Position numbers and translations under genes: made by a program
IMG/VR virus record: IMGVR_UViG_3300036770_006237
Coordinates: 1-40,735 of that record
Length of the DNA stretch: 40,735 bases
Origin: a virus
Strand: one strand, 5' to 3'
Shown: in pieces, positions 1 to 40,735 of the stretch
Position numbering within the stretch: the first letter of the stretch is position 1
Layout: each line of letters begins with the position of its first letter
Notes under the pieces: model-generated
What the model saw: only the letters and a program-made list of their open reading frames with translations
The model's database searches: none
Told to the model about the DNA's origin: nothing

Positions 1-548
1 GTTATGACTTCATTTGAATTTCTATCAATGATACCACGATTACTGGCTTTGAGATCAATTGCTTTGGCCAAACTGCTCATTAATATATTGCGATACATGC
101 CTTTATAATTACTGTTGGGAGAGGATGATAACCAAAATACTCCCCATTTCATATTGGGCATGAACATAAAATCGGTTTGCACAAAACCATTACGTGCATC
201 TCCAGCAATAGGTGTTCGAAGATGCACTGCTTCGCCACTGGCACGAACCCAATCTCGCGGGTCTTGTTGTTGACTCTTGGCCCATTGTTCAAGTTGAGTT
301 TTTAATTCGGGTTTGGTTATTTGTTTGACATCAACTGCAAGATCTAAATCACCTGAACTGGGCTTTCGTCCAGTGCTGCCTAACCAACGTGCTGGCAATC
401 CATCTTGCGATATTTCTTTGGTAAAATTTAATCCTGTCAGTGCTTCAAGCCAATTAACTGTGGCTAATATATCGCTTTGATTAATTCGTTGAGTCAGTGC
501 TTGACCACTTGCATCTTTGAATACATTACCGCCCTCGAAAATTTTCAT
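1..548 (-). CDS. Nucleotidyltransferase-fold protein, C-terminus cut by window edge
   Basis: Reading leftwards from an ATG at 548 the frame stays open to the window edge, giving about 182 residues. Around residues 55-70 it shows GSTGRKPSSGDLDL, which fits the G-S...D-x-D signature of the polymerase-beta-type nucleotidyltransferase superfamily: Gly-Ser holds the nucleotide and the two Asp bind metal. The start overlaps the stop of the upstream Gln-rich gene by ATGA, so the two are probably translationally coupled and are expressed late from the promoter at 1687-1694. The substrate is unknown. Because the neighbours look like virion-associated proteins, a modifying enzyme carried in or acting on the particle is possible, but that is inference. 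The C-terminal part is missing. Confidence 0.6.
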   Translation of the reverse strand, partial: MKIFEGGNVFKDASGQALTQRINQSDILATVNWLEALTGLNFTKEISQDGLPARWLGSTGRKPSSGDLDLAVDVKQITKPELKTQLEQWAKSQQQDPRDWVRASGEAVHLRTPIAGDARNGFVQTDFMFMPNMKWGVFWLSSSPNSNYKGMYRNILMSSLAKAIDLKASNRGIIDRNSNEVI

Positions 549-1426
549 TGTATGGAAAATCCCAATAATCTCAATAATCCATCAGTTACTGGATTACCTG
601 TGCTTTTGATTATATTACCTTGTTGATTGATATTTTTCAATACAAGATTAATATTGCCCAATGTAGACTGAGTGACCCCTTGTGAATTCAAGGCTTGTTG
701 TATTAATTGTGCAGCATTACGAGAATTTATCAACGCCTTTTGTTGTTGCTGTTGTTGTTGTGCTTGTTGTTGCTGATCCGATACTGCTTGTTGTGATTGC
801 AATATCAAAGTAACCAGTTTAGTCCAAAGTGATTTTTCCTGAGCTTGGCTAATGGCTTCGGTCACCACCTTTGGTGATGATGCCGATTGTTGCTGCATTC
901 TTTGCATAATTGCCTGATACTGAGGAGTGTTAGGTTGGATTACTTGTTTCCCTACGGTTATCGGTTGTTGCTGTTGTGCTTGCTGTTGTGTTTGCTGTGC
1001 TGGTTGTGTTGATTGAATTGGTTTAGGTTGTTGCTGTGTACCACTTAATTGATTGATGACATTTGTGATCTGCCCAAAATTTTGTGCATTAGGCAAATAC
1101 AATCCACGTGACAAATTAGTTTGAATCCAACTCAACAGTTCTTTACGATACCGACCATCACTGCGATTTTGAAATGCAGCCAAATCTTGAGGATCGATAG
1201 TTCGCTCAACTTGATAGATATAATTTTTCCAAGCATCATATGTTCTATCTGCAATGTCTTTTACCTTTGTTTGTAATTTAGTAGCAGATATTTGTGATGC
1301 CAAACTGGTCCCCGGTGCACCTTGTCCTTTGCCAAAAATGACTTTAGCAGCGGCCACTGGATTTCCAATAGCAGATGCAATATTGCCCTCGTTTAGTGAT
1401 TGTGTTGTGACTTCATGAACTTGCAT
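545..1426 (-). CDS. Gln-rich probable virion-associated protein
   Basis: A 293-residue protein with no family I recognise. The N-terminal 130 residues look folded and mixed in composition. Residues 135-175 and about 190-235 are dominated by glutamine runs, including a stretch of seven consecutive Gln. The N-terminus contains SLNEG, matching the L/I-x-E cleavage rule of T4-type prohead proteases, and resembles the leaders of the head-protein cluster at 29996-34799. It overlaps both neighbours (14 bases with the upstream gene, ATGA with the downstream gene), so the three form one late operon. The Gln tracts are written with mixed CAA/CAG codons, which argues for selection on the protein rather than recent triplet slippage. 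Confidence 0.7.
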   Translation of the reverse strand: MQVHEVTTQSLNEGNIASAIGNPVAAAKVIFGKGQGAPGTSLASQISATKLQTKVKDIADRTYDAWKNYIYQVERTIDPQDLAAFQNRSDGRYRKELLSWIQTNLSRGLYLPNAQNFGQITNVINQLSGTQQQPKPIQSTQPAQQTQQQAQQQQPITVGKQVIQPNTPQYQAIMQRMQQQSASSPKVVTEAISQAQEKSLWTKLVTLILQSQQAVSDQQQQAQQQQQQQKALINSRNAAQLIQQALNSQGVTQSTLGNINLVLKNINQQGNIIKSTGNPVTDGLLRLLGFSIQ

Positions 1427-1664
1427 CTGATTTCCTAACGGTTCTACTGAACCTCTCTACGTCTCTAGTGCGTATAGCATTTAAAAACTTTCTACAAAGA
1501 TTCTCGGACTGGTCTCGAGGAAATGTTTTGTCGATTTGTTCTAATAAATTAATAGCACTGGCAATGACATTATTGGCTCGACTTTCTATTACTAAACGAG
1601 CATCTTGTTGGTCTGTATATAAATTGTCTAATTCATCTAATAGACTTTTTGTTCGTCGTTGCAT
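1413..1664 (-). CDS. Small helical protein, first gene of a late operon
   Basis: An 83-residue charged, probably all-helical protein with no family I recognise. It begins 22 bases downstream of an exact T4 late promoter box, with an AAAAAGG ribosome-binding site about 13 bases before the ATG. Its 3' end overlaps the start of the Gln-rich gene. An ORF on the opposite strand covers the same bases, but the promoter, the ribosome-binding site and strand continuity favour this one. Confidence 0.6.
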   Translation of the reverse strand: MQRRTKSLLDELDNLYTDQQDARLVIESRANNVIASAINLLEQIDKTFPRDQSENLCRKFLNAIRTRDVERFSRTVRKSDASS

Positions 1665-1686
1665 ACTGTCTCGAATACCTTTTTAT

Positions 1687-1694
1687 TATTTATA
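1687..1694 (-). promoter_or_regulatory. T4-type late promoter TATAAATA
   Basis: Exact match to the T4 late consensus on the minus strand, placed between the stop of gene 41 (1721) and the start of the 1664 gene. It separates early replication genes from the late genes to the left. Confidence 0.7.
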
Positions 1695-1720
1695 TATATT
1701 GAGATTTCTTTTTATTTTGG

Positions 1721-3106
1721 CTACGAAGATTTAATTTTATTTAATAGTTCTTTGAGTTTAGTGCTTTGCACATCAGCAGATATTTTACTGGTTTCGTTGC
1801 CATTGTTTTGTTCAATTACACGACTTTGAGATTTCAATGATTCGTAGATACTGTTTCTATGTGTAGGCACAGTTTCGTTTTCTTCAAGATCTTGGACTCT
1901 GAGACTATCTATATCAAAACTCAAATCAATTTTTTGTCCAACTCCACTGCTACTACGTGTTTTCATAAATTGAATTTGATATCTTCCTTGCTCTCGCATA
2001 GCTCGACTAGTAAAAATACCGAATACATTGTCGGCTGTTTGAATTTTGCTGAGACCGCCACTGATATGACTGTGATCAAATTCAATTTCATCAATGGAAG
2101 ATCTATTCAATTGTGCCGCAGTTACAACCACAGTATTGGTTTCCATGGCTAAATTGCGTAATTCTTCACTGACATATTTGTCTTTGACAAACAAATCCGA
2201 AGGAGATACTTTCACTGATAACGGCATCATTAAGTCAAGATAGTCTACCAAAAGAACATCTGGTTTTTTTCCTGTTTTGACTTGGTATTCTTTGATATAA
2301 GATCTAAGATCATTGCAATTTTTGCCCGAAGGCAAATATTTGATCTGTAGTCCACCGGACTTTTTTTCAGTGATCTTGACTTTCATTTCTACATCATCGA
2401 GACTTCTAAAAATATCTTTTGATGCTACCCCAGTGATCATACTATCGATTCGTAGACCCACTAACTCCTCGGACAATTCGAAGGTAAAATAAATTACATT
2501 TAAACCATTCAAAACAAAATTTACTCCAAGGTTGGCCAAGAAAAGACTTTTTCCACCACCGGACCCTGCACACCATATATTGAGTTCACCACGTTTGAAA
2601 CCACCATAGAGTTTTTTGTCGATACTGGGATAACCTGTGGATACTTGTCCGTTGTTGTCTTTTAATTTGGTCAATCTTGCTCGAGGATTTTCCCAATAAT
2701 CAGTGCCCATATCTTTGGTCAAAGATATCTGTATAGCATCTTTGATCAATTTTTCAACTGGATTGTATTCGCCTTTTTCTAATAGATCTGCACTTTTTAA
2801 AATAGCTCTTTCGAGTTCTTGTCTGCGAGTAAAATTTTCAAATTCTTCTAAAAACCATTCATAATGACCTTCATTGAGTCCATCAATGAATTGTAGTTGA
2901 ACATTAGTGGCTGCTGATATTTGTTCAATATTGGGCAATGTTTTATATTGATCGCCATGCTGTTTGATAAATTCGGCTGCGGGCCTCAATGACCGATCAA
3001 AATTTTCTGCATTGTAGATATTTTGTATTCGAACATAAGATTCTGCATCTTGTAACAACATCTCCAAAAATAATTTTTGAATCTCAACATTGTATTCTTT
3101 AAGCAT
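1721..3106 (-). CDS. 41: Replicative DNA helicase, T4 gp41 / DnaB family
   Basis: A 461-residue hexameric 5'-3' helicase that unwinds the phage fork and works with the gp61 primase. The N-terminal 130 residues are the helical DnaB-type domain. The RecA-like core follows, with Walker A AGSGGGKS at about residues 180-187 and Walker B DVLLVDYLDLM at about 283-293. The segment GYPSIDKKLYGGFKRGEL just before Walker A is typical of DnaB/RadA-like ATPases. The size matches T4 gp41 (475 residues). It starts 10 bases after the stop of the primase gene, so both come from the promoter at 4101-4129. There is no strong Shine-Dalgarno, which suggests translational coupling to 61. Confidence 0.93.
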   Translation of the reverse strand: MLKEYNVEIQKLFLEMLLQDAESYVRIQNIYNAENFDRSLRPAAEFIKQHGDQYKTLPNIEQISAATNVQLQFIDGLNEGHYEWFLEEFENFTRRQELERAILKSADLLEKGEYNPVEKLIKDAIQISLTKDMGTDYWENPRARLTKLKDNNGQVSTGYPSIDKKLYGGFKRGELNIWCAGSGGGKSLFLANLGVNFVLNGLNVIYFTFELSEELVGLRIDSMITGVASKDIFRSLDDVEMKVKITEKKSGGLQIKYLPSGKNCNDLRSYIKEYQVKTGKKPDVLLVDYLDLMMPLSVKVSPSDLFVKDKYVSEELRNLAMETNTVVVTAAQLNRSSIDEIEFDHSHISGGLSKIQTADNVFGIFTSRAMREQGRYQIQFMKTRSSSGVGQKIDLSFDIDSLRVQDLEENETVPTHRNSIYESLKSQSRVIEQNNGNETSKISADVQSTKLKELLNKIKSS

Positions 3107-3116
3107 ATTGACCGAT

Positions 3117-4094
3117 TTAATCCTGTTTCAGTTTCTTAATTATATGTTTTTTTGATAATTCGATTTTTATTCGACTGGTTTCTCGTGCCTGCATAATCAA
3201 ACTTAATGCACCCAGTCTAGTGTATTTGATCACTGCATCATTGACATCCTTGACATCATGGGGCCAGTCTGGCAAACTCACTGTCCACCCCAATTCTCTG
3301 GCTCGGTCAATCACTTCCAATCCAGTTTTGTCGTAGTCAGGAACATAGATCACAGATTTACCCAATGACTTGATGTATTGTGCTTGCTGTTCATTGATGT
3401 CGTTGTGCATGACAGCTAACCCACCGATGCTTAATGCATCAAATATGCCCTCTACTACAATTACCCAATTCCATTTGGGATTTACAAAATCGCAACCAAA
3501 AACATATCCTGGTTGACAATCACTGATGTATTTGGGTCGGCGGTTATCCAACATTCTTGCAGTCCATCCAACTAGATTCCCATTCCACGTAAACGGAACT
3601 ATGATATTGGGTCTCCATTTGTATTGTTTTTCATCGATGACTGACAAAATAGGAACATCGTCAGGCACAGCACGAGATTTTAAATATGACCAATGAACTG
3701 TGTTTTTATCGGTGATTAATTCTGCACCATCCGGTAGTTCACTGGTTTTAAAATTAATTTTATTTTGTGGTTGAGATCTTTGTTCCAGTATACCGAATAT
3801 ATTTCGATGTTTCAAACTTTCCAAATTAATTCGTTCAATTTCTTCTCTAGGCACAGACAACCAATTTAACAACATCCGAGCTCGAAAACTCATGGGTTTT
3901 CCCATAGTAAAACTGGCTGTGTATCTACAGTTGAAACATGAATAAATCCAATTTTGATCTTCGAATTTAATACCGCCTCGGCCGCGTCGATCTGGACTGT
4001 GTCCATTATGTTGACAGCATACTGCATCAAAACTTATCCATCCTGAAGAGGTCAGGCGACGACGATAGGGTAGATAATTAACAAGATCAAACAT
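3117..4094 (-). CDS. 61: DNA primase, T4 gp61 family
   Basis: A 325-residue primase making RNA primers for lagging-strand synthesis. The N-terminal zinc-binding domain shows C26, C27, H29, H32 and then C53-x2-C56. The TOPRIM core motif VVEGIFDALSIGG lies at about residue 215, with the following acidic VPDYDKTG providing the DxD-type metal ligands. The length fits T4 gp61 (342 residues). It is followed directly by the helicase gene, the natural partner in the primosome. The ATG at 4094 is exactly where transcription should begin from the TTGATT-17-TAAAAT promoter, so the message is predicted to be leaderless. Confidence 0.92.
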   Translation of the reverse strand: MFDLVNYLPYRRRLTSSGWISFDAVCCQHNGHSPDRRGRGGIKFEDQNWIYSCFNCRYTASFTMGKPMSFRARMLLNWLSVPREEIERINLESLKHRNIFGILEQRSQPQNKINFKTSELPDGAELITDKNTVHWSYLKSRAVPDDVPILSVIDEKQYKWRPNIIVPFTWNGNLVGWTARMLDNRRPKYISDCQPGYVFGCDFVNPKWNWVIVVEGIFDALSIGGLAVMHNDINEQQAQYIKSLGKSVIYVPDYDKTGLEVIDRARELGWTVSLPDWPHDVKDVNDAVIKYTRLGALSLIMQARETSRIKIELSKKHIIKKLKQD

Positions 4095-4100
4095 ATGTTG

Positions 4101-4129
4101 ATTTTAACAAATATCTCTGATAAAATCAA
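4101..4129 (-). promoter_or_regulatory. Sigma70-type promoter for 61-41, leaderless geometry
   Basis: On the minus strand TTGATT (4129-4124), a 17-base spacer and TAAAAT (4106-4101), then six bases and the ATG of the primase gene. The expected +1 (seven bases after the -10 box) falls on the A of the ATG. Confidence 0.6.
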
Positions 4130-4131
4130 AT

Positions 4132-5211
4132 TTATCGAACAGTTATTTCGGTAATAAATCCGGTATTGAGATTGACATATGCGCCTACTGTATTAGTTGG
4201 TGTGGGCACATACCCTTCTCCTCCATTGGTCACTGTGATAGTAGTGACACTGCCATTGACCACTGTGGATTCAGCCCGAGCGCCTGCACCTGTGCCTAAT
4301 ATAGTAACATTAGGTGCTGCAACATAACCACTGCCTTGATTGGTCACTGTGATTGCAGTAATAACTCCATTCTCAACTACTGCATTCGCTGTGGCTTGTT
4401 GTGTCACTAGATTTCCACCATACTGATTGATTGCTAATCTCAACAAAGGATGAAAACCTTCAACATGCAAATACACAGGTTCTGTTTGATTCTCAAATGT
4501 ATACATAGGACCTACATCATACCACTCACTTTGATAATTCTCTGCTGCTTGAGCATTAATATTACCAGTGAAGTGATCAAACTTTAATCGAAAAGTAGTC
4601 AATGAATTGTTGTTGGTAGGAACTTGGCTGGTATACTGTATGGGATTGATATTTTGAAAACTTGGTGGTTGATCACGTGCCCAATCAGGATATCCTTGAT
4701 TACTCACCGGATTGGGATATAATTGAGGCCCATAGATATCTGGCAATGTCACTGTTCTACTGGGCACAAATTCCGGTAGCACACTATCCACTACATCAAC
4801 ATCTCCACGGCCCATGGCTTGTTGATCTACAAATAATGTTTCGTGCAATACACCACTATAACGTTCTATACTATAGCTGACCGGATCACTGGGTAAAACT
4901 CTGGTGTCATTGGCTGACAATGTGACTTTGATCCTTCCTGTGGCAGCGTTTAGTATCACCATATCAGTTTCATTGAGAATGGTGTTACCCTGTGTATCGA
5001 TTAATCTAAATACAAACTCACTGCCAGTGACATTGACAGGTTTTTGATCCTGATTGACTATTTGAAATAGTAATACGTTATCAACACCTTTGTTGACGGT
5101 TATTTTTTTTGCATACACAGGACCATACCTCCGATCAAAATATTGACCACTGCTGTCAAGTGCAACTACTTGAGTGATTTGTTGATAGATGTAAATTGCA
5201 GTTGAATACAT
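4132..5211 (-). CDS. Baseplate/tail-fibre-like structural protein
   Basis: A 359-residue protein. Residues 35-110 (after AKKITVNKG) form a beta-rich domain resembling the N-terminal domain of phage baseplate upper (BppU-like) proteins. The C-terminal 90 residues hold two copies of a Gly-rich beta unit with the core ITVTNQGSGYVAAP and ITVTNGGEGYVPTP, a repeat common in phage fibre and adhesin tails. The ATG at 5211 is preferred over a TTG 48 bases upstream because GGGGA sits six bases before it and a late-like box CATAAATA lies at 5224-5231. The likely role is a virion surface structural protein, perhaps a fibre or its attachment. Confidence 0.65.
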   Translation of the reverse strand: MYSTAIYIYQQITQVVALDSSGQYFDRRYGPVYAKKITVNKGVDNVLLFQIVNQDQKPVNVTGSEFVFRLIDTQGNTILNETDMVILNAATGRIKVTLSANDTRVLPSDPVSYSIERYSGVLHETLFVDQQAMGRGDVDVVDSVLPEFVPSRTVTLPDIYGPQLYPNPVSNQGYPDWARDQPPSFQNINPIQYTSQVPTNNNSLTTFRLKFDHFTGNINAQAAENYQSEWYDVGPMYTFENQTEPVYLHVEGFHPLLRLAINQYGGNLVTQQATANAVVENGVITAITVTNQGSGYVAAPNVTILGTGAGARAESTVVNGSVTTITVTNGGEGYVPTPTNTVGAYVNLNTGFITEITVR

Positions 5212-5223
5212 GATTTCCCCAAG

Positions 5224-5231
5224 TGTATTTA
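5224..5231 (-). promoter_or_regulatory. Late-type promoter CATAAATA
   Basis: Seven of eight bases match TATAAATA on the minus strand, 12 bases before the ATG at 5211. Together with the plus-strand box at 5265-5272 it forms a compact divergent late promoter pair. Confidence 0.5.
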
Positions 5232-5264
5232 TGTCTACATTGTAACCAACTTGATTCAATTTGG

Positions 5265-5272
5265 TATAAATA
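5265..5272 (+). promoter_or_regulatory. T4-type late promoter TATAAATA
   Basis: Exact late consensus on the plus strand, 10 bases before the ATG at 5283. The expected +1 is near 5278, giving a leader of about five bases. Confidence 0.65.
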
Positions 5273-5282
5273 AACCTGATCT

Positions 5283-5660
5283 ATGAGTAATAATTTATTT
5301 TCACAACTGTCAATTAAATACCCATTTATCAGTCTTTGCGTGTATGCAGACACTGAGTATATCGGTATTATACAAAATCGAGATATTTTGGTTACAACTT
5401 TTTATGATTTTGGGTCTTTACACGACATCGATCAGAAAAAAAAGTTTCTAGAGTTGGCCAATGTTTGGTGGTATGAAAGTAATCGAAAAATACCTATAAA
5501 TATTTTTTTAAAAACTGAATGGCAGGAATTTCGATTCTGTATCAAAACATTTATCAACAAAGATCTCGAAATTATTCATGGACCGGTCTGCAGTCTTGGT
5601 AACTTAATACAGAAAAAATCCAAAAGAAAAAGTATTATTCTAGTTAAACGTCTTGAATAA
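5283..5660 (+). CDS. Conserved T4-like phage protein of unknown function
   Basis: A 125-residue protein in a lone plus-strand position. Its style (ISLCVYADTEYIGIIQNRD near the N-terminus, a WWYESNRKIPINIFLK core, and a basic KKSKRKSIILVKR tail) matches a small conserved family I recall from T4-like cyanophages and related marine phages; no function is known to me. The exact late promoter just upstream suggests late expression, perhaps a virion or assembly protein. It ends two bases from the convergent mini-DnaE gene with no clear terminator between them. The opposite-strand ORF at its 5' end is a shadow. Confidence 0.75.
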   Translation: MSNNLFSQLSIKYPFISLCVYADTEYIGIIQNRDILVTTFYDFGSLHDIDQKKKFLELANVWWYESNRKIPINIFLKTEWQEFRFCIKTFINKDLEIIHGPVCSLGNLIQKKSKRKSIILVKRLE

Positions 5661-5662
5661 TG

Positions 5663-6223
5663 TCATGGACATAACAAGTTCATGTGAAGGGCAACTAATG
5701 CCGCATAGGAAATTGCATGACTGCGTTTGAACACATAGCCTTGACTGTCGTCACCATCCCATACACTGGTAAAGATTTGATCCCAAGGCAAATTTTGTAG
5801 ATGAGCTTTACCTGGTCTAATCACACTGATAAATGCTGCCATTCTTACAATACTGTCCGGTCGCATGGTATTCAATAATTTACCATAATTGCCCACATGA
5901 ACCAGTTGACTGGCCCACTGTGGATCTTGCCATAATTTTGACCAAGGAGGATCTTTTTCCATCATTTGCTGATAGTGTTGTTGATCACGTATCAACTTAT
6001 AGACACTCATATTCAAAAAATCTATTTTAAAATAACCACGTTGTTCAGCAGTATTGTAATCAATGGCAGCATGTTGATTAATGGGATCAGTGGGTATATC
6101 GGTGACATATACCCCTGAGTTATGTGTTCTTAATTGTTGATTGACGTAATGACTAGCAGGGATATGTTTAATCAGCTTCAGTATAGCAGTTCGATCTGCA
6201 AAATCTAAATCAATGTCACTCAT
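5663..6223 (-). CDS. Miniature DnaE-like DNA polymerase III alpha core protein
   Basis: A 186-residue protein that reads like the catalytic palm of bacterial PolIII alpha with nearly everything else removed. SDIDLDF at residues 2-8 parallels the PDFDVDF motif with two catalytic Asp. SGVYVTDIP (36-44) parallels the HAGGVVIAP segment. YFKIDFLNM (64-72) parallels VKFDFLGL, so D68 would be the third catalytic Asp. VIRPGKAHLQ (134-143) and YVFKRSHAISYAALV (163-177) parallel the FRPGP and FNKSHSAAYALV fingers motifs. The PHP, beta-binding and OB domains are absent. The start at 6223 (TAATG with the upstream stop, AGGA before it) is preferred over 6229. Whether it polymerises DNA is unknown. Confidence 0.7.
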   Translation of the reverse strand: MSDIDLDFADRTAILKLIKHIPASHYVNQQLRTHNSGVYVTDIPTDPINQHAAIDYNTAEQRGYFKIDFLNMSVYKLIRDQQHYQQMMEKDPPWSKLWQDPQWASQLVHVGNYGKLLNTMRPDSIVRMAAFISVIRPGKAHLQNLPWDQIFTSVWDGDDSQGYVFKRSHAISYAALVALHMNLLCP

Positions 6224-6921
6224 TACCATCCTGCCTTATTTAATAGCTGTCGACAATAATCAGTGTCCTCAGGATATTTAGCGAACTTATTTTGCCAAAA
6301 TTCAGGATCAATATAATCGTAGACCATTTTTAACTGTTCGCCGGACAATCGATTTAGAAAGTCTCTACCACTGCTGGAATTATAAATTGCCCAAGCACTG
6401 ACCCTCCCAGACACAATAGCATGGCAGACTACATTGGTGCTGCTGTATCTTATGCAATCTCTTGCTGGTGCATTATTTTGTTCTTCCCAGGATATCGACC
6501 ATTTAATGGCTCGAGTTAATGCATCTTCCACTGCTTCCGTTTTTAAATGTTGCAATAAAAATTCATTGTAATTACTGTCTTTGCACCAATGATCAAGTTT
6601 TTTATTTTTTTTCAACAACCATTCAAGATATTGAATGGGCGCAATCACTGGAGTGGTATAACAATAATTTCCAAATTTTACAAAGGCACGATAGTAGGGA
6701 CTGGTAACAAAATCATCCCATGTTCGAACTCGATTTCCAGGCTGACTATATTGATAGAATTTCAAGTAGGACTGTAATCCCCATTGAACTGCTATATCAT
6801 TGCGACTTTGAAAACGCTTCTTTTGTTCGCAGATATGTGATAAAAGACTGGTTTCTCTGCGAAAATTTTTGTTACAAAATCGACACTGATACTGGCAGTC
6901 AGTCTGGTTGTCCGTGCTCAT
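6223..6921 (-). CDS. C2H2 zinc-finger protein of T4-like phages
   Basis: About 232 residues. Near the N-terminus C-x2-C-(12)-H-x2-C (CRFCNKNF ... LLSHICEQKK) looks like a single zinc finger. The rest is aromatic-rich and probably alpha-helical. I recall similar proteins in T4-like cyanophages but know no function. The start is uncertain: ATG at 6921, 6942 or 6951 are all possible, and all overlap the upstream gene. The stop TAA overlaps the ATG of the mini-DnaE gene, so the pair is probably co-translated and may act together on DNA or RNA; this is inference. Confidence 0.65.
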   Translation of the reverse strand: MSTDNQTDCQYQCRFCNKNFRRETSLLSHICEQKKRFQSRNDIAVQWGLQSYLKFYQYSQPGNRVRTWDDFVTSPYYRAFVKFGNYCYTTPVIAPIQYLEWLLKKNKKLDHWCKDSNYNEFLLQHLKTEAVEDALTRAIKWSISWEEQNNAPARDCIRYSSTNVVCHAIVSGRVSAWAIYNSSSGRDFLNRLSGEQLKMVYDYIDPEFWQNKFAKYPEDTDYCRQLLNKAGW

Positions 6922-7357
6922 TGATATATTGTTCGATATCATCTTTATCATTGATTTGGCACAATAAGTCTAGGTCTTGATTTTTGAAATGAGGGAACAA
7001 TTCGGCTAATTTTTTCATAGTTTGGGACTTGCTCTTGTTTTTTTCCCCTTGAGGAATCCAATGATGTCTTTGCACTCCCATACCCGGGCTGATAGCAGTG
7101 GCACAGAGCCACTGCAACTTGGGATGTCGATTGATAGAGAAAAAATGTTTATTGAGTTGTTGATTGGTGGCTATTAGATAAAAAGTTTCTAATTCGCTAC
7201 TACCTGACACCGAACTACCCCACCGAATCATTAGATAACTGCTGAATTTTTTCTTTTCTTGATCATCTAACGAATCATAAAACCCACGATCTTTTAGATC
7301 AAGGCATTTCATTTCGTTGTGGATTTGTAATTTGGGGGATTGTGCTGTTTTTTTCAT
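6899..7357 (-). CDS. Hypothetical protein in the early replication operon
   Basis: A 152-residue basic protein. Its centre reads FSSYLMIRWGSSVSGS ... NRHPKLQWLCATA ... RHHWIP. This layout, with a conserved RW/NR segment followed by KLQ and a basic strand, reminds me weakly of small clamp-loader subunits (gp62) of T4-like marine phages, but I cannot confirm it and no large clamp-loader gene is next to it. It sits in a six-gene early operon between uvsW and the mini-DnaE gene, so a replication accessory role is plausible. Confidence 0.6.
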   Translation of the reverse strand: MKKTAQSPKLQIHNEMKCLDLKDRGFYDSLDDQEKKKFSSYLMIRWGSSVSGSSELETFYLIATNQQLNKHFFSINRHPKLQWLCATAISPGMGVQRHHWIPQGEKNKSKSQTMKKLAELFPHFKNQDLDLLCQINDKDDIEQYINEHGQPD

Positions 7358-7363
7358 AGTAAT

Positions 7364-7597
7364 CTACCGAACAAGATTATAACAGATTAATAGTCGATCT
7401 AGTTGTTGACGAATTGTTTCATTGGTTTCAGCTAACTCACAGATATGTCGCCAAGTTTCAAATTTGATCAACTGTTGATATCCCGGAGAAGATTCAAAAG
7501 TGGATATTTGAGTTCGTTCAGTATCACCAATTAGACGGGCATAGACAGTATTGTTGACTCGTTCGTAGATATAAGTTTGTTGGTTAGGCTTTGTCAT
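7364..7597 (-). CDS. Small hypothetical protein
   Basis: A 77-residue protein beginning MTKPNQQTYIYERVNNTVYAR. The TYIYE...VYAR beta-hairpin start is reminiscent of short conserved proteins of T4-like cyanophages with no known function. It overlaps the end of the AbrB-like gene by 14 bases and precedes the 7357 gene by six bases, which supports it as a true member of the early operon. Confidence 0.6.
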   Translation of the reverse strand: MTKPNQQTYIYERVNNTVYARLIGDTERTQISTFESSPGYQQLIKFETWRHICELAETNETIRQQLDRLLICYNLVR

Positions 7598-7781
7598 CTT
7601 GATTATCTTCTTTATCTAATTTATGTATTGACCAACTTTGTTGATCAATTTGAGTCCATACTATAGTGTCGCCCTCTGACCACTGTAATTTTTCTAATAA
7701 ATGATCAGGAAAAATCAAATAATAATCCCCTGTCCCTGGATCTTCTTTGACTTCTAAAGAAAGTTTTTCAATGTCATTCAT
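7584..7781 (-). CDS. AbrB/MazE-like small DNA-binding protein
   Basis: A 65-residue acidic protein. The segment DYYLIFPDHLLEKLQWSEGD followed by TIVW matches the swapped-hairpin SpoVT-AbrB motif (FP..LL..L.W..GD.I.W). Such proteins are usually small dimeric transcription factors or antitoxins, but no toxin gene is adjacent, so a phage regulator or orphan is more likely. The ribosome-binding site AGGA sits about eight bases before the ATG. It is the second gene of the operon starting at 8294. Confidence 0.6.
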   Translation of the reverse strand: MNDIEKLSLEVKEDPGTGDYYLIFPDHLLEKLQWSEGDTIVWTQIDQQSWSIHKLDKEDNQDDKA

Positions 7782-7793
7782 GATTAATTCCTG

Positions 7794-8294
7794 TTACCAC
7801 GCAAGATTATAGTTGACTATTTCGCAATTTCTGCTGATATCTTTGACAAAATATATGCATGCCGGTTCAGGATCATTGTTCAATGGTACACACAACATTT
7901 GACCATTTTTAAGTTTGGGGCTAAACCAAGCCACTTCATGATAGACATCAATAATTTCGATTGGTAAAAAAGAAGGCCTAAAGCTGCTCAATGGATTGAA
8001 TTCGAATACACGAAATCCACGGTCATTGATACTGGTCAATGGCAACACTTCAAGATCCCCTTGATCAGGTTCTCCAATTAATACTTGCCAATCAATGGGC
8101 ATTTTTATTTTATGTGGGCCCACTTTTAATACCAATGCCGGACTATGAAAACTTTCTAGAAATATCAGAGGGATATAGAAATAATCTGGATTGGCAGGAT
8201 CAGAATTGTCAAAGATAGCAAATCTTAGATCATCAACTTCTTCAGGCAAATGATCTAAATTAAAACATCGGTTTTCGGAAGATAAAATTTTCAT
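7794..8294 (-). CDS. Conserved phage protein of unknown function
   Basis: A 166-residue protein. It has a beta-rich look, with well-defined segments PALVLKVGPHKIKMPIDWQV and IDVYHEVAWFSPKLKNGQML that resemble a hypothetical protein I have seen next to replication genes in other T4-like phages. Function unknown. The ATG at 8294 is chosen over a TTG nine codons upstream because that TTG lies inside the promoter. The ATG is the expected transcription start of a strong TTGACT-17-TATAAT promoter, so the message should be leaderless. It is first of six early genes. Confidence 0.75.
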   Translation of the reverse strand: MKILSSENRCFNLDHLPEEVDDLRFAIFDNSDPANPDYFYIPLIFLESFHSPALVLKVGPHKIKMPIDWQVLIGEPDQGDLEVLPLTSINDRGFRVFEFNPLSSFRPSFLPIEIIDVYHEVAWFSPKLKNGQMLCVPLNNDPEPACIYFVKDISRNCEIVNYNLAW

Positions 8295-8300
8295 AATGTG

Positions 8301-8329
8301 ATTATACTTTTTTGATATCAAAAAGTCAA
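8301..8329 (-). promoter_or_regulatory. Sigma70-type promoter, leaderless geometry
   Basis: Minus strand TTGACT (8329-8324), spacer of 17, perfect TATAAT (8306-8301), six bases, ATG. The expected +1 is 8294, the A of the start codon. The -35 box lies three bases after the stop codon of uvsW. Confidence 0.75.
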
Positions 8330-8331
8330 TG

Positions 8332-9768
8332 TCATTGCCAAACTTTTTTGACTAATTGATAGGGATATTGAGCATCGGAATAAAATTGTTTTCGTCGAGT
8401 CAAATGTCGTTTGCTGAATTTACATGTGCTGGTTATATCCCATATGTCAACATGATCCTTATCAAACCCTTTTCTTAGACCTCGCCCGATACTTTGAATC
8501 ACACGAACAAAACTTTTACCCGGCTCAATCAATACTAAATTATGTAACTTGACGATGTTGATACCCACAGCGGCAATACCATAAGTGGCCACAATGACTT
8601 TGTCATTGCTGAAGTTGACCTCTGTATACTGTTCTTTACGGTCTCGAACTTTGGTGGACCCACTGAGGAAAATAGCATTATTGATTTGCGATGCCAATTC
8701 CCGTCCTGGGTCAACACGATCTATTAATACCAATGTGTTGCCCTCCAGTTGGTTAATCATGTTGGCAATATAGGTCAATCTTTCGTGATTTTCTAAGAGA
8801 TATTTTAACTCACTTTGATAATCTCGAAAATCTGCATAGTCAACTAATTGCACAATATTGACATCACAATTGGCCAATACACCTCGGTCTTGTAATTCAG
8901 CGGCTGTGATATTGTTGATCACGTCGCCTACACAGACCTGTAGAGCTCTCCACTCATATTCTTCTTTGGGGATAGTTCCTGTCACTGCCCACCGAATTGG
9001 CACTTCAGCAAATACTTGTGTCATGAGACTTTTTAGCTTATCCGCTTTCAAAGAATGTGCTTCGTCTACCATGATACAAACCAATCCATTTAACAATGTG
9101 GCAATATGTTCAGGATGATCTTTGACCAAACTGTTGAGACTTTGCCAAGTGCATATTAAATGTTGATTTTCAAACTGCTTTCGATCTCCATAAATTACAC
9201 CCACATCTAATCCTATGTTGATGTAATCTTCTTCGGTTTGTGTCACTAGATTTTTACTGGGCACAATCAATAAACTTCGTCCATACTGTTCTACACATTT
9301 GGCCAGAGTGGCAGTAATAATAGTTTTGCCGGCTCCAGTGGAGATACATTGAATGCTTTGTATGTTTTTTAGAAATTCATTAACTGCTGACAGTTGATAA
9401 TCTCTTAATACAATAGGTTGCCCTTGTAATGGATGTCCATCTGGCCATACACGATCGGACAGAAAATTTTCATCCACTGAATGAAATTCAAAAGATCTAT
9501 TATATGTTCTTTGATCATCTAACTCTATCGAGTAACCAGCTTGATCCAATATAGGTAAAATTTCCGGCAATAAATTGACGTATGAACTACCACCAAGCTG
9601 AAAAAATGTTTCGCATCCATCCCATCTACCTAACCTCACCGCCGGTATATATCTCGAACCAGGTAATTGGTATTTGAATTTTTTGTTTAACTCTCGACGA
9701 GTGCCAACAGTCAGACCTTCTAGTTTGACATTGACTTCGTCTTTGATGATAAGTGTGCAGGTTGTCAT
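8332..9768 (-). CDS. uvsW: UvsW-type DNA/RNA helicase
   Basis: A 478-residue superfamily 2 helicase. In T4, UvsW unwinds R-loops and branched intermediates and drives the change from origin-dependent to recombination-dependent replication. Visible motifs are a small N-terminal nucleic-acid binding domain (residues 1-110), LRDYQ Q-like motif at 121, Walker A STGAGKT (143-149), DEAH box VDEAH (234-238), TGT motif III (about 260) and QSIGRGLRKG motif VI (about 425). The length is slightly below T4 UvsW (503). The ATG at 9768 is chosen because the longer TTG form starts inside the probable promoter. Confidence 0.93.
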   Translation of the reverse strand: MTTCTLIIKDEVNVKLEGLTVGTRRELNKKFKYQLPGSRYIPAVRLGRWDGCETFFQLGGSSYVNLLPEILPILDQAGYSIELDDQRTYNRSFEFHSVDENFLSDRVWPDGHPLQGQPIVLRDYQLSAVNEFLKNIQSIQCISTGAGKTIITATLAKCVEQYGRSLLIVPSKNLVTQTEEDYINIGLDVGVIYGDRKQFENQHLICTWQSLNSLVKDHPEHIATLLNGLVCIMVDEAHSLKADKLKSLMTQVFAEVPIRWAVTGTIPKEEYEWRALQVCVGDVINNITAAELQDRGVLANCDVNIVQLVDYADFRDYQSELKYLLENHERLTYIANMINQLEGNTLVLIDRVDPGRELASQINNAIFLSGSTKVRDRKEQYTEVNFSNDKVIVATYGIAAVGINIVKLHNLVLIEPGKSFVRVIQSIGRGLRKGFDKDHVDIWDITSTCKFSKRHLTRRKQFYSDAQYPYQLVKKVWQ

Positions 9769-9789
9769 ATGTAAAATATTTATTGGTTT

Positions 9790-9817
9790 ATTATAACACA
9801 ATAATAGTTAATACCAA
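9790..9817 (-). promoter_or_regulatory. Probable uvsW promoter
   Basis: Minus strand TTGGTA (9817-9812), 16-base spacer, perfect TATAAT (9795-9790). A leader of roughly 15 bases follows, containing AATAAATA, so an overlapping late start is also possible. The -35 is weaker than in the other early promoters. Confidence 0.45.
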
Positions 9818-9826
9818 ATATTCTGA

Positions 9827-9862
9827 ATAAAAAAAAGCCGATACAAAATATTGTATCGGCTT
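9827..9862 (-). terminator. Strong intrinsic terminator after the AAA+ gene
   Basis: A perfect 12-bp stem, AAGCCGATACAA with TTGTATCGGCTT around a four-base loop (9835-9862). On the minus strand it is followed by a run of eight T. It ends the early block 9909-12195 and isolates uvsW behind its own promoter. Confidence 0.85.
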
Positions 9863-9865
9863 AAA

Positions 9866-9894
9866 AGTTATGACTATGAAACATAGTCATAACT
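9866..9894 (-). terminator. Second hairpin next to the terminator
   Basis: A perfect 13-bp stem, AGTTATGACTATG with CATAGTCATAACT around AAA. It lies just upstream (minus strand) of the main terminator and 15 bases past the AAA+ stop codon. It has only a short T run on the minus strand, so it may act as an RNA-stabilising or backup element rather than as a terminator by itself. Confidence 0.5.
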
Positions 9895-9908
9895 GGAGCA
9901 ACCTGATG

Positions 9909-10949
9909 TCATTGGGGTCGCATAACTGTGGTCTCGGCCATCCGTTGCCACCGGAGAGGAAAACTTTTACGAAGATCAGCAATTTTCAATGCCATACGCA
10001 AACTGACTTCTCGCAAATTATTCTGATTCTTTTCCATAAAGTCAATGATGTCTTGTTGAGTCTGGTTATCGAACTCGTAATCTTGAAACAACAAACCATC
10101 ATGTGCAATCTGTTTGATTCGTAGAATCTTATCACGCATAGTATCCAAAGTCAAATCAAGATAGTGGCAACGACTTTGCAGTGCATCCAAATGATCACGA
10201 AGCTTCTGTGACTTCATCTGATCGAACTTGAGATTAGTAATAAAAATCACCGAACCTTTGAATTCAAATTGATCAGGAATACCTTCTCGACGCAGAGTGC
10301 TACTTTCAGACAACCAAGAAATTTTACGTTTCTTACCCGAGTCCAATGCACCTTTGAGCAAGTTCAAAGACACATCGTCGAGCAGGATGCTATCACAATC
10401 ATCAAACACTACCACACTATTGGCATCAGAATATTTGTATAGAGTCTGATAGAGTCCAATCGGAGTAGCCGATCCTTTGACTACTTCGGCACGCAATCGC
10501 TTGCCAGCAATTTTGTCAAACAAGCAAGCCTTTTCGATTTCTTGCTCAACACCAAACGACTTGCCCACACCAGGAGGTCCCGACACAATCATAGCACGAA
10601 TGTCTCCGGTGGTTGCCGCTTTGGTCATTTCAGTGAGAATTTCAAAACGCTCACGAATTCGAGCAATAGCTTCTTCGTCTGTTTCTTGTGGGACGACTTT
10701 TTCTAAAGATTTTTTGTTCACAAAATTCTCACTGAGAGGCAACTGATTTTCTCCAACATACTGAATGTCATGAATACTGTCAACACGAATACGAACATTG
10801 CCAAACTCGGGACCAAAAAAACCATTGCTAGCCACGGTGACAAATCCACCTCGAGTTCCTGTTTGAAACCCTTTGACTAAGGTAAACACTTCATTGTTGA
10901 TTTTGAATCCACGATAAACACCGTTACAAATTCGAACTTGACTCATCAT
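9909..10949 (-). CDS. AAA+ ATPase of unknown role
   Basis: A 346-residue single AAA+ protein. Residues 1-75 are a beta-rich N-terminal region. Walker A SGPPGVGKS is at about 124-132, Walker B VVVFDDCDS at about 183-191, sensor-1-like VIFITN at about 238, and a helical lid follows. It is not the clamp loader gp44: the N-terminal gp44 sequence is missing and the lid differs. It could be a remodelling or replication-assisting ATPase. Two tandem ATGs exist; AGGAG is three bases before the first and six before the second, so 10946 is at least as likely. It has its own consensus promoter and a strong terminator behind it. Confidence 0.8.
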   Translation of the reverse strand: MMSQVRICNGVYRGFKINNEVFTLVKGFQTGTRGGFVTVASNGFFGPEFGNVRIRVDSIHDIQYVGENQLPLSENFVNKKSLEKVVPQETDEEAIARIRERFEILTEMTKAATTGDIRAMIVSGPPGVGKSFGVEQEIEKACLFDKIAGKRLRAEVVKGSATPIGLYQTLYKYSDANSVVVFDDCDSILLDDVSLNLLKGALDSGKKRKISWLSESSTLRREGIPDQFEFKGSVIFITNLKFDQMKSQKLRDHLDALQSRCHYLDLTLDTMRDKILRIKQIAHDGLLFQDYEFDNQTQQDIIDFMEKNQNNLREVSLRMALKIADLRKSFPLRWQRMAETTVMRPQ

Positions 10950-10978
10950 TTGCTCCTAATTGTTTACGCTATAAACAT

Positions 10979-11007
10979 ATTATAGCAGAATACAAAATTA
11001 TGGTCAA
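10979..11007 (-). promoter_or_regulatory. Sigma70-type early promoter of the AAA+ gene
   Basis: Minus strand TTGACC (11007-11002), 17-base spacer, TATAAT (10984-10979). Just downstream lies the inverted repeat TGTTTA-N5-TAAACA, then AGGAG and the start codon. Confidence 0.75.
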
Positions 11008-11012
11008 ATCAA

Positions 11013-11681
11013 TTATTGAGGTTTGACAAAATTCAAAGTAGTCACTTTGGCCCCGTTATGGTAGCGGCTTTCTTCGGTGCGTTTGACCTTGGCAGTGTAG
11101 GTACCGTTTTTAGTGCATTCTTCTTTGCTGGTGAAAAAGTGCACCAAATTACCTTTTTCGTCTTTGCCGCTCACAGTCCAACAATTGAACTGCTGGGCCC
11201 AACGGGCAGACATAACTGTTAGAGTAAACTTGACTTTATCACCGACCCGGCCCAAGTATTCACTGGTGTTGGCCAGCACTGCTGTTTCTTCTTCATGTTG
11301 TTGACGTTGGCGCACTTGATCTGCCATGCTAGGCAGGAAAGCCATCAGCCCTGCATCGCTCATGGTCGAATCTGCACCAACAATCAAGTTGGTCAGAGTA
11401 TTTTGAAAATCAGGCACTCTCAGACCTTTAAGAATACGCAAAGTGCGGTCCTGGGTCAGCGTGTCGATGGCCGCCTGTGCATCGGCCCGGTCCTGCTCGG
11501 TGACCACCAACTTGTCCTCACGCATAAGAACTTTATTGGGCACCACAGAAATCACCGTGTCTGCAGTCTTGTCGTAGAAACGGTCGTCTTTGTGAGTTTG
11601 ACCGTTATTGGCACGAACAGCCGCAAAAGCCAAAGCAGCCAATTCCAGAGTTGAAATCTTCACAGGTGTGTAGCGGGCCAT
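11013..11681 (-). CDS. OB-fold-like early protein, GC-rich
   Basis: A 222-residue protein. The N-terminal 130 residues are helical. The last 75 residues (GDKVKFTLTVMSARWA ... HFFTSKEECTKNGTYTAKVK ... TTLNFVKP) look like a five-stranded OB-type barrel, suggesting nucleic-acid binding. No family is recognised with certainty. Its base composition is clearly GC-richer than its neighbours, especially 11341-11560, pointing to a different origin or strong codon selection. It has its own early promoter and a GGAG ribosome-binding site, and lies directly upstream of the AAA+ gene, so the two may form a functional pair. Confidence 0.75.
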   Translation of the reverse strand: MARYTPVKISTLELAALAFAAVRANNGQTHKDDRFYDKTADTVISVVPNKVLMREDKLVVTEQDRADAQAAIDTLTQDRTLRILKGLRVPDFQNTLTNLIVGADSTMSDAGLMAFLPSMADQVRQRQQHEEETAVLANTSEYLGRVGDKVKFTLTVMSARWAQQFNCWTVSGKDEKGNLVHFFTSKEECTKNGTYTAKVKRTEESRYHNGAKVTTLNFVKPQ

Positions 11682-11711
11682 TTCTTACTCCGTTTTGTTT
11701 ACAATAAACAC

Positions 11712-11740
11712 ATTATACAGTTGATCGGAATATCGATCAA
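11712..11740 (-). promoter_or_regulatory. Sigma70-type early promoter of the OB-fold-like gene
   Basis: Minus strand TTGATC (11740-11735), 17-base spacer, TATAAT (11717-11712), followed by the inverted repeat TGTTTA-TTG-TAAACA and a GGAG ribosome-binding site. Confidence 0.75.
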
Positions 11741-11751
11741 CCATTTAACGA

Positions 11752-12015
11752 TCACGAGCACCAGTATGATTCAGAACTAGGTGAGCAAAAATAAGGCTGA
11801 TCATACCGCTCTTGAAAATTTTCACCACTCATTAAATTTTTACGAGTGACATAGGTCTCATGGATTGCAAAACGATAGCCTTTTGATGCCGGATATTGGG
11901 CTGTATAGCTACAACGAATAGCATCAATGTCGTTGGTGCTATGATCTGTTTTGTGCACTAGTCGCTCCCCGGTTTTTGTCCGAGCATCTTGTTTATAAAG
12001 TTCGACTGTATACAT
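11752..12015 (-). CDS. Small early protein of unknown function
   Basis: An 87-residue basic protein (MYTVELYKQDARTKTGERLV...). The ATG at 12015 is chosen because AGGAG lies seven bases upstream and a consensus promoter sits just before it; the longer reading from 12075 would begin inside the -35 box. The size, individual early promoter and position suggest an early host-takeover type protein, but no family is recognised. Confidence 0.7.
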   Translation of the reverse strand: MYTVELYKQDARTKTGERLVHKTDHSTNDIDAIRCSYTAQYPASKGYRFAIHETYVTRKNLMSGENFQERYDQPYFCSPSSESYWCS

Positions 12016-12046
12016 AGCTTGCTCCTGATTTTCACTGTAAAAACAC

Positions 12047-12075
12047 ATTATAAAAAAATAATGTATTTGAGTCAA
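12047..12075 (-). promoter_or_regulatory. Sigma70-type early promoter of the 12015 gene
   Basis: Minus strand TTGACT (12075-12070), 17-base spacer, TATAAT (12052-12047), then TGTGTTTTTACAGTGAAAA, similar to the downstream elements of the two neighbouring promoters, and AGGAG. Confidence 0.75.
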
Positions 12076-12080
12076 CCATT

Positions 12081-12156
12081 TAACTGAAGGGGCGCCTTAT
12101 ATGGTCGTTTAAGAACAGGCGCATTCAGCTGACACTCGCCGTTCCCCCTTAACCAT
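12081..12156 (-). ncRNA. Candidate structured RNA or leader with a 15-codon ORF
   Basis: A consensus promoter (12163-12191) predicts a transcript starting at 12156. The RNA can fold with GAACGGCG pairing to CGCC-U-GUUC (one bulge) and with AAGGGG (12150-12145) closing onto CCCCUU (12092-12087), giving a branched structure of about 65 bases. The same transcript starts exactly on an ATG opening a 15-codon ORF (12156-12109, MVKGERRVSAECACS). Either a small regulatory RNA, a structured leader of the 12015 gene, or a leaderless micro-peptide gene is possible. The stretch is GC-richer than the intergenic sequence around it. Confidence 0.35.
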
Positions 12157-12162
12157 GATCAA

Positions 12163-12191
12163 ATTATAGCATCGAGCTTGATTATGGTCAA
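12163..12191 (-). promoter_or_regulatory. Sigma70-type early promoter of the RNA candidate
   Basis: Minus strand TTGACC (12191-12186), 17-base spacer, TATAAT (12168-12163), with six bases then an ATG. It begins four bases beyond the stop of the glycosyltransferase gene at 12195. Confidence 0.7.
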
Positions 12192-12194
12192 ATC

Positions 12195-12932
12195 TTATTT
12201 CCAGTATTTTACAATCACCGGATCAACAAGTTGATGCGGCTTGGGGTATCCGTGAAACACCAACACCGAATTTTCATGTGTGATTTCTGTGCCGGCATTG
12301 ACATTGGGTCGATGGCGATGATGTTGCAGGTTGTGTCCTTTGAGTGCTTGCCATCTCCAAGAAACAATTTGTTGAACAGAAAAATATTGCATATGCCCCG
12401 GGTCGATCACTGTTTGCAAATAATCTTGATCTCCACGAAATTTTGATGTAATTTTTTGTATATCATTGTTTTTGATGTTGTCCCATATGTGTCGGAATCG
12501 AGCAGTGTTCCACATCATGACACTGCTGTTCATGCCCACATAATCTTTTTTGTAGAGTCGTTTGAAATCATGTATCGCCCAAAACGAGTTCAAGTCTAAT
12601 TGCAGTAGCCAATCAAGTCGATTAACAATCACAACATCAAGATCGAAATACAATAAATCACCATCATAATGATTGACATCAAAAAGCTGTAGCTTATACC
12701 ACCATGCTTTTTTGGGACCTGCTATCTTGGGCCACTCAACTAAGTTATGGCGAATATATCTGTCAGGCACTGGTCTGGATGCTTCTGTATAGACATGAAA
12801 AATTACCGGCACTGAAAAATTTCGGCACAACATACTATACAATTTGTCCACATAATCGAATGAATAAGTGTCGCCATGAATTACACAAGCACAATTTATC
12901 GAGTCAGGTAATTTTGTAGTCTTTTTTCCCAT
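12195..12932 (-). CDS. Glycosyltransferase, GT-A type with DxD
   Basis: A 245-residue GT-A-like enzyme. The N-terminal strand INCACVIHGD and the acidic metal/nucleotide-sugar motif LLYFDLDVVI (around residues 93-102) are typical of GT8-like transferases, and KFRGDQDYLQTV resembles the second acidic motif. It is 245 residues long, compact for the family. It overlaps the end of the upstream GT-B-like gene by 37 bases, so the two are coupled. It probably adds a sugar to a phage-modified surface glycan; donor and acceptor cannot be read from the sequence. Confidence 0.75.
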   Translation of the reverse strand: MGKKTTKLPDSINCACVIHGDTYSFDYVDKLYSMLCRNFSVPVIFHVYTEASRPVPDRYIRHNLVEWPKIAGPKKAWWYKLQLFDVNHYDGDLLYFDLDVVIVNRLDWLLQLDLNSFWAIHDFKRLYKKDYVGMNSSVMMWNTARFRHIWDNIKNNDIQKITSKFRGDQDYLQTVIDPGHMQYFSVQQIVSWRWQALKGHNLQHHRHRPNVNAGTEITHENSVLVFHGYPKPHQLVDPVIVKYWK

Positions 12933-13744
12933 GTTGCTAATTTTAATTCCTCTAAGGTGTATTCAGTATGCGCTATAGAAATCAACCATTGTGATCTATC
13001 AATATCATAATGTTGTTCAATATTGGCCACATCGATTCCAACTGGACCAGCTAAACTTGTTGAATTCACTATGGGACGCACACCAGACAATGCTGCAATG
13101 ATGCCTGGGCCACTATTATAATTTATAACAGCATGATACAATTCTGGCGCAAAGTCAAATGAATCATAAGTGCCCTTGATTTTATTGGGTAGATCTATAA
13201 TATGTTCAAAATCGCAATTTATAGATCTAAATCGACAACGTGGATGAGGTCTTATCACTATTGAACGTCGACAATATAATTGAATTTGTTTGACTGTGTT
13301 GTTGATCCATTGGTAAAACTCATGCTCGGAAGGTATTTGATGACTTCTTGTGTGTTGTAGACAAACTAAAATTTTCCCGTTGTTTGTTTGAGGTTTTTTT
13401 AACTCAATTCCTAGTTTAGTTGGACGGTCATGATCAAGGTTGTCATTGTGCCCATAAAAACCCTGATTGTTTAAATTATTGACTGCCAATTTCCAAGTAT
13501 GGTTTCGCCGTAATGTTCCGACATCTAACACAAATACTGGTCGGTTTTGCTGTCGAAAATTGTGATATACTTGTTGATTACCCAACATGCGACCATTCCA
13601 TAGCACTGACCAAATCAATGCTGCATCTGCATTCATGTCATGGTCAACAACATCGATACCTATTTTTCGAGCACCTGTTATAAATGATTGTATCACAGGT
13701 TGAGAATTCAGTGCAGAGAATTTACTAAAGGTTGATATTTTCAC
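12896..13744 (-). CDS. GT-B-like glycosyltransferase (paralogue 1)
   Basis: About 282 residues from a GTG start at 13744 (GTG AAA ATA TCA; a TTG further upstream would overlap the divergent gene). The C-terminal half shows SIVIRPHPR, a typical GT-B strand, and the nucleotide-binding INYNSGPGIIAALSGVRPIV, matching the (Y/H)NS....A...G.P signature of capsule-type (KpsS/KpsC-like) and sialyltransferase-like GT-B enzymes. The end, RSQWLISIAHTEYTLEEL, parallels two other genes in this window at 18761 and 19689, so the three are paralogues. Divergent from the 13775 operon. Confidence 0.65.
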   Translation of the reverse strand: MKISTFSKFSALNSQPVIQSFITGARKIGIDVVDHDMNADAALIWSVLWNGRMLGNQQVYHNFRQQNRPVFVLDVGTLRRNHTWKLAVNNLNNQGFYGHNDNLDHDRPTKLGIELKKPQTNNGKILVCLQHTRSHQIPSEHEFYQWINNTVKQIQLYCRRSIVIRPHPRCRFRSINCDFEHIIDLPNKIKGTYDSFDFAPELYHAVINYNSGPGIIAALSGVRPIVNSTSLAGPVGIDVANIEQHYDIDRSQWLISIAHTEYTLEELKLATWEKRLQNYLTR

Positions 13745-13759
13745 AGTGAATTTTTTGAC

Positions 13760-13767
13760 ATTAAATA
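13760..13767 (+). promoter_or_regulatory. Possible late promoter ATTAAATA
   Basis: Six of eight bases match TATAAATA, seven bases before the ATG of the six-gene plus-strand operon. The leader would be about two bases. No better promoter is visible. Confidence 0.35.
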
Positions 13768-13774
13768 AGTAGTT

Positions 13775-14566
13775 ATGATAATAAATTCGTTGCAAGGACA
13801 ATATCCCGATGCTGAGTATTTACTTTATGCAGCGGCAGATCGTGTTTACTTTGACTTATATGCAAAACCATTGATAGTCAGTGCATACAGAAATACACCG
13901 CAATACCGAGTGCATATTCACATCTATGATCCCACCGATGAACAATTAAATTGGTCAAAACTTCAACCCAATCTCACAGTCAGTTGGGAATCTGTCGATC
14001 ATGACTTTTTAAAAAAAACAGCAGGGCATTGGCACGCTAGATCTAATCTATCCAATAATCGTCAATTGGAAATGCAAAAGAAGTCTCAAACTCTTGTGCC
14101 TCAAGATTTTTTAAAATTAGTATGCAATACCTATTATGCCTGCACAAGATTTATAAGACTACAACAATTATTCCGAGCAGGAATGACCTGTTTAAGTCTT
14201 GATGTGGATGGGCTGATAAGAAAAAATTTTTCCATGCAGTTTGATACCAAAGACATTTATTTGTATGAAAAACCCAAAGATCATACACATCTAGCCGGCG
14301 CTTTGTTATTTCAATCGCATGTGGGATCACAAAATTTTCTCAATGAATACGCAGACCAGTTAACACAATCGGTCAATCAAGGTGATCTTTACTGGTTTCT
14401 AGATCAAATCGTTTTAGACAAATTGGTTCCACAATATCAAAAAGGTCTATTACCGATGAGCTACATTGATTGGGCCATGAAACCCGACAGTGCTATCTGG
14501 AGTGCCAAAGGTAAAAGAAAAGAATTATTAATGTTTACAGAGGAGTTGAAAAAATATCGATCATGA
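13775..14566 (+). CDS. Glycosyltransferase-like protein with DxD
   Basis: A 263-residue protein and first gene of the plus-strand glycan operon. The motif CLSLDVDGLIRKNF (about residues 143-156) is the expected DxD metal site of a GT-A fold. HTHLAGALLFQ and FLDQIVLDKLVP correspond to the later substrate-binding segments of GT8-like enzymes. The N-terminal AEYLLYAAADRVYFDLYAKPL resembles the first strand and helix. The 3' end overlaps the next gene by ATGA. Confidence 0.65.
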   Translation: MIINSLQGQYPDAEYLLYAAADRVYFDLYAKPLIVSAYRNTPQYRVHIHIYDPTDEQLNWSKLQPNLTVSWESVDHDFLKKTAGHWHARSNLSNNRQLEMQKKSQTLVPQDFLKLVCNTYYACTRFIRLQQLFRAGMTCLSLDVDGLIRKNFSMQFDTKDIYLYEKPKDHTHLAGALLFQSHVGSQNFLNEYADQLTQSVNQGDLYWFLDQIVLDKLVPQYQKGLLPMSYIDWAMKPDSAIWSAKGKRKELLMFTEELKKYRS

Positions 14567-15315
14567 TCAGCATAGTAATGAGTTATTACAATAGGCTTCG
14601 GCAACTTGATTTCACTCTCAGCACCATAGCCAAATCAACATATCAAGACTATGAAATAGTGTTAGTCGATGACTTCAGTGATCACGATCACGATCCAGCA
14701 ATATTGCTTGAAAAATATCCTCAATTACCATTGAGAATAATCAGAATGGCACAAGTGGTGCAACATCGATGGTATTGCAATCCCTGTATACCCTACAATG
14801 TGGGATTCAGACAAAGTCGGGGCGAAACTGTGATCATACAAAATCCCGAATGTTGTCATATCGGAGACATATTGTCTCATTGCAATTCCAATATCGACGA
14901 GCAAACTTATCTCAGCTATCATTGTTGGAGTTGCACCAAAGATGATGTAAAACAATTACATCAGGGTCAAGAGTTAGATTACATTCCCAAACCCAAAGCA
15001 TTATGGTATAATCATGCACAGCATCGACCTGAATCTTATCATTTCTGCACTGCAATTACCAGGAATAATTTGAAAAAAATCAATGGGTTCGATGAAAGAT
15101 TTGCCAATGGGTTTAGTTACGACGACAATGAATTTGTGCAGAGGATTCGAAATTTACAACTCAACATCAAATTTGTTGACCAACCACATGTGATTCATCA
15201 GCCACATCCAAAATTTTTAACCATGGGATCGGCGGTGACTGACAATCGACAACTATTTTATGACTTAAAGAACACCGGGTTGATTACAGCACCCAACAAG
15301 GAACCAATTCCATGA
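14563..15315 (+). CDS. Family 2 glycosyltransferase
   Basis: A 250-residue inverting GT2 enzyme. The N-terminus ISIVMSYYNR, DYEIVLVDDFSDHD (nucleotide-binding D-D) and the later GFDERFANGFSYDDNEFVQR (the galactosyltransferase-like C-terminal acidic motif) are clear. It lacks a trans-membrane segment, so it is cytosolic or peripheral. ATGA overlaps at both ends place it firmly in the operon. Acceptor and donor are unknown; the sugar made by the next three enzymes is a candidate donor. Confidence 0.85.
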   Translation: MISIVMSYYNRLRQLDFTLSTIAKSTYQDYEIVLVDDFSDHDHDPAILLEKYPQLPLRIIRMAQVVQHRWYCNPCIPYNVGFRQSRGETVIIQNPECCHIGDILSHCNSNIDEQTYLSYHCWSCTKDDVKQLHQGQELDYIPKPKALWYNHAQHRPESYHFCTAITRNNLKKINGFDERFANGFSYDDNEFVQRIRNLQLNIKFVDQPHVIHQPHPKFLTMGSAVTDNRQLFYDLKNTGLITAPNKEPIP

Positions 15316-15839
15316 AACACGAATTCAAAAATAAACCAGTATATTCCAATGACAATTTAATAAGATATATCCGATCGAACATGACTGCCGATGCCAGTTT
15401 GCTCGATCTGGGTTGCGGTCCCAAAGTCTACACTCAAGCAGTAAAAGATCTTTGTGTTCGACAAATCACAGTTGATGCATGGCCTGAAGTTGAGCCCGAT
15501 ATTGTGGCCGACTTAGAAACATTTGATGTTAAAACCATTGGATCGGTTGATTATATATTAATGATCGACTTCATTGAACATCTTGAAAAATCAGCCGGTC
15601 AACGATTAATTGATGATTGTAAAAAGATTGTCAATAAAAAAATATTTCTGTTGACACCATTGGAAGAAATTTGGGACGACAACCACAAAAATGTCAACGA
15701 CCCAAATCTATGGTGTTATGGTAATGTCTATGATTATCATAAAAGCCTTTGGTCAGCAGAAGATTTTGTGGGGTTCCACCCAGTTCAGTTGTATACCTTA
15801 GACAAGTATTTTGTAGGTCACTGGTCAAGACATGAATGA
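15312..15839 (+). CDS. SAM-dependent methyltransferase, class I
   Basis: A 175-residue protein with motif I ASLLDLGCGPKVYTQ (about residues 28-42), the acidic post-I residue at VDAWPE, and motif IV-like VDYILMIDFIEHLEK (about 79-93). This order is diagnostic of small class I methyltransferases such as those acting on sugars or on metabolites in O-antigen clusters. It overlaps the epimerase gene by eight bases. The target is probably a sugar hydroxyl on the glycan made here; a DNA target is less likely since there is no recognition domain or DPPY-like motif. Confidence 0.75.
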   Translation: MKHEFKNKPVYSNDNLIRYIRSNMTADASLLDLGCGPKVYTQAVKDLCVRQITVDAWPEVEPDIVADLETFDVKTIGSVDYILMIDFIEHLEKSAGQRLIDDCKKIVNKKIFLLTPLEEIWDDNHKNVNDPNLWCYGNVYDYHKSLWSAEDFVGFHPVQLYTLDKYFVGHWSRHE

Positions 15840-16926
15840 TCGAATATTGACTATATTGGGCACTCGCCCAGAAATTATTCGTCTCAGTGTCATAATTCCC
15901 AAATTAGATCAAATATTGGGTTTAGAAAATCATTTTGTTTTACATACTGGACAAAACTATACACCCGGGCTCAGTGATATATTTTTTCAAGAATTAAATC
16001 TTAGACCACCAAACTTAATTCTTGACAATCAAAATACCACATTTGCTCAACAATTATCTAATGTGTTTGTGGGCATAGAACAAGTGATACAGCAATTTCG
16101 CCCTACAAAAGCATTGATTTTGGGTGACACTAATTCAGGATTGAGTGCCATTGTCTGTGAAAGAATGGGTATTCCAGTTTATCATATGGAAGCTGGTAAT
16201 CGTTGCTATGACTTGTCTGTGCCGGAAGAAAAAAATCGTAGATTAATTGATTCGATTTCTACATATAATCTTCCATATACTGAACTCAGTCGTCAAAATT
16301 TATTAAGAGAAGGTTTGCCTAACAATCGAATCGCAGTCATTGGTAATCCCATTAAAGAAGTCTTAGAGTTTTATCATGATCAAATCGACAATAGTAAAAT
16401 TCTTTCTGAGTTGGGTTTACAAGTTGGGCAATATGTCATCGCTACTGCACACCGAGCAGAAAATGTTGACGATCAACATAGACTAAAAGAAATCATGATG
16501 TCATTGACACATATTGGCCGAGATTGTCCTGTTGTATTCAGTTGTCACCCCAGAACTAAAAATAAAATTCAAAAATTTAATATTTCAACTGACAATGTCA
16601 ATATGGTAGATCCATTGGGTTTTTTTGATTTTGTTCATCTTGAAAAAAATAGTCGTTTGGCAATCAGCGATTCAGGAACTGTTCAAGAAGAAATGTGTTT
16701 GTTGGGTGTTCCTACTATAACTATAAGAAATACCACAGAAAGACCCGAAACACAATGGTGTGGATCCAACATCGTCAGTGGTCTATCTGCAGAAGATATA
16801 ATTAAATGTTATGAATATATCAACTATTCAACACCACCATCATGGGATCCTCCCGTGGAATACACCAAAAAAAATGTATCGGACACAGTGATAAATCTTT
16901 TAATATCAACTTTGAAATCACAATGA
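15832..16926 (+). CDS. wecB: UDP-GlcNAc 2-epimerase family enzyme (WecB/WbvD-like)
   Basis: A 364-residue GT-B-fold epimerase. Family motifs are complete: ILGTRPEIIRLS at the start, LHTGQNYTPGLSDIFF, ILGDTNSGLSA, HMEAGNRCYD, VPEEKNRRLIDSIS, and SDSGTVQEEMCLLGVP near residue 280. WecB converts UDP-GlcNAc to UDP-ManNAc; close relatives (FnlC/WbjD/WbvD) invert C2 of UDP-2-acetamido-L-sugars. With the following dehydratase and reductase the second role fits better, because this trio is the one needed to make UDP-L-FucNAc or UDP-L-QuiNAc. Length is normal. ATGA overlap with the next gene. Confidence 0.88.
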   Translation: MNDRILTILGTRPEIIRLSVIIPKLDQILGLENHFVLHTGQNYTPGLSDIFFQELNLRPPNLILDNQNTTFAQQLSNVFVGIEQVIQQFRPTKALILGDTNSGLSAIVCERMGIPVYHMEAGNRCYDLSVPEEKNRRLIDSISTYNLPYTELSRQNLLREGLPNNRIAVIGNPIKEVLEFYHDQIDNSKILSELGLQVGQYVIATAHRAENVDDQHRLKEIMMSLTHIGRDCPVVFSCHPRTKNKIQKFNISTDNVNMVDPLGFFDFVHLEKNSRLAISDSGTVQEEMCLLGVPTITIRNTTERPETQWCGSNIVSGLSAEDIIKCYEYINYSTPPSWDPPVEYTKKNVSDTVINLLISTLKSQ

Positions 16927-17912
16927 GTATATTTACACAATCAAGAATTTTAATTACCGGCGGAACTGGGTCATGGGGCAGAACATTAACTCGTTTATTG
17001 TTAGAAACTTACCCAGTCAAAGAAATTGTAATTTACAGTCGAGGAGAACTTCAACAAGTTTTAATGCAGCGAGAATTTAATTTTGATTCTCGCATCAAGT
17101 TTTGTATTGGTGATGTTCGAGATCGAAATGCATTGATCAGTGCTGCACAAGGAATTGACATAATATTTCATTTGGCAGCATTAAAACATGTGCCTATCTG
17201 TGAAGACCATCCACAGGAAGCAATTAAAACTAATATCACAGGAACTACCAATGTCATCGATGCTGCACTGATAAATCGAGTCAAAAAAGTCATAGATGTC
17301 AGCACAGACAAAGCGGTTGAACCATTGAACCTGTATGGTATGACTAAATCTGTGGGTGAGCGATTGATTTTGCAGGCCAATGATTTAAGCACCGACACAA
17401 AATTTATCTGTGTCCGTGGTGGTAATGTCATGGGATCCAATGGAAGTGTAATCCCGTTTTTTATTCAAGAGATTAAAAAAGGCGGACCAGTTAGACTCAC
17501 TGACAGTCGAATGACTAGATTTTTCTTGACTCTGGAACAAGCTATACAACTGTTATTCCGTGCCACTGAATGTGGTATAGGACGAGAAACATTTGTAATG
17601 AATATGCCCAGTTGTCGAATTGTTGATTTAATAGAAGTGTTGATGCAGAGTTATGGCCAAGTTCCGATCACAGAAATAGGTGCTAAACCTGGAGAGAAAA
17701 TACATGAAGTATTAATCAGTCGTCACGAAAGTTCATTAAGTAGACAACTCAACAATGACTATTACATAATTTTACCACAGAACAATAATCAAAAATTAAT
17801 CAACTTGTATTGTGATTTACCTTATATTCCCCACAGTGAATTCAGCAGCAATACTCAACTTATGAATCAATCACAAATACATCAAATGTTAAAACAAGGA
17901 AACTTTTTATGA
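16923..17912 (+). CDS. UDP-GlcNAc 4,6-dehydratase/epimerase (FnlA/WbvB/CapE-like)
   Basis: A 329-residue extended short-chain dehydrogenase. The Rossmann motif ILITGGTGSWG is at residues 10-20, the Y-x3-K catalytic pair at NLYGMTKSVGE (about 140), and DVRDRNAL plus HLAALKHVPICEDHP match the CapE/FnlA/PseB group rather than GalE. It converts UDP-GlcNAc to a 4-keto-6-deoxy-L-hexose with C5 (and often C3) inversion. The start at 16923 (ATGA with the upstream stop) is used; a longer reading from 16842 would overlap 85 bases of the epimerase gene. Confidence 0.88.
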   Translation: MSIFTQSRILITGGTGSWGRTLTRLLLETYPVKEIVIYSRGELQQVLMQREFNFDSRIKFCIGDVRDRNALISAAQGIDIIFHLAALKHVPICEDHPQEAIKTNITGTTNVIDAALINRVKKVIDVSTDKAVEPLNLYGMTKSVGERLILQANDLSTDTKFICVRGGNVMGSNGSVIPFFIQEIKKGGPVRLTDSRMTRFFLTLEQAIQLLFRATECGIGRETFVMNMPSCRIVDLIEVLMQSYGQVPITEIGAKPGEKIHEVLISRHESSLSRQLNNDYYIILPQNNNQKLINLYCDLPYIPHSEFSSNTQLMNQSQIHQMLKQGNFL

Positions 17913-18793
17913 AAGTGTTAGTATTAGGTGCCACTGGCATGGCCGGTCATATGATCACAAAATATCTCAAATTGCAAGGCTATCAAGTGCAAACCTCAGT
18001 TCGTCGGCCAACAAAATCACAATATGATAATCAAATTTTCAATGAAATAGTTGATAATGCAAAATTTTATCTTCAAGCCGATGATGATACCAGTGTAGAT
18101 TTGTTGACTGGGTCAATTGACGACGATGTCGATTATGTCATTAATTGTATCGGTTTACTGGTCAAAGATTGCCAAGATCGACCAGATTTGGCAACAAAAA
18201 TCAATGCTTGGTTCCCTCAATATCTAGCTTACCGATTACAGCGTCATCGAGCACAAATATTACACATCAGCACAGATTGTGTATTTGATGGAAGAAAAGG
18301 CAAGTATGTTGAGTCCGACGCCACTACTGAAAAAAATAATTATGGTCGGAGTAAAAGTCTGGGCGAAATCATTAACAATAAAGATTTGACTTTGAGATGC
18401 AGTATCATTGGTCCAGAAATAAAAAATGGCACAGGGTTAATGCATTGGTTTCAACATCAATCCGATAATATTGTTCAAGGTTGGACCAATGCATACTGGA
18501 ACGGTATCACTACATTGCAATTGGCCAAATGTCTCGATGGTTATATGCAAGACAATCAAAAAATAACTGGATTATATCATCTGGTTGACAACGATTGTTG
18601 TATCAGTAAATGTGATCTATTGTCTTTAATAAACACCATTTATGAAAGTAAAAAAACCATTGTACCTGTTTCTCTGTCTCAGCCCATTGACAAAACCATT
18701 ATTGACACTAGATTGTGTCGACCATGGTCAATTCCCAGTTTAGAAACACAACTCAAAGAATTACGGTTGTTTGACCCACTGTCGCATATGTGA
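17909..18793 (+). CDS. dTDP-4-dehydrorhamnose reductase-like (RmlD/WbvR-like)
   Basis: A 294-residue reductase. It has an N-terminal Rossmann motif VLVLGATGMAG, the RmlD signature ISTDCVFDGRKGKYVE, and the Y-x3-K pair in NNYGRSKSLGE. It should reduce the 4-keto group of the dehydratase product with NADPH. It lacks the C-terminal cupin domain (about 80 residues more) found in CapF/FnlB reductases of the L-FucNAc pathway, and is more like the RmlD-type WbvR of the UDP-L-QuiNAc route; so L-QuiNAc is my guess. Its last 33 bases overlap the convergent gene at 18761. Confidence 0.82.
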   Translation: MKVLVLGATGMAGHMITKYLKLQGYQVQTSVRRPTKSQYDNQIFNEIVDNAKFYLQADDDTSVDLLTGSIDDDVDYVINCIGLLVKDCQDRPDLATKINAWFPQYLAYRLQRHRAQILHISTDCVFDGRKGKYVESDATTEKNNYGRSKSLGEIINNKDLTLRCSIIGPEIKNGTGLMHWFQHQSDNIVQGWTNAYWNGITTLQLAKCLDGYMQDNQKITGLYHLVDNDCCISKCDLLSLINTIYESKKTIVPVSLSQPIDKTIIDTRLCRPWSIPSLETQLKELRLFDPLSHM

Positions 18794-19717
18794 CCAGCAT
18801 CGACTAGATTTTAAATCTTCAAAATTCCAATGACATTGTGATAATTGTTTTATCCATAAATCTCGGTCTGGCATCAATGGGTTTTCCAGTTTTGAAAAAT
18901 CTCGATTAACCATTGGTCCGGCTTGGCAATATCCTGGATCGTCGGTAATGAAAGCAGGGATTCCTTCGATGACAGATACTGAACTCGGTGTGCTGTTATG
19001 GCAAACCAATGCCCAGCAATTTTTTAAATCTTCTATAATAGGACGTTCTTGTGGACTGACAATTATTTTTTGTTTTTTTATCAATTTTTCGTATCGTGGA
19101 AAATCTTTCCAATTTCCCGGATGCCAACGAGCCACAATAGGTCGATCAGTATTATTTCTTATTTGTTGTATAGTATCAACTAACCAGGTCTCAAAGTTTA
19201 CACCACGCATACTCCATCCTTGGGGTCGTTGTAATGCCAATAAAATATGTGACCCAGTTGATCGCCATGGTGACATATCCATATTATAATCTTTTTTGAT
19301 ACGATTCCAATTTTGATCATCCGGGTGTTCATTACAATAGATACCGGTTTTAGGAAAAACACCATTGAAACTATATCTCAAATACCGATGTGGATTTAAT
19401 TTATTTTTATAGATAAAGACATTACTGTCTATGCTTAACCAATATTTTTTCAGTTTAGTTTGAGTATCAATTACCAGTTTTCTAACTTTATAGTGCGACA
19501 ATTTTGTTTTGTTGGGGTTGTCAGAAAATGCATTACCAATAATAGCACCAACATCGCAAGGATCATATTGTTGACTTTGTGTAGTTGATCCGTTATCTCC
19601 ATACCGTGACACTCCTTGAGCAAAGAAAGTCAATGCATCAATTTTTTCTTGACTGTTAATTTTGGCAGGCAAACTGCTCAAATAACTTTTAACAATCAAT
19701 GGTGTGTCTTTGTTCAT
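18761..19717 (-). CDS. GT-B-like glycosyltransferase (paralogue 2)
   Basis: A 318-residue protein. PIVARWHPGNWK and the C-terminal CHNSTPSSVSVIEGIPAFIT match the HN-S.....EGIPA nucleotide-binding signature shared with capsule transferases. The tail LWIKQLSQCHWNFEDL parallels paralogues at 12896 and 19689. It overlaps the upstream gene by 29 bases and the convergent reductase gene by 33. It is the last gene of a four-gene minus operon starting at 22236. A surface-glycan transferase role is inferred from the neighbours. Confidence 0.65.
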   Translation of the reverse strand: MNKDTPLIVKSYLSSLPAKINSQEKIDALTFFAQGVSRYGDNGSTTQSQQYDPCDVGAIIGNAFSDNPNKTKLSHYKVRKLVIDTQTKLKKYWLSIDSNVFIYKNKLNPHRYLRYSFNGVFPKTGIYCNEHPDDQNWNRIKKDYNMDMSPWRSTGSHILLALQRPQGWSMRGVNFETWLVDTIQQIRNNTDRPIVARWHPGNWKDFPRYEKLIKKQKIIVSPQERPIIEDLKNCWALVCHNSTPSSVSVIEGIPAFITDDPGYCQAGPMVNRDFSKLENPLMPDRDLWIKQLSQCHWNFEDLKSSRCWSHMRQWVKQP

Positions 19718-20777
19718 TCTCTTTGACCAATTCCCATGCTTGACCAGAAATCATCTCGTCGAGACTAAATTGACAATAAGCAATATGATTTAACCAAGAC
19801 TGAATAAGATCTTCACTGTAGCGTGTAGGAGATTCTATTTTACTAAGGTCATTGTCACATACTATACTAGCTGCGGTGGGCGCTAATGCAATTGCTGGTA
19901 TACCATAGGCCAATGCTTCGACTGCAGCAATACTGTTATAAGTTACAACACAAAAGATATCTTGATCGAATGATTTATAAATTGTATCATTGGTTCTTTC
20001 AGCTCGAGGTGCTTTTTCTCTTACTATGATCGGACGATCGGTATACTTTTTTAATTCAGAAATTGTATTATCTATCCATTGTTGTTTTTCAATACCATAA
20101 TACTTACAGGGTTTTTCACTTGGGGCCACTATCAATATTCGACTGCCCGGTCGACGCCATCCGTTATAATTTAAAAAACTATTCCAAGACACTAATTTTT
20201 TCCATCTGTCATCGGGCACAGACATTATTTTTTCGTGCTGCATGGAATTTTTAACTATTCTATGATAGATTTTTCTTCCAGTTCTGTTGTTAGGACTGGG
20301 GTAATTTCCCAAGTATCCAGTTTCGATAAAATAATAATCTCTATGTTGTTGCCTCATCCAATCAATGATTTTACCTGATGCAATACCCCTAACTAGTATA
20401 CTGCCTTGTGTATCATGTTTAATGCGATTGAAATCTTCATAGGGGACGAACTCGGCATTGGGATAAGCAGCCATAATCATAGCTGGATAATCTGAAAATT
20501 TTATTAACCGTTCATATCTTTCTTTTTTATCAACTATATGTTGTATAACTCGGCGATGTAATGCCATATCGCCCATCCTTTTTAGATTATATTTGCCCTC
20601 TTTAGTGGATATGTCTGGCGATTCCCATGTTGCTTCAATCTCGGACAAAATTTGTATATCATTGTATAATTTCAAAGCATCTGATACATTATGTTTTAGT
20701 GCACTGATCATAGATTGATGTTGTTGACGATATTCTTCGCCGGGCCATCGTTCAACTAAAGCAATTGGCAAATTCAT
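19689..20777 (-). CDS. GT-B-like glycosyltransferase (paralogue 3)
   Basis: A 362-residue protein. ILIVAPSEKPCKYYGIE and RPIIVREKAPR are the two GT-B-type strands, and TYNSIAAVEALAYGIPAIAL is the nucleotide-sugar binding loop. The end DLIQSWLNHIAYCQFSLDEM aligns by eye with the ends of paralogues 1 and 2. The ATG at 20777 is chosen (ATGA overlap with the upstream stop) over a TTG 21 bases earlier. It has about 40 more N-terminal residues than paralogue 2. Confidence 0.65.
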   Translation of the reverse strand: MNLPIALVERWPGEEYRQQHQSMISALKHNVSDALKLYNDIQILSEIEATWESPDISTKEGKYNLKRMGDMALHRRVIQHIVDKKERYERLIKFSDYPAMIMAAYPNAEFVPYEDFNRIKHDTQGSILVRGIASGKIIDWMRQQHRDYYFIETGYLGNYPSPNNRTGRKIYHRIVKNSMQHEKIMSVPDDRWKKLVSWNSFLNYNGWRRPGSRILIVAPSEKPCKYYGIEKQQWIDNTISELKKYTDRPIIVREKAPRAERTNDTIYKSFDQDIFCVVTYNSIAAVEALAYGIPAIALAPTAASIVCDNDLSKIESPTRYSEDLIQSWLNHIAYCQFSLDEMISGQAWELVKENEQRHTIDC

Positions 20778-21457
20778 TTTGATAAGTTTTGTTGACAATA
20801 ATTAGTAAAAATATATTCACGAAACCATTCATGACTTTGTGCTGAGTCTGCGTAGTCGTGAAAACAAGGAGTCCCTAAGGTAAAATGTAATAGTTTAGCT
20901 CGATGATTCGCTCCATATTCGTCAGGAAGCCAATTCCATTCTATAGGCAGCGAACCTATTTTTTCATCGTCTAGCCAGGCAAATCTATGTAAATGTGCAC
21001 CTGACGATTGTTGTATATATTGTGTTGTTAATTTTTGATTGTTAGGGCTTGCGCAATTCCATAAAATTACGCTGCTCCAATTTTTTCTTGGATAGTCATG
21101 ATTGGGGCTGCCCATATATTTTGTCGAAGAGCGTGTGGTATAATTATGCTTGACTACCATTACATCATAATGAGGATCACGTAATTCCCATAATTCGACT
21201 AAGTCGTCACGAAAAATCATATCCCCATCAACAAATATTGCCCACCCATTGTAATTCATTAACTCTGGAACTAAAAATCTACTATAGATAAAATGATTAC
21301 TGCCATCACTATGTGTTTCTCGATAGGAATTCAACAAGTTCAAAGCCAATGGATGTATTGAAACTGGTTGGCTAGAATTTCTAATTATGCTGTTGACACA
21401 CACATGAAAGGCCACTGCTTCCCTAGGATCATATCCGATAAAAACCGGTATAGTCAT
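20774..21457 (-). CDS. Glycosyltransferase, GT8-like with DGDMIF
   Basis: A 227-residue enzyme with a clean GT-A layout: VFIGYDPREAVAFHVCVNSI at the N-terminus, metal site GWAIFVDGDMIFRDDLVEL around residues 72-90, and a late H (LLHFT.G.P) that in GT8 enzymes binds manganese. Cytoplasmic, no membrane helix. ATGA overlaps at both ends tie it to the operon. It is the clearest transferase on the minus strand of the island. Confidence 0.8.
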   Translation of the reverse strand: MTIPVFIGYDPREAVAFHVCVNSIIRNSSQPVSIHPLALNLLNSYRETHSDGSNHFIYSRFLVPELMNYNGWAIFVDGDMIFRDDLVELWELRDPHYDVMVVKHNYTTRSSTKYMGSPNHDYPRKNWSSVILWNCASPNNQKLTTQYIQQSSGAHLHRFAWLDDEKIGSLPIEWNWLPDEYGANHRAKLLHFTLGTPCFHDYADSAQSHEWFREYIFTNYCQQNLSK

Positions 21458-22236
21458 TGGGATTGCCTTTCTATATCTTCTTCAACACATTCAAATCCAT
21501 ATTGTATTTCGATTATGTGCAATGGAGTTTCTTGTTCATTGGCCAATTGATGCCATTCGTTGAGACCAATCCAAGTATTTTCAAATATATCGAGTCGGTT
21601 TCTTATTTCAATATCAGTTGATCTGTTTATGGTATAAACTGTGGCACAACCTCGACTGACAAACCAAAATTCTTGTCGATGACGATGTCTTTGCATACTC
21701 AAGTAATGACCTGGTTCAACCACTAATTCTTTGACTTTAACTGTTCTATCATAGGATTGTAGTATGCGATAATATCCCCAAGGTCGAATAGTTTTTGGAT
21801 ATCGCCACTGTTCCAAAATTGTCGATGATGAATTAATTTTTTGTTGCCCACCAACCCCAAATTCAAATTTTAAATTTTCGAATCCTGGTTGATTTAGCAA
21901 TCTCATCTCAGGGATATTGTCAATAGTTCTATCACCACCATTGACAAAAATGATTTGGTCATCGGGGTGAAGTTGTTTGACTTGTTTTATAGCATTGCAG
22001 GCCGAGCCATCACTGTCGTCGAATTTAACAGTATAGTCCACCATTTTTAAATTTTGTATTATGTCAAGGCGTTCTTGTTGAGTCATGAATGGCTGACCTT
22101 TTTTCTTGGCCAACCATTCATCACTGTTGACACCAATATACAATATATCGCCCAACGATTTTGCTGCTTTAAAATAAGCGATATGACCACTGTGAACAGG
22201 GTCATATCCTCCAGTTGCTAAAACAATTTTTTTCAT
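21454..22236 (-). CDS. Nucleotidyltransferase-cupin fusion (RfaE2-like + mannose-6-P isomerase-like)
   Basis: A 260-residue two-domain protein. Residues 1-140 are a cytidylyltransferase-like fold with VLATGGYDPVHSGHI (HxGH motif) and the closing INSSSTIL motif, as in RfaE C-terminal or TagD enzymes. Residues 145-250 are a type II mannose-6-phosphate isomerase cupin: PWGYYRILQSY, VEPGHYLSMQRHRHRQEFW (metal-binding His) and WIGLNEWHQLAN. Fusion suggests both activation and isomerisation or sensing of one sugar phosphate. A late-type promoter box CATAAATA lies five bases before the ATG, so the operon 22236-18761 is probably a late one with leaderless mRNA. Confidence 0.8.
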   Translation of the reverse strand: MKKIVLATGGYDPVHSGHIAYFKAAKSLGDILYIGVNSDEWLAKKKGQPFMTQQERLDIIQNLKMVDYTVKFDDSDGSACNAIKQVKQLHPDDQIIFVNGGDRTIDNIPEMRLLNQPGFENLKFEFGVGGQQKINSSSTILEQWRYPKTIRPWGYYRILQSYDRTVKVKELVVEPGHYLSMQRHRHRQEFWFVSRGCATVYTINRSTDIEIRNRLDIFENTWIGLNEWHQLANEQETPLHIIEIQYGFECVEEDIERQSQ

Positions 22237-22241
22237 AGAGA

Positions 22242-22249
22242 TATTTATG
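22242..22249 (-). promoter_or_regulatory. Late-type promoter CATAAATA, leaderless geometry
   Basis: Seven of eight bases match TATAAATA on the minus strand; the ATG at 22236 begins five bases after the box, about where +1 is expected. Confidence 0.5.
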
Positions 22250-22267
22250 AAATTCTGTTATAGCGAG

Positions 22268-22720
22268 TTAAATTTCAGCATCTTCCATTCCAGCTGCTCT
22301 GAGTCTTGTGATATGTCCCAGCATAAAATTCTTACTTTCTAAAGATTTCATAATGCCTAGCCATTTATTTCTCAGCAATGCTACCTCATTGATGAGGAGT
22401 TCGAATTCGATGACCTCATCTTCACCATCTACATATTTTTCTGCATCTCTACTGGTCAAAGCTCGCGCATATGCTTCGAGATATTTTTGAAAATGTCTTC
22501 GACGAATCTTTCTCAATTGCAAATTTAAATAATTTAGAACTGCTTCAATTTCCTGCAATTGATTAAATCTATGTTCTGTAATGCCCGGTAAAGAACTGAT
22601 ATTTTTTTCAATCAATCCAGATACCGAGCATTCCTTTTTAGCTGTCAACAATTCATTTTCATAATAGGAAATAAAGTCTGGTATTAGAGAACTGTCGTTG
22701 ACTACTCGATTATACCACAT
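22268..22720 (-). CDS. uvsY: UvsY-type recombination mediator
   Basis: A 150-residue protein that I match to T4 UvsY by size (137 residues), place and C-terminal pattern: NKWLGIMKSLESKNFMLGHITRLRAAG parallels the end of UvsY (W.I.L...IK.RGF.I..I...R...AG). It is helical and charged throughout. UvsY loads UvsX on gp32-coated single-stranded DNA, and here the three genes uvsY, uvsX and 32 are neighbours. No strong Shine-Dalgarno; the start lies three bases after the stop of the acidic protein gene. Confidence 0.8.
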   Translation of the reverse strand: MWYNRVVNDSSLIPDFISYYENELLTAKKECSVSGLIEKNISSLPGITEHRFNQLQEIEAVLNYLNLQLRKIRRRHFQKYLEAYARALTSRDAEKYVDGEDEVIEFELLINEVALLRNKWLGIMKSLESKNFMLGHITRLRAAGMEDAEI

Positions 22721-22722
22721 AG

Positions 22723-22968
22723 TTATTCGTCATAGTCTTGATTATCGTCGTCGTCATAGTCGTCGTCAATGTCATCGAGATTGTCACTGTGGAATGCCAA
22801 TGCATGTTTAATAAGTTCATCGTTTTTAAATGCTTTTTTGATATCATCAATATGTTCATCGTTGTCAATCAACATAGAGACCAAGATATCAGCTGCCTGT
22901 TCTTTGTCCACTGGATTCAATAGACTTTTAAATTCATTCCAAAGTTCTGCTGCAAATTCTGAATACAT
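22723..22968 (-). CDS. Small acidic protein between uvsX and uvsY
   Basis: An 81-residue protein: a helical first half (MYSEFAAELWNEFKSLLNP...) and a very acidic tail with about twelve Asp in the last 20 residues. No family recognised, though small acidic proteins are common between uvsX and uvsY in T4-like phages. It is in the same operon and five bases from the uvsX stop, so it may modulate recombination, for example by DNA mimicry; that is inference. Confidence 0.7.
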   Translation of the reverse strand: MYSEFAAELWNEFKSLLNPVDKEQAADILVSMLIDNDEHIDDIKKAFKNDELIKHALAFHSDNLDDIDDDYDDDDNQDYDE

Positions 22969-22973
22969 AGTTG

Positions 22974-24014
22974 TTATTCCTCAGGTAATTTTTCATTATT
23001 TTTTTGAAAATTTTCCATCAGCCGATCCAAACATGAATCGGTATTAGATTCCCATTCTTTTCTAAAAAGTTTAATCGTTTCGCCAGCCGGTGTAACAAAT
23101 GCCAATCTATTACCTTCTTTGGTCAATAAACCTTTTTTCTCAGCAAGATCAACTAGACCACTATAGGGATTCATTCCGGTGGAATAAGGAATTTTAATTT
23201 GCACCCCTTCGAAAGGTTTAGCGTAACGAGTTTTCATCACTTTACAAGCACTACGAATTCCAGTGACCTCAGAAATTTTACCACCATCCTCGTCTTCTTT
23301 GAGTTTGAGTTTTTTCATGGCCACTACAATACTACTGGCATAGACAAAGCCTTGTCCTCCAGAAATTTTGTCGTCCGGGTCGAACATGTCTTGTGATGCA
23401 TAGGTATGATTAGTGCAAAGCATACCGACATTGTAGCTGCCAAACATATTGACACAATTACGAACCAATGCAGTCAATGCTTTGGGTTTACGACCCATGT
23501 CGCCTTTGAGATCACCTGCTTCGAATTGGTTTAGATCTGTGGGTGTTAACAGCATACCCAAACTATCAATTACAAATAATACTTTGGGTCTTTCTTCGGC
23601 TGGCAATGATTTGTAGTCGCCCATGAATGTGCTAATAGTTTTAGCTACATCATCAATCATGGCCATACTAAGTTTCAACAATTTACTATCACTGGTATCT
23701 ACCCCCAATGCTTTAAGCCAATCTTCATCTAGTGCATTTTCTGAGTCAATCAGAACCACAAAGATATCTTTTTGTTGAGCATTTTTAATAATATTTCCAG
23801 CACAGATATAACTTTTTCCACTGCCGGATTCGCCTGCAAATACAGTGACCTTGCCCAAAGGAATACCTCGATTAAAGTCACCCGAAATAAGATAATTTAG
23901 TGCATAATTACCAGTGCTGACCCAATCAGTGGGGTCATTAAATCCCACTGTGAGTCCTTCAATGGATTTAGTAATTTCTTTACGAAACTTTCCAACATCA
24001 AAAGGTCTCGGCAT
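22974..24014 (-). CDS. uvsX: UvsX recombinase, RecA family
   Basis: A 346-residue RecA-like strand-exchange ATPase that builds filaments on single-stranded DNA during recombination-dependent replication. Walker A GESGSGKS lies at residues 61-68, the catalytic Glu in DSENALDEDW at about 98, and Walker B KVLFVIDSLGML at about 147. The C-terminal extension is acidic and basic-mixed as in T4 UvsX (391 residues). AAGGA precedes the ATG by seven bases. It lies downstream of the gene 32 hairpin. Confidence 0.93.
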   Translation of the reverse strand: MPRPFDVGKFRKEITKSIEGLTVGFNDPTDWVSTGNYALNYLISGDFNRGIPLGKVTVFAGESGSGKSYICAGNIIKNAQQKDIFVVLIDSENALDEDWLKALGVDTSDSKLLKLSMAMIDDVAKTISTFMGDYKSLPAEERPKVLFVIDSLGMLLTPTDLNQFEAGDLKGDMGRKPKALTALVRNCVNMFGSYNVGMLCTNHTYASQDMFDPDDKISGGQGFVYASSIVVAMKKLKLKEDEDGGKISEVTGIRSACKVMKTRYAKPFEGVQIKIPYSTGMNPYSGLVDLAEKKGLLTKEGNRLAFVTPAGETIKLFRKEWESNTDSCLDRLMENFQKNNEKLPEE

Positions 24015-24037
24015 TTTATGTCCTTAATAATGAATAT

Positions 24038-24064
24038 AAAGTTAGGGGCTTAGCCCCTAACTTT
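24038..24064 (-). terminator. Hairpin between gene 32 and uvsX
   Basis: A perfect 12-bp stem AAAGTTAGGGGC with GCCCCTAACTTT around TTA. There is no clean U run on the minus strand (TATATTC follows), so it is probably a partial terminator or an mRNA-processing/stability element that lowers uvsX relative to the abundant gp32. Confidence 0.55.
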
Positions 24065-24077
24065 AGAGTTTTAGTTG

Positions 24078-25094
24078 TCAAGCAGATTTATTTTGTCTTG
24101 CACGAATCATAGCAAGAATATCTTCTGTGCGTTGACTACCTGCTGCAGCTTTGGGTGGATCTGCTGCAAATGGAGTGTCGTCCTCTACTTCAACTGCTTT
24201 AGGAGCAGGTGGTGGTGTAGATGCACTTGGTTTAGCTCGTGCACGTGATGCCGACCCAGAATCGTCGTCGTCCTCGAAAACCGGACCCGATGAACCATTT
24301 TGGATCATCAAACCCGCTGGACGGAAATATTGACCCCAACGATCCATGTCATATGGATGACCATCTACACTGGCCTCAAACATTTCTTTAATGGCTTGCA
24401 CTTCAACCGAAGTGGGCTTTTTAGGTAGGAAACTACTGAGATCCCAAAGACCAAATGTTTCAATGGCATCAAGTTCTGCTTGTGTCAATGGAGATTCTTT
24501 GCGACTCCATTTGCTGCCATTATAATCAGCAAATCCCCCTTTGGTTGTTTTTGTGATTCGGAAATCCAGTCCATGTTGGTAGTCGATAGGAAGTTCTTCC
24601 AGTTCCGGATCCATTAATGCTGATTTAATAATTGTAAAAATTTGTGGACCGATAATAAATCGACGGATGGGATTTTCAGGAGCGATTCGATCACTTGTCA
24701 TGGGATTTTCACGAACAAATCCTTGAAACAAGTAACTACGCTTTTTCCAATATTTCCTGCCCATGTCCGACAAACTAGCGTCTTTGAACCAGGTTCGAAC
24801 CTCTGTTAAAACTGGGCACGATTCATTCCACATTTCCATACAAGGAACTTGTACCATAACTGTTTTGCTTTCTGCATCGCCTTTGATGCCATTAAATGGC
24901 AAGCGAATCATTGCTCGTTCAGCCCAGAAAAATGTGTTTTTTTCGTTGGCATCGGGTAAGAATCTTACAACTGCCGATTGCCCCTCTTCGATATTCCAGT
25001 GTGGATAAATTGCACTATCGCCTGTGCCTGGGTTGCTGCTGCTTTTTTGTTCTGCTGCCTGTAGTCGTTCGCGAATTTCTTTTAAAGATGCCAT
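24078..25094 (-). CDS. 32: Single-stranded DNA-binding protein, T4 gp32 family
   Basis: A 338-residue protein, close to T4 gp32 (301). The N-terminal helix MASLKEIRERLQAAEQK is the basic self-assembly segment. Residues 30-250 are the OB core (YPHWNIEEGQSAVVRFLPD, MWNESCPVLTE, RRFIIGPQIF). The C-terminal 70 residues are acidic and Pro/Ala rich (EDDDDSG...EDDTPF) and should bind partner proteins. Of the zinc-binding Cys/His set of T4 gp32, only C-x6-C (VPCMEMWNESC) is evident, so zinc binding may be lost. A very strong ribosome-binding site AAAGGAGAAAAA precedes the ATG; its 5' region has an operator-like inverted repeat. Confidence 0.92.
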   Translation of the reverse strand: MASLKEIRERLQAAEQKSSSNPGTGDSAIYPHWNIEEGQSAVVRFLPDANEKNTFFWAERAMIRLPFNGIKGDAESKTVMVQVPCMEMWNESCPVLTEVRTWFKDASLSDMGRKYWKKRSYLFQGFVRENPMTSDRIAPENPIRRFIIGPQIFTIIKSALMDPELEELPIDYQHGLDFRITKTTKGGFADYNGSKWSRKESPLTQAELDAIETFGLWDLSSFLPKKPTSVEVQAIKEMFEASVDGHPYDMDRWGQYFRPAGLMIQNGSSGPVFEDDDDSGSASRARAKPSASTPPPAPKAVEVEDDTPFAADPPKAAAGSQRTEDILAMIRARQNKSA

Positions 25095-25142
25095 AGTTTT
25101 TCTCCTTTAAATATGCCTATGAGCTGCCTGTGTATGCCTAAT

Positions 25143-25185
25143 GCATACTGTGATACAGTATACATGACTTTATTTAGCTAATCAA
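25143..25185 (-). promoter_or_regulatory. Gene 32 promoter overlapped by an inverted repeat
   Basis: Minus strand TTGATT (25185-25180), 17-base spacer, TATACT (25162-25157). An inverted repeat ATACTG-N5-CAGTAT (25145-25150 and 25156-25161) covers the -10 to +6 region, a classic repressor-operator position. Downstream, AGGCATA occurs twice (25112-25118 and 25133-25139) in a leader of about 55 bases before the strong ribosome-binding site. Confidence 0.6.
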
Positions 25186-25203
25186 GCACAAAAGGAGAAA
25201 TTT

Positions 25204-26631
25204 TTATTTTCTGGCCAAATATTTTATTCTTTCCAAAGTATCTTGGTCTTCGTCTTCTTGGTCATCTTCGTCACGGCCCAACAGACTGTTCACTTTGGAT
25301 CGGGCTATTGCCGGAGCTGCCGCTCTGGCTACCAAACCAACCAATGCAGGAAATGCTTCATCAACTTGGGTATCACTGGAATAATTAATACCTAATTCTT
25401 GTAATCTATCCAATACTGCAGGACTATCCCAGGCATTTGCCTCAGGTCCAGCCGATTCGGCATAGTCTTTGATTATTTCTGATAAAGTTTCATCATTTAA
25501 CAAATCATACAATTGTTCACTGGCGTCAATACCGTCGGGACCCACAATCAATGGTTGCTGCATGAGATCCTCTAGTTCTTGTTGTTGTCCACGTGTGTCG
25601 AGATCGGTTTTATCAACCACATTGTTTGCCCATTTTTCAAATTCGTCTGCTTCATTGACCATTTTTGTTATCCTAGATAAAATTGGTAGTGCATTGACAA
25701 TTCTGGGATCAATGACCTGTTCGATGAACAAACTCTTTATATCTTCTACCATGATTTCAGAATCGTCCGTATCGGCCGCTGACCAACTTTCAAAATACTG
25801 TTGATAGCCTCGACCACTGCTGATATTTTTGAGATTTTTTTGTAGAGTTTGGTAATGTTGATCAGCCGCTTGTATTAAATTTTGTGCTTGAGTTTCAAAA
25901 ATACGATTACGACTAGCTCTTCGAAAGTGTGCCAATAAATTTATTTGTTCAACCATTTCTTGTATATGTTGACCTTTAAGGTCCCATGGTCGACCACCTT
26001 GTCGAACATGTTCCAACATGGCACGACCACCACTTAATTTTTTAAAAGGCAAACGAAATCTTTCACCATCTACTGTTTCGATAAAAAGGCTTTCGATATT
26101 CAAATGTCTTGCTTGTTGAGGCATCATAGGTTTACTATGTCGAATCATTAGTCTGGCAGATTGTGGATCTCCACTATAACTGACTTTCCGATTTCCGGCA
26201 AAACTTTCTTCTAACAATCCTTTTTTTATAGCAGATATACCCTGTCTAGTATATTTCAATTTGGAAGGATTGGAAACTTGAAAAGTGCTGAAATTATGAC
26301 GCACAGACATTTTCTTTAGTTGTTCTAAAAATCCCGGAGAATTTGATGTTCCGAACCAGTCTTTTTTGTCCTCGGGTTCCATAGCTTTGGCAAATCTGTC
26401 TCCAAAAAACATTTGCAAATTTCCATTGTCCAATACTATAGTCACGGTCCCATAATTTTTGCCTGATGGTCCGATATATTGAAATATCATTAAATCAACT
26501 TGTCCAAAATCTATATTGCCTTGCTCGTCGAGAGGTGTTTGTCCTGTGGCCGAATCCACTGATCTAACATCGAAGTTTCGAGTGACCAGCATGTCGTGAA
26601 TTGCTCTTGGTAAAATGTCATTGGTTATCAT
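25204..26631 (-). CDS. Large conserved late protein of unknown function
   Basis: A 475-residue protein just downstream of the large terminase gene. The first 125 residues form a beta-rich domain (VDLMIFQYIGPSGKNYGTVT ... NLQMFFGDRF), the middle (residues 185-260) has RARxx-rich helices, and residues 300-475 are acidic and helical, ending in DEDDQEDEDQDTLERIKYLAR. I recall similar genes in T4-like aquatic phages with no function assigned. A late box GATAAATA is seven bases from the ATG, so the mRNA would have only about two leader bases. Probable virion or packaging-related protein. Confidence 0.7.
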   Translation of the reverse strand: MITNDILPRAIHDMLVTRNFDVRSVDSATGQTPLDEQGNIDFGQVDLMIFQYIGPSGKNYGTVTIVLDNGNLQMFFGDRFAKAMEPEDKKDWFGTSNSPGFLEQLKKMSVRHNFSTFQVSNPSKLKYTRQGISAIKKGLLEESFAGNRKVSYSGDPQSARLMIRHSKPMMPQQARHLNIESLFIETVDGERFRLPFKKLSGGRAMLEHVRQGGRPWDLKGQHIQEMVEQINLLAHFRRASRNRIFETQAQNLIQAADQHYQTLQKNLKNISSGRGYQQYFESWSAADTDDSEIMVEDIKSLFIEQVIDPRIVNALPILSRITKMVNEADEFEKWANNVVDKTDLDTRGQQQELEDLMQQPLIVGPDGIDASEQLYDLLNDETLSEIIKDYAESAGPEANAWDSPAVLDRLQELGINYSSDTQVDEAFPALVGLVARAAAPAIARSKVNSLLGRDEDDQEDEDQDTLERIKYLARK

Positions 26632-26638
26632 GATATTA

Positions 26639-26646
26639 TATTTATC
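26639..26646 (-). promoter_or_regulatory. Late-type promoter GATAAATA
   Basis: Seven of eight bases match the late consensus on the minus strand, seven bases before the ATG at 26631 and overlapping the terminase stop codon. Confidence 0.45.
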
Positions 26647-28213
26647 TAGACATGGAAATAAACGGCATAGGTTCGATGATCATGTCATCGTGATCTCTGA
26701 GATGTTGATCAACATCATTATAGAATGTCTGTAGAGTTTGTAACATACGAACTACTAGTATAGTGGCCATTACCAGATCGTCTTTTTCTCCAGGTTTGGC
26801 AGCATACCCCACTCCTGAGGATACAAATGTTTTTAGTTCACCTATTAATGCTGCACTATGGCATTTCATTTTGTTGGTTTCTATTAGGTTTTTCAGTTTG
26901 GCACAGGCAGTTAACTTGGTTTTGGCTGTGGTATTATAGCCTTTTCTAAACCTGCGACCATTTGTTACCACAGATGTATCTGAAAGAAAATATCCTTTGA
27001 TATTTTCTTCACCAAGCTCGGCAATACTGATTAGTGCTGCTTCTCCGATGGTGTTATTTTCTAAACTGTAGTAGATACTGTTTTCGTCTTTGGTAATTTC
27101 GTAAAGATGGTTGACAATGTCTTTTAAAATTCTAACCTGTTCAGGGATCGTAGTTTTATTGTGTGTCCATTCACCGATTTGATCGGTGGTCTTGGCGTTA
27201 AATATCTGTATAGCAGCCGGATCACCACCGGTACCCAAGCTGGGATCCAAACCTACAACATAAATTTGTCCTGGTTGCGGCGGACAAAACCATCTTACCT
27301 GACCGGTTTTATACAAGTGATTCGAGGGAGTCAAGTCCAGCAGTTTGGCTGGTGCGATCAATGTTTCTTCATCGATAATGAATTCGCAATTATGCTCTCT
27401 TCTGAATCTGTCTTCGCCCAGTGCTGCTCTTTGTTGATCTGCCCAGGTTTGATCTCGCTCAGGATGTTCCCACCAAAAACTTCTAAATGCACGAAACCCG
27501 TTGATGCCCACATCTGTTGGATTACCATACTCATCGATGCATTTATTGGCACCCTTCCAGAGCAAAGCAAATTGATCTTCATCACTGTTTGGTGTACTTG
27601 TGATAATGGCTTTACCACCGGTGGCCAAAGTAGGACTAATACTGGTCCAGAACTCTTTGGCTATTGTGGGCCTTACATAAGAAAATTCATCGGCATACAG
27701 TAAACTGATACTCATACCCCGACCGGTAGTTTCTGTTGTGGTTGCACTGACAATTCTACTGCCATTTTCAAAATCTATACTGCCTTTATTATAACTGGTT
27801 ACCCCTGCACGAATATGATCAGGGCAGAGTTCATAAGCATATCTAATTCTCTGCATGATTTCTTGTGCGCCTGTAAACTTGTGAGCAGCTACTAAAATTG
27901 TTGAATCTGGCACAAACATTGCATACCACAATAGATAACCAGCTGCACTGGTAGTTTTTCCTGTTTGTCTTGGTAACATAGATATACTGAACCTATATCT
28001 ATGATAAGTATCGATTAATTTTTTTTGATATTCAAATGGATGATACAACATTTTTCCTTTGGTGGGATGTTGTATATAAAAGAAATTATTTAAAAAATAT
28101 TCAGGGCCTTCGCTGGGATCAGCACAAGATAAAAATTCATCTAGTTGTTTATCAGTGAAACTTTGTCGTCTGTGAGGTGCCTTGACTAAGACTTCTTCGG
28201 ATGTTTTTGCCAT
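26642..28213 (-). CDS. 17: Terminase large subunit, T4 gp17 family
   Basis: A 523-residue packaging motor. ATPase domain: Walker A LPRQTGKTT (residues 80-88), Walker B ISLLYADEFSYV (169-180) with catalytic Glu, and motif III-like AIITSTP (about 208). Nuclease domain: VVGLDPSLGTGGD (about 318), a conserved EN/NT...E region, and a final acidic KDDLVMATILVVRM motif near residue 480. Length is below T4 gp17 (610) but usual for marine relatives. It is separated from the small terminase subunit gene by about 6.6 kb of structural and head genes, an unusual order. A long ORF on the other strand is a shadow. Confidence 0.93.
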   Translation of the reverse strand: MAKTSEEVLVKAPHRRQSFTDKQLDEFLSCADPSEGPEYFLNNFFYIQHPTKGKMLYHPFEYQKKLIDTYHRYRFSISMLPRQTGKTTSAAGYLLWYAMFVPDSTILVAAHKFTGAQEIMQRIRYAYELCPDHIRAGVTSYNKGSIDFENGSRIVSATTTETTGRGMSISLLYADEFSYVRPTIAKEFWTSISPTLATGGKAIITSTPNSDEDQFALLWKGANKCIDEYGNPTDVGINGFRAFRSFWWEHPERDQTWADQQRAALGEDRFRREHNCEFIIDEETLIAPAKLLDLTPSNHLYKTGQVRWFCPPQPGQIYVVGLDPSLGTGGDPAAIQIFNAKTTDQIGEWTHNKTTIPEQVRILKDIVNHLYEITKDENSIYYSLENNTIGEAALISIAELGEENIKGYFLSDTSVVTNGRRFRKGYNTTAKTKLTACAKLKNLIETNKMKCHSAALIGELKTFVSSGVGYAAKPGEKDDLVMATILVVRMLQTLQTFYNDVDQHLRDHDDMIIEPMPFISMSR

Positions 28214-28234
28214 TTAATGCTCATTGATAAAATC

Positions 28235-28681
28235 TTAGCACCAACTTGTTTTAGCTTCACCATAATATTCTCTGGCAAAGCCTCGTTGAATCAACTGCTG
28301 ACGAAGACTTTGTCCATTGATTATGACATCTCCCAATACCCGACCACCAAACTTATCCCAGCTCATTAATGCAACCTGAAATGTTTTTCCTTGTGCTATA
28401 AATTGCTTGGTAAACTCAGTGGCAGCGGCTCCTCGTTGTGCTTCTGACGGGCACTTGGCTCTATGACCTTTTTCAGGTGTGTCTACGCCAAATACACGTA
28501 TTGACAATTCTTTTTTCAATGGGTCGGGTAAAAAAGGTGCTTGAAATGCCACAGTGTCTCCATCAATGACACGAGTAATAACCGCATCATAAACTACACT
28601 GGGTTTTTGTTTCTGAGCAGTTGACAATGTTGGTAAAGTTGATAACCACACAGACAATGCAATTGTAAAAATTTTCTTCAT
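28235..28681 (-). CDS. Exported thermonuclease-like protein (SNase homologue)
   Basis: A 148-residue staphylococcal-nuclease-fold enzyme. Residues 1-22 are a signal peptide (MKKIFTIALSVWLSTLPTLS followed by TA). VIDGDTVAF, IRVFGVDTPEKG (Arg and Glu catalytic pair, Asp metal ligands) and DKFGGRVLGDV (second catalytic Arg) are complete, and QRGFAREYYGEAK closes the fold. It ought to cut DNA and RNA with calcium. Two Cys (CPSEAQ and the C-terminal SWC) could form a disulfide, fitting a periplasmic protein. AGGA lies nine bases before the ATG. Next to the large terminase, but packaging should be cytoplasmic, so its role is probably outside the cytoplasm. Confidence 0.9.
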   Translation of the reverse strand: MKKIFTIALSVWLSTLPTLSTAQKQKPSVVYDAVITRVIDGDTVAFQAPFLPDPLKKELSIRVFGVDTPEKGHRAKCPSEAQRGAAATEFTKQFIAQGKTFQVALMSWDKFGGRVLGDVIINGQSLRQQLIQRGFAREYYGEAKTSWC

Positions 28682-28691
28682 TTTATTATTC

Positions 28692-29999
28692 CTAATTATT
28701 TGAAAGTTCTACCCAACCCAAACTATAAAGAACATCAGCATTATTACTGTTTGACACTGTGGCCAAAGTCAATACATCACTATTGCCTGATATATCTCTT
28801 CCAAGTTGTAATCTTCTTCTAATTTCATCACTTAATTGAACTGTGGCTCTACTGGCATATAGTGCCGAATATACCACTGTACCACCAGATATAGTATTTG
28901 CTGCAGTATCGGTTTGAACAACTGAATTAGACACATTGGCAAAAGAAGCGTTGCCCAATGTGGCATTTAATATTAACTGTATTTCACCATAGGCCACATC
29001 AACGGTTAAAAAATCAATGCTGCTGATTGTAACTACTGCATCAGGATATGCAGAATTTAACCTAATAGAAGCCAGCGGCTCTAATGTATCTGCCGATCCC
29101 ATAACTTTTTCTTGAGATCCATTACCAACATATCTCACAGGAGTCAATGGATTATATCCACCTTCACTGATCACTGTGGAACAAATTTGTAACATTGTTC
29201 CGCTGCCACCAGTTGATGTAATTTCATATCTACAATTTAAGGTAGCAGTGGTCATATAAACATCGGTTTCAATATTGGCATGGTTAAATACATGACAAAT
29301 ATAGAAAATACCATTGACAACAAATCCTGTTCTAACAGATCCCACACCCAACCATTCAATATCTAGCCAAAATATTTGAACCTTAGTTGGATCTAGTGTG
29401 ATTCCCGAAGCACCTGTGCCGTTTAACGGATCTTGATTCCAGTCAGATTGTGCTATTCTATTTTCTTGCACCGAGCCCGACACTGAACTACGTAAAACTA
29501 AATATAAATCGTTTCCGTCGGCTTCAAAATATATTCCGTTATTGGCAGTAAAATAACCCACACGTTGTCGTAGATCTGGATCCAGTGTGGCCATTGCAAA
29601 AGTGTTCAATACTTGTAGACTTTTGCCCGGTTGATAAAGTTGTACAGTTTTACATTGTCTAATCACTTCGTCGCCCGAACCGCTGACTGTCAATGAAAAA
29701 TTTGAACCATTGGCATTATATGTCAATGCACCCGAACCACTGGTTGCAGTAGCAAACAATTCTCCTGGAATATATCTATTTTGACTATCAAATAATGTAG
29801 TAGGTGTTGATACACGCATTCTACCAAAAGCATCGCTGCCTGTATTACCATTGACAATGGTATTTCCACTGCCAGTGGATCCTGTGCTGACTCTAATAAT
29901 AGGCTGTCCGGCACTGTTATAATCCATTGCCTGATGTAGATCATTTAATTGATAATTAGGAAATGGGTGTTGATAATTTGTTGGACCTTGAATACTCAT
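28692..29999 (-). CDS. Virion structural protein with FGRMRVSTP...TLFDSQ motif
   Basis: A 435-residue Ser/Thr/Gly/Asn-rich, beta-strand-rich protein. Near residue 60, DAFGRMRVSTPTTLFDSQ matches a conserved motif I recall in virion proteins of several large phages (and in some giant-virus proteins). The remainder looks like repeated jelly-roll-type or beta-sandwich domains, as in head fibres or decoration proteins. The start overlaps the upstream gene by ATGA, so it belongs to the same late operon as the capsid-leader cluster. Function in the particle not known. Confidence 0.7.
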   Translation of the reverse strand: MSIQGPTNYQHPFPNYQLNDLHQAMDYNSAGQPIIRVSTGSTGSGNTIVNGNTGSDAFGRMRVSTPTTLFDSQNRYIPGELFATATSGSGALTYNANGSNFSLTVSGSGDEVIRQCKTVQLYQPGKSLQVLNTFAMATLDPDLRQRVGYFTANNGIYFEADGNDLYLVLRSSVSGSVQENRIAQSDWNQDPLNGTGASGITLDPTKVQIFWLDIEWLGVGSVRTGFVVNGIFYICHVFNHANIETDVYMTTATLNCRYEITSTGGSGTMLQICSTVISEGGYNPLTPVRYVGNGSQEKVMGSADTLEPLASIRLNSAYPDAVVTISSIDFLTVDVAYGEIQLILNATLGNASFANVSNSVVQTDTAANTISGGTVVYSALYASRATVQLSDEIRRRLQLGRDISGNSDVLTLATVSNSNNADVLYSLGWVELSNN

Positions 30000-30379
30000 C
30001 TTGGATAACCTCGAAAACCTTTCAATGGGCTAACAGTGTTGACTATGTTGGGTTCATGACTTTGGCTGGATCCAATGGCATGTTTGCCGCCCGGTGTGTC
30101 AGACATTGACAATGCTTGATCAATGATTTCAATGTCTTGATTATCAAAAGTAGATATCACGGCGTGTTGCCCGAATGCTCCTTCGCTGCTGAAATCAGAA
30201 TCGAAATTTTGATCTTGGCTTTTAGTAGCTCTTGCACGAGCAATAGCCACCCCGAATCTATAAGTCTTGTATGGATCTTGACCAGTCAATGCAGGTATTA
30301 TAAAAGTATTTTTCATAGGGTCAGATGAGAGATCAGATAAATGCCCCAATTGTTCTGTGATGAATTCACGTGCTCTCAT
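29996..30379 (-). CDS. Capsid-leader protein, MRAREFITE family (paralogue A)
   Basis: A 127-residue protein beginning MRAREFITEQ, close to the T4 capsid-targeting leader (T4 internal proteins start MKTYQEFIAE), with I-T-E as a matching gp21-type cleavage site. It shares ALTGQDPYKTYRFGVAIA and the C-terminal SPLKGFRGYPR with paralogue B at 31062. No catalytic motif. Likely a protein packaged inside the prohead. ATGA overlaps link it to both neighbours. Confidence 0.7.
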   Translation of the reverse strand: MRAREFITEQLGHLSDLSSDPMKNTFIIPALTGQDPYKTYRFGVAIARARATKSQDQNFDSDFSSEGAFGQHAVISTFDNQDIEIIDQALSMSDTPGGKHAIGSSQSHEPNIVNTVSPLKGFRGYPR

Positions 30380-31065
30380 TGAGATTTATTCCCCCAATTT
30401 CGGGCACCTTTTTTACGGCACTGCACTAATGCACCTGACGCATATGCACTGGGCCAAACTTTGTATCGACTTTTGACTTTATGATAGCAAGCATCTTGTT
30501 TTTCTGCCAGCAATTGATCTTCATAGGCAGGCCCGCCACATTCCGGGCAAGTTTGTCTTTCTTCTGCCATGCCCTGATATGATTCTTTGGTTTTTACATT
30601 TATTGCTGAACCACTGCGTTCTGGATTTGGATCTTCCCGACGTTTACGACTGGCTGCTGTTTTACGACCTTTTTTACCCAGTGCATGAGCCTTGGCTTGA
30701 GGTAAACATTTGGGTTTACCTTCGCTGTCATCGCCCCTGGCGCAATCTCCACGAATTTTTCCGTCGGGGCCAAATCTCACCCATTTTTCTCGAAACCATT
30801 TGCGAAGATTTTCCAATATATATTGATCGTAATCTTCTAATAATTTTTTTGATCGTTGATCAAGCTCTGCATATTTTTGATCTAATTCGGCTCGTTGTTG
30901 AGCTTGGCGATCTAGGAAATCCTGCATTCTTTTTGCAGCAGCATCCATGTCATAACCAGCTCGTTTCATACCAGCGCGAAATTTTTCTGCGGCAGTTCGT
31001 CGTGGGCGATATGGGCCTGTCAGTTTGACTTCTTGTAAGTCGGTAGTAAAATCACTGAGTCTCAT
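30376..31065 (-). CDS. Capsid-leader protein with conserved C-terminal modules
   Basis: A 229-residue basic protein. The start MRLSDFTTDLQE contains an L-Q-E cleavage candidate. Residues 30-85 are a predicted coiled coil (DRQAQQRAELDQKYAELDQ). A module at about 88-150 (KWFREKWVRFGPDGKIRGD ... KAHALGKKGRKTAA) and a final module CYHKVKSRYKVWPSAYASGA with two C-x2-C-like Cys pairs (CPECGG) are widespread in T4-like aquatic phages. It is rich in Lys/Arg, fitting a DNA-contacting internal head protein. Confidence 0.7.
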   Translation of the reverse strand: MRLSDFTTDLQEVKLTGPYRPRRTAAEKFRAGMKRAGYDMDAAAKRMQDFLDRQAQQRAELDQKYAELDQRSKKLLEDYDQYILENLRKWFREKWVRFGPDGKIRGDCARGDDSEGKPKCLPQAKAHALGKKGRKTAASRKRREDPNPERSGSAINVKTKESYQGMAEERQTCPECGGPAYEDQLLAEKQDACYHKVKSRYKVWPSAYASGALVQCRKKGARNWGNKSQ

Positions 31066-31427
31066 CTGGGATATCCTCGAAATCCTTTGACAGGGCTGGT
31101 TTTGTTGGTATCAGGATTTTCCATACTACCGGGTTCGATCAATGTTTTGGCTTTTAGTTTTAGTTTTTTAAGTGCGGCTAAAATTTTATCTCGCTCGACA
31201 TCAGTATAGGCTCCAAAATATGCTTGATCGTTGATCCAGCTGGCAGAATCCAATTTTGCCAGTGCATCGGTATCGGCTCCCATGAGTATACCGGCTCTGT
31301 AAAGATCATAATATTTGTTGATGTCTTGGCCAGTCAACGCACCAGGATTGGCATAGTCATAATGAGGATGTAATTTACCATCCATGGAATCATATCGGCC
31401 TTCGGTGATGAATTCTCGTGCTCTCAT
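31062..31427 (-). CDS. Capsid-leader protein, MRAREFITE family (paralogue B)
   Basis: A 121-residue protein with the same N-terminal MRAREFITE as paralogue A, plus GALTGQDINKYYDLYRAGIL and C-terminal SPVKGFRGYPR. The middle section differs. The two copies flank the 30376 gene, pointing to a duplication followed by divergence. Predicted to be cleaved after I-T-E by the prohead protease. Confidence 0.7.
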   Translation of the reverse strand: MRAREFITEGRYDSMDGKLHPHYDYANPGALTGQDINKYYDLYRAGILMGADTDALAKLDSASWINDQAYFGAYTDVERDKILAALKKLKLKAKTLIEPGSMENPDTNKTSPVKGFRGYPR

Positions 31428-31434
31428 TGATATA

Positions 31435-32094
31435 TCACCATGCTCGACATGACCAGTACCGAGCTTTGGTACGAGGTCCAGGATTATCGCAATTGTGTCT
31501 GGCGCGAAAACTACGTCGACGTGCTGGGTTGGATTTTTTTATTTTCATGGTCTTTTGTCCAGCTTTTTTTGCACTGGTACCGCCATGACCAAAATTGACT
31601 TTTTTGACATTGCCAGTTTTGGGATCACGCACGTAGACCTTGAATTTTTTAGAATCGCCTCGCATGGGTTTACCCAAGGGCACTTTACGACCCTGATACT
31701 CGGCTTCTTTTAAATCAGCATCCAGTGGTTTTAAATGTTTTAGTTTTGGATCAGTGTATATTGGACGTTCGGGTGCAGTGTAATCAATGGATTTGTTGTC
31801 ATCGCCGGGCAATCCAGCACCGGGTTTGATATCGGGTTCCTGTGTGTCATAATCAACTTCTGCATTGCCATCATCTTGATCGTCGGGTTTATCTTCTTCA
31901 AGAAAATTCCAACTTTCCAGTATTGCCCAAATTTGTTCATTGCTGTCTAACAGTAGGTTGCCTTGCTCATCTTGATCAAGCACATAAGTTTCTAACAATG
32001 TGAGATCTTCTAATTCAATGGCAAAATCATCCCCCACGGTGGGGGTATTCATCCATTGTTCGGCTTCTAGTAGATAGCTTTTGAAATTTTTCAT
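31435..32094 (-). CDS. Capsid-leader protein with RARHNC module
   Basis: A 219-residue protein. The start MKNFKSYLLEAE follows the T4 leader pattern (M-K-x-(F/Y)-x-x-(F/Y)-(L/I)-x-E). Residues 40-105 are acidic. From about residue 130 a basic conserved module follows: PLGKPMRGDSKKFKVYVRD, VKKVNFGHGG and RRRSFRARHNCDNPGPRT with a terminal ARYWSC. This C-terminal module is a common unannotated block in T4-like aquatic phages. It has two Cys in NC...SC. Probably packaged into or bound to the head. Confidence 0.7.
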   Translation of the reverse strand: MKNFKSYLLEAEQWMNTPTVGDDFAIELEDLTLLETYVLDQDEQGNLLLDSNEQIWAILESWNFLEEDKPDDQDDGNAEVDYDTQEPDIKPGAGLPGDDNKSIDYTAPERPIYTDPKLKHLKPLDADLKEAEYQGRKVPLGKPMRGDSKKFKVYVRDPKTGNVKKVNFGHGGTSAKKAGQKTMKIKKSNPARRRSFRARHNCDNPGPRTKARYWSCRAW

Positions 32095-32100
32095 TGATGT

Positions 32101-34185
32101 TTACCCTAGCATTTTTTTGATGTAGTCAAGATCAGTGCTTTCGGACATTTGACGATCAAGTTGACTGGCTATCACCGGAACTGTGGTTTGTCCAGTAGAT
32201 TTGGGTCTATTCAATCCGCCGCTATACTGCAATGAATCTTGATTGTATTCAGTGTTTGTGGGCCAGTCTGGGCTGTTTTCGTCTACTATCTCTGCACAAC
32301 CACAGGGCTCTTGGCCACAAGTTGGGCAACTGTGATCTTCGTGGTCATGATGTCCTTCTATACCAGCCAGACTCAACAATTGTGCTAGACGAACTGCGTC
32401 ATCTCCGGTGGCATTAACGCTGATAGATTTATCTATTTCGCCTGTGTCGCTGGTGCTTTGTGTCACAGTGATATTCATGCTTTCGGATATCATTTGCTCT
32501 AGTTCTCTATTCCAGCTGTCATAGATACCTTTGCCAAATGACACAGATGATTTGCCTTTGGCTTTTTTTGGTTCTGCCGTGTCAGCCACTGCTACACTGC
32601 CACTGGTAGTGGTTTCTTTGACTTTTTTTGGTAGACCTTTGTGTTTGGTGCTGGCAAATTTTTCTAGTTCTTTTTCGGGCATTTTGGCCATTTCTGCACT
32701 GGCTGTTCCTGCCTGAGGTTTTTTACCAGATTTCCGTGCTGCCAAAGCGATTCCAGCTGCTTGCTGTTGTGACCGACTGACTGCTTTTTCAGTTACTGGT
32801 TCCATGTCACTGGATTTTTGACTTTTCATGTAGTCACGTGCTGTATCAATGTAGTCCAATGCCTTGGTGATTTTGGATTGCACCCACTCAGGTAAATTCT
32901 CGTCGGCTCGTAAAATACCACGTAGTTCTTTGGCCGCATCCATGACAGTTCGTAATTGATCATGCGCCATGTCGCCTTCTCGATCGTATTCGCCGCGATC
33001 AACGATGTCAATCATGTCATCTTGTTCTCGAACCTTTTTTGGTCGACCGCGTTGTGGTGCTTTTTTACCGGGTTCTGCATCGCCAATCTTGTGCACAGTT
33101 TTTGGACCTTTCCATTTGGGTATATCTACTGTGCCAAATGGTGCATTGTAAGTGTCTCGTGCTGCAGCCGGTCGACCGCGTTTTTTACCACTGCCTTTGT
33201 CATCACCGTCTTTGGTGCGCTTTTTGGCCGGTGATTCATCTTCATCGTCGTCACCTTGATATTCAGTGCCATAATTACCGTGATGTCGGACCCCTTGATC
33301 TGTTCTTTCGACTCGTCCTTCGTTGACGGGATAAGTTCGACCGTCAACTTCGAATTCTTTTTGTCCAGTGGCGCGAGCTTGAGCAAGTGCTCCAGAAAAT
33401 TCATTGCCTTCGCCCATTTCATCCTCTGTCATTCCTTGTTCGCCTTGGGCTTTCTCAGCGGCGTTAATTTTCCTCCGCAGATCTTGAATAGGACCATTCC
33501 ATAAATCTCTGGCTTGGCGCTCGCTGTCACTTAAATTTTGTTCTCTATCGGCATATTGGTAACTACTGCCACCTAGTGATTTGAACTTTCTCATTAATTC
33601 TTCGTATTGAGCTCGAAGTTCAGGAAGTGCAGCAATATCCGCGCTGTAATCACGTGGGGCGCTTTCTGGCTTACGAGGTGCAGGACCTCTTCTAAATGAT
33701 TTGCCCATGCCGCTTAACATGGCAGCAAATTCGTCTCCTAATTCTTTGGAGCCTTCCGCCACACCTTGCTCTGATACTTTACCAGCAGGTACTCCACCTT
33801 TTAACTTGATTACACTCTTTGCACCGTGTCCGGCTGCGATTCTTTTGGCATCAGCATCGTCTTTTGCAACAAACTTCTTTACTCGTCCGTTGTGTAGCAT
33901 CATTTCATATTGCCCTTCGTTTAAGGAGCCTTCCGCCACACTTTGCTCGCCTAGTTTCTTACCAGCAGCAGCGGCTTTTTGAAAACGCTCTTTGCCGTAT
34001 TTTTTACGGCCAATAGCAGCAGCCACAGCTTCGGGATTTTCAGCACTGCCACCTTTTTTGATCGCAGCCACAGTTTTATCAAAGCCCATGTATTTTTCAT
34101 CAACTTGTTGTTGACTTTCGTTGAGTATGGGTTTGTTTTGATCTAGATCGGCTAGACGTTTGTTGATATCGTAAAAAAATGTCAT
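32101..34185 (-). CDS. Large modular internal-head-like protein with two AT-hooks
   Basis: A 694-residue low-complexity, highly charged protein. Repeated EQ(S/G)VAEGS sits at two places (codons at 33925-33948 and 33748-33771, 24-base direct repeats with one difference). Two RGRP cores (KKRGRPAA and PQRGRPKK) are AT-hook motifs that bind the minor groove of AT-rich DNA. Helical modules (AAAIGRKKYGKERFQKAAAA; KALDYIDTARDYMK) alternate with disordered linkers. A Cys/His cluster HSCPTCGQEPCGC occurs near residue 630. ILNE, SLNE and ISES give several L/I-x-E sites for prohead protease. Likely a processed internal or scaffold-associated head protein. Confidence 0.7.
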   Translation of the reverse strand: MTFFYDINKRLADLDQNKPILNESQQQVDEKYMGFDKTVAAIKKGGSAENPEAVAAAIGRKKYGKERFQKAAAAGKKLGEQSVAEGSLNEGQYEMMLHNGRVKKFVAKDDADAKRIAAGHGAKSVIKLKGGVPAGKVSEQGVAEGSKELGDEFAAMLSGMGKSFRRGPAPRKPESAPRDYSADIAALPELRAQYEELMRKFKSLGGSSYQYADREQNLSDSERQARDLWNGPIQDLRRKINAAEKAQGEQGMTEDEMGEGNEFSGALAQARATGQKEFEVDGRTYPVNEGRVERTDQGVRHHGNYGTEYQGDDDEDESPAKKRTKDGDDKGSGKKRGRPAAARDTYNAPFGTVDIPKWKGPKTVHKIGDAEPGKKAPQRGRPKKVREQDDMIDIVDRGEYDREGDMAHDQLRTVMDAAKELRGILRADENLPEWVQSKITKALDYIDTARDYMKSQKSSDMEPVTEKAVSRSQQQAAGIALAARKSGKKPQAGTASAEMAKMPEKELEKFASTKHKGLPKKVKETTTSGSVAVADTAEPKKAKGKSSVSFGKGIYDSWNRELEQMISESMNITVTQSTSDTGEIDKSISVNATGDDAVRLAQLLSLAGIEGHHDHEDHSCPTCGQEPCGCAEIVDENSPDWPTNTEYNQDSLQYSGGLNRPKSTGQTTVPVIASQLDRQMSESTDLDYIKKMLG
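33748..33948. repeat. Two 24-base direct repeats coding EQ(G/S)VAEGS
   Basis: Plus-strand GGAGCCTTCCGCCACAC followed by (C/T)TTGCTC at 33748-33771 and 33925-33948. They differ at one base and are GC-rich compared with the surrounding gene. Confidence 0.75.
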
Positions 34186-34799
34186 GATGTTATCCTTTGA
34201 GGTTGTGCACCAGTGGCTGGTCTTGCTGGCAATTTGATATTGGAAATAGGACTGCGTGTGCCTTGTGGCAAACTGTTAGTGGTTTGGGCCGCTGGGGTTT
34301 TACCACCAGCCACTGTGAAATCACTGCGATAAGAATTTTTTAATACTGCATGATCATGTGGTTCAGCACTATAATCACGCTTGAGTTCATCTTGCTGCGC
34401 ATTATTGGCCGGATAGTCAGTGTCGCTGAGCAAGTCACGGTTTTCGCTGTTGATGTCCTCGACTTCACGATTCATACTGTCATCGTATTTCAAATCCAAC
34501 ATACGCACACGACTGGGATTAATACCCAATATTTGTGCCAGTTGTTGTATCTGTGGCTCGATGGCCGGATATCTAAAACTGACATCCACAGAAGTCACTG
34601 TTTGATTCTGTTCATTGGGAAAGTCTTTCAACGTGGTCATGACAGGAGTGGTTTTGGGCTTGCTCATTTTGGCAATATCGAACTGTGCCAGTTTTGTTTC
34701 TAATTGATTGAAAAAACTGTCGTCGATATCACCAACCACTTTGATTCTATAATCGTATGTTCGTTGACTTTCGGCTAGATAATGCTGAAATGTTTTCAT
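34182..34799 (-). CDS. Capsid-leader protein conserved in T4-like aquatic phages
   Basis: A 205-residue protein whose start MKTFQHYLAE differs only conservatively from T4 internal-protein leader MKTYQEFIAE. Residues 15-105 are a folded ferredoxin-like domain (YDYRIKVVGDIDDSF ... DVSFRYPAIEPQIQQLAQIL). I recall close relatives in marine T4-like phages without an assigned function. The C-terminal 100 residues are disordered. AGGA lies before the ATG and a late-like AATAAATA box at 34819-34826 precedes it, so this gene probably opens the 34799-28692 operon. Confidence 0.75.
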   Translation of the reverse strand: MKTFQHYLAESQRTYDYRIKVVGDIDDSFFNQLETKLAQFDIAKMSKPKTTPVMTTLKDFPNEQNQTVTSVDVSFRYPAIEPQIQQLAQILGINPSRVRMLDLKYDDSMNREVEDINSENRDLLSDTDYPANNAQQDELKRDYSAEPHDHAVLKNSYRSDFTVAGGKTPAAQTTNSLPQGTRSPISNIKLPARPATGAQPQRITS

Positions 34800-34818
34800 T
34801 TTCTATAATCCTATAACA

Positions 34819-34826
34819 TATTTATT
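34819..34826 (-). promoter_or_regulatory. Late-type promoter AATAAATA
   Basis: Seven of eight bases match the late consensus on the minus strand, 19 bases before the ATG at 34799, with AGGA between. It overlaps the end of the small terminase gene. Confidence 0.45.
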
Positions 34827-35307
34827 CTTTTTTAGAATTTTGCTTTCTGTCGGCTAATAACCTATCCAGTAATTCGTTTCTGCTGAGAACCTGACCTTGC
34901 CCCACTGGCAAATTATCTTGAGATTCTGGTGCTTGCTGATCGAGTCGAGCTTTTTTTAATTGTAATTCAACTACACGTAATTTTTTGTTGAGTTTTGCTG
35001 TTTTGGCATTTATAGCATGTCCTAACATATTACTGGCCACTGAAAAAATTTCTCCAGCAAATCGACTATCAACATTAAACCCTAGATCCATTAAATCTTG
35101 AAACTTGTCTTTGGCCATATCTGCCAACTCATCCAGCTCTTGGTCACTGTGATCAAGACCAACCACTGTAGGCAATGCTTGATCAATTTTGTCAATGGCA
35201 GCGTCAATGTCTGTTATTAGAGATTTCGATTCGTTGACTTGATGTTGAACAATTTGTTTTTTATCTTCATCTGGAAGATTGAATAATTCTATAAGTTGGT
35301 CTGTCAT
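34822..35307 (-). CDS. 16: Terminase small subunit, gp16-like
   Basis: A 161-residue helical protein, length like T4 gp16 (164). The stretch DKFQDLMDLGFNVDSRFAGE followed by AKTAKLNKKLRVVELQLKKA is the pattern I associate with small terminases of T4-like aquatic phages: central coiled coil and basic end. It recognises DNA and regulates gp17. The ATG at 35307 is chosen (longer reading from 35346 would pass through a late promoter). The late box GATAAATA is five bases before the ATG. Confidence 0.7.
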   Translation of the reverse strand: MTDQLIELFNLPDEDKKQIVQHQVNESKSLITDIDAAIDKIDQALPTVVGLDHSDQELDELADMAKDKFQDLMDLGFNVDSRFAGEIFSVASNMLGHAINAKTAKLNKKLRVVELQLKKARLDQQAPESQDNLPVGQGQVLSRNELLDRLLADRKQNSKKE

Positions 35308-35312
35308 AGTGA

Positions 35313-35320
35313 TATTTATC
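35313..35320 (-). promoter_or_regulatory. Late-type promoter GATAAATA, leaderless geometry
   Basis: Seven of eight bases match the consensus on the minus strand. The ATG of the small terminase begins five bases after the box; the arrangement is near-identical to the one at 22242-22249. Confidence 0.5.
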
Positions 35321-35349
35321 AATAATATCACTGCAAGATAATACAATGA

Positions 35350-35787
35350 TTATTTACGTTTTTTACCTTGATGAAACATTTCTGTTTCATTGATAACACG
35401 AAAAATCAGTCCTTGATTTTTACACCATTTTTGTGCAGCAGCCCATTTGGCATGATTAATTGCCACTACTGCACGGTTTCGATCACTCATCTTTCCTTCA
35501 ATCAAACTTTGATTTCTGGGCTTAATTTCAATCAATTCAGCGCGAACTTGATTGTCTTTGTTTCTGTAAGTGATTAAAAAATCCGGAACATAGTTACTCA
35601 TTTTACCAGTTATGGGATTTCGATAAGGTATGAAAATACTTTCACTGGCCCACTGTATGATATTTTCGTTGTTGTCGCAAAATCTCATGAATGCATGTTC
35701 CCATGAAGATCTATATTTGGGGACTCCTCGACCAACATATTTTTCAGGATTTTTTATTTCGTAGATACCCTGTGCCCATTTTTTCAT
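35350..35787 (-). CDS. 4: Head completion protein gp4-like nuclease
   Basis: A 145-residue protein of the TnsA-like/PD-(D/E)xK fold found in T4 gp4 (head completion) relatives. YRSSWEHAFMRFCDNN gives the first acidic residue, YVPDFLITY the catalytic Asp, and ELIEIKPRNQ the ExK pair. Short basic start (KKWAQGIYEIKNPEKY) and end (HQGKKRK). In T4, gp4 acts late on packaged heads. It overlaps the upstream gene by ATGA. Confidence 0.8.
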   Translation of the reverse strand: MKKWAQGIYEIKNPEKYVGRGVPKYRSSWEHAFMRFCDNNENIIQWASESIFIPYRNPITGKMSNYVPDFLITYRNKDNQVRAELIEIKPRNQSLIEGKMSDRNRAVVAINHAKWAAAQKWCKNQGLIFRVINETEMFHQGKKRK

Positions 35788-36143
35788 GCTTTGACATTTC
35801 TTGCTGTATAAAAATTAGGAACTACTGCATTACTATATCCCAATAGTGTGCTGGGACTTCTAAGACCATTTAAATAATAAGCCATTGTGGCAGTTATTTG
35901 TAGTTGATTTTCACCTTGCAACTGATTTAATAATGTCAACACCGGTGTTGAAGTTTGTTCTGCAATTCTAAACAATGTCACTGTGAAATTACCTGCTGCT
36001 TCTGCAGTTGTGAACACACTACGAAAAAAACTATAGACAATGTCATATTCTTCAACCGAAACATCAACATCAAAATTAAAAAAATTATCAAAAACTCTGA
36101 CTGTCAAGTCAGTTTTAGGGTTGGTATAATTTACGGTACTCAT
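35784..36143 (-). CDS. Conserved small virion-associated protein
   Basis: A 119-residue protein. The pattern EYDIVYSFFRSVFTTAEAAG ... FTVTLFRIAEQTSTPVLTLL and TMAYYLNGLRSPSTLLG is one I recall between tail tube and head-completion genes in T4-like cyanophages, annotated as hypothetical or structural. It is mostly helical and begins four bases after the gp54-like stop. Confidence 0.65.
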   Translation of the reverse strand: MSTVNYTNPKTDLTVRVFDNFFNFDVDVSVEEYDIVYSFFRSVFTTAEAAGNFTVTLFRIAEQTSTPVLTLLNQLQGENQLQITATMAYYLNGLRSPSTLLGYSNAVVPNFYTARNVKA

Positions 36144-36146
36144 ATA

Positions 36147-37295
36147 TTATCTTGGTCCCGGAGGACTGGGGAAATTAAATCCTCCTAACTTGCCAATGGC
36201 TTGTCTAGTAGCAGCAGGATTTGCATTTCTTAGTGTTTGTTTTAAGCCATTGACTGCTTCTTCAGATACAATGGATCGAAGATTTTTTCCTTTGAATGTT
36301 TCACGAGCAGCTACTGACTTCTGTATTGCACCTATGATACCCGTGACGCTGCCACTTTGTAAATCCTCTAATATGCCTATGCCAGTGTCTAGTAGACCAC
36401 CTTTTCCTAACACTGTGGCTGTGCTACCTGGACGAGCTAACGAACTAGGAACTGTGTCATATCTAGCCGGATCGGCAAATCCTTTGACATTGGTGTCTGG
36501 TCTGACTCTACCGATAGCACCTGTATAATATTTTACAGTTTCATATTCCACAGTCATCGTATTGGTCATTGTGCCATTGCCTTGTGCATAATCGTATGTG
36601 TCGTGATTCCATTCTCTAATTACAGGATTAATCAACACATACATGGCATATTCATGCTGATCAAATCCATAGATAGTGATGTCTTTGAAAAATGCAGGCT
36701 TACCTGAACTGTCATCACCACCACTGAAACCGCCAGGACCACCTGCACTGCTTTGATCGTAACTTTCGCCTACAAAACCCCAATCATTGACATCTCTATT
36801 AGATGAATATATATCACGATTTTGATAGGTAAAACTAGGAGGACTGTTGAGAGGACCTAATCTTCCGTTGCTATTCGATGCATCTAGATATTGCTGATTG
36901 GGGTCTTTGAAATAGTAAGAAAAATAGTTATACCATAAGTTTCTAGTGACATTGCCACCATCATCATGAAGTTCCATACGAACTGGCAGATAATTTACTT
37001 TTTTCTGTATGATTCTTTTTCGATTATATTGATTTAATACTTCTGTATCAATCTGAAATTGAGGCAATTGTATAGATTTGACCATTAACCCAATGGCAGT
37101 GACATCATCTTGCGGAAATACTGTTCTTAATACAGGTATTTCTGCAGTATTGATATTCATGTAGACATGAAATAAAAACTTGTTTTTGGGTGCTAATTCA
37201 TAACCATTGGATAAAAAGGTCTTACTGGCATGGGCGTAATCTTTGAGATTTTGCTGACCAATAAAACCTTTTAAAAAATCTTGACCAAAAGCCAC
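36147..37295 (-). CDS. 54: Baseplate tail tube initiator-like protein (gp54 family)
   Basis: A 382-residue protein related in fold to the tail tube. KDYAHASKTFLSNGYELAPK, KSIQLPQFQIDTEVLNQYNR and VTRNLWYNYFSYYF are family landmarks I associate with gp54-like baseplate tail tube initiators in T4-like phages. The C-terminal 130 residues are Gly-rich with probable loops. It follows the tube gene 19 by ten bases, and should sit on top of the baseplate to start tube polymerisation. Confidence 0.65.
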   Translation of the reverse strand: MAFGQDFLKGFIGQQNLKDYAHASKTFLSNGYELAPKNKFLFHVYMNINTAEIPVLRTVFPQDDVTAIGLMVKSIQLPQFQIDTEVLNQYNRKRIIQKKVNYLPVRMELHDDGGNVTRNLWYNYFSYYFKDPNQQYLDASNSNGRLGPLNSPPSFTYQNRDIYSSNRDVNDWGFVGESYDQSSAGGPGGFSGGDDSSGKPAFFKDITIYGFDQHEYAMYVLINPVIREWNHDTYDYAQGNGTMTNTMTVEYETVKYYTGAIGRVRPDTNVKGFADPARYDTVPSSLARPGSTATVLGKGGLLDTGIGILEDLQSGSVTGIIGAIQKSVAARETFKGKNLRSIVSEEAVNGLKQTLRNANPAATRQAIGKLGGFNFPSPPGPR

Positions 37296-37305
37296 GATTT
37301 ATCCC

Positions 37306-37938
37306 TTAACCTGCCAGACCACCTGCAGTTACAACATCACCTAATGTTCTACCCACCGAAGTACCAATACCGGTTCCTTGTGGCGTTTGGTTGGCATTAT
37401 CAAACTGTATAGTTAATGCAATAGTCACTGGCTCATTGCTGCCATAATTGACATCACCATAATCGACTTGTCTTAGATAACAACCATACAATTCCCAAGT
37501 CTCTAATACCACTGGCTCGAATGCACCATTGCCACCATCTAATATTTCAAATCTAGTGGTGAACTTGTAGTCAATACCTGAACTGGCACTGGCCATTTCA
37601 AAGAAGTCCATTTGTTTCTGAACTTGTTCACCGACTAATTTAGATACATTACCACCAGCATCATCTCTGAGACTGCAACTGGTTTCTGCCCAACTGGGCT
37701 TGCCGGCTAATTTTAGTGTGCTGTTATAGATTGGTATTAATATGTCTTCAAAACTTAAACTGGGTCGACGAAAATCAATGACTTGTTTGGTTAATTCAGT
37801 TCTGGGCGTGCTGACTCCAAAATTTTCAAATACTACCCGAAATCGATATTTGAGTTTGGGCATTAACAAACCCTGGTTGGATGGGCTTTGATCACTGGCG
37901 ATCGGAACTGACATTCTTGTTAATGATGAAACAGCCAT
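37306..37938 (-). CDS. 19: Tail tube protein gp19
   Basis: A 210-residue protein, slightly longer than T4 gp19 (163). The central PKLKYRFRVVFENFG, IDFRRPSLSFEDILIPIYNS and WELYGCYLRQVDYGDVNYGS segments are typical of the tube beta-barrel monomer. Exact late promoter TATAAATA at 37972-37979 and AGGAG ribosome-binding site precede the ATG, consistent with high late expression. In T4, 18 and 19 are adjacent; here a homing endonuclease gene separates them. Confidence 0.85.
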   Translation of the reverse strand: MAVSSLTRMSVPIASDQSPSNQGLLMPKLKYRFRVVFENFGVSTPRTELTKQVIDFRRPSLSFEDILIPIYNSTLKLAGKPSWAETSCSLRDDAGGNVSKLVGEQVQKQMDFFEMASASSGIDYKFTTRFEILDGGNGAFEPVVLETWELYGCYLRQVDYGDVNYGSNEPVTIALTIQFDNANQTPQGTGIGTSVGRTLGDVVTAGGLAG

Positions 37939-37971
37939 TTTAATGTTCTCCTATACTGTTATATTTATAGA

Positions 37972-37979
37972 AAATATCA
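37972..37979 (-). promoter_or_regulatory. T4-type late promoter TATAAATA for gene 19
   Basis: Exact late consensus on the minus strand, 33 bases before the ATG at 37938, followed by a strong AGGAG ribosome-binding site. Confidence 0.7.
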
Positions 37980-38008
37980 AAAAATCATTATCTACATACT
38001 TTATGAAT

Positions 38009-38016
38009 CATAAATA
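38009..38016 (+). promoter_or_regulatory. Late-type promoter CATAAATA for the endonuclease gene
   Basis: Seven of eight bases match the late consensus on the plus strand, 33 bases before the ATG at 38050, back to back with the gene 19 promoter. Confidence 0.4.
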
Positions 38017-38049
38017 TTTGCGTAAATAGTTTTATAAGGTTTAATTGCT

Positions 38050-39582
38050 ATGTCTATACAATGTCAAATATGTCAAGAAGTTTTTGCCAAAATCATACCA
38101 TGGCAACATCTAAAACAACATAATTTATCCAGTTCAGAATATAAAAAACAATTCGGAACACTTTATAGTGAAGAAACATTGGCATTGTTCAAAGCGAGAA
38201 CTCCACATAACAAAGGCAAAAAAATTTTAGATAATGAACATCTGGAAAAAATCAATCGAGCTATTAAAAAAAGAGAGCAAAAATATAATTCTGGAGAACT
38301 GCAAAGATATAGTAATGTGCTGTCAGACGAAACACGAAAAAAAATAAGTCTAGGTGTCAAAAAGTATGCCGAACTCAATGAGCTAGAGTTACAGTCTAGA
38401 GCCAAAAAAGCACAACAAACAAAAAAACGCAATGGACTTAAAGGCCCTATGACCGGCAAAAAACACAGCGAGAATACTAAAGAAAAACTTCGACAAGTTC
38501 TTCAACAAAACAACGAAAGAAAAAAATTAGCCAGCTGGCAAAAAATATCTAGGTCAGCAGACCAGGCCAACTTGAAAATTTTAGATTGTCATGGTGATTC
38601 ATTGAATTTAGAATGCCGAACCTGTCAGAGTCAATTTCAATTTACTAAACAATACTTTAATACAGACAAATTTAGATCAAATTTGTGCCCAACATGTTTT
38701 CCTCTTGTCAAGAAAAAAACCAGTGTGGGAGAACAAGAACTATTTAAATTTATTCAGTCACTGAACATTGACTGTTATGCTAACTATAGATCAGATTACC
38801 ACGGACTGGAAATAGATGTTTTTGTGCCCTCAAAAAATATAGGATTCGAGTTCAACGGATTATACTGGCATTCTGAATCTGTTTTTTTAAAAAATAATAA
38901 AAATCCCAAAAGTGATTATGAAAAGTATCTTTATTTTAAAGACCGAGGTATACAACTTATACAAATATATGAAGATGAATGGGCAGACCGACAACATATT
39001 GTAAAAAGTCGAATTCAACATATTCTCGGACGAACTGAAAATAAAATTTATGCTAGACAATGTCAAGTCAAATTGATCGATTCTACAACTGCCAGCAAAT
39101 TTTTCAACGAAACACACATTATGGGCAACGGAAGAAGTAATTATAGGCTGGGCTTGTTTTATCACAATAAATTAATTTCAGCTATGAGTTTTTCAAAAAA
39201 TAATTTGTCAAGAAAAATTCAAGGGTGGGAGTTGAATAGGTTTTCTTCACTATGCGATGTATCTATTATAGGTGCTGCTAGTAAACTATTTAAAACTTTT
39301 GTTAAAGATATACAGCCAGATCAGGTTGTAAGTTATTCGGACAATAGATGGAGTTTGGGAAATTTATATCATTCATTGGGTTTTGATTTTGTCAGTGCAG
39401 GCACACCGAACTATTGGTATTTTTTACCTAATCAATCAAGAATACATAGATTCAATCTAAGAAAGAATCAATTCGATGACCCAGATATGTCCGAAGTTGA
39501 AAATCGTTTGTGTCAGGGCTATAATAGAATATGGGATTCTGGCAGCACTAAATGGATATGGTCAAACAAAAAGGGAGTATAA
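38050..39582 (+). CDS. Free-standing homing endonuclease, Vsr-like (EDxHD)
   Basis: A 510-residue endonuclease. Residues 5-35 are a C2H2-type finger (CQICQEVFAKIIPWQHLKQH). A NUMOD3-like repeat TGKKHSENTKEKL (about 136-148) binds DNA. A second C-x2-C pair occurs at LECRTCQ and LCPTC. From about 225 the Vsr/PD-(D/E)xK-like core follows: SVGEQELFKFIQSL, GLEIDVFVPSKNIGFEFNGL followed by YWHSE, and IQLIQIYEDEW. The C-terminal half has a GNAT-like GRSNYRLGLFYHNKLISAMSF region. It sits alone on the plus strand between tube and sheath genes, the usual site type for phage homing genes. No intron splice junctions visible. Confidence 0.85.
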   Translation: MSIQCQICQEVFAKIIPWQHLKQHNLSSSEYKKQFGTLYSEETLALFKARTPHNKGKKILDNEHLEKINRAIKKREQKYNSGELQRYSNVLSDETRKKISLGVKKYAELNELELQSRAKKAQQTKKRNGLKGPMTGKKHSENTKEKLRQVLQQNNERKKLASWQKISRSADQANLKILDCHGDSLNLECRTCQSQFQFTKQYFNTDKFRSNLCPTCFPLVKKKTSVGEQELFKFIQSLNIDCYANYRSDYHGLEIDVFVPSKNIGFEFNGLYWHSESVFLKNNKNPKSDYEKYLYFKDRGIQLIQIYEDEWADRQHIVKSRIQHILGRTENKIYARQCQVKLIDSTTASKFFNETHIMGNGRSNYRLGLFYHNKLISAMSFSKNNLSRKIQGWELNRFSSLCDVSIIGAASKLFKTFVKDIQPDQVVSYSDNRWSLGNLYHSLGFDFVSAGTPNYWYFLPNQSRIHRFNLRKNQFDDPDMSEVENRLCQGYNRIWDSGSTKWIWSNKKGV

Positions 39583-39589
39583 ACTCCCT
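39572..39589. terminator. Bidirectional terminator between endonuclease and sheath genes
   Basis: Stem AGGGAGT with ACTCCCT around ATAA, overlapping the stop codon of the plus-strand gene. Minus-strand reading has CTTTTTGTTTG after the stem and plus-strand reading has CTTTGTTAT, so it can end both the sheath transcript and the endonuclease transcript. Confidence 0.65.
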
Positions 39590-39610
39590 CTTTGTTATAC
39601 TGATTGAATC

Positions 39611-40735
39611 TTAACCAGCAGATACTTGTGTGCTGATTGATCCAGCAATTTCACCTGTGTTCTTGATTCTTAATGGTATGTAAATAAATTCAACAGCCTT
39701 AACAGGTTCGATTGCAATGTCAACCCATAATTCGTTAGCATCAATTCTTGCTGGTGTATTATTAGTCAAATCACACACCACCAAAAAGTCATAGATACCA
39801 CGTTTATTGACAAGATCAATCATGAGACTATTAATTGCATTCTTAATTTCGTCTCTAGTAATTTGATCATTGGGTTCAAACAAGAATTGTTTACCAATAG
39901 ATTCCAGTCTAGCACGAATAAATGCAATCAATCGTGACACATTAATACGATCCAACGCACTGGTCAATGAGTAAGTGGTTTTATTACCAAAATTGGTAAT
40001 ACCCACACCAGGAATGAATGTAATCGGATTGACACGGTTTTCATACAGCACATCTCTCAATCCTTGATTTACACCCAAACTTACAAACTCCCCAGTTTGT
40101 GCATTGATATAACCAATATTTTCAGCATTGTCGATTACCCCTCGACGACTTCCGGCTGGTGCTAACCAAGGAAATGCCACTTCGTCGTTGCGTATAATCG
40201 TGCGTATCATCATGTGACTTGGTGGTTGCACCACTGGACTGCCAGATAGATCTGTGGTCTGACAGCTGGGATAAAATAGTCCCACATAAGGATCGCCCAC
40301 GGTAGAACCTTCAATCACCAGTCCATCGCCAGTCACTGTGGTATTATTGGTCCAAGCTAAAATTTCGGTACCAGTTGCTGGTAATCGCAATGGTGTGTCG
40401 CCAATCACAAATGCTGTATTGTTTCTTTCGTTGTTCAGTGCCACCATATTTGTGATAAGCTCTGGGTATCCTGGACAAGATATTAAATTAAACTGTCTTT
40501 GTTCTTCTCTAATACCTGTGCTGGAATCAATACCAGATTTTAGTGCTGCAACAATAATAGCTCGTTGTGCATTTCTGCCCATATATGGACTACCATCATT
40601 ACGATTCCCACTGGCAGTTACCCACGCATTGGTTTCCAATGGTGACCAATAACTGGTGTTAGTGGGCACTGTAGAAACTGGTGGATTGTCGATGGCCACA
40701 TATAATGTGGTATTATATAACACCTTGGATCCGGT
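39611..40735 (-). CDS. 18: Tail sheath protein gp18, C-terminal part
   Basis: About 374 residues read in frame from the window edge, so the N-terminus lies outside. Landmarks are REEQRQFNLISCPGYPELI, NNERNNTAFVIGDTPLRL, and the C-terminal contraction domain with FIPGVGITNFGNKT, INVSRLIAFIRARLESIGKQ and FEPNDQITRDEIKNAINSL. These are the sheath features of T4-like phages. It forms the contractile outer layer around the gp19 tube. An internal GTG near the edge is not taken as start because the frame is open through it. Confidence 0.9.
   Translation of the reverse strand, partial: TGSKVLYNTTLYVAIDNPPVSTVPTNTSYWSPLETNAWVTASGNRNDGSPYMGRNAQRAIIVAALKSGIDSSTGIREEQRQFNLISCPGYPELITNMVALNNERNNTAFVIGDTPLRLPATGTEILAWTNNTTVTGDGLVIEGSTVGDPYVGLFYPSCQTTDLSGSPVVQPPSHMMIRTIIRNDEVAFPWLAPAGSRRGVIDNAENIGYINAQTGEFVSLGVNQGLRDVLYENRVNPITFIPGVGITNFGNKTTYSLTSALDRINVSRLIAFIRARLESIGKQFLFEPNDQITRDEIKNAINSLMIDLVNKRGIYDFLVVCDLTNNTPARIDANELWVDIAIEPVKAVEFIYIPLRIKNTGEIAGSISTQVSAG

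Follow-up and report, generated by a model that had tools for sequence, protein, structure and literature searches.

The question raised by this locus is what a bacterial virus makes with a ten-kilobase block of sugar genes, and on which acceptor the product is placed. The window is the whole stretch of DNA that was analysed, 40,735 nucleotides of the IMG/VR record IMGVR_UViG_3300036770_006237. Judged by its genes, the island at 12195-22236 is a phage glycosylation gene block on part of the genome of a large bacterial virus. We read it as a self-contained glycosylation module of the phage, with a virion protein as the most likely acceptor, and give this reading a probability of about 0.5. All twelve open reading frames (ORFs) of the preliminary description were found at the coordinates given there, and seven of them are supported as glycosyltransferases, as it had proposed. 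The genes and their flanks are as follows:

8332-9801, minus strand, left flank: uvsW-like helicase
9909-10949, minus strand, left flank: AAA ATPase (phrog_1250)
12195-12932, minus strand: GT-A-type glycosyltransferase with DxD (phrog_1962, 3.9e-18)
12896-13744, minus strand: KpsC-like glycosyltransferase paralogue (hhalign to the 18761 family)
13775-14566, plus strand: GT8-fold glycosyltransferase, first plus-strand gene
14563-15315, plus strand: GT2/GT7C glycosyltransferase (PF00535 and PF02709)
15312-15839, plus strand: putative class I methyltransferase (PF13489/PF08241, below cut-off)
15832-16926, plus strand: CapG-like non-hydrolysing UDP-HexNAc 2-epimerase, Epi2 (PF02350, 5.8e-83)
16923-17912, plus strand: FlaA1/PseB-type dehydratase (PF02719, 7.7e-92)
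17909-18793, plus strand: RmlD-like 4-keto reductase, 294 aa (PF04321, 2.1e-21)
18761-19717, minus strand: KpsC/WbbB-fold glycosyltransferase (AF2 model)
19689-20774, minus strand: KpsC-like paralogue without Q and HP (hhalign)
20774-21457, minus strand: GT8 glycosyltransferase (PF01501, 1.7e-07)
21454-22236, minus strand: fusion of an HldE-C/CTP_transf_like nucleotidyltransferase (PF01467) with a PMI-type cupin (PF01050)
22268-22720, minus strand, right flank: uvsY (phrog_231, 3.7e-14)
22723-22968, minus strand, right flank: small acidic ORF
22974-24014, minus strand, right flank: uvsX (PF00154, 5.1e-15)

The plus-strand genes had been described as overlapping by a few bases, which is borne out: the overlaps are 4, 4, 8, 4 and 4 bases, counted with the dehydratase start shifted from 16842 to 16923. 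The frame of ORF 12896 opens at 13801, and its true start is probably the GTG at 13744 because most relatives measure 277-286 aa; ORF 19689 opens at a TTG at 20798, and its start was taken as 20774. The island is surrounded by replication and recombination genes, not structural genes. The late-promoter motif ATAAATA occurs 11 times versus 14.6 expected, and a sigma-70 scan gave 78 matches versus 59.2 expected. One sigma-70 match (11/12, 13755-13782) overlaps the start of ORF 13775 and was left out as evidence.

The preliminary description had recognised the logic that leads from UDP-GlcNAc to UDP-2-acetamido-2,6-dideoxy-L-hexose, and family matches together with catalytic residues confirm all three predicted enzyme classes. 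The 2-epimerase scores above the wecB equivalog cut-off (TIGR00236, 248.6 versus 210.15), and its best solved relative in the PDB is CapG (7ya2, 288 bits). The reductase passes the PF04321 cut-off and does not reach the rmlD equivalog cut-off (74 versus 224); T122, D123, Y145 and K149 are invariant in eight sequences, the Y-x3-K motif is present, and the enzyme is probably a 3-epimerase/4-reductase. The labels given earlier to these two enzymes stand, whereas that of an FnlA/WbvB-like dehydratase does not. The dehydratase residues S127, D129, K130, Y138 and K142 are invariant in 13 sequences, all 13 of which carry YxxxK in the active site. The part of PMC3699295 available to us gives MxxxK as the mark of CapE-type dehydratases and YxxxK as the motif of FlaA1. 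Since the phage enzyme shares the motif of FlaA1 and not that of CapE, it is not of the FnlA/WbvB type, and an FnlA, CapE or WbvB identity was rejected. It misses the FnlA equivalog cut-off (248 bits versus 730) and is closer to FlaA1 (solved structure 2gn4, 252 bits) than to Megavirus Mg534 (4TQG, 153 bits). A pseudaminic acid pathway was likewise rejected: the PseB equivalog cut-off is missed (TIGR03589, 330.9 versus 407.75), a PseC-type partner is absent, and the Pfam-family search of the 12 island proteins gave no aminotransferase. The key active-site residues, whose loss on alignment had been named as evidence against the pathway, are intact.

In 61/62 phage loci the dehydratase is adjoined by RmlD, and the sole exception (L061) is a sequence that ends 34 bases past the dehydratase. 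The trio forms an operon in bacteria too, with Epi2 adjacent in 60/80 loci and RmlD in 63/80. The prediction that dehydratase, reductase and 2-epimerase are a complete set for UDP-2-acetamido-2,6-dideoxy-L-hexose is supported. The expected product is UDP-L-QuiNAc or UDP-L-FucNAc with the 2-epimerase and UDP-L-RhaNAc or L-PneNAc in relatives without it, the L-Qui, L-Fuc, L-Rha and L-Pne products being indistinguishable from sequence. The logic is that of the CapE-CapF-CapG / FnlABC / WbjBCD pathway to UDP-L-FucNAc, from which the phage set differs in the YxxxK dehydratase and in its 294-aa RmlD-like reductase.

Four glycosyltransferases are recognised by family match or by fold. DxD is kept in 27/27 members of the 12195 family and 23/23 of the 13775 family; in the 20774 family the first Asp is present in 57/57 and the second in 56/57. 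The family search of ORF 13775 gave no match, and its AF2 model (pLDDT 93.7) resembles glycogenin (Z 16.9), GlyE (16.6) and LgtC (15.8). The proposed methyltransferase receives weak support, as ORF 15312 scores 20.5 bits against PF08241, below the cut-off of 21.2. The HxGH motif of the nucleotidyltransferase is present in 68/68 sequences, and the cupin fusion probably activates a second sugar phosphate.

The remaining three transferases, ORFs 12896, 18761 and 19689, gave no match in family searches. The KpsC/WbbB fold is assigned from one model, that of ORF 18761 (AF2, pLDDT 92.9), which matches retaining beta-Kdo transferases with Z 12.5-14.8 (14.8 for KpsC), versus 11.3 for the next other family; the other two ORFs are linked to it by profile (hhalign 99.1%, E 8.4e-19 between the 12896 and 18761 families; 99.0%, E 2.8e-18 for 19689). 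The fold is common to the island genes and to GT99, GT107 and GT140 (WbbB, KpsC, KrkA), with Gln and HP kept in two of the three paralogues. The QXXXD nucleophile of those enzymes is missing in 55/56 sequences of the 18761 family and 42/43 of the 12896 family. The 18761 family has QxxxG in 55/56, D in 1/56 and HP in 56/56; the 12896 family has Q and HP in 43/43, as QxxxS in 40, QxxxG in 2 and QxxxD in 1. ORF 19689 has neither Q nor HP, and the latter, the CMP-binding motif, is missing in all 23 members of its family. Sequence-profile searches returned chance matches only, none of them significant, with one sub-threshold Capsule_synth match among 30 members. A Kdo transferase identity was rejected, as the modified GT-B fold is present and the nucleophile absent.

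Based on these assignments, a mechanism can be proposed. The trio would convert UDP-GlcNAc into UDP-2-acetamido-2,6-dideoxy-L-hexose by the chemistry of CapE-F-G and Megavirus Mg534-535-536. The seven soluble transferases may then build a short hetero-oligosaccharide directly on the acceptor in the cytoplasm, perhaps methylated by the 15312 enzyme. Most probably this acceptor belongs to the virion, as a tail or capsid protein, and is not a lipid-carrier O-antigen.

The preliminary description had left the choice between rebuilding of host O-antigen and decoration of the virion. In the former case, LPS core, O-antigen or capsule would be altered from inside via host lipid carriers, as a block to superinfection or a protection of the cell during a long infection. 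This is the standing reading for similar clusters of cyanophages and jumbo phages (PMC7824862) and of pelagimyophages (PMC7029224), whose GT8 genes are interpreted as LPS modification, as far as the available portions of these papers go. The position of the island among replication genes fits it, as does the similarity of its GT8, HldE-like and KpsC-like proteins to enzymes of the LPS core and capsule. The GT8 and KpsC-like folds, typical of LPS and capsule enzymes, count against a virion acceptor, as does the fact that a phage could borrow a host lipid carrier. However, the families of flippase (PF01943), initiating transferase (PF02397) and WecA (PF00953) were found in 0/15 large relatives, whose genomes are possibly incomplete, which weakens O-antigen rebuilding. 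The family matches of the 12 island proteins include no initiating transferase or flippase, and none of the proteins is membrane-spanning by hydropathy (no 19-residue segment with a mean above 1.69), in line with direct assembly on the acceptor.

Placement in cultured phages also speaks against envelope remodelling. In CcrColossus, CcrPW, CcrBL9 and CcrSC, homologues of both KpsC-like types and of GT8 share a strand and adjoin one another, flanked by tail-protein genes and by lysozyme/endolysin genes (4/4 examined of 14 records, which are close relatives of one another). This tail-lysis position is unlike that of the island, and dehydratase, reductase and epimerase are not annotated in the stretches examined. 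Virion decoration is thereby somewhat better supported and is favoured, if not with certainty; envelope remodelling is possible rather than probable.

A highly improbable alternative is DNA glycosylation, with the sugars placed on modified bases in the phage DNA. The island lies beside uvsX, uvsY and gp32 in the recombination module, and in some relatives (L018) a 2OG-Fe(II) oxygenase adjoins the dehydratase. Against this, the thymidylate-synthase/dCMP-hydroxymethylase family was found in 0/15 large relatives, and some relatives lack the island at the same position. Known DNA glycosylation uses less than seven glycosyltransferases and a CapG-type pathway.

The island had been thought to be maintained, and it is widespread among uncultivated relatives (97 contigs). 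It is more than a chance assembly because gene order is conserved in 80 related contigs and the median dN/dS per island gene is 0.044-0.103, versus 0.065 for uvsX; all island genes are under strong purifying selection. Least credible of all is a host-derived passenger in a hot spot with no function for the phage, which would suit the frequent exchange seen in the two block orientations, in sites without the island and in swapped modules, but which is disfavoured by this selection, by catalytic residues kept in divergent phages and by a glycosyltransferase set common to Caulobacter and Pelagibacter phages, the GT8 gene 20774 having homologues in both.

Epi2 and the GT2 of the 14563 type are both present in 36/62 loci and both absent from 26/62, a pairing of 36/36 versus 0/26. 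This co-occurrence was rejected as independent evidence, since one change on the tree of the dehydratase accounts for it; on the uvsX+uvsY tree Epi2 was gained or lost in at least four changes. The block is found in either orientation, a 114-row tree showing at least seven orientation changes, and ORF 12195 keeps adjoining the AAA gene in relatives where the remaining block is inverted. Programmed inversion was rejected: no long inverted repeats were found flanking the block, and whole-locus exchange between phages fits the same count, so the block is read as a case of recurrent rearrangement and not as a switch. The variable glycosyltransferase/epimerase segment appears to be swapped between lineages, and the glycan would therefore differ from one related phage to another, as it does in giant viruses. 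More tentatively, a large uncultivated phage clade may glycosylate its own virions with virus-made L-hexosamines via a new nucleophile-less glycosyltransferase family of the KpsC fold, using UDP-L-QuiNAc where the 2-epimerase is present and UDP-L-RhaNAc where it is not.

Whichever acceptor is right, three transferase families unrecognised by the searched profile libraries gain a fold assignment, a set of partner genes and, in the Caulobacter phages, a system in culture. If the acceptor is the host envelope, there is a defined sugar to seek in infected cells; if it is the virion, switching of the coat sugar would be a general phage trait, read out from the presence or absence of the epimerase.

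Viral glycan islands have been described before, and the sugar pathway is also that of giant viruses. The PMC open-access literature yielded no paper on the island, and the phage isolate collection holds no match to the dehydratase at 60% identity or above; the best matches, at 37.9%, are in two records that lack annotation and bear the name Staphylococcus phage. A lineage of aquatic jumbo phages from 2025 whose core genes include glycosyltransferases (PMC12619734) was set aside, as its predicted hosts and gene set looked different by description in the part of the paper available. The accessible text of PMC7824862 defines cyanophage and jumbo-phage polysaccharide clusters by an epimerase/dehydratase, a cupin, a HIGH nucleotidyltransferase and several glycosyltransferase families, all of which the island contains; the pelagimyophage clusters have similar gene classes. 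Unlike these clusters, the island has one conserved order and site, a full L-hexosamine pathway and recurrent changes of orientation. A close parallel is the Megavirinae fibril cluster (Mg534-Mg535-Mg536), in which, according to the available sections of PMC10117803, the three enzyme classes and glycosyltransferases also share one cluster. The fibrils carry sugars from the same trio with the third enzyme optional, and lineages without the 2-epimerase have Rha2N instead of Qui2NAc, a clade-specific sugar. Megavirinae are eukaryotic viruses with unrelated virions, and the phage glycan is a predicted one. If the phage does glycosylate its own virions, the island would be the phage equivalent of fibril glycosylation in giant viruses, and lineages would switch their coat sugar through a swap of one gene segment.

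The window, an IMG/VR virus record of 40,735 bases, carries a T4-like gene set comprising uvsX, uvsY, gp32 and the large terminase. The best isolate matches of the terminase are PA5oct-like Pseudomonas jumbo phages (51.9%), and UvsX is 65–67% identical to proteins of jumbo phages infecting Sinorhizobium, Vibrio, Agrobacterium and Pectobacterium. The twelve glycan genes of the island (12195–22236) follow an AAA ATPase gene and two small ORFs and precede uvsY, at 22268. The reported overlap of the plus-strand genes is borne out by a six-gene run with overlaps of 4, 4, 8, 4 and 4 bases, taking the dehydratase to start at 16923.

Genes of the island and its flank (single numbers are lower coordinates)
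9909–10949, AAA ATPase, with uvsW on its far side from the island
12195, GT-A or GT-A-like glycosyltransferase, PHROG match
13775, GT-A-like by AlphaFold2 model, without family match
14563 (GT2), GT-A or GT-A-like, PF00535 and PF02709
15832–16926, 2-epimerase (Epi2)
16923–17912, dehydratase
17909–18793, RmlD-like reductase
20774, GT-A or GT-A-like, PF01501
21454–22236, nucleotidyltransferase-cupin fusion (NT-cupin)

Elsewhere in the window, a NUMOD3 motif gene (38050–39582, plus strand), on the strand opposite to its neighbours and beside the gene at 37306, looks like a homing-endonuclease-type insertion. Two small minus-strand proteins (29996–30379 and 31062–31427) both begin with MRAREFITE and end with KGFRGYPR and are likely tandem paralogues. 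A perfect 13-pair stem at 24037–24065, between uvsX and gp32, is terminator-like on both strands, and a second stem, of 12 pairs, lies at 9835–9862.

Epi2 scores above the wecB equivalog cut-off, with CapG as its nearest solved protein. The dehydratase matches FlaA1 (252 bits), WbjB (240), CapE (210) and Megavirus Mg534 (153), and its Y138-x3-K142 is conserved in 13 of 13 sequences. The active site of CapE-type enzymes is MxxxK, according to PMC3699295; therefore, the FnlA/WbvB label of the preliminary description fails for this YxxxK enzyme. A PseB profile fits better, yet the score is below the PseB cut-off, and family searches found no PseC-type aminotransferase among the island proteins. 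The reductase has invariant Y145 and K149 (8 sequences). In the best 80 of at least 458 bacterial loci retrieved with the phage dehydratase profile, mostly from Paenibacillus and other Bacillota, Epi2 lies near the dehydratase in 60 and RmlD in 63. This proximity supports the earlier proposal that the three enzymes would form one pathway from UDP-GlcNAc to UDP-2-acetamido-2,6-dideoxy-L-hexose, the epimer being unspecified by sequence.

The count of seven TRANSFERASES in the island holds: four are GT-A or GT-A-like, and three are joined to the KpsC fold. The model of 13775 (18 sequences, mean pLDDT 93.7) resembles glycogenin (Z 16.9) and LgtC (Z 15.8), and DxD is conserved in 12195 (27/27 sequences), 13775 (23/23) and 20774 (56–57/57). 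ORFs 12896, 18761 and 19689 had no family match above cut-off in profile searches. The model of 18761 (30 sequences, pLDDT 92.9) is nearest KpsC, WbbB and KrkA (Z 12.5–14.8; other GT-B proteins at most 11.3), and profile comparison linked the other two to it. Catalysis by KpsC, WbbB and KrkA relies on the Asp of QXXXD together with an HP motif, as PMC10148158 and PMC12887879 describe. In the 18761 family, Gln and HP are invariant (56/56), with Gly at the Asp position in 55; Ser takes that position in 40 of 43 members of the 12896 family, and the 19689 family has neither a QXXXD-type nor an HP motif. Because of these replacements and losses, the three proteins are, judged by their motifs, fold relatives of KpsC, WbbB and KrkA and not members by mechanism. 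The KpsC-type fold tolerates varied chemistries, with KrkA and KpsS1 as examples. The CMP-sugar synthetase family PF02348 occurs in 0 of 15 larger relatives, so any CMP donor would come from the host.

Median dN/dS (Nei–Gojobori, close pairs at dS 0.1–1.5, pairs not independent) was 0.044–0.103 across the twelve island genes; uvsX and uvsY gave 0.065 and 0.046, respectively. Scanning viral contigs for the dehydratase found relatives on 97, of which 80 were kept, and a second scan with uvsY gave at least 80 loci; gene order of the block is conserved among related loci. Of the 80 dehydratase loci, 62 have 3.6 kb or more of upstream sequence. RmlD adjoins the dehydratase in 61 of these 62, and Epi2 and GT2 are both present in 36 and both absent in 26. 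The methyltransferase (30/36) and 13775 (25/36) accompany Epi2 and occur in 0 of the 26 loci lacking it. In three loci without Epi2, the segment contains other glycosyltransferases (one GT25) and a methyltransferase-like ORF. PF02350 was not found in 9 of 15 larger records, including 210-, 188- and 162-kb contigs, two of the nine (L095 and L124) not being dehydratase matches. Epi2 state requires one change on the dehydratase tree and at least four on the uvsX+uvsY tree (36 rows), and the variable Epi2/GT2 segment thus appears to move between phage backbones. Among 131 listed loci with uvsY and readable matches, NT-cupin is adjacent on the same strand in 63, an inverted block places 12896 beside uvsY on the opposite strand in 25, uvsY leads straight to the AAA gene in six, which thus lack the island, none of the window's genes flanks uvsY there in 24, and the remaining 13 are arranged otherwise. 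Orientation changed at least seven times and the island was gained or lost at least three times (114-row tree), numbers that locus exchange between phages would equally give. Long inverted repeats flanking the block were looked for and none found.

Relatives carry further enzymes. At the same uvsY site, L120 (9253–19253) has a different pathway with a DegT aminotransferase, NT-cupin, GT8 and ORFs reading like an oxidoreductase and an acetyltransferase. L039 has methyltransferase-like ORFs and, between NT-cupin and uvsY, what is presumably an S-adenosylmethionine synthetase (16687–17868). The uvsY site of L114 lacks the window's genes, and two ORFs of this relative (16068–17190) read like HldE halves (heptose kinase and adenylyltransferase). 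A 2OG-Fe(II) oxygenase adjoins the dehydratase in L018 (9241–9999), and a carbamoyltransferase in L022 (18268–19737) is flanked by primase and helicase.

The virion is the somewhat likelier acceptor, with remodelling of the host envelope close behind. By tblastn, relatives of 18761 occur in 16 phage records, 14 of them Caulobacter phages, and those of 20774 in 18. In the four Caulobacter-phage records examined (CcrColossus, CcrPW, CcrBL9 and CcrSC), a QRGIG and RxHP protein, a 19689-like protein and a GT8 are encoded consecutively on the same strand, with tail genes to one side and an endolysin/lysozyme gene to the other; it is this placement that points to the virion. The QRGIG and RxHP protein of CcrColossus is gp127 (96.4% profile match), and an FkbM-type methyltransferase is annotated in that stretch in three of the four. 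Pelagibacter phage Mosig has similar genes, but distant from annotated tail genes. After the last tail gene of CcrColossus, gp126 (14249–14899 of L245) has a sub-threshold match to the MptE-like PF01973 (31.8 versus 34.6 bits), a domain found in flagellin glycosyltransferases. Envelope remodelling is the standing view for clusters of this sort (PMC7029224, PMC7824862). A complete lipid-carrier pathway is not apparent, as PF01943, PF02397 and PF00953 occur in 0 of 15 larger relatives (control families were detected in 9–13 of 14 genomes) and hydropathy shows no strongly hydrophobic segment in the island proteins. DNA glycosylation by the common route is disfavoured by PF00303, present in 0 of 15 larger relatives.

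The virion reading has a counterpart in Megavirinae, which have the same three enzyme classes and whose sugars end up on fibrils; UDP-L-Rha2NAc synthesis was tested there and L-Qui2NAc predicted from composition, and the third enzyme is absent in a related giant virus, as in some phage relatives (PMC10117803). A review already covers phage clusters that combine genes for epimerase/dehydratase, cupin, HIGH nucleotidyltransferase and glycosyltransferases (PMC7824862). Beyond these, the island adds a conserved site, a complete set of three L-hexosamine enzymes whose final step is optional, and a family of transferases whose KpsC fold is predicted from one model, of 18761, and profiles.

Follow-up and report, generated by a model that had tools for sequence, protein, structure and literature searches.

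A terminase-adjacent gene block of a T4-like jumbo phage probably encodes internal head proteins with capsid-targeting leaders

To our knowledge, only a handful of phage T4 proteins are known to be loaded into the head and delivered by a short N-terminal leader, and we know of nothing reported on proteins that enter the host with the DNA of uncultured jumbo phages. In T4 IPIII, amber-suppressor substitutions traced targeting chiefly to leader residues 4 and 7 and processing to residues 8 and 10; in T4 the replacement of E10 with Asp stopped cutting but not targeting, and leader fusions have been used to ask whether the leader suffices to carry a foreign protein into the head (PMC9026906). In the giant phages phiKZ and SPN3US, the prohead protease also cuts after Glu, and the packaged proteins are thought to be ejected (PMC5694885).

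The window analyzed here is a 40,735-base IMG/VR record of a T4-like phage that encodes tail tube genes, the terminase gp17, and gp32-like and UvsX-like proteins. No DNA-level likeness to known phages was found. The window terminase has many relatives among viral contigs, some on 300-350 kb records, and by gp17 the closest isolates belong to the PA5oct group of Pseudomonas jumbo phages (52%). The window is a fragment, and gp21, gp22 and gp23 are absent from it. As originally predicted, six ORFs are present between 29996 and 34799, all on the minus strand, tightly packed and running in one direction (Table 1; genes are named by their lower coordinate, and their start codons are predicted). The leader of 34182 was said to share six of ten positions with T4 MKTYQEFIAE, and this count is correct when checked against the T4 ipII/ipIII start read here (ipI starts MKTFKEFTSTTTPVSTITE/A; slashes mark cut positions, known or predicted).

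Table 1. Features of the leader-gene block and its flanks in the window, and mini leader proteins of related phages.
Feature	Location	Strand	Basis or remark
Terminase large subunit gp17 (synteny anchor)	26642..28213	-	Sequence match to relatives
Virion structural protein, phrog_1645, without leader, neighbour of the block	28692..29999	-	phrog_1645 E=2e-102
MRA-type leader protein, 127 aa, paralogue of 31062	29996..30379	-	
Predicted leader MRAREFITE of 29996	30353..30379	-	
Basic protein 30376, 229 aa, with diverged leader MRLSDFTTDLQE and domains in common with cyanophage T4-GC119	30376..31065	-	
MRA-type leader protein, 121 aa, paralogue of 29996	31062..31427	-	
Predicted leader MRAREFITE of 31062	31401..31427	-	78 distinct MRA-type homologues
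Leader protein 2 (31435), 219 aa; C-terminal domain phrog_7595, common to pelagiphages	31435..32094	-	
Predicted capsid-targeting leader MKNFKSYLLE of 31435	32065..32094	-	Homologues MKTFKDYLAE, MKSFQEYLAE, MKTLRDYITE, others
Multidomain protein 32101, 694 aa, DUF3008 domain (PF11450), long-type leader ending ILNE23	32101..34185	-	
Predicted long-type leader of 32101, MTFFYDINKRLADLDQNKPILNE, codons 1-23	34117..34185	-	Homologue conservation
Leader protein 1 (34182), 205 aa	34182..34799	-	ORF and 32 distinct homologues
Predicted capsid-targeting leader MKTFQHYLAE of 34182, codons 1-10, predicted cut after E10	34770..34799	-	
Gene upstream of the block, phrog_16202, homologue of PA5oct gp283	34822..35307	-	Candidate gp16 by position
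Mini leader proteins with the NASAGxTSSGSIAT motif of their own capsid protein and a basic tail	L123 (G001:270700-270906), L093 (G002:62030-62230), L137 (G005:186603-186821)		
Further mini leader proteins with the NASAGxTSSGSIAT motif and a basic tail	L194, L213, L222		

The block resembles the T4 internal proteins IPI, IPII, IPIII and Alt in leader length, residue pattern and terminal L/I-x-E (PMC9026906). As in T4, the proteins are small and have unrelated bodies, and in relatives some of the cargo is ADP-ribosyltransferase-like. Unlike in T4, where such genes lie near e/57B, the block genes adjoin the terminase, their protein bodies have no significant similarity to IPI-III, a second leader type of nine residues (MRAxEFIxE) dominates, and several tagged genes stand in arrays. 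Glu, the predicted cut residue of the block leaders, is shared with phiKZ and SPN3US; the head propeptides of those phages, in contrast, are mostly longer than 100 residues and not T4 leader-like (PMC5694885).

Several other features of the window were recorded. Between the leader cluster and gp17, positions 28235-28681 encode a protein that is thermonuclease-like and seems to have a signal peptide; in other phages its place is taken by a small, secreted-looking protein of another kind. Sugar-nucleotide and glycosyltransferase-like genes, partly on the plus strand, occupy 12195-22236 amid replication and structural genes, and an opposite-strand, endonuclease-like-looking ORF (38050-39582, plus strand) is inserted between the tail sheath and tail tube genes. 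The Gln-rich protein at 545-1426 (minus strand) starts with MQVHEVTTQSLNEG, possibly a further leader, and had no homologue among the fetched loci.

The leaders in the block are real. We fixed the pattern M[KR]x(2-4)[FY][ILVMF]xE and predicted the genes of G001, G002 and G005, three large relatives (~320-350 kb) that were read over their whole length. Across the window and these three genomes, the pattern matched 22 of 1,207 gene starts versus 1 of 5,657 internal methionines. Four of the 46 gene starts in the window matched, all of them within the block. Over all four sequences, the stretch bounded by gp17 and the gene upstream of 34182 had matches at 12 of 35 genes, compared with 10 of 1,172 elsewhere (Fisher p=2.4e-14). 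Shuffled N-termini scored with a looser pattern gave the same answer. The leaders ending in L/I-x-E that had been proposed for 31435, 31062 and 29996 were confirmed by this analysis as better than chance. Applied to T4, the fixed pattern returned exactly three genes: ipII, ipIII and 61.1. A run of genes at G005:158973-164073 starts MKI[TNK][DQ][VIF]... (MKITDVIKE, MKINQIIHE, MKIKDFQTE) and is possibly a third leader type.

Among the 32 distinct homologues of 34182, K2, F4, Y7, L8 and E10 were fixed or nearly so (entropy <=0.2 bits), and positions 3, 5, 6 and 9 were variable (~2 bits). Most homologues of 31435 follow the same pattern of targeting and processing residues. The codons of the fixed leader residues vary synonymously, so the constraint acts on the protein. 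The AF2 model of 34182 predicts a leader helix at residues 4-11, followed by beta-alpha-beta units, with a ferredoxin-like domain and a disordered C-terminus; confidence of the AF2 models was modest (pLDDT 68-69), and the sole matches among solved structures were ferredoxin folds like that of ribosomal protein S6, with marginal scores. Ip7, an "internal protein" of phage MX01, was considered as a structural relative of 34182 and set aside, the predicted-structure match (E=5e-3) being too weak to use. The profile phrog_14802 ("virion structural protein") was matched by 20 of 29 members of the 34182 family (best E=1.5e-8), with the window protein itself below threshold. The internal head protein profile phrog_2667 gave no whole-protein match: 34182 reached E=0.016 and two of the 29 family members <=0.1, with the matched part limited to the leader and the first 50 residues.

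PA5oct gp282, which is a homologue of 34182 (8e-10; 31% over 103 aa) at the equivalent gene position, is annotated as a virion protein by an ESI-MS/MS note in its record; the same note is given for PA5oct gp278, the homologue of window gene 25204. Unlike 34182, gp282 has a leader without a Glu to cut: in gp282 (MKSFRDYYDAS) and Phosso 408 (MKNFYEYLSSV), F4 and Y7 are kept and E10 is lost. Cleavage is therefore not universal in the family, and since E10-to-Asp blocks cutting alone in T4, the loss of E10 in these two proteins fits targeting without cutting. In the homologue from Agrobacterium phage Atu_ph07, gp113 (L278 3001-3756), an ATG 87 bases upstream of the annotated start (locus 3088) restores the conserved leader MKTLQDYLTE/S, suggesting that the annotated start is 87 bases too late.

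The two MRA-type proteins, 31062 and 29996, are 28% identical and both end in SP[LV]KGFRGYPR; as paralogues, they are not independent evidence. Across 78 distinct family members, E9 is present in 74, and the other four have a four-residue insertion after which the leader still ends in KINE, NLKE, KITE or VLSE. This retention of I/L-x-E parallels T4 IPI, whose longer leader ends in TITE. The residues just past the leader are among the most variable of the family, and the nine-residue leader has no direct counterpart of T4 position 4. MRA-type proteins had no match in isolated phages, PHROGs or Foldseek.

The remaining two block proteins depart from the canonical form. The N-terminus of the 32101 family is conserved and longer than canonical leaders (M[ST]FFY[DN]LNK...), and [LIM]xE falls within residues 11-45 in all 34 homologues with an M[STDN]xxx start, where 12 would be expected. 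The original prediction had pointed to L/I-x-E sites in 32101 (ILNE, SLNE); the conserved long leader ending in ILNE23 stands, while the internal sites occur at shuffle expectation (six sites in the protein versus 5.0 expected). Per-protein L/I-x-E counts were rejected as evidence because 32101 is near expectation, and its QGVAEG-type repeats were dropped as a multiplied cleavage site because relatives have them once or twice per genome. In 30376 the leader is diverged (Table 1); the sole full neighbour homologue, in the nearest relative (L001), begins MKFYEFVIE/N. The 30376 protein is strongly basic (net +17). Two of its domains match cyanophage protein T4-GC119, which is annotated as structural and in cyanophages lies just after gp16, a corresponding gene neighbourhood, and an internal YILE/N site of 30376 lies ahead of the first shared domain. 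Unlike 30376, the cyanophage protein is one long multidomain protein whose N-terminus has no T4-type leader.

The enzyme of a T4-like system and a further predicted substrate were both found in relatives. An S77 (gp21) prohead protease is present in seven of seven relatives, and their gp23 has a short propeptide ending in YLKE, a predicted cut, and then NASAGSTxSGNIAT. The same genomes encode small proteins in which the leader Glu is followed by NASAGGTSSGSIAT, NASVGATSSGSVAT or NASAGATCAGSIAP. In the form EFIAE/NASAGGTSSGSIAT, the Glu is placed as in gp23 YLKE/NASAG, and since NASAG-type residues follow the Glu in both, the mini-proteins copy gp23 past its predicted cut. PA5oct gp23 reads FLVE/NASAGATQAGNIAT, and the PA5oct virion protein gp281 contains VEE/TASAGASSAGGIAS.

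A similar arrangement is seen in T4 itself. The gp61.1 protein (NC_000866.4 18966-19130; L319, L310) has 54 residues, MKTFKEFIKE/DMVAGDSGGNPENISIGTTSGAVVNKGP and a lysine-rich tail. Its 28 residues past E10 align ungapped and in register with the mature gp23 arm (AEIGGDHGYNATNIAAGQTSGAVTQIGP), with a score of 69; none of 20,000 shuffles exceeded 48, and the next-best T4 protein scored 39. At a permissive threshold, homologues were detected in 1,441 phage records, and a few bear a capsid protein annotation. The 61.1 homologue of Vibrio phage nt-1 reads TTGAVTNPGP where the phage's own gp23 reads TSGAVTNIGP. Our literature search found no paper giving gp61.1 a function and mentions of it only in gene tables. 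These alignments suggest that T4 gp61.1 carries a capsid leader and that its body, from the predicted cut site onward, mimics the N-terminal arm of mature gp23.

A scan of viral contigs for MRAxEFIxE returned at least 120 matches. The 171 unique leader-bearing proteins in the fetched loci formed 23 clusters by body similarity, none detectably alike. Domain matches of this cargo ranged from weak to clear and included GNAT acetyltransferase (7e-8), amidoligase_2 (1e-6, on MRAQEFEPKKQLDE) and the ADP-ribosyltransferase-like ART-PolyVal (4e-6, below its cut-off). Tagged genes often adjoin one another, for example four consecutive ones at G001:266855-270148. A second conserved array (G001:262218-272032, G002:55503-63360, G005:179785-187913) combines tagged proteins and a mini leader protein with a very large protein, whose SDIDLHLVV motif is nucleotidyltransferase-like, and an apparently Dps/ferritin-like protein of 146 residues. 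Of the small contigs on which the leader precedes diverse cargo, several of them fragments, the majority had no gp23 or S77 match. The sampled ones carry T4-type DNA polymerase, clamp loader and ligase, which speaks against an origin in non-T4 phages, and the small contigs look like fragments of T4-like genomes.

We consider it probable that this T4-like jumbo phage makes internal head proteins from the block, targeted by the leader and cut by a gp21-type protease. The leader would form a short helix at the N-terminus, through which the precursor docks in the prohead's scaffold core, with F4 and Y7 as targeting residues in MK-type leaders and F6 in MRA-type leaders. The active prohead protease (gp21, family S77) would then cut after the Glu that ends the leader, freeing the mature protein, with loss of the leader, and the mature proteins would be packed with the DNA and probably exit with it at infection. 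We infer docking, cutting and packaging of these particular proteins from comparison with T4 and relatives; packaging and cleavage are likely, and injection with the DNA is plausible by analogy with T4. The original prediction for all six proteins is partly supported: comparative evidence for targeting to the capsid and cleavage of gp21 type is good for the four canonical leaders (29996, 31062, 31435 and 34182), reasonable for 32101 and weak for 30376, with its diverged leader, although the domains of 30376 match the cyanophage structural protein.

Other readings of the leaders were considered. The proteins could be confined to the prohead core, where after targeting and cutting they would serve as scaffold or DNA condensers with no delivery to the host. 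Members without a recognisable enzyme domain and the strongly basic charge of 30376 speak for this, and T4 has core proteins of such kind in gp67 and gp68 (PMC9026906). The GNAT acetyltransferase, ADP-ribosyltransferase-like and amidoligase domains of leader-bearing relatives suit delivery better, though they are not evidence on the six window proteins, and we regard a core-only role as a tentative possibility, appreciably less probable than our preferred reading. The leaders might instead be docking peptides that help to assemble the neck or portal vertex, on structural proteins that stay in the particle. The genes do lie between neck/tail genes and the terminase, near head-completion genes, and the missing cleavage Glu of PA5oct gp282 and Phosso 408 is expected of a permanent structural part. 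This is improbable, however, because the same leader occurs far from the locus on many unrelated proteins, enzymes included, all 32 close homologues of 34182 keep the Glu, and in the mini-proteins this residue coincides with the predicted capsid-protein cut.

Chance likeness combined with gene-family descent, by which amphipathic N-termini happen to hold L/I-x-E, is strongly disfavoured and we give it very little credence. L/I-x-E is short, the internal sites of 32101 are no more frequent than in shuffles, and two of the leaders belong to paralogues. Against this stand the excess of matches at gene starts over internal methionines, the shuffled N-termini, the retention of I/L-x-E across insertions, and the presence of the leader on 23 clusters without detectable similarity.

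The recurrence of the leader on many unrelated proteins of related phages means that it may mark proteins delivered into bacteria. We put at about even the broader proposal that, in aquatic T4-like jumbo phages, it is a portable "load into head and cut" tag at the base of a large, fast-changing delivered set (at least 23 unlike clusters, among them GNAT, ADP-ribosyltransferase-like and amidoligase proteins). Within this set, one class of tagged proteins would mimic the mature N-terminal arm of the phage's own gp23, with gp61.1 as its unrecognised member in T4. The leader gives a testable role for gp61.1, which is unannotated and has homologues in more than 1,400 phage records. As the leader can be read from sequence against a background of ~1 in 5,000, it yields a checkable list of candidate delivered proteins.
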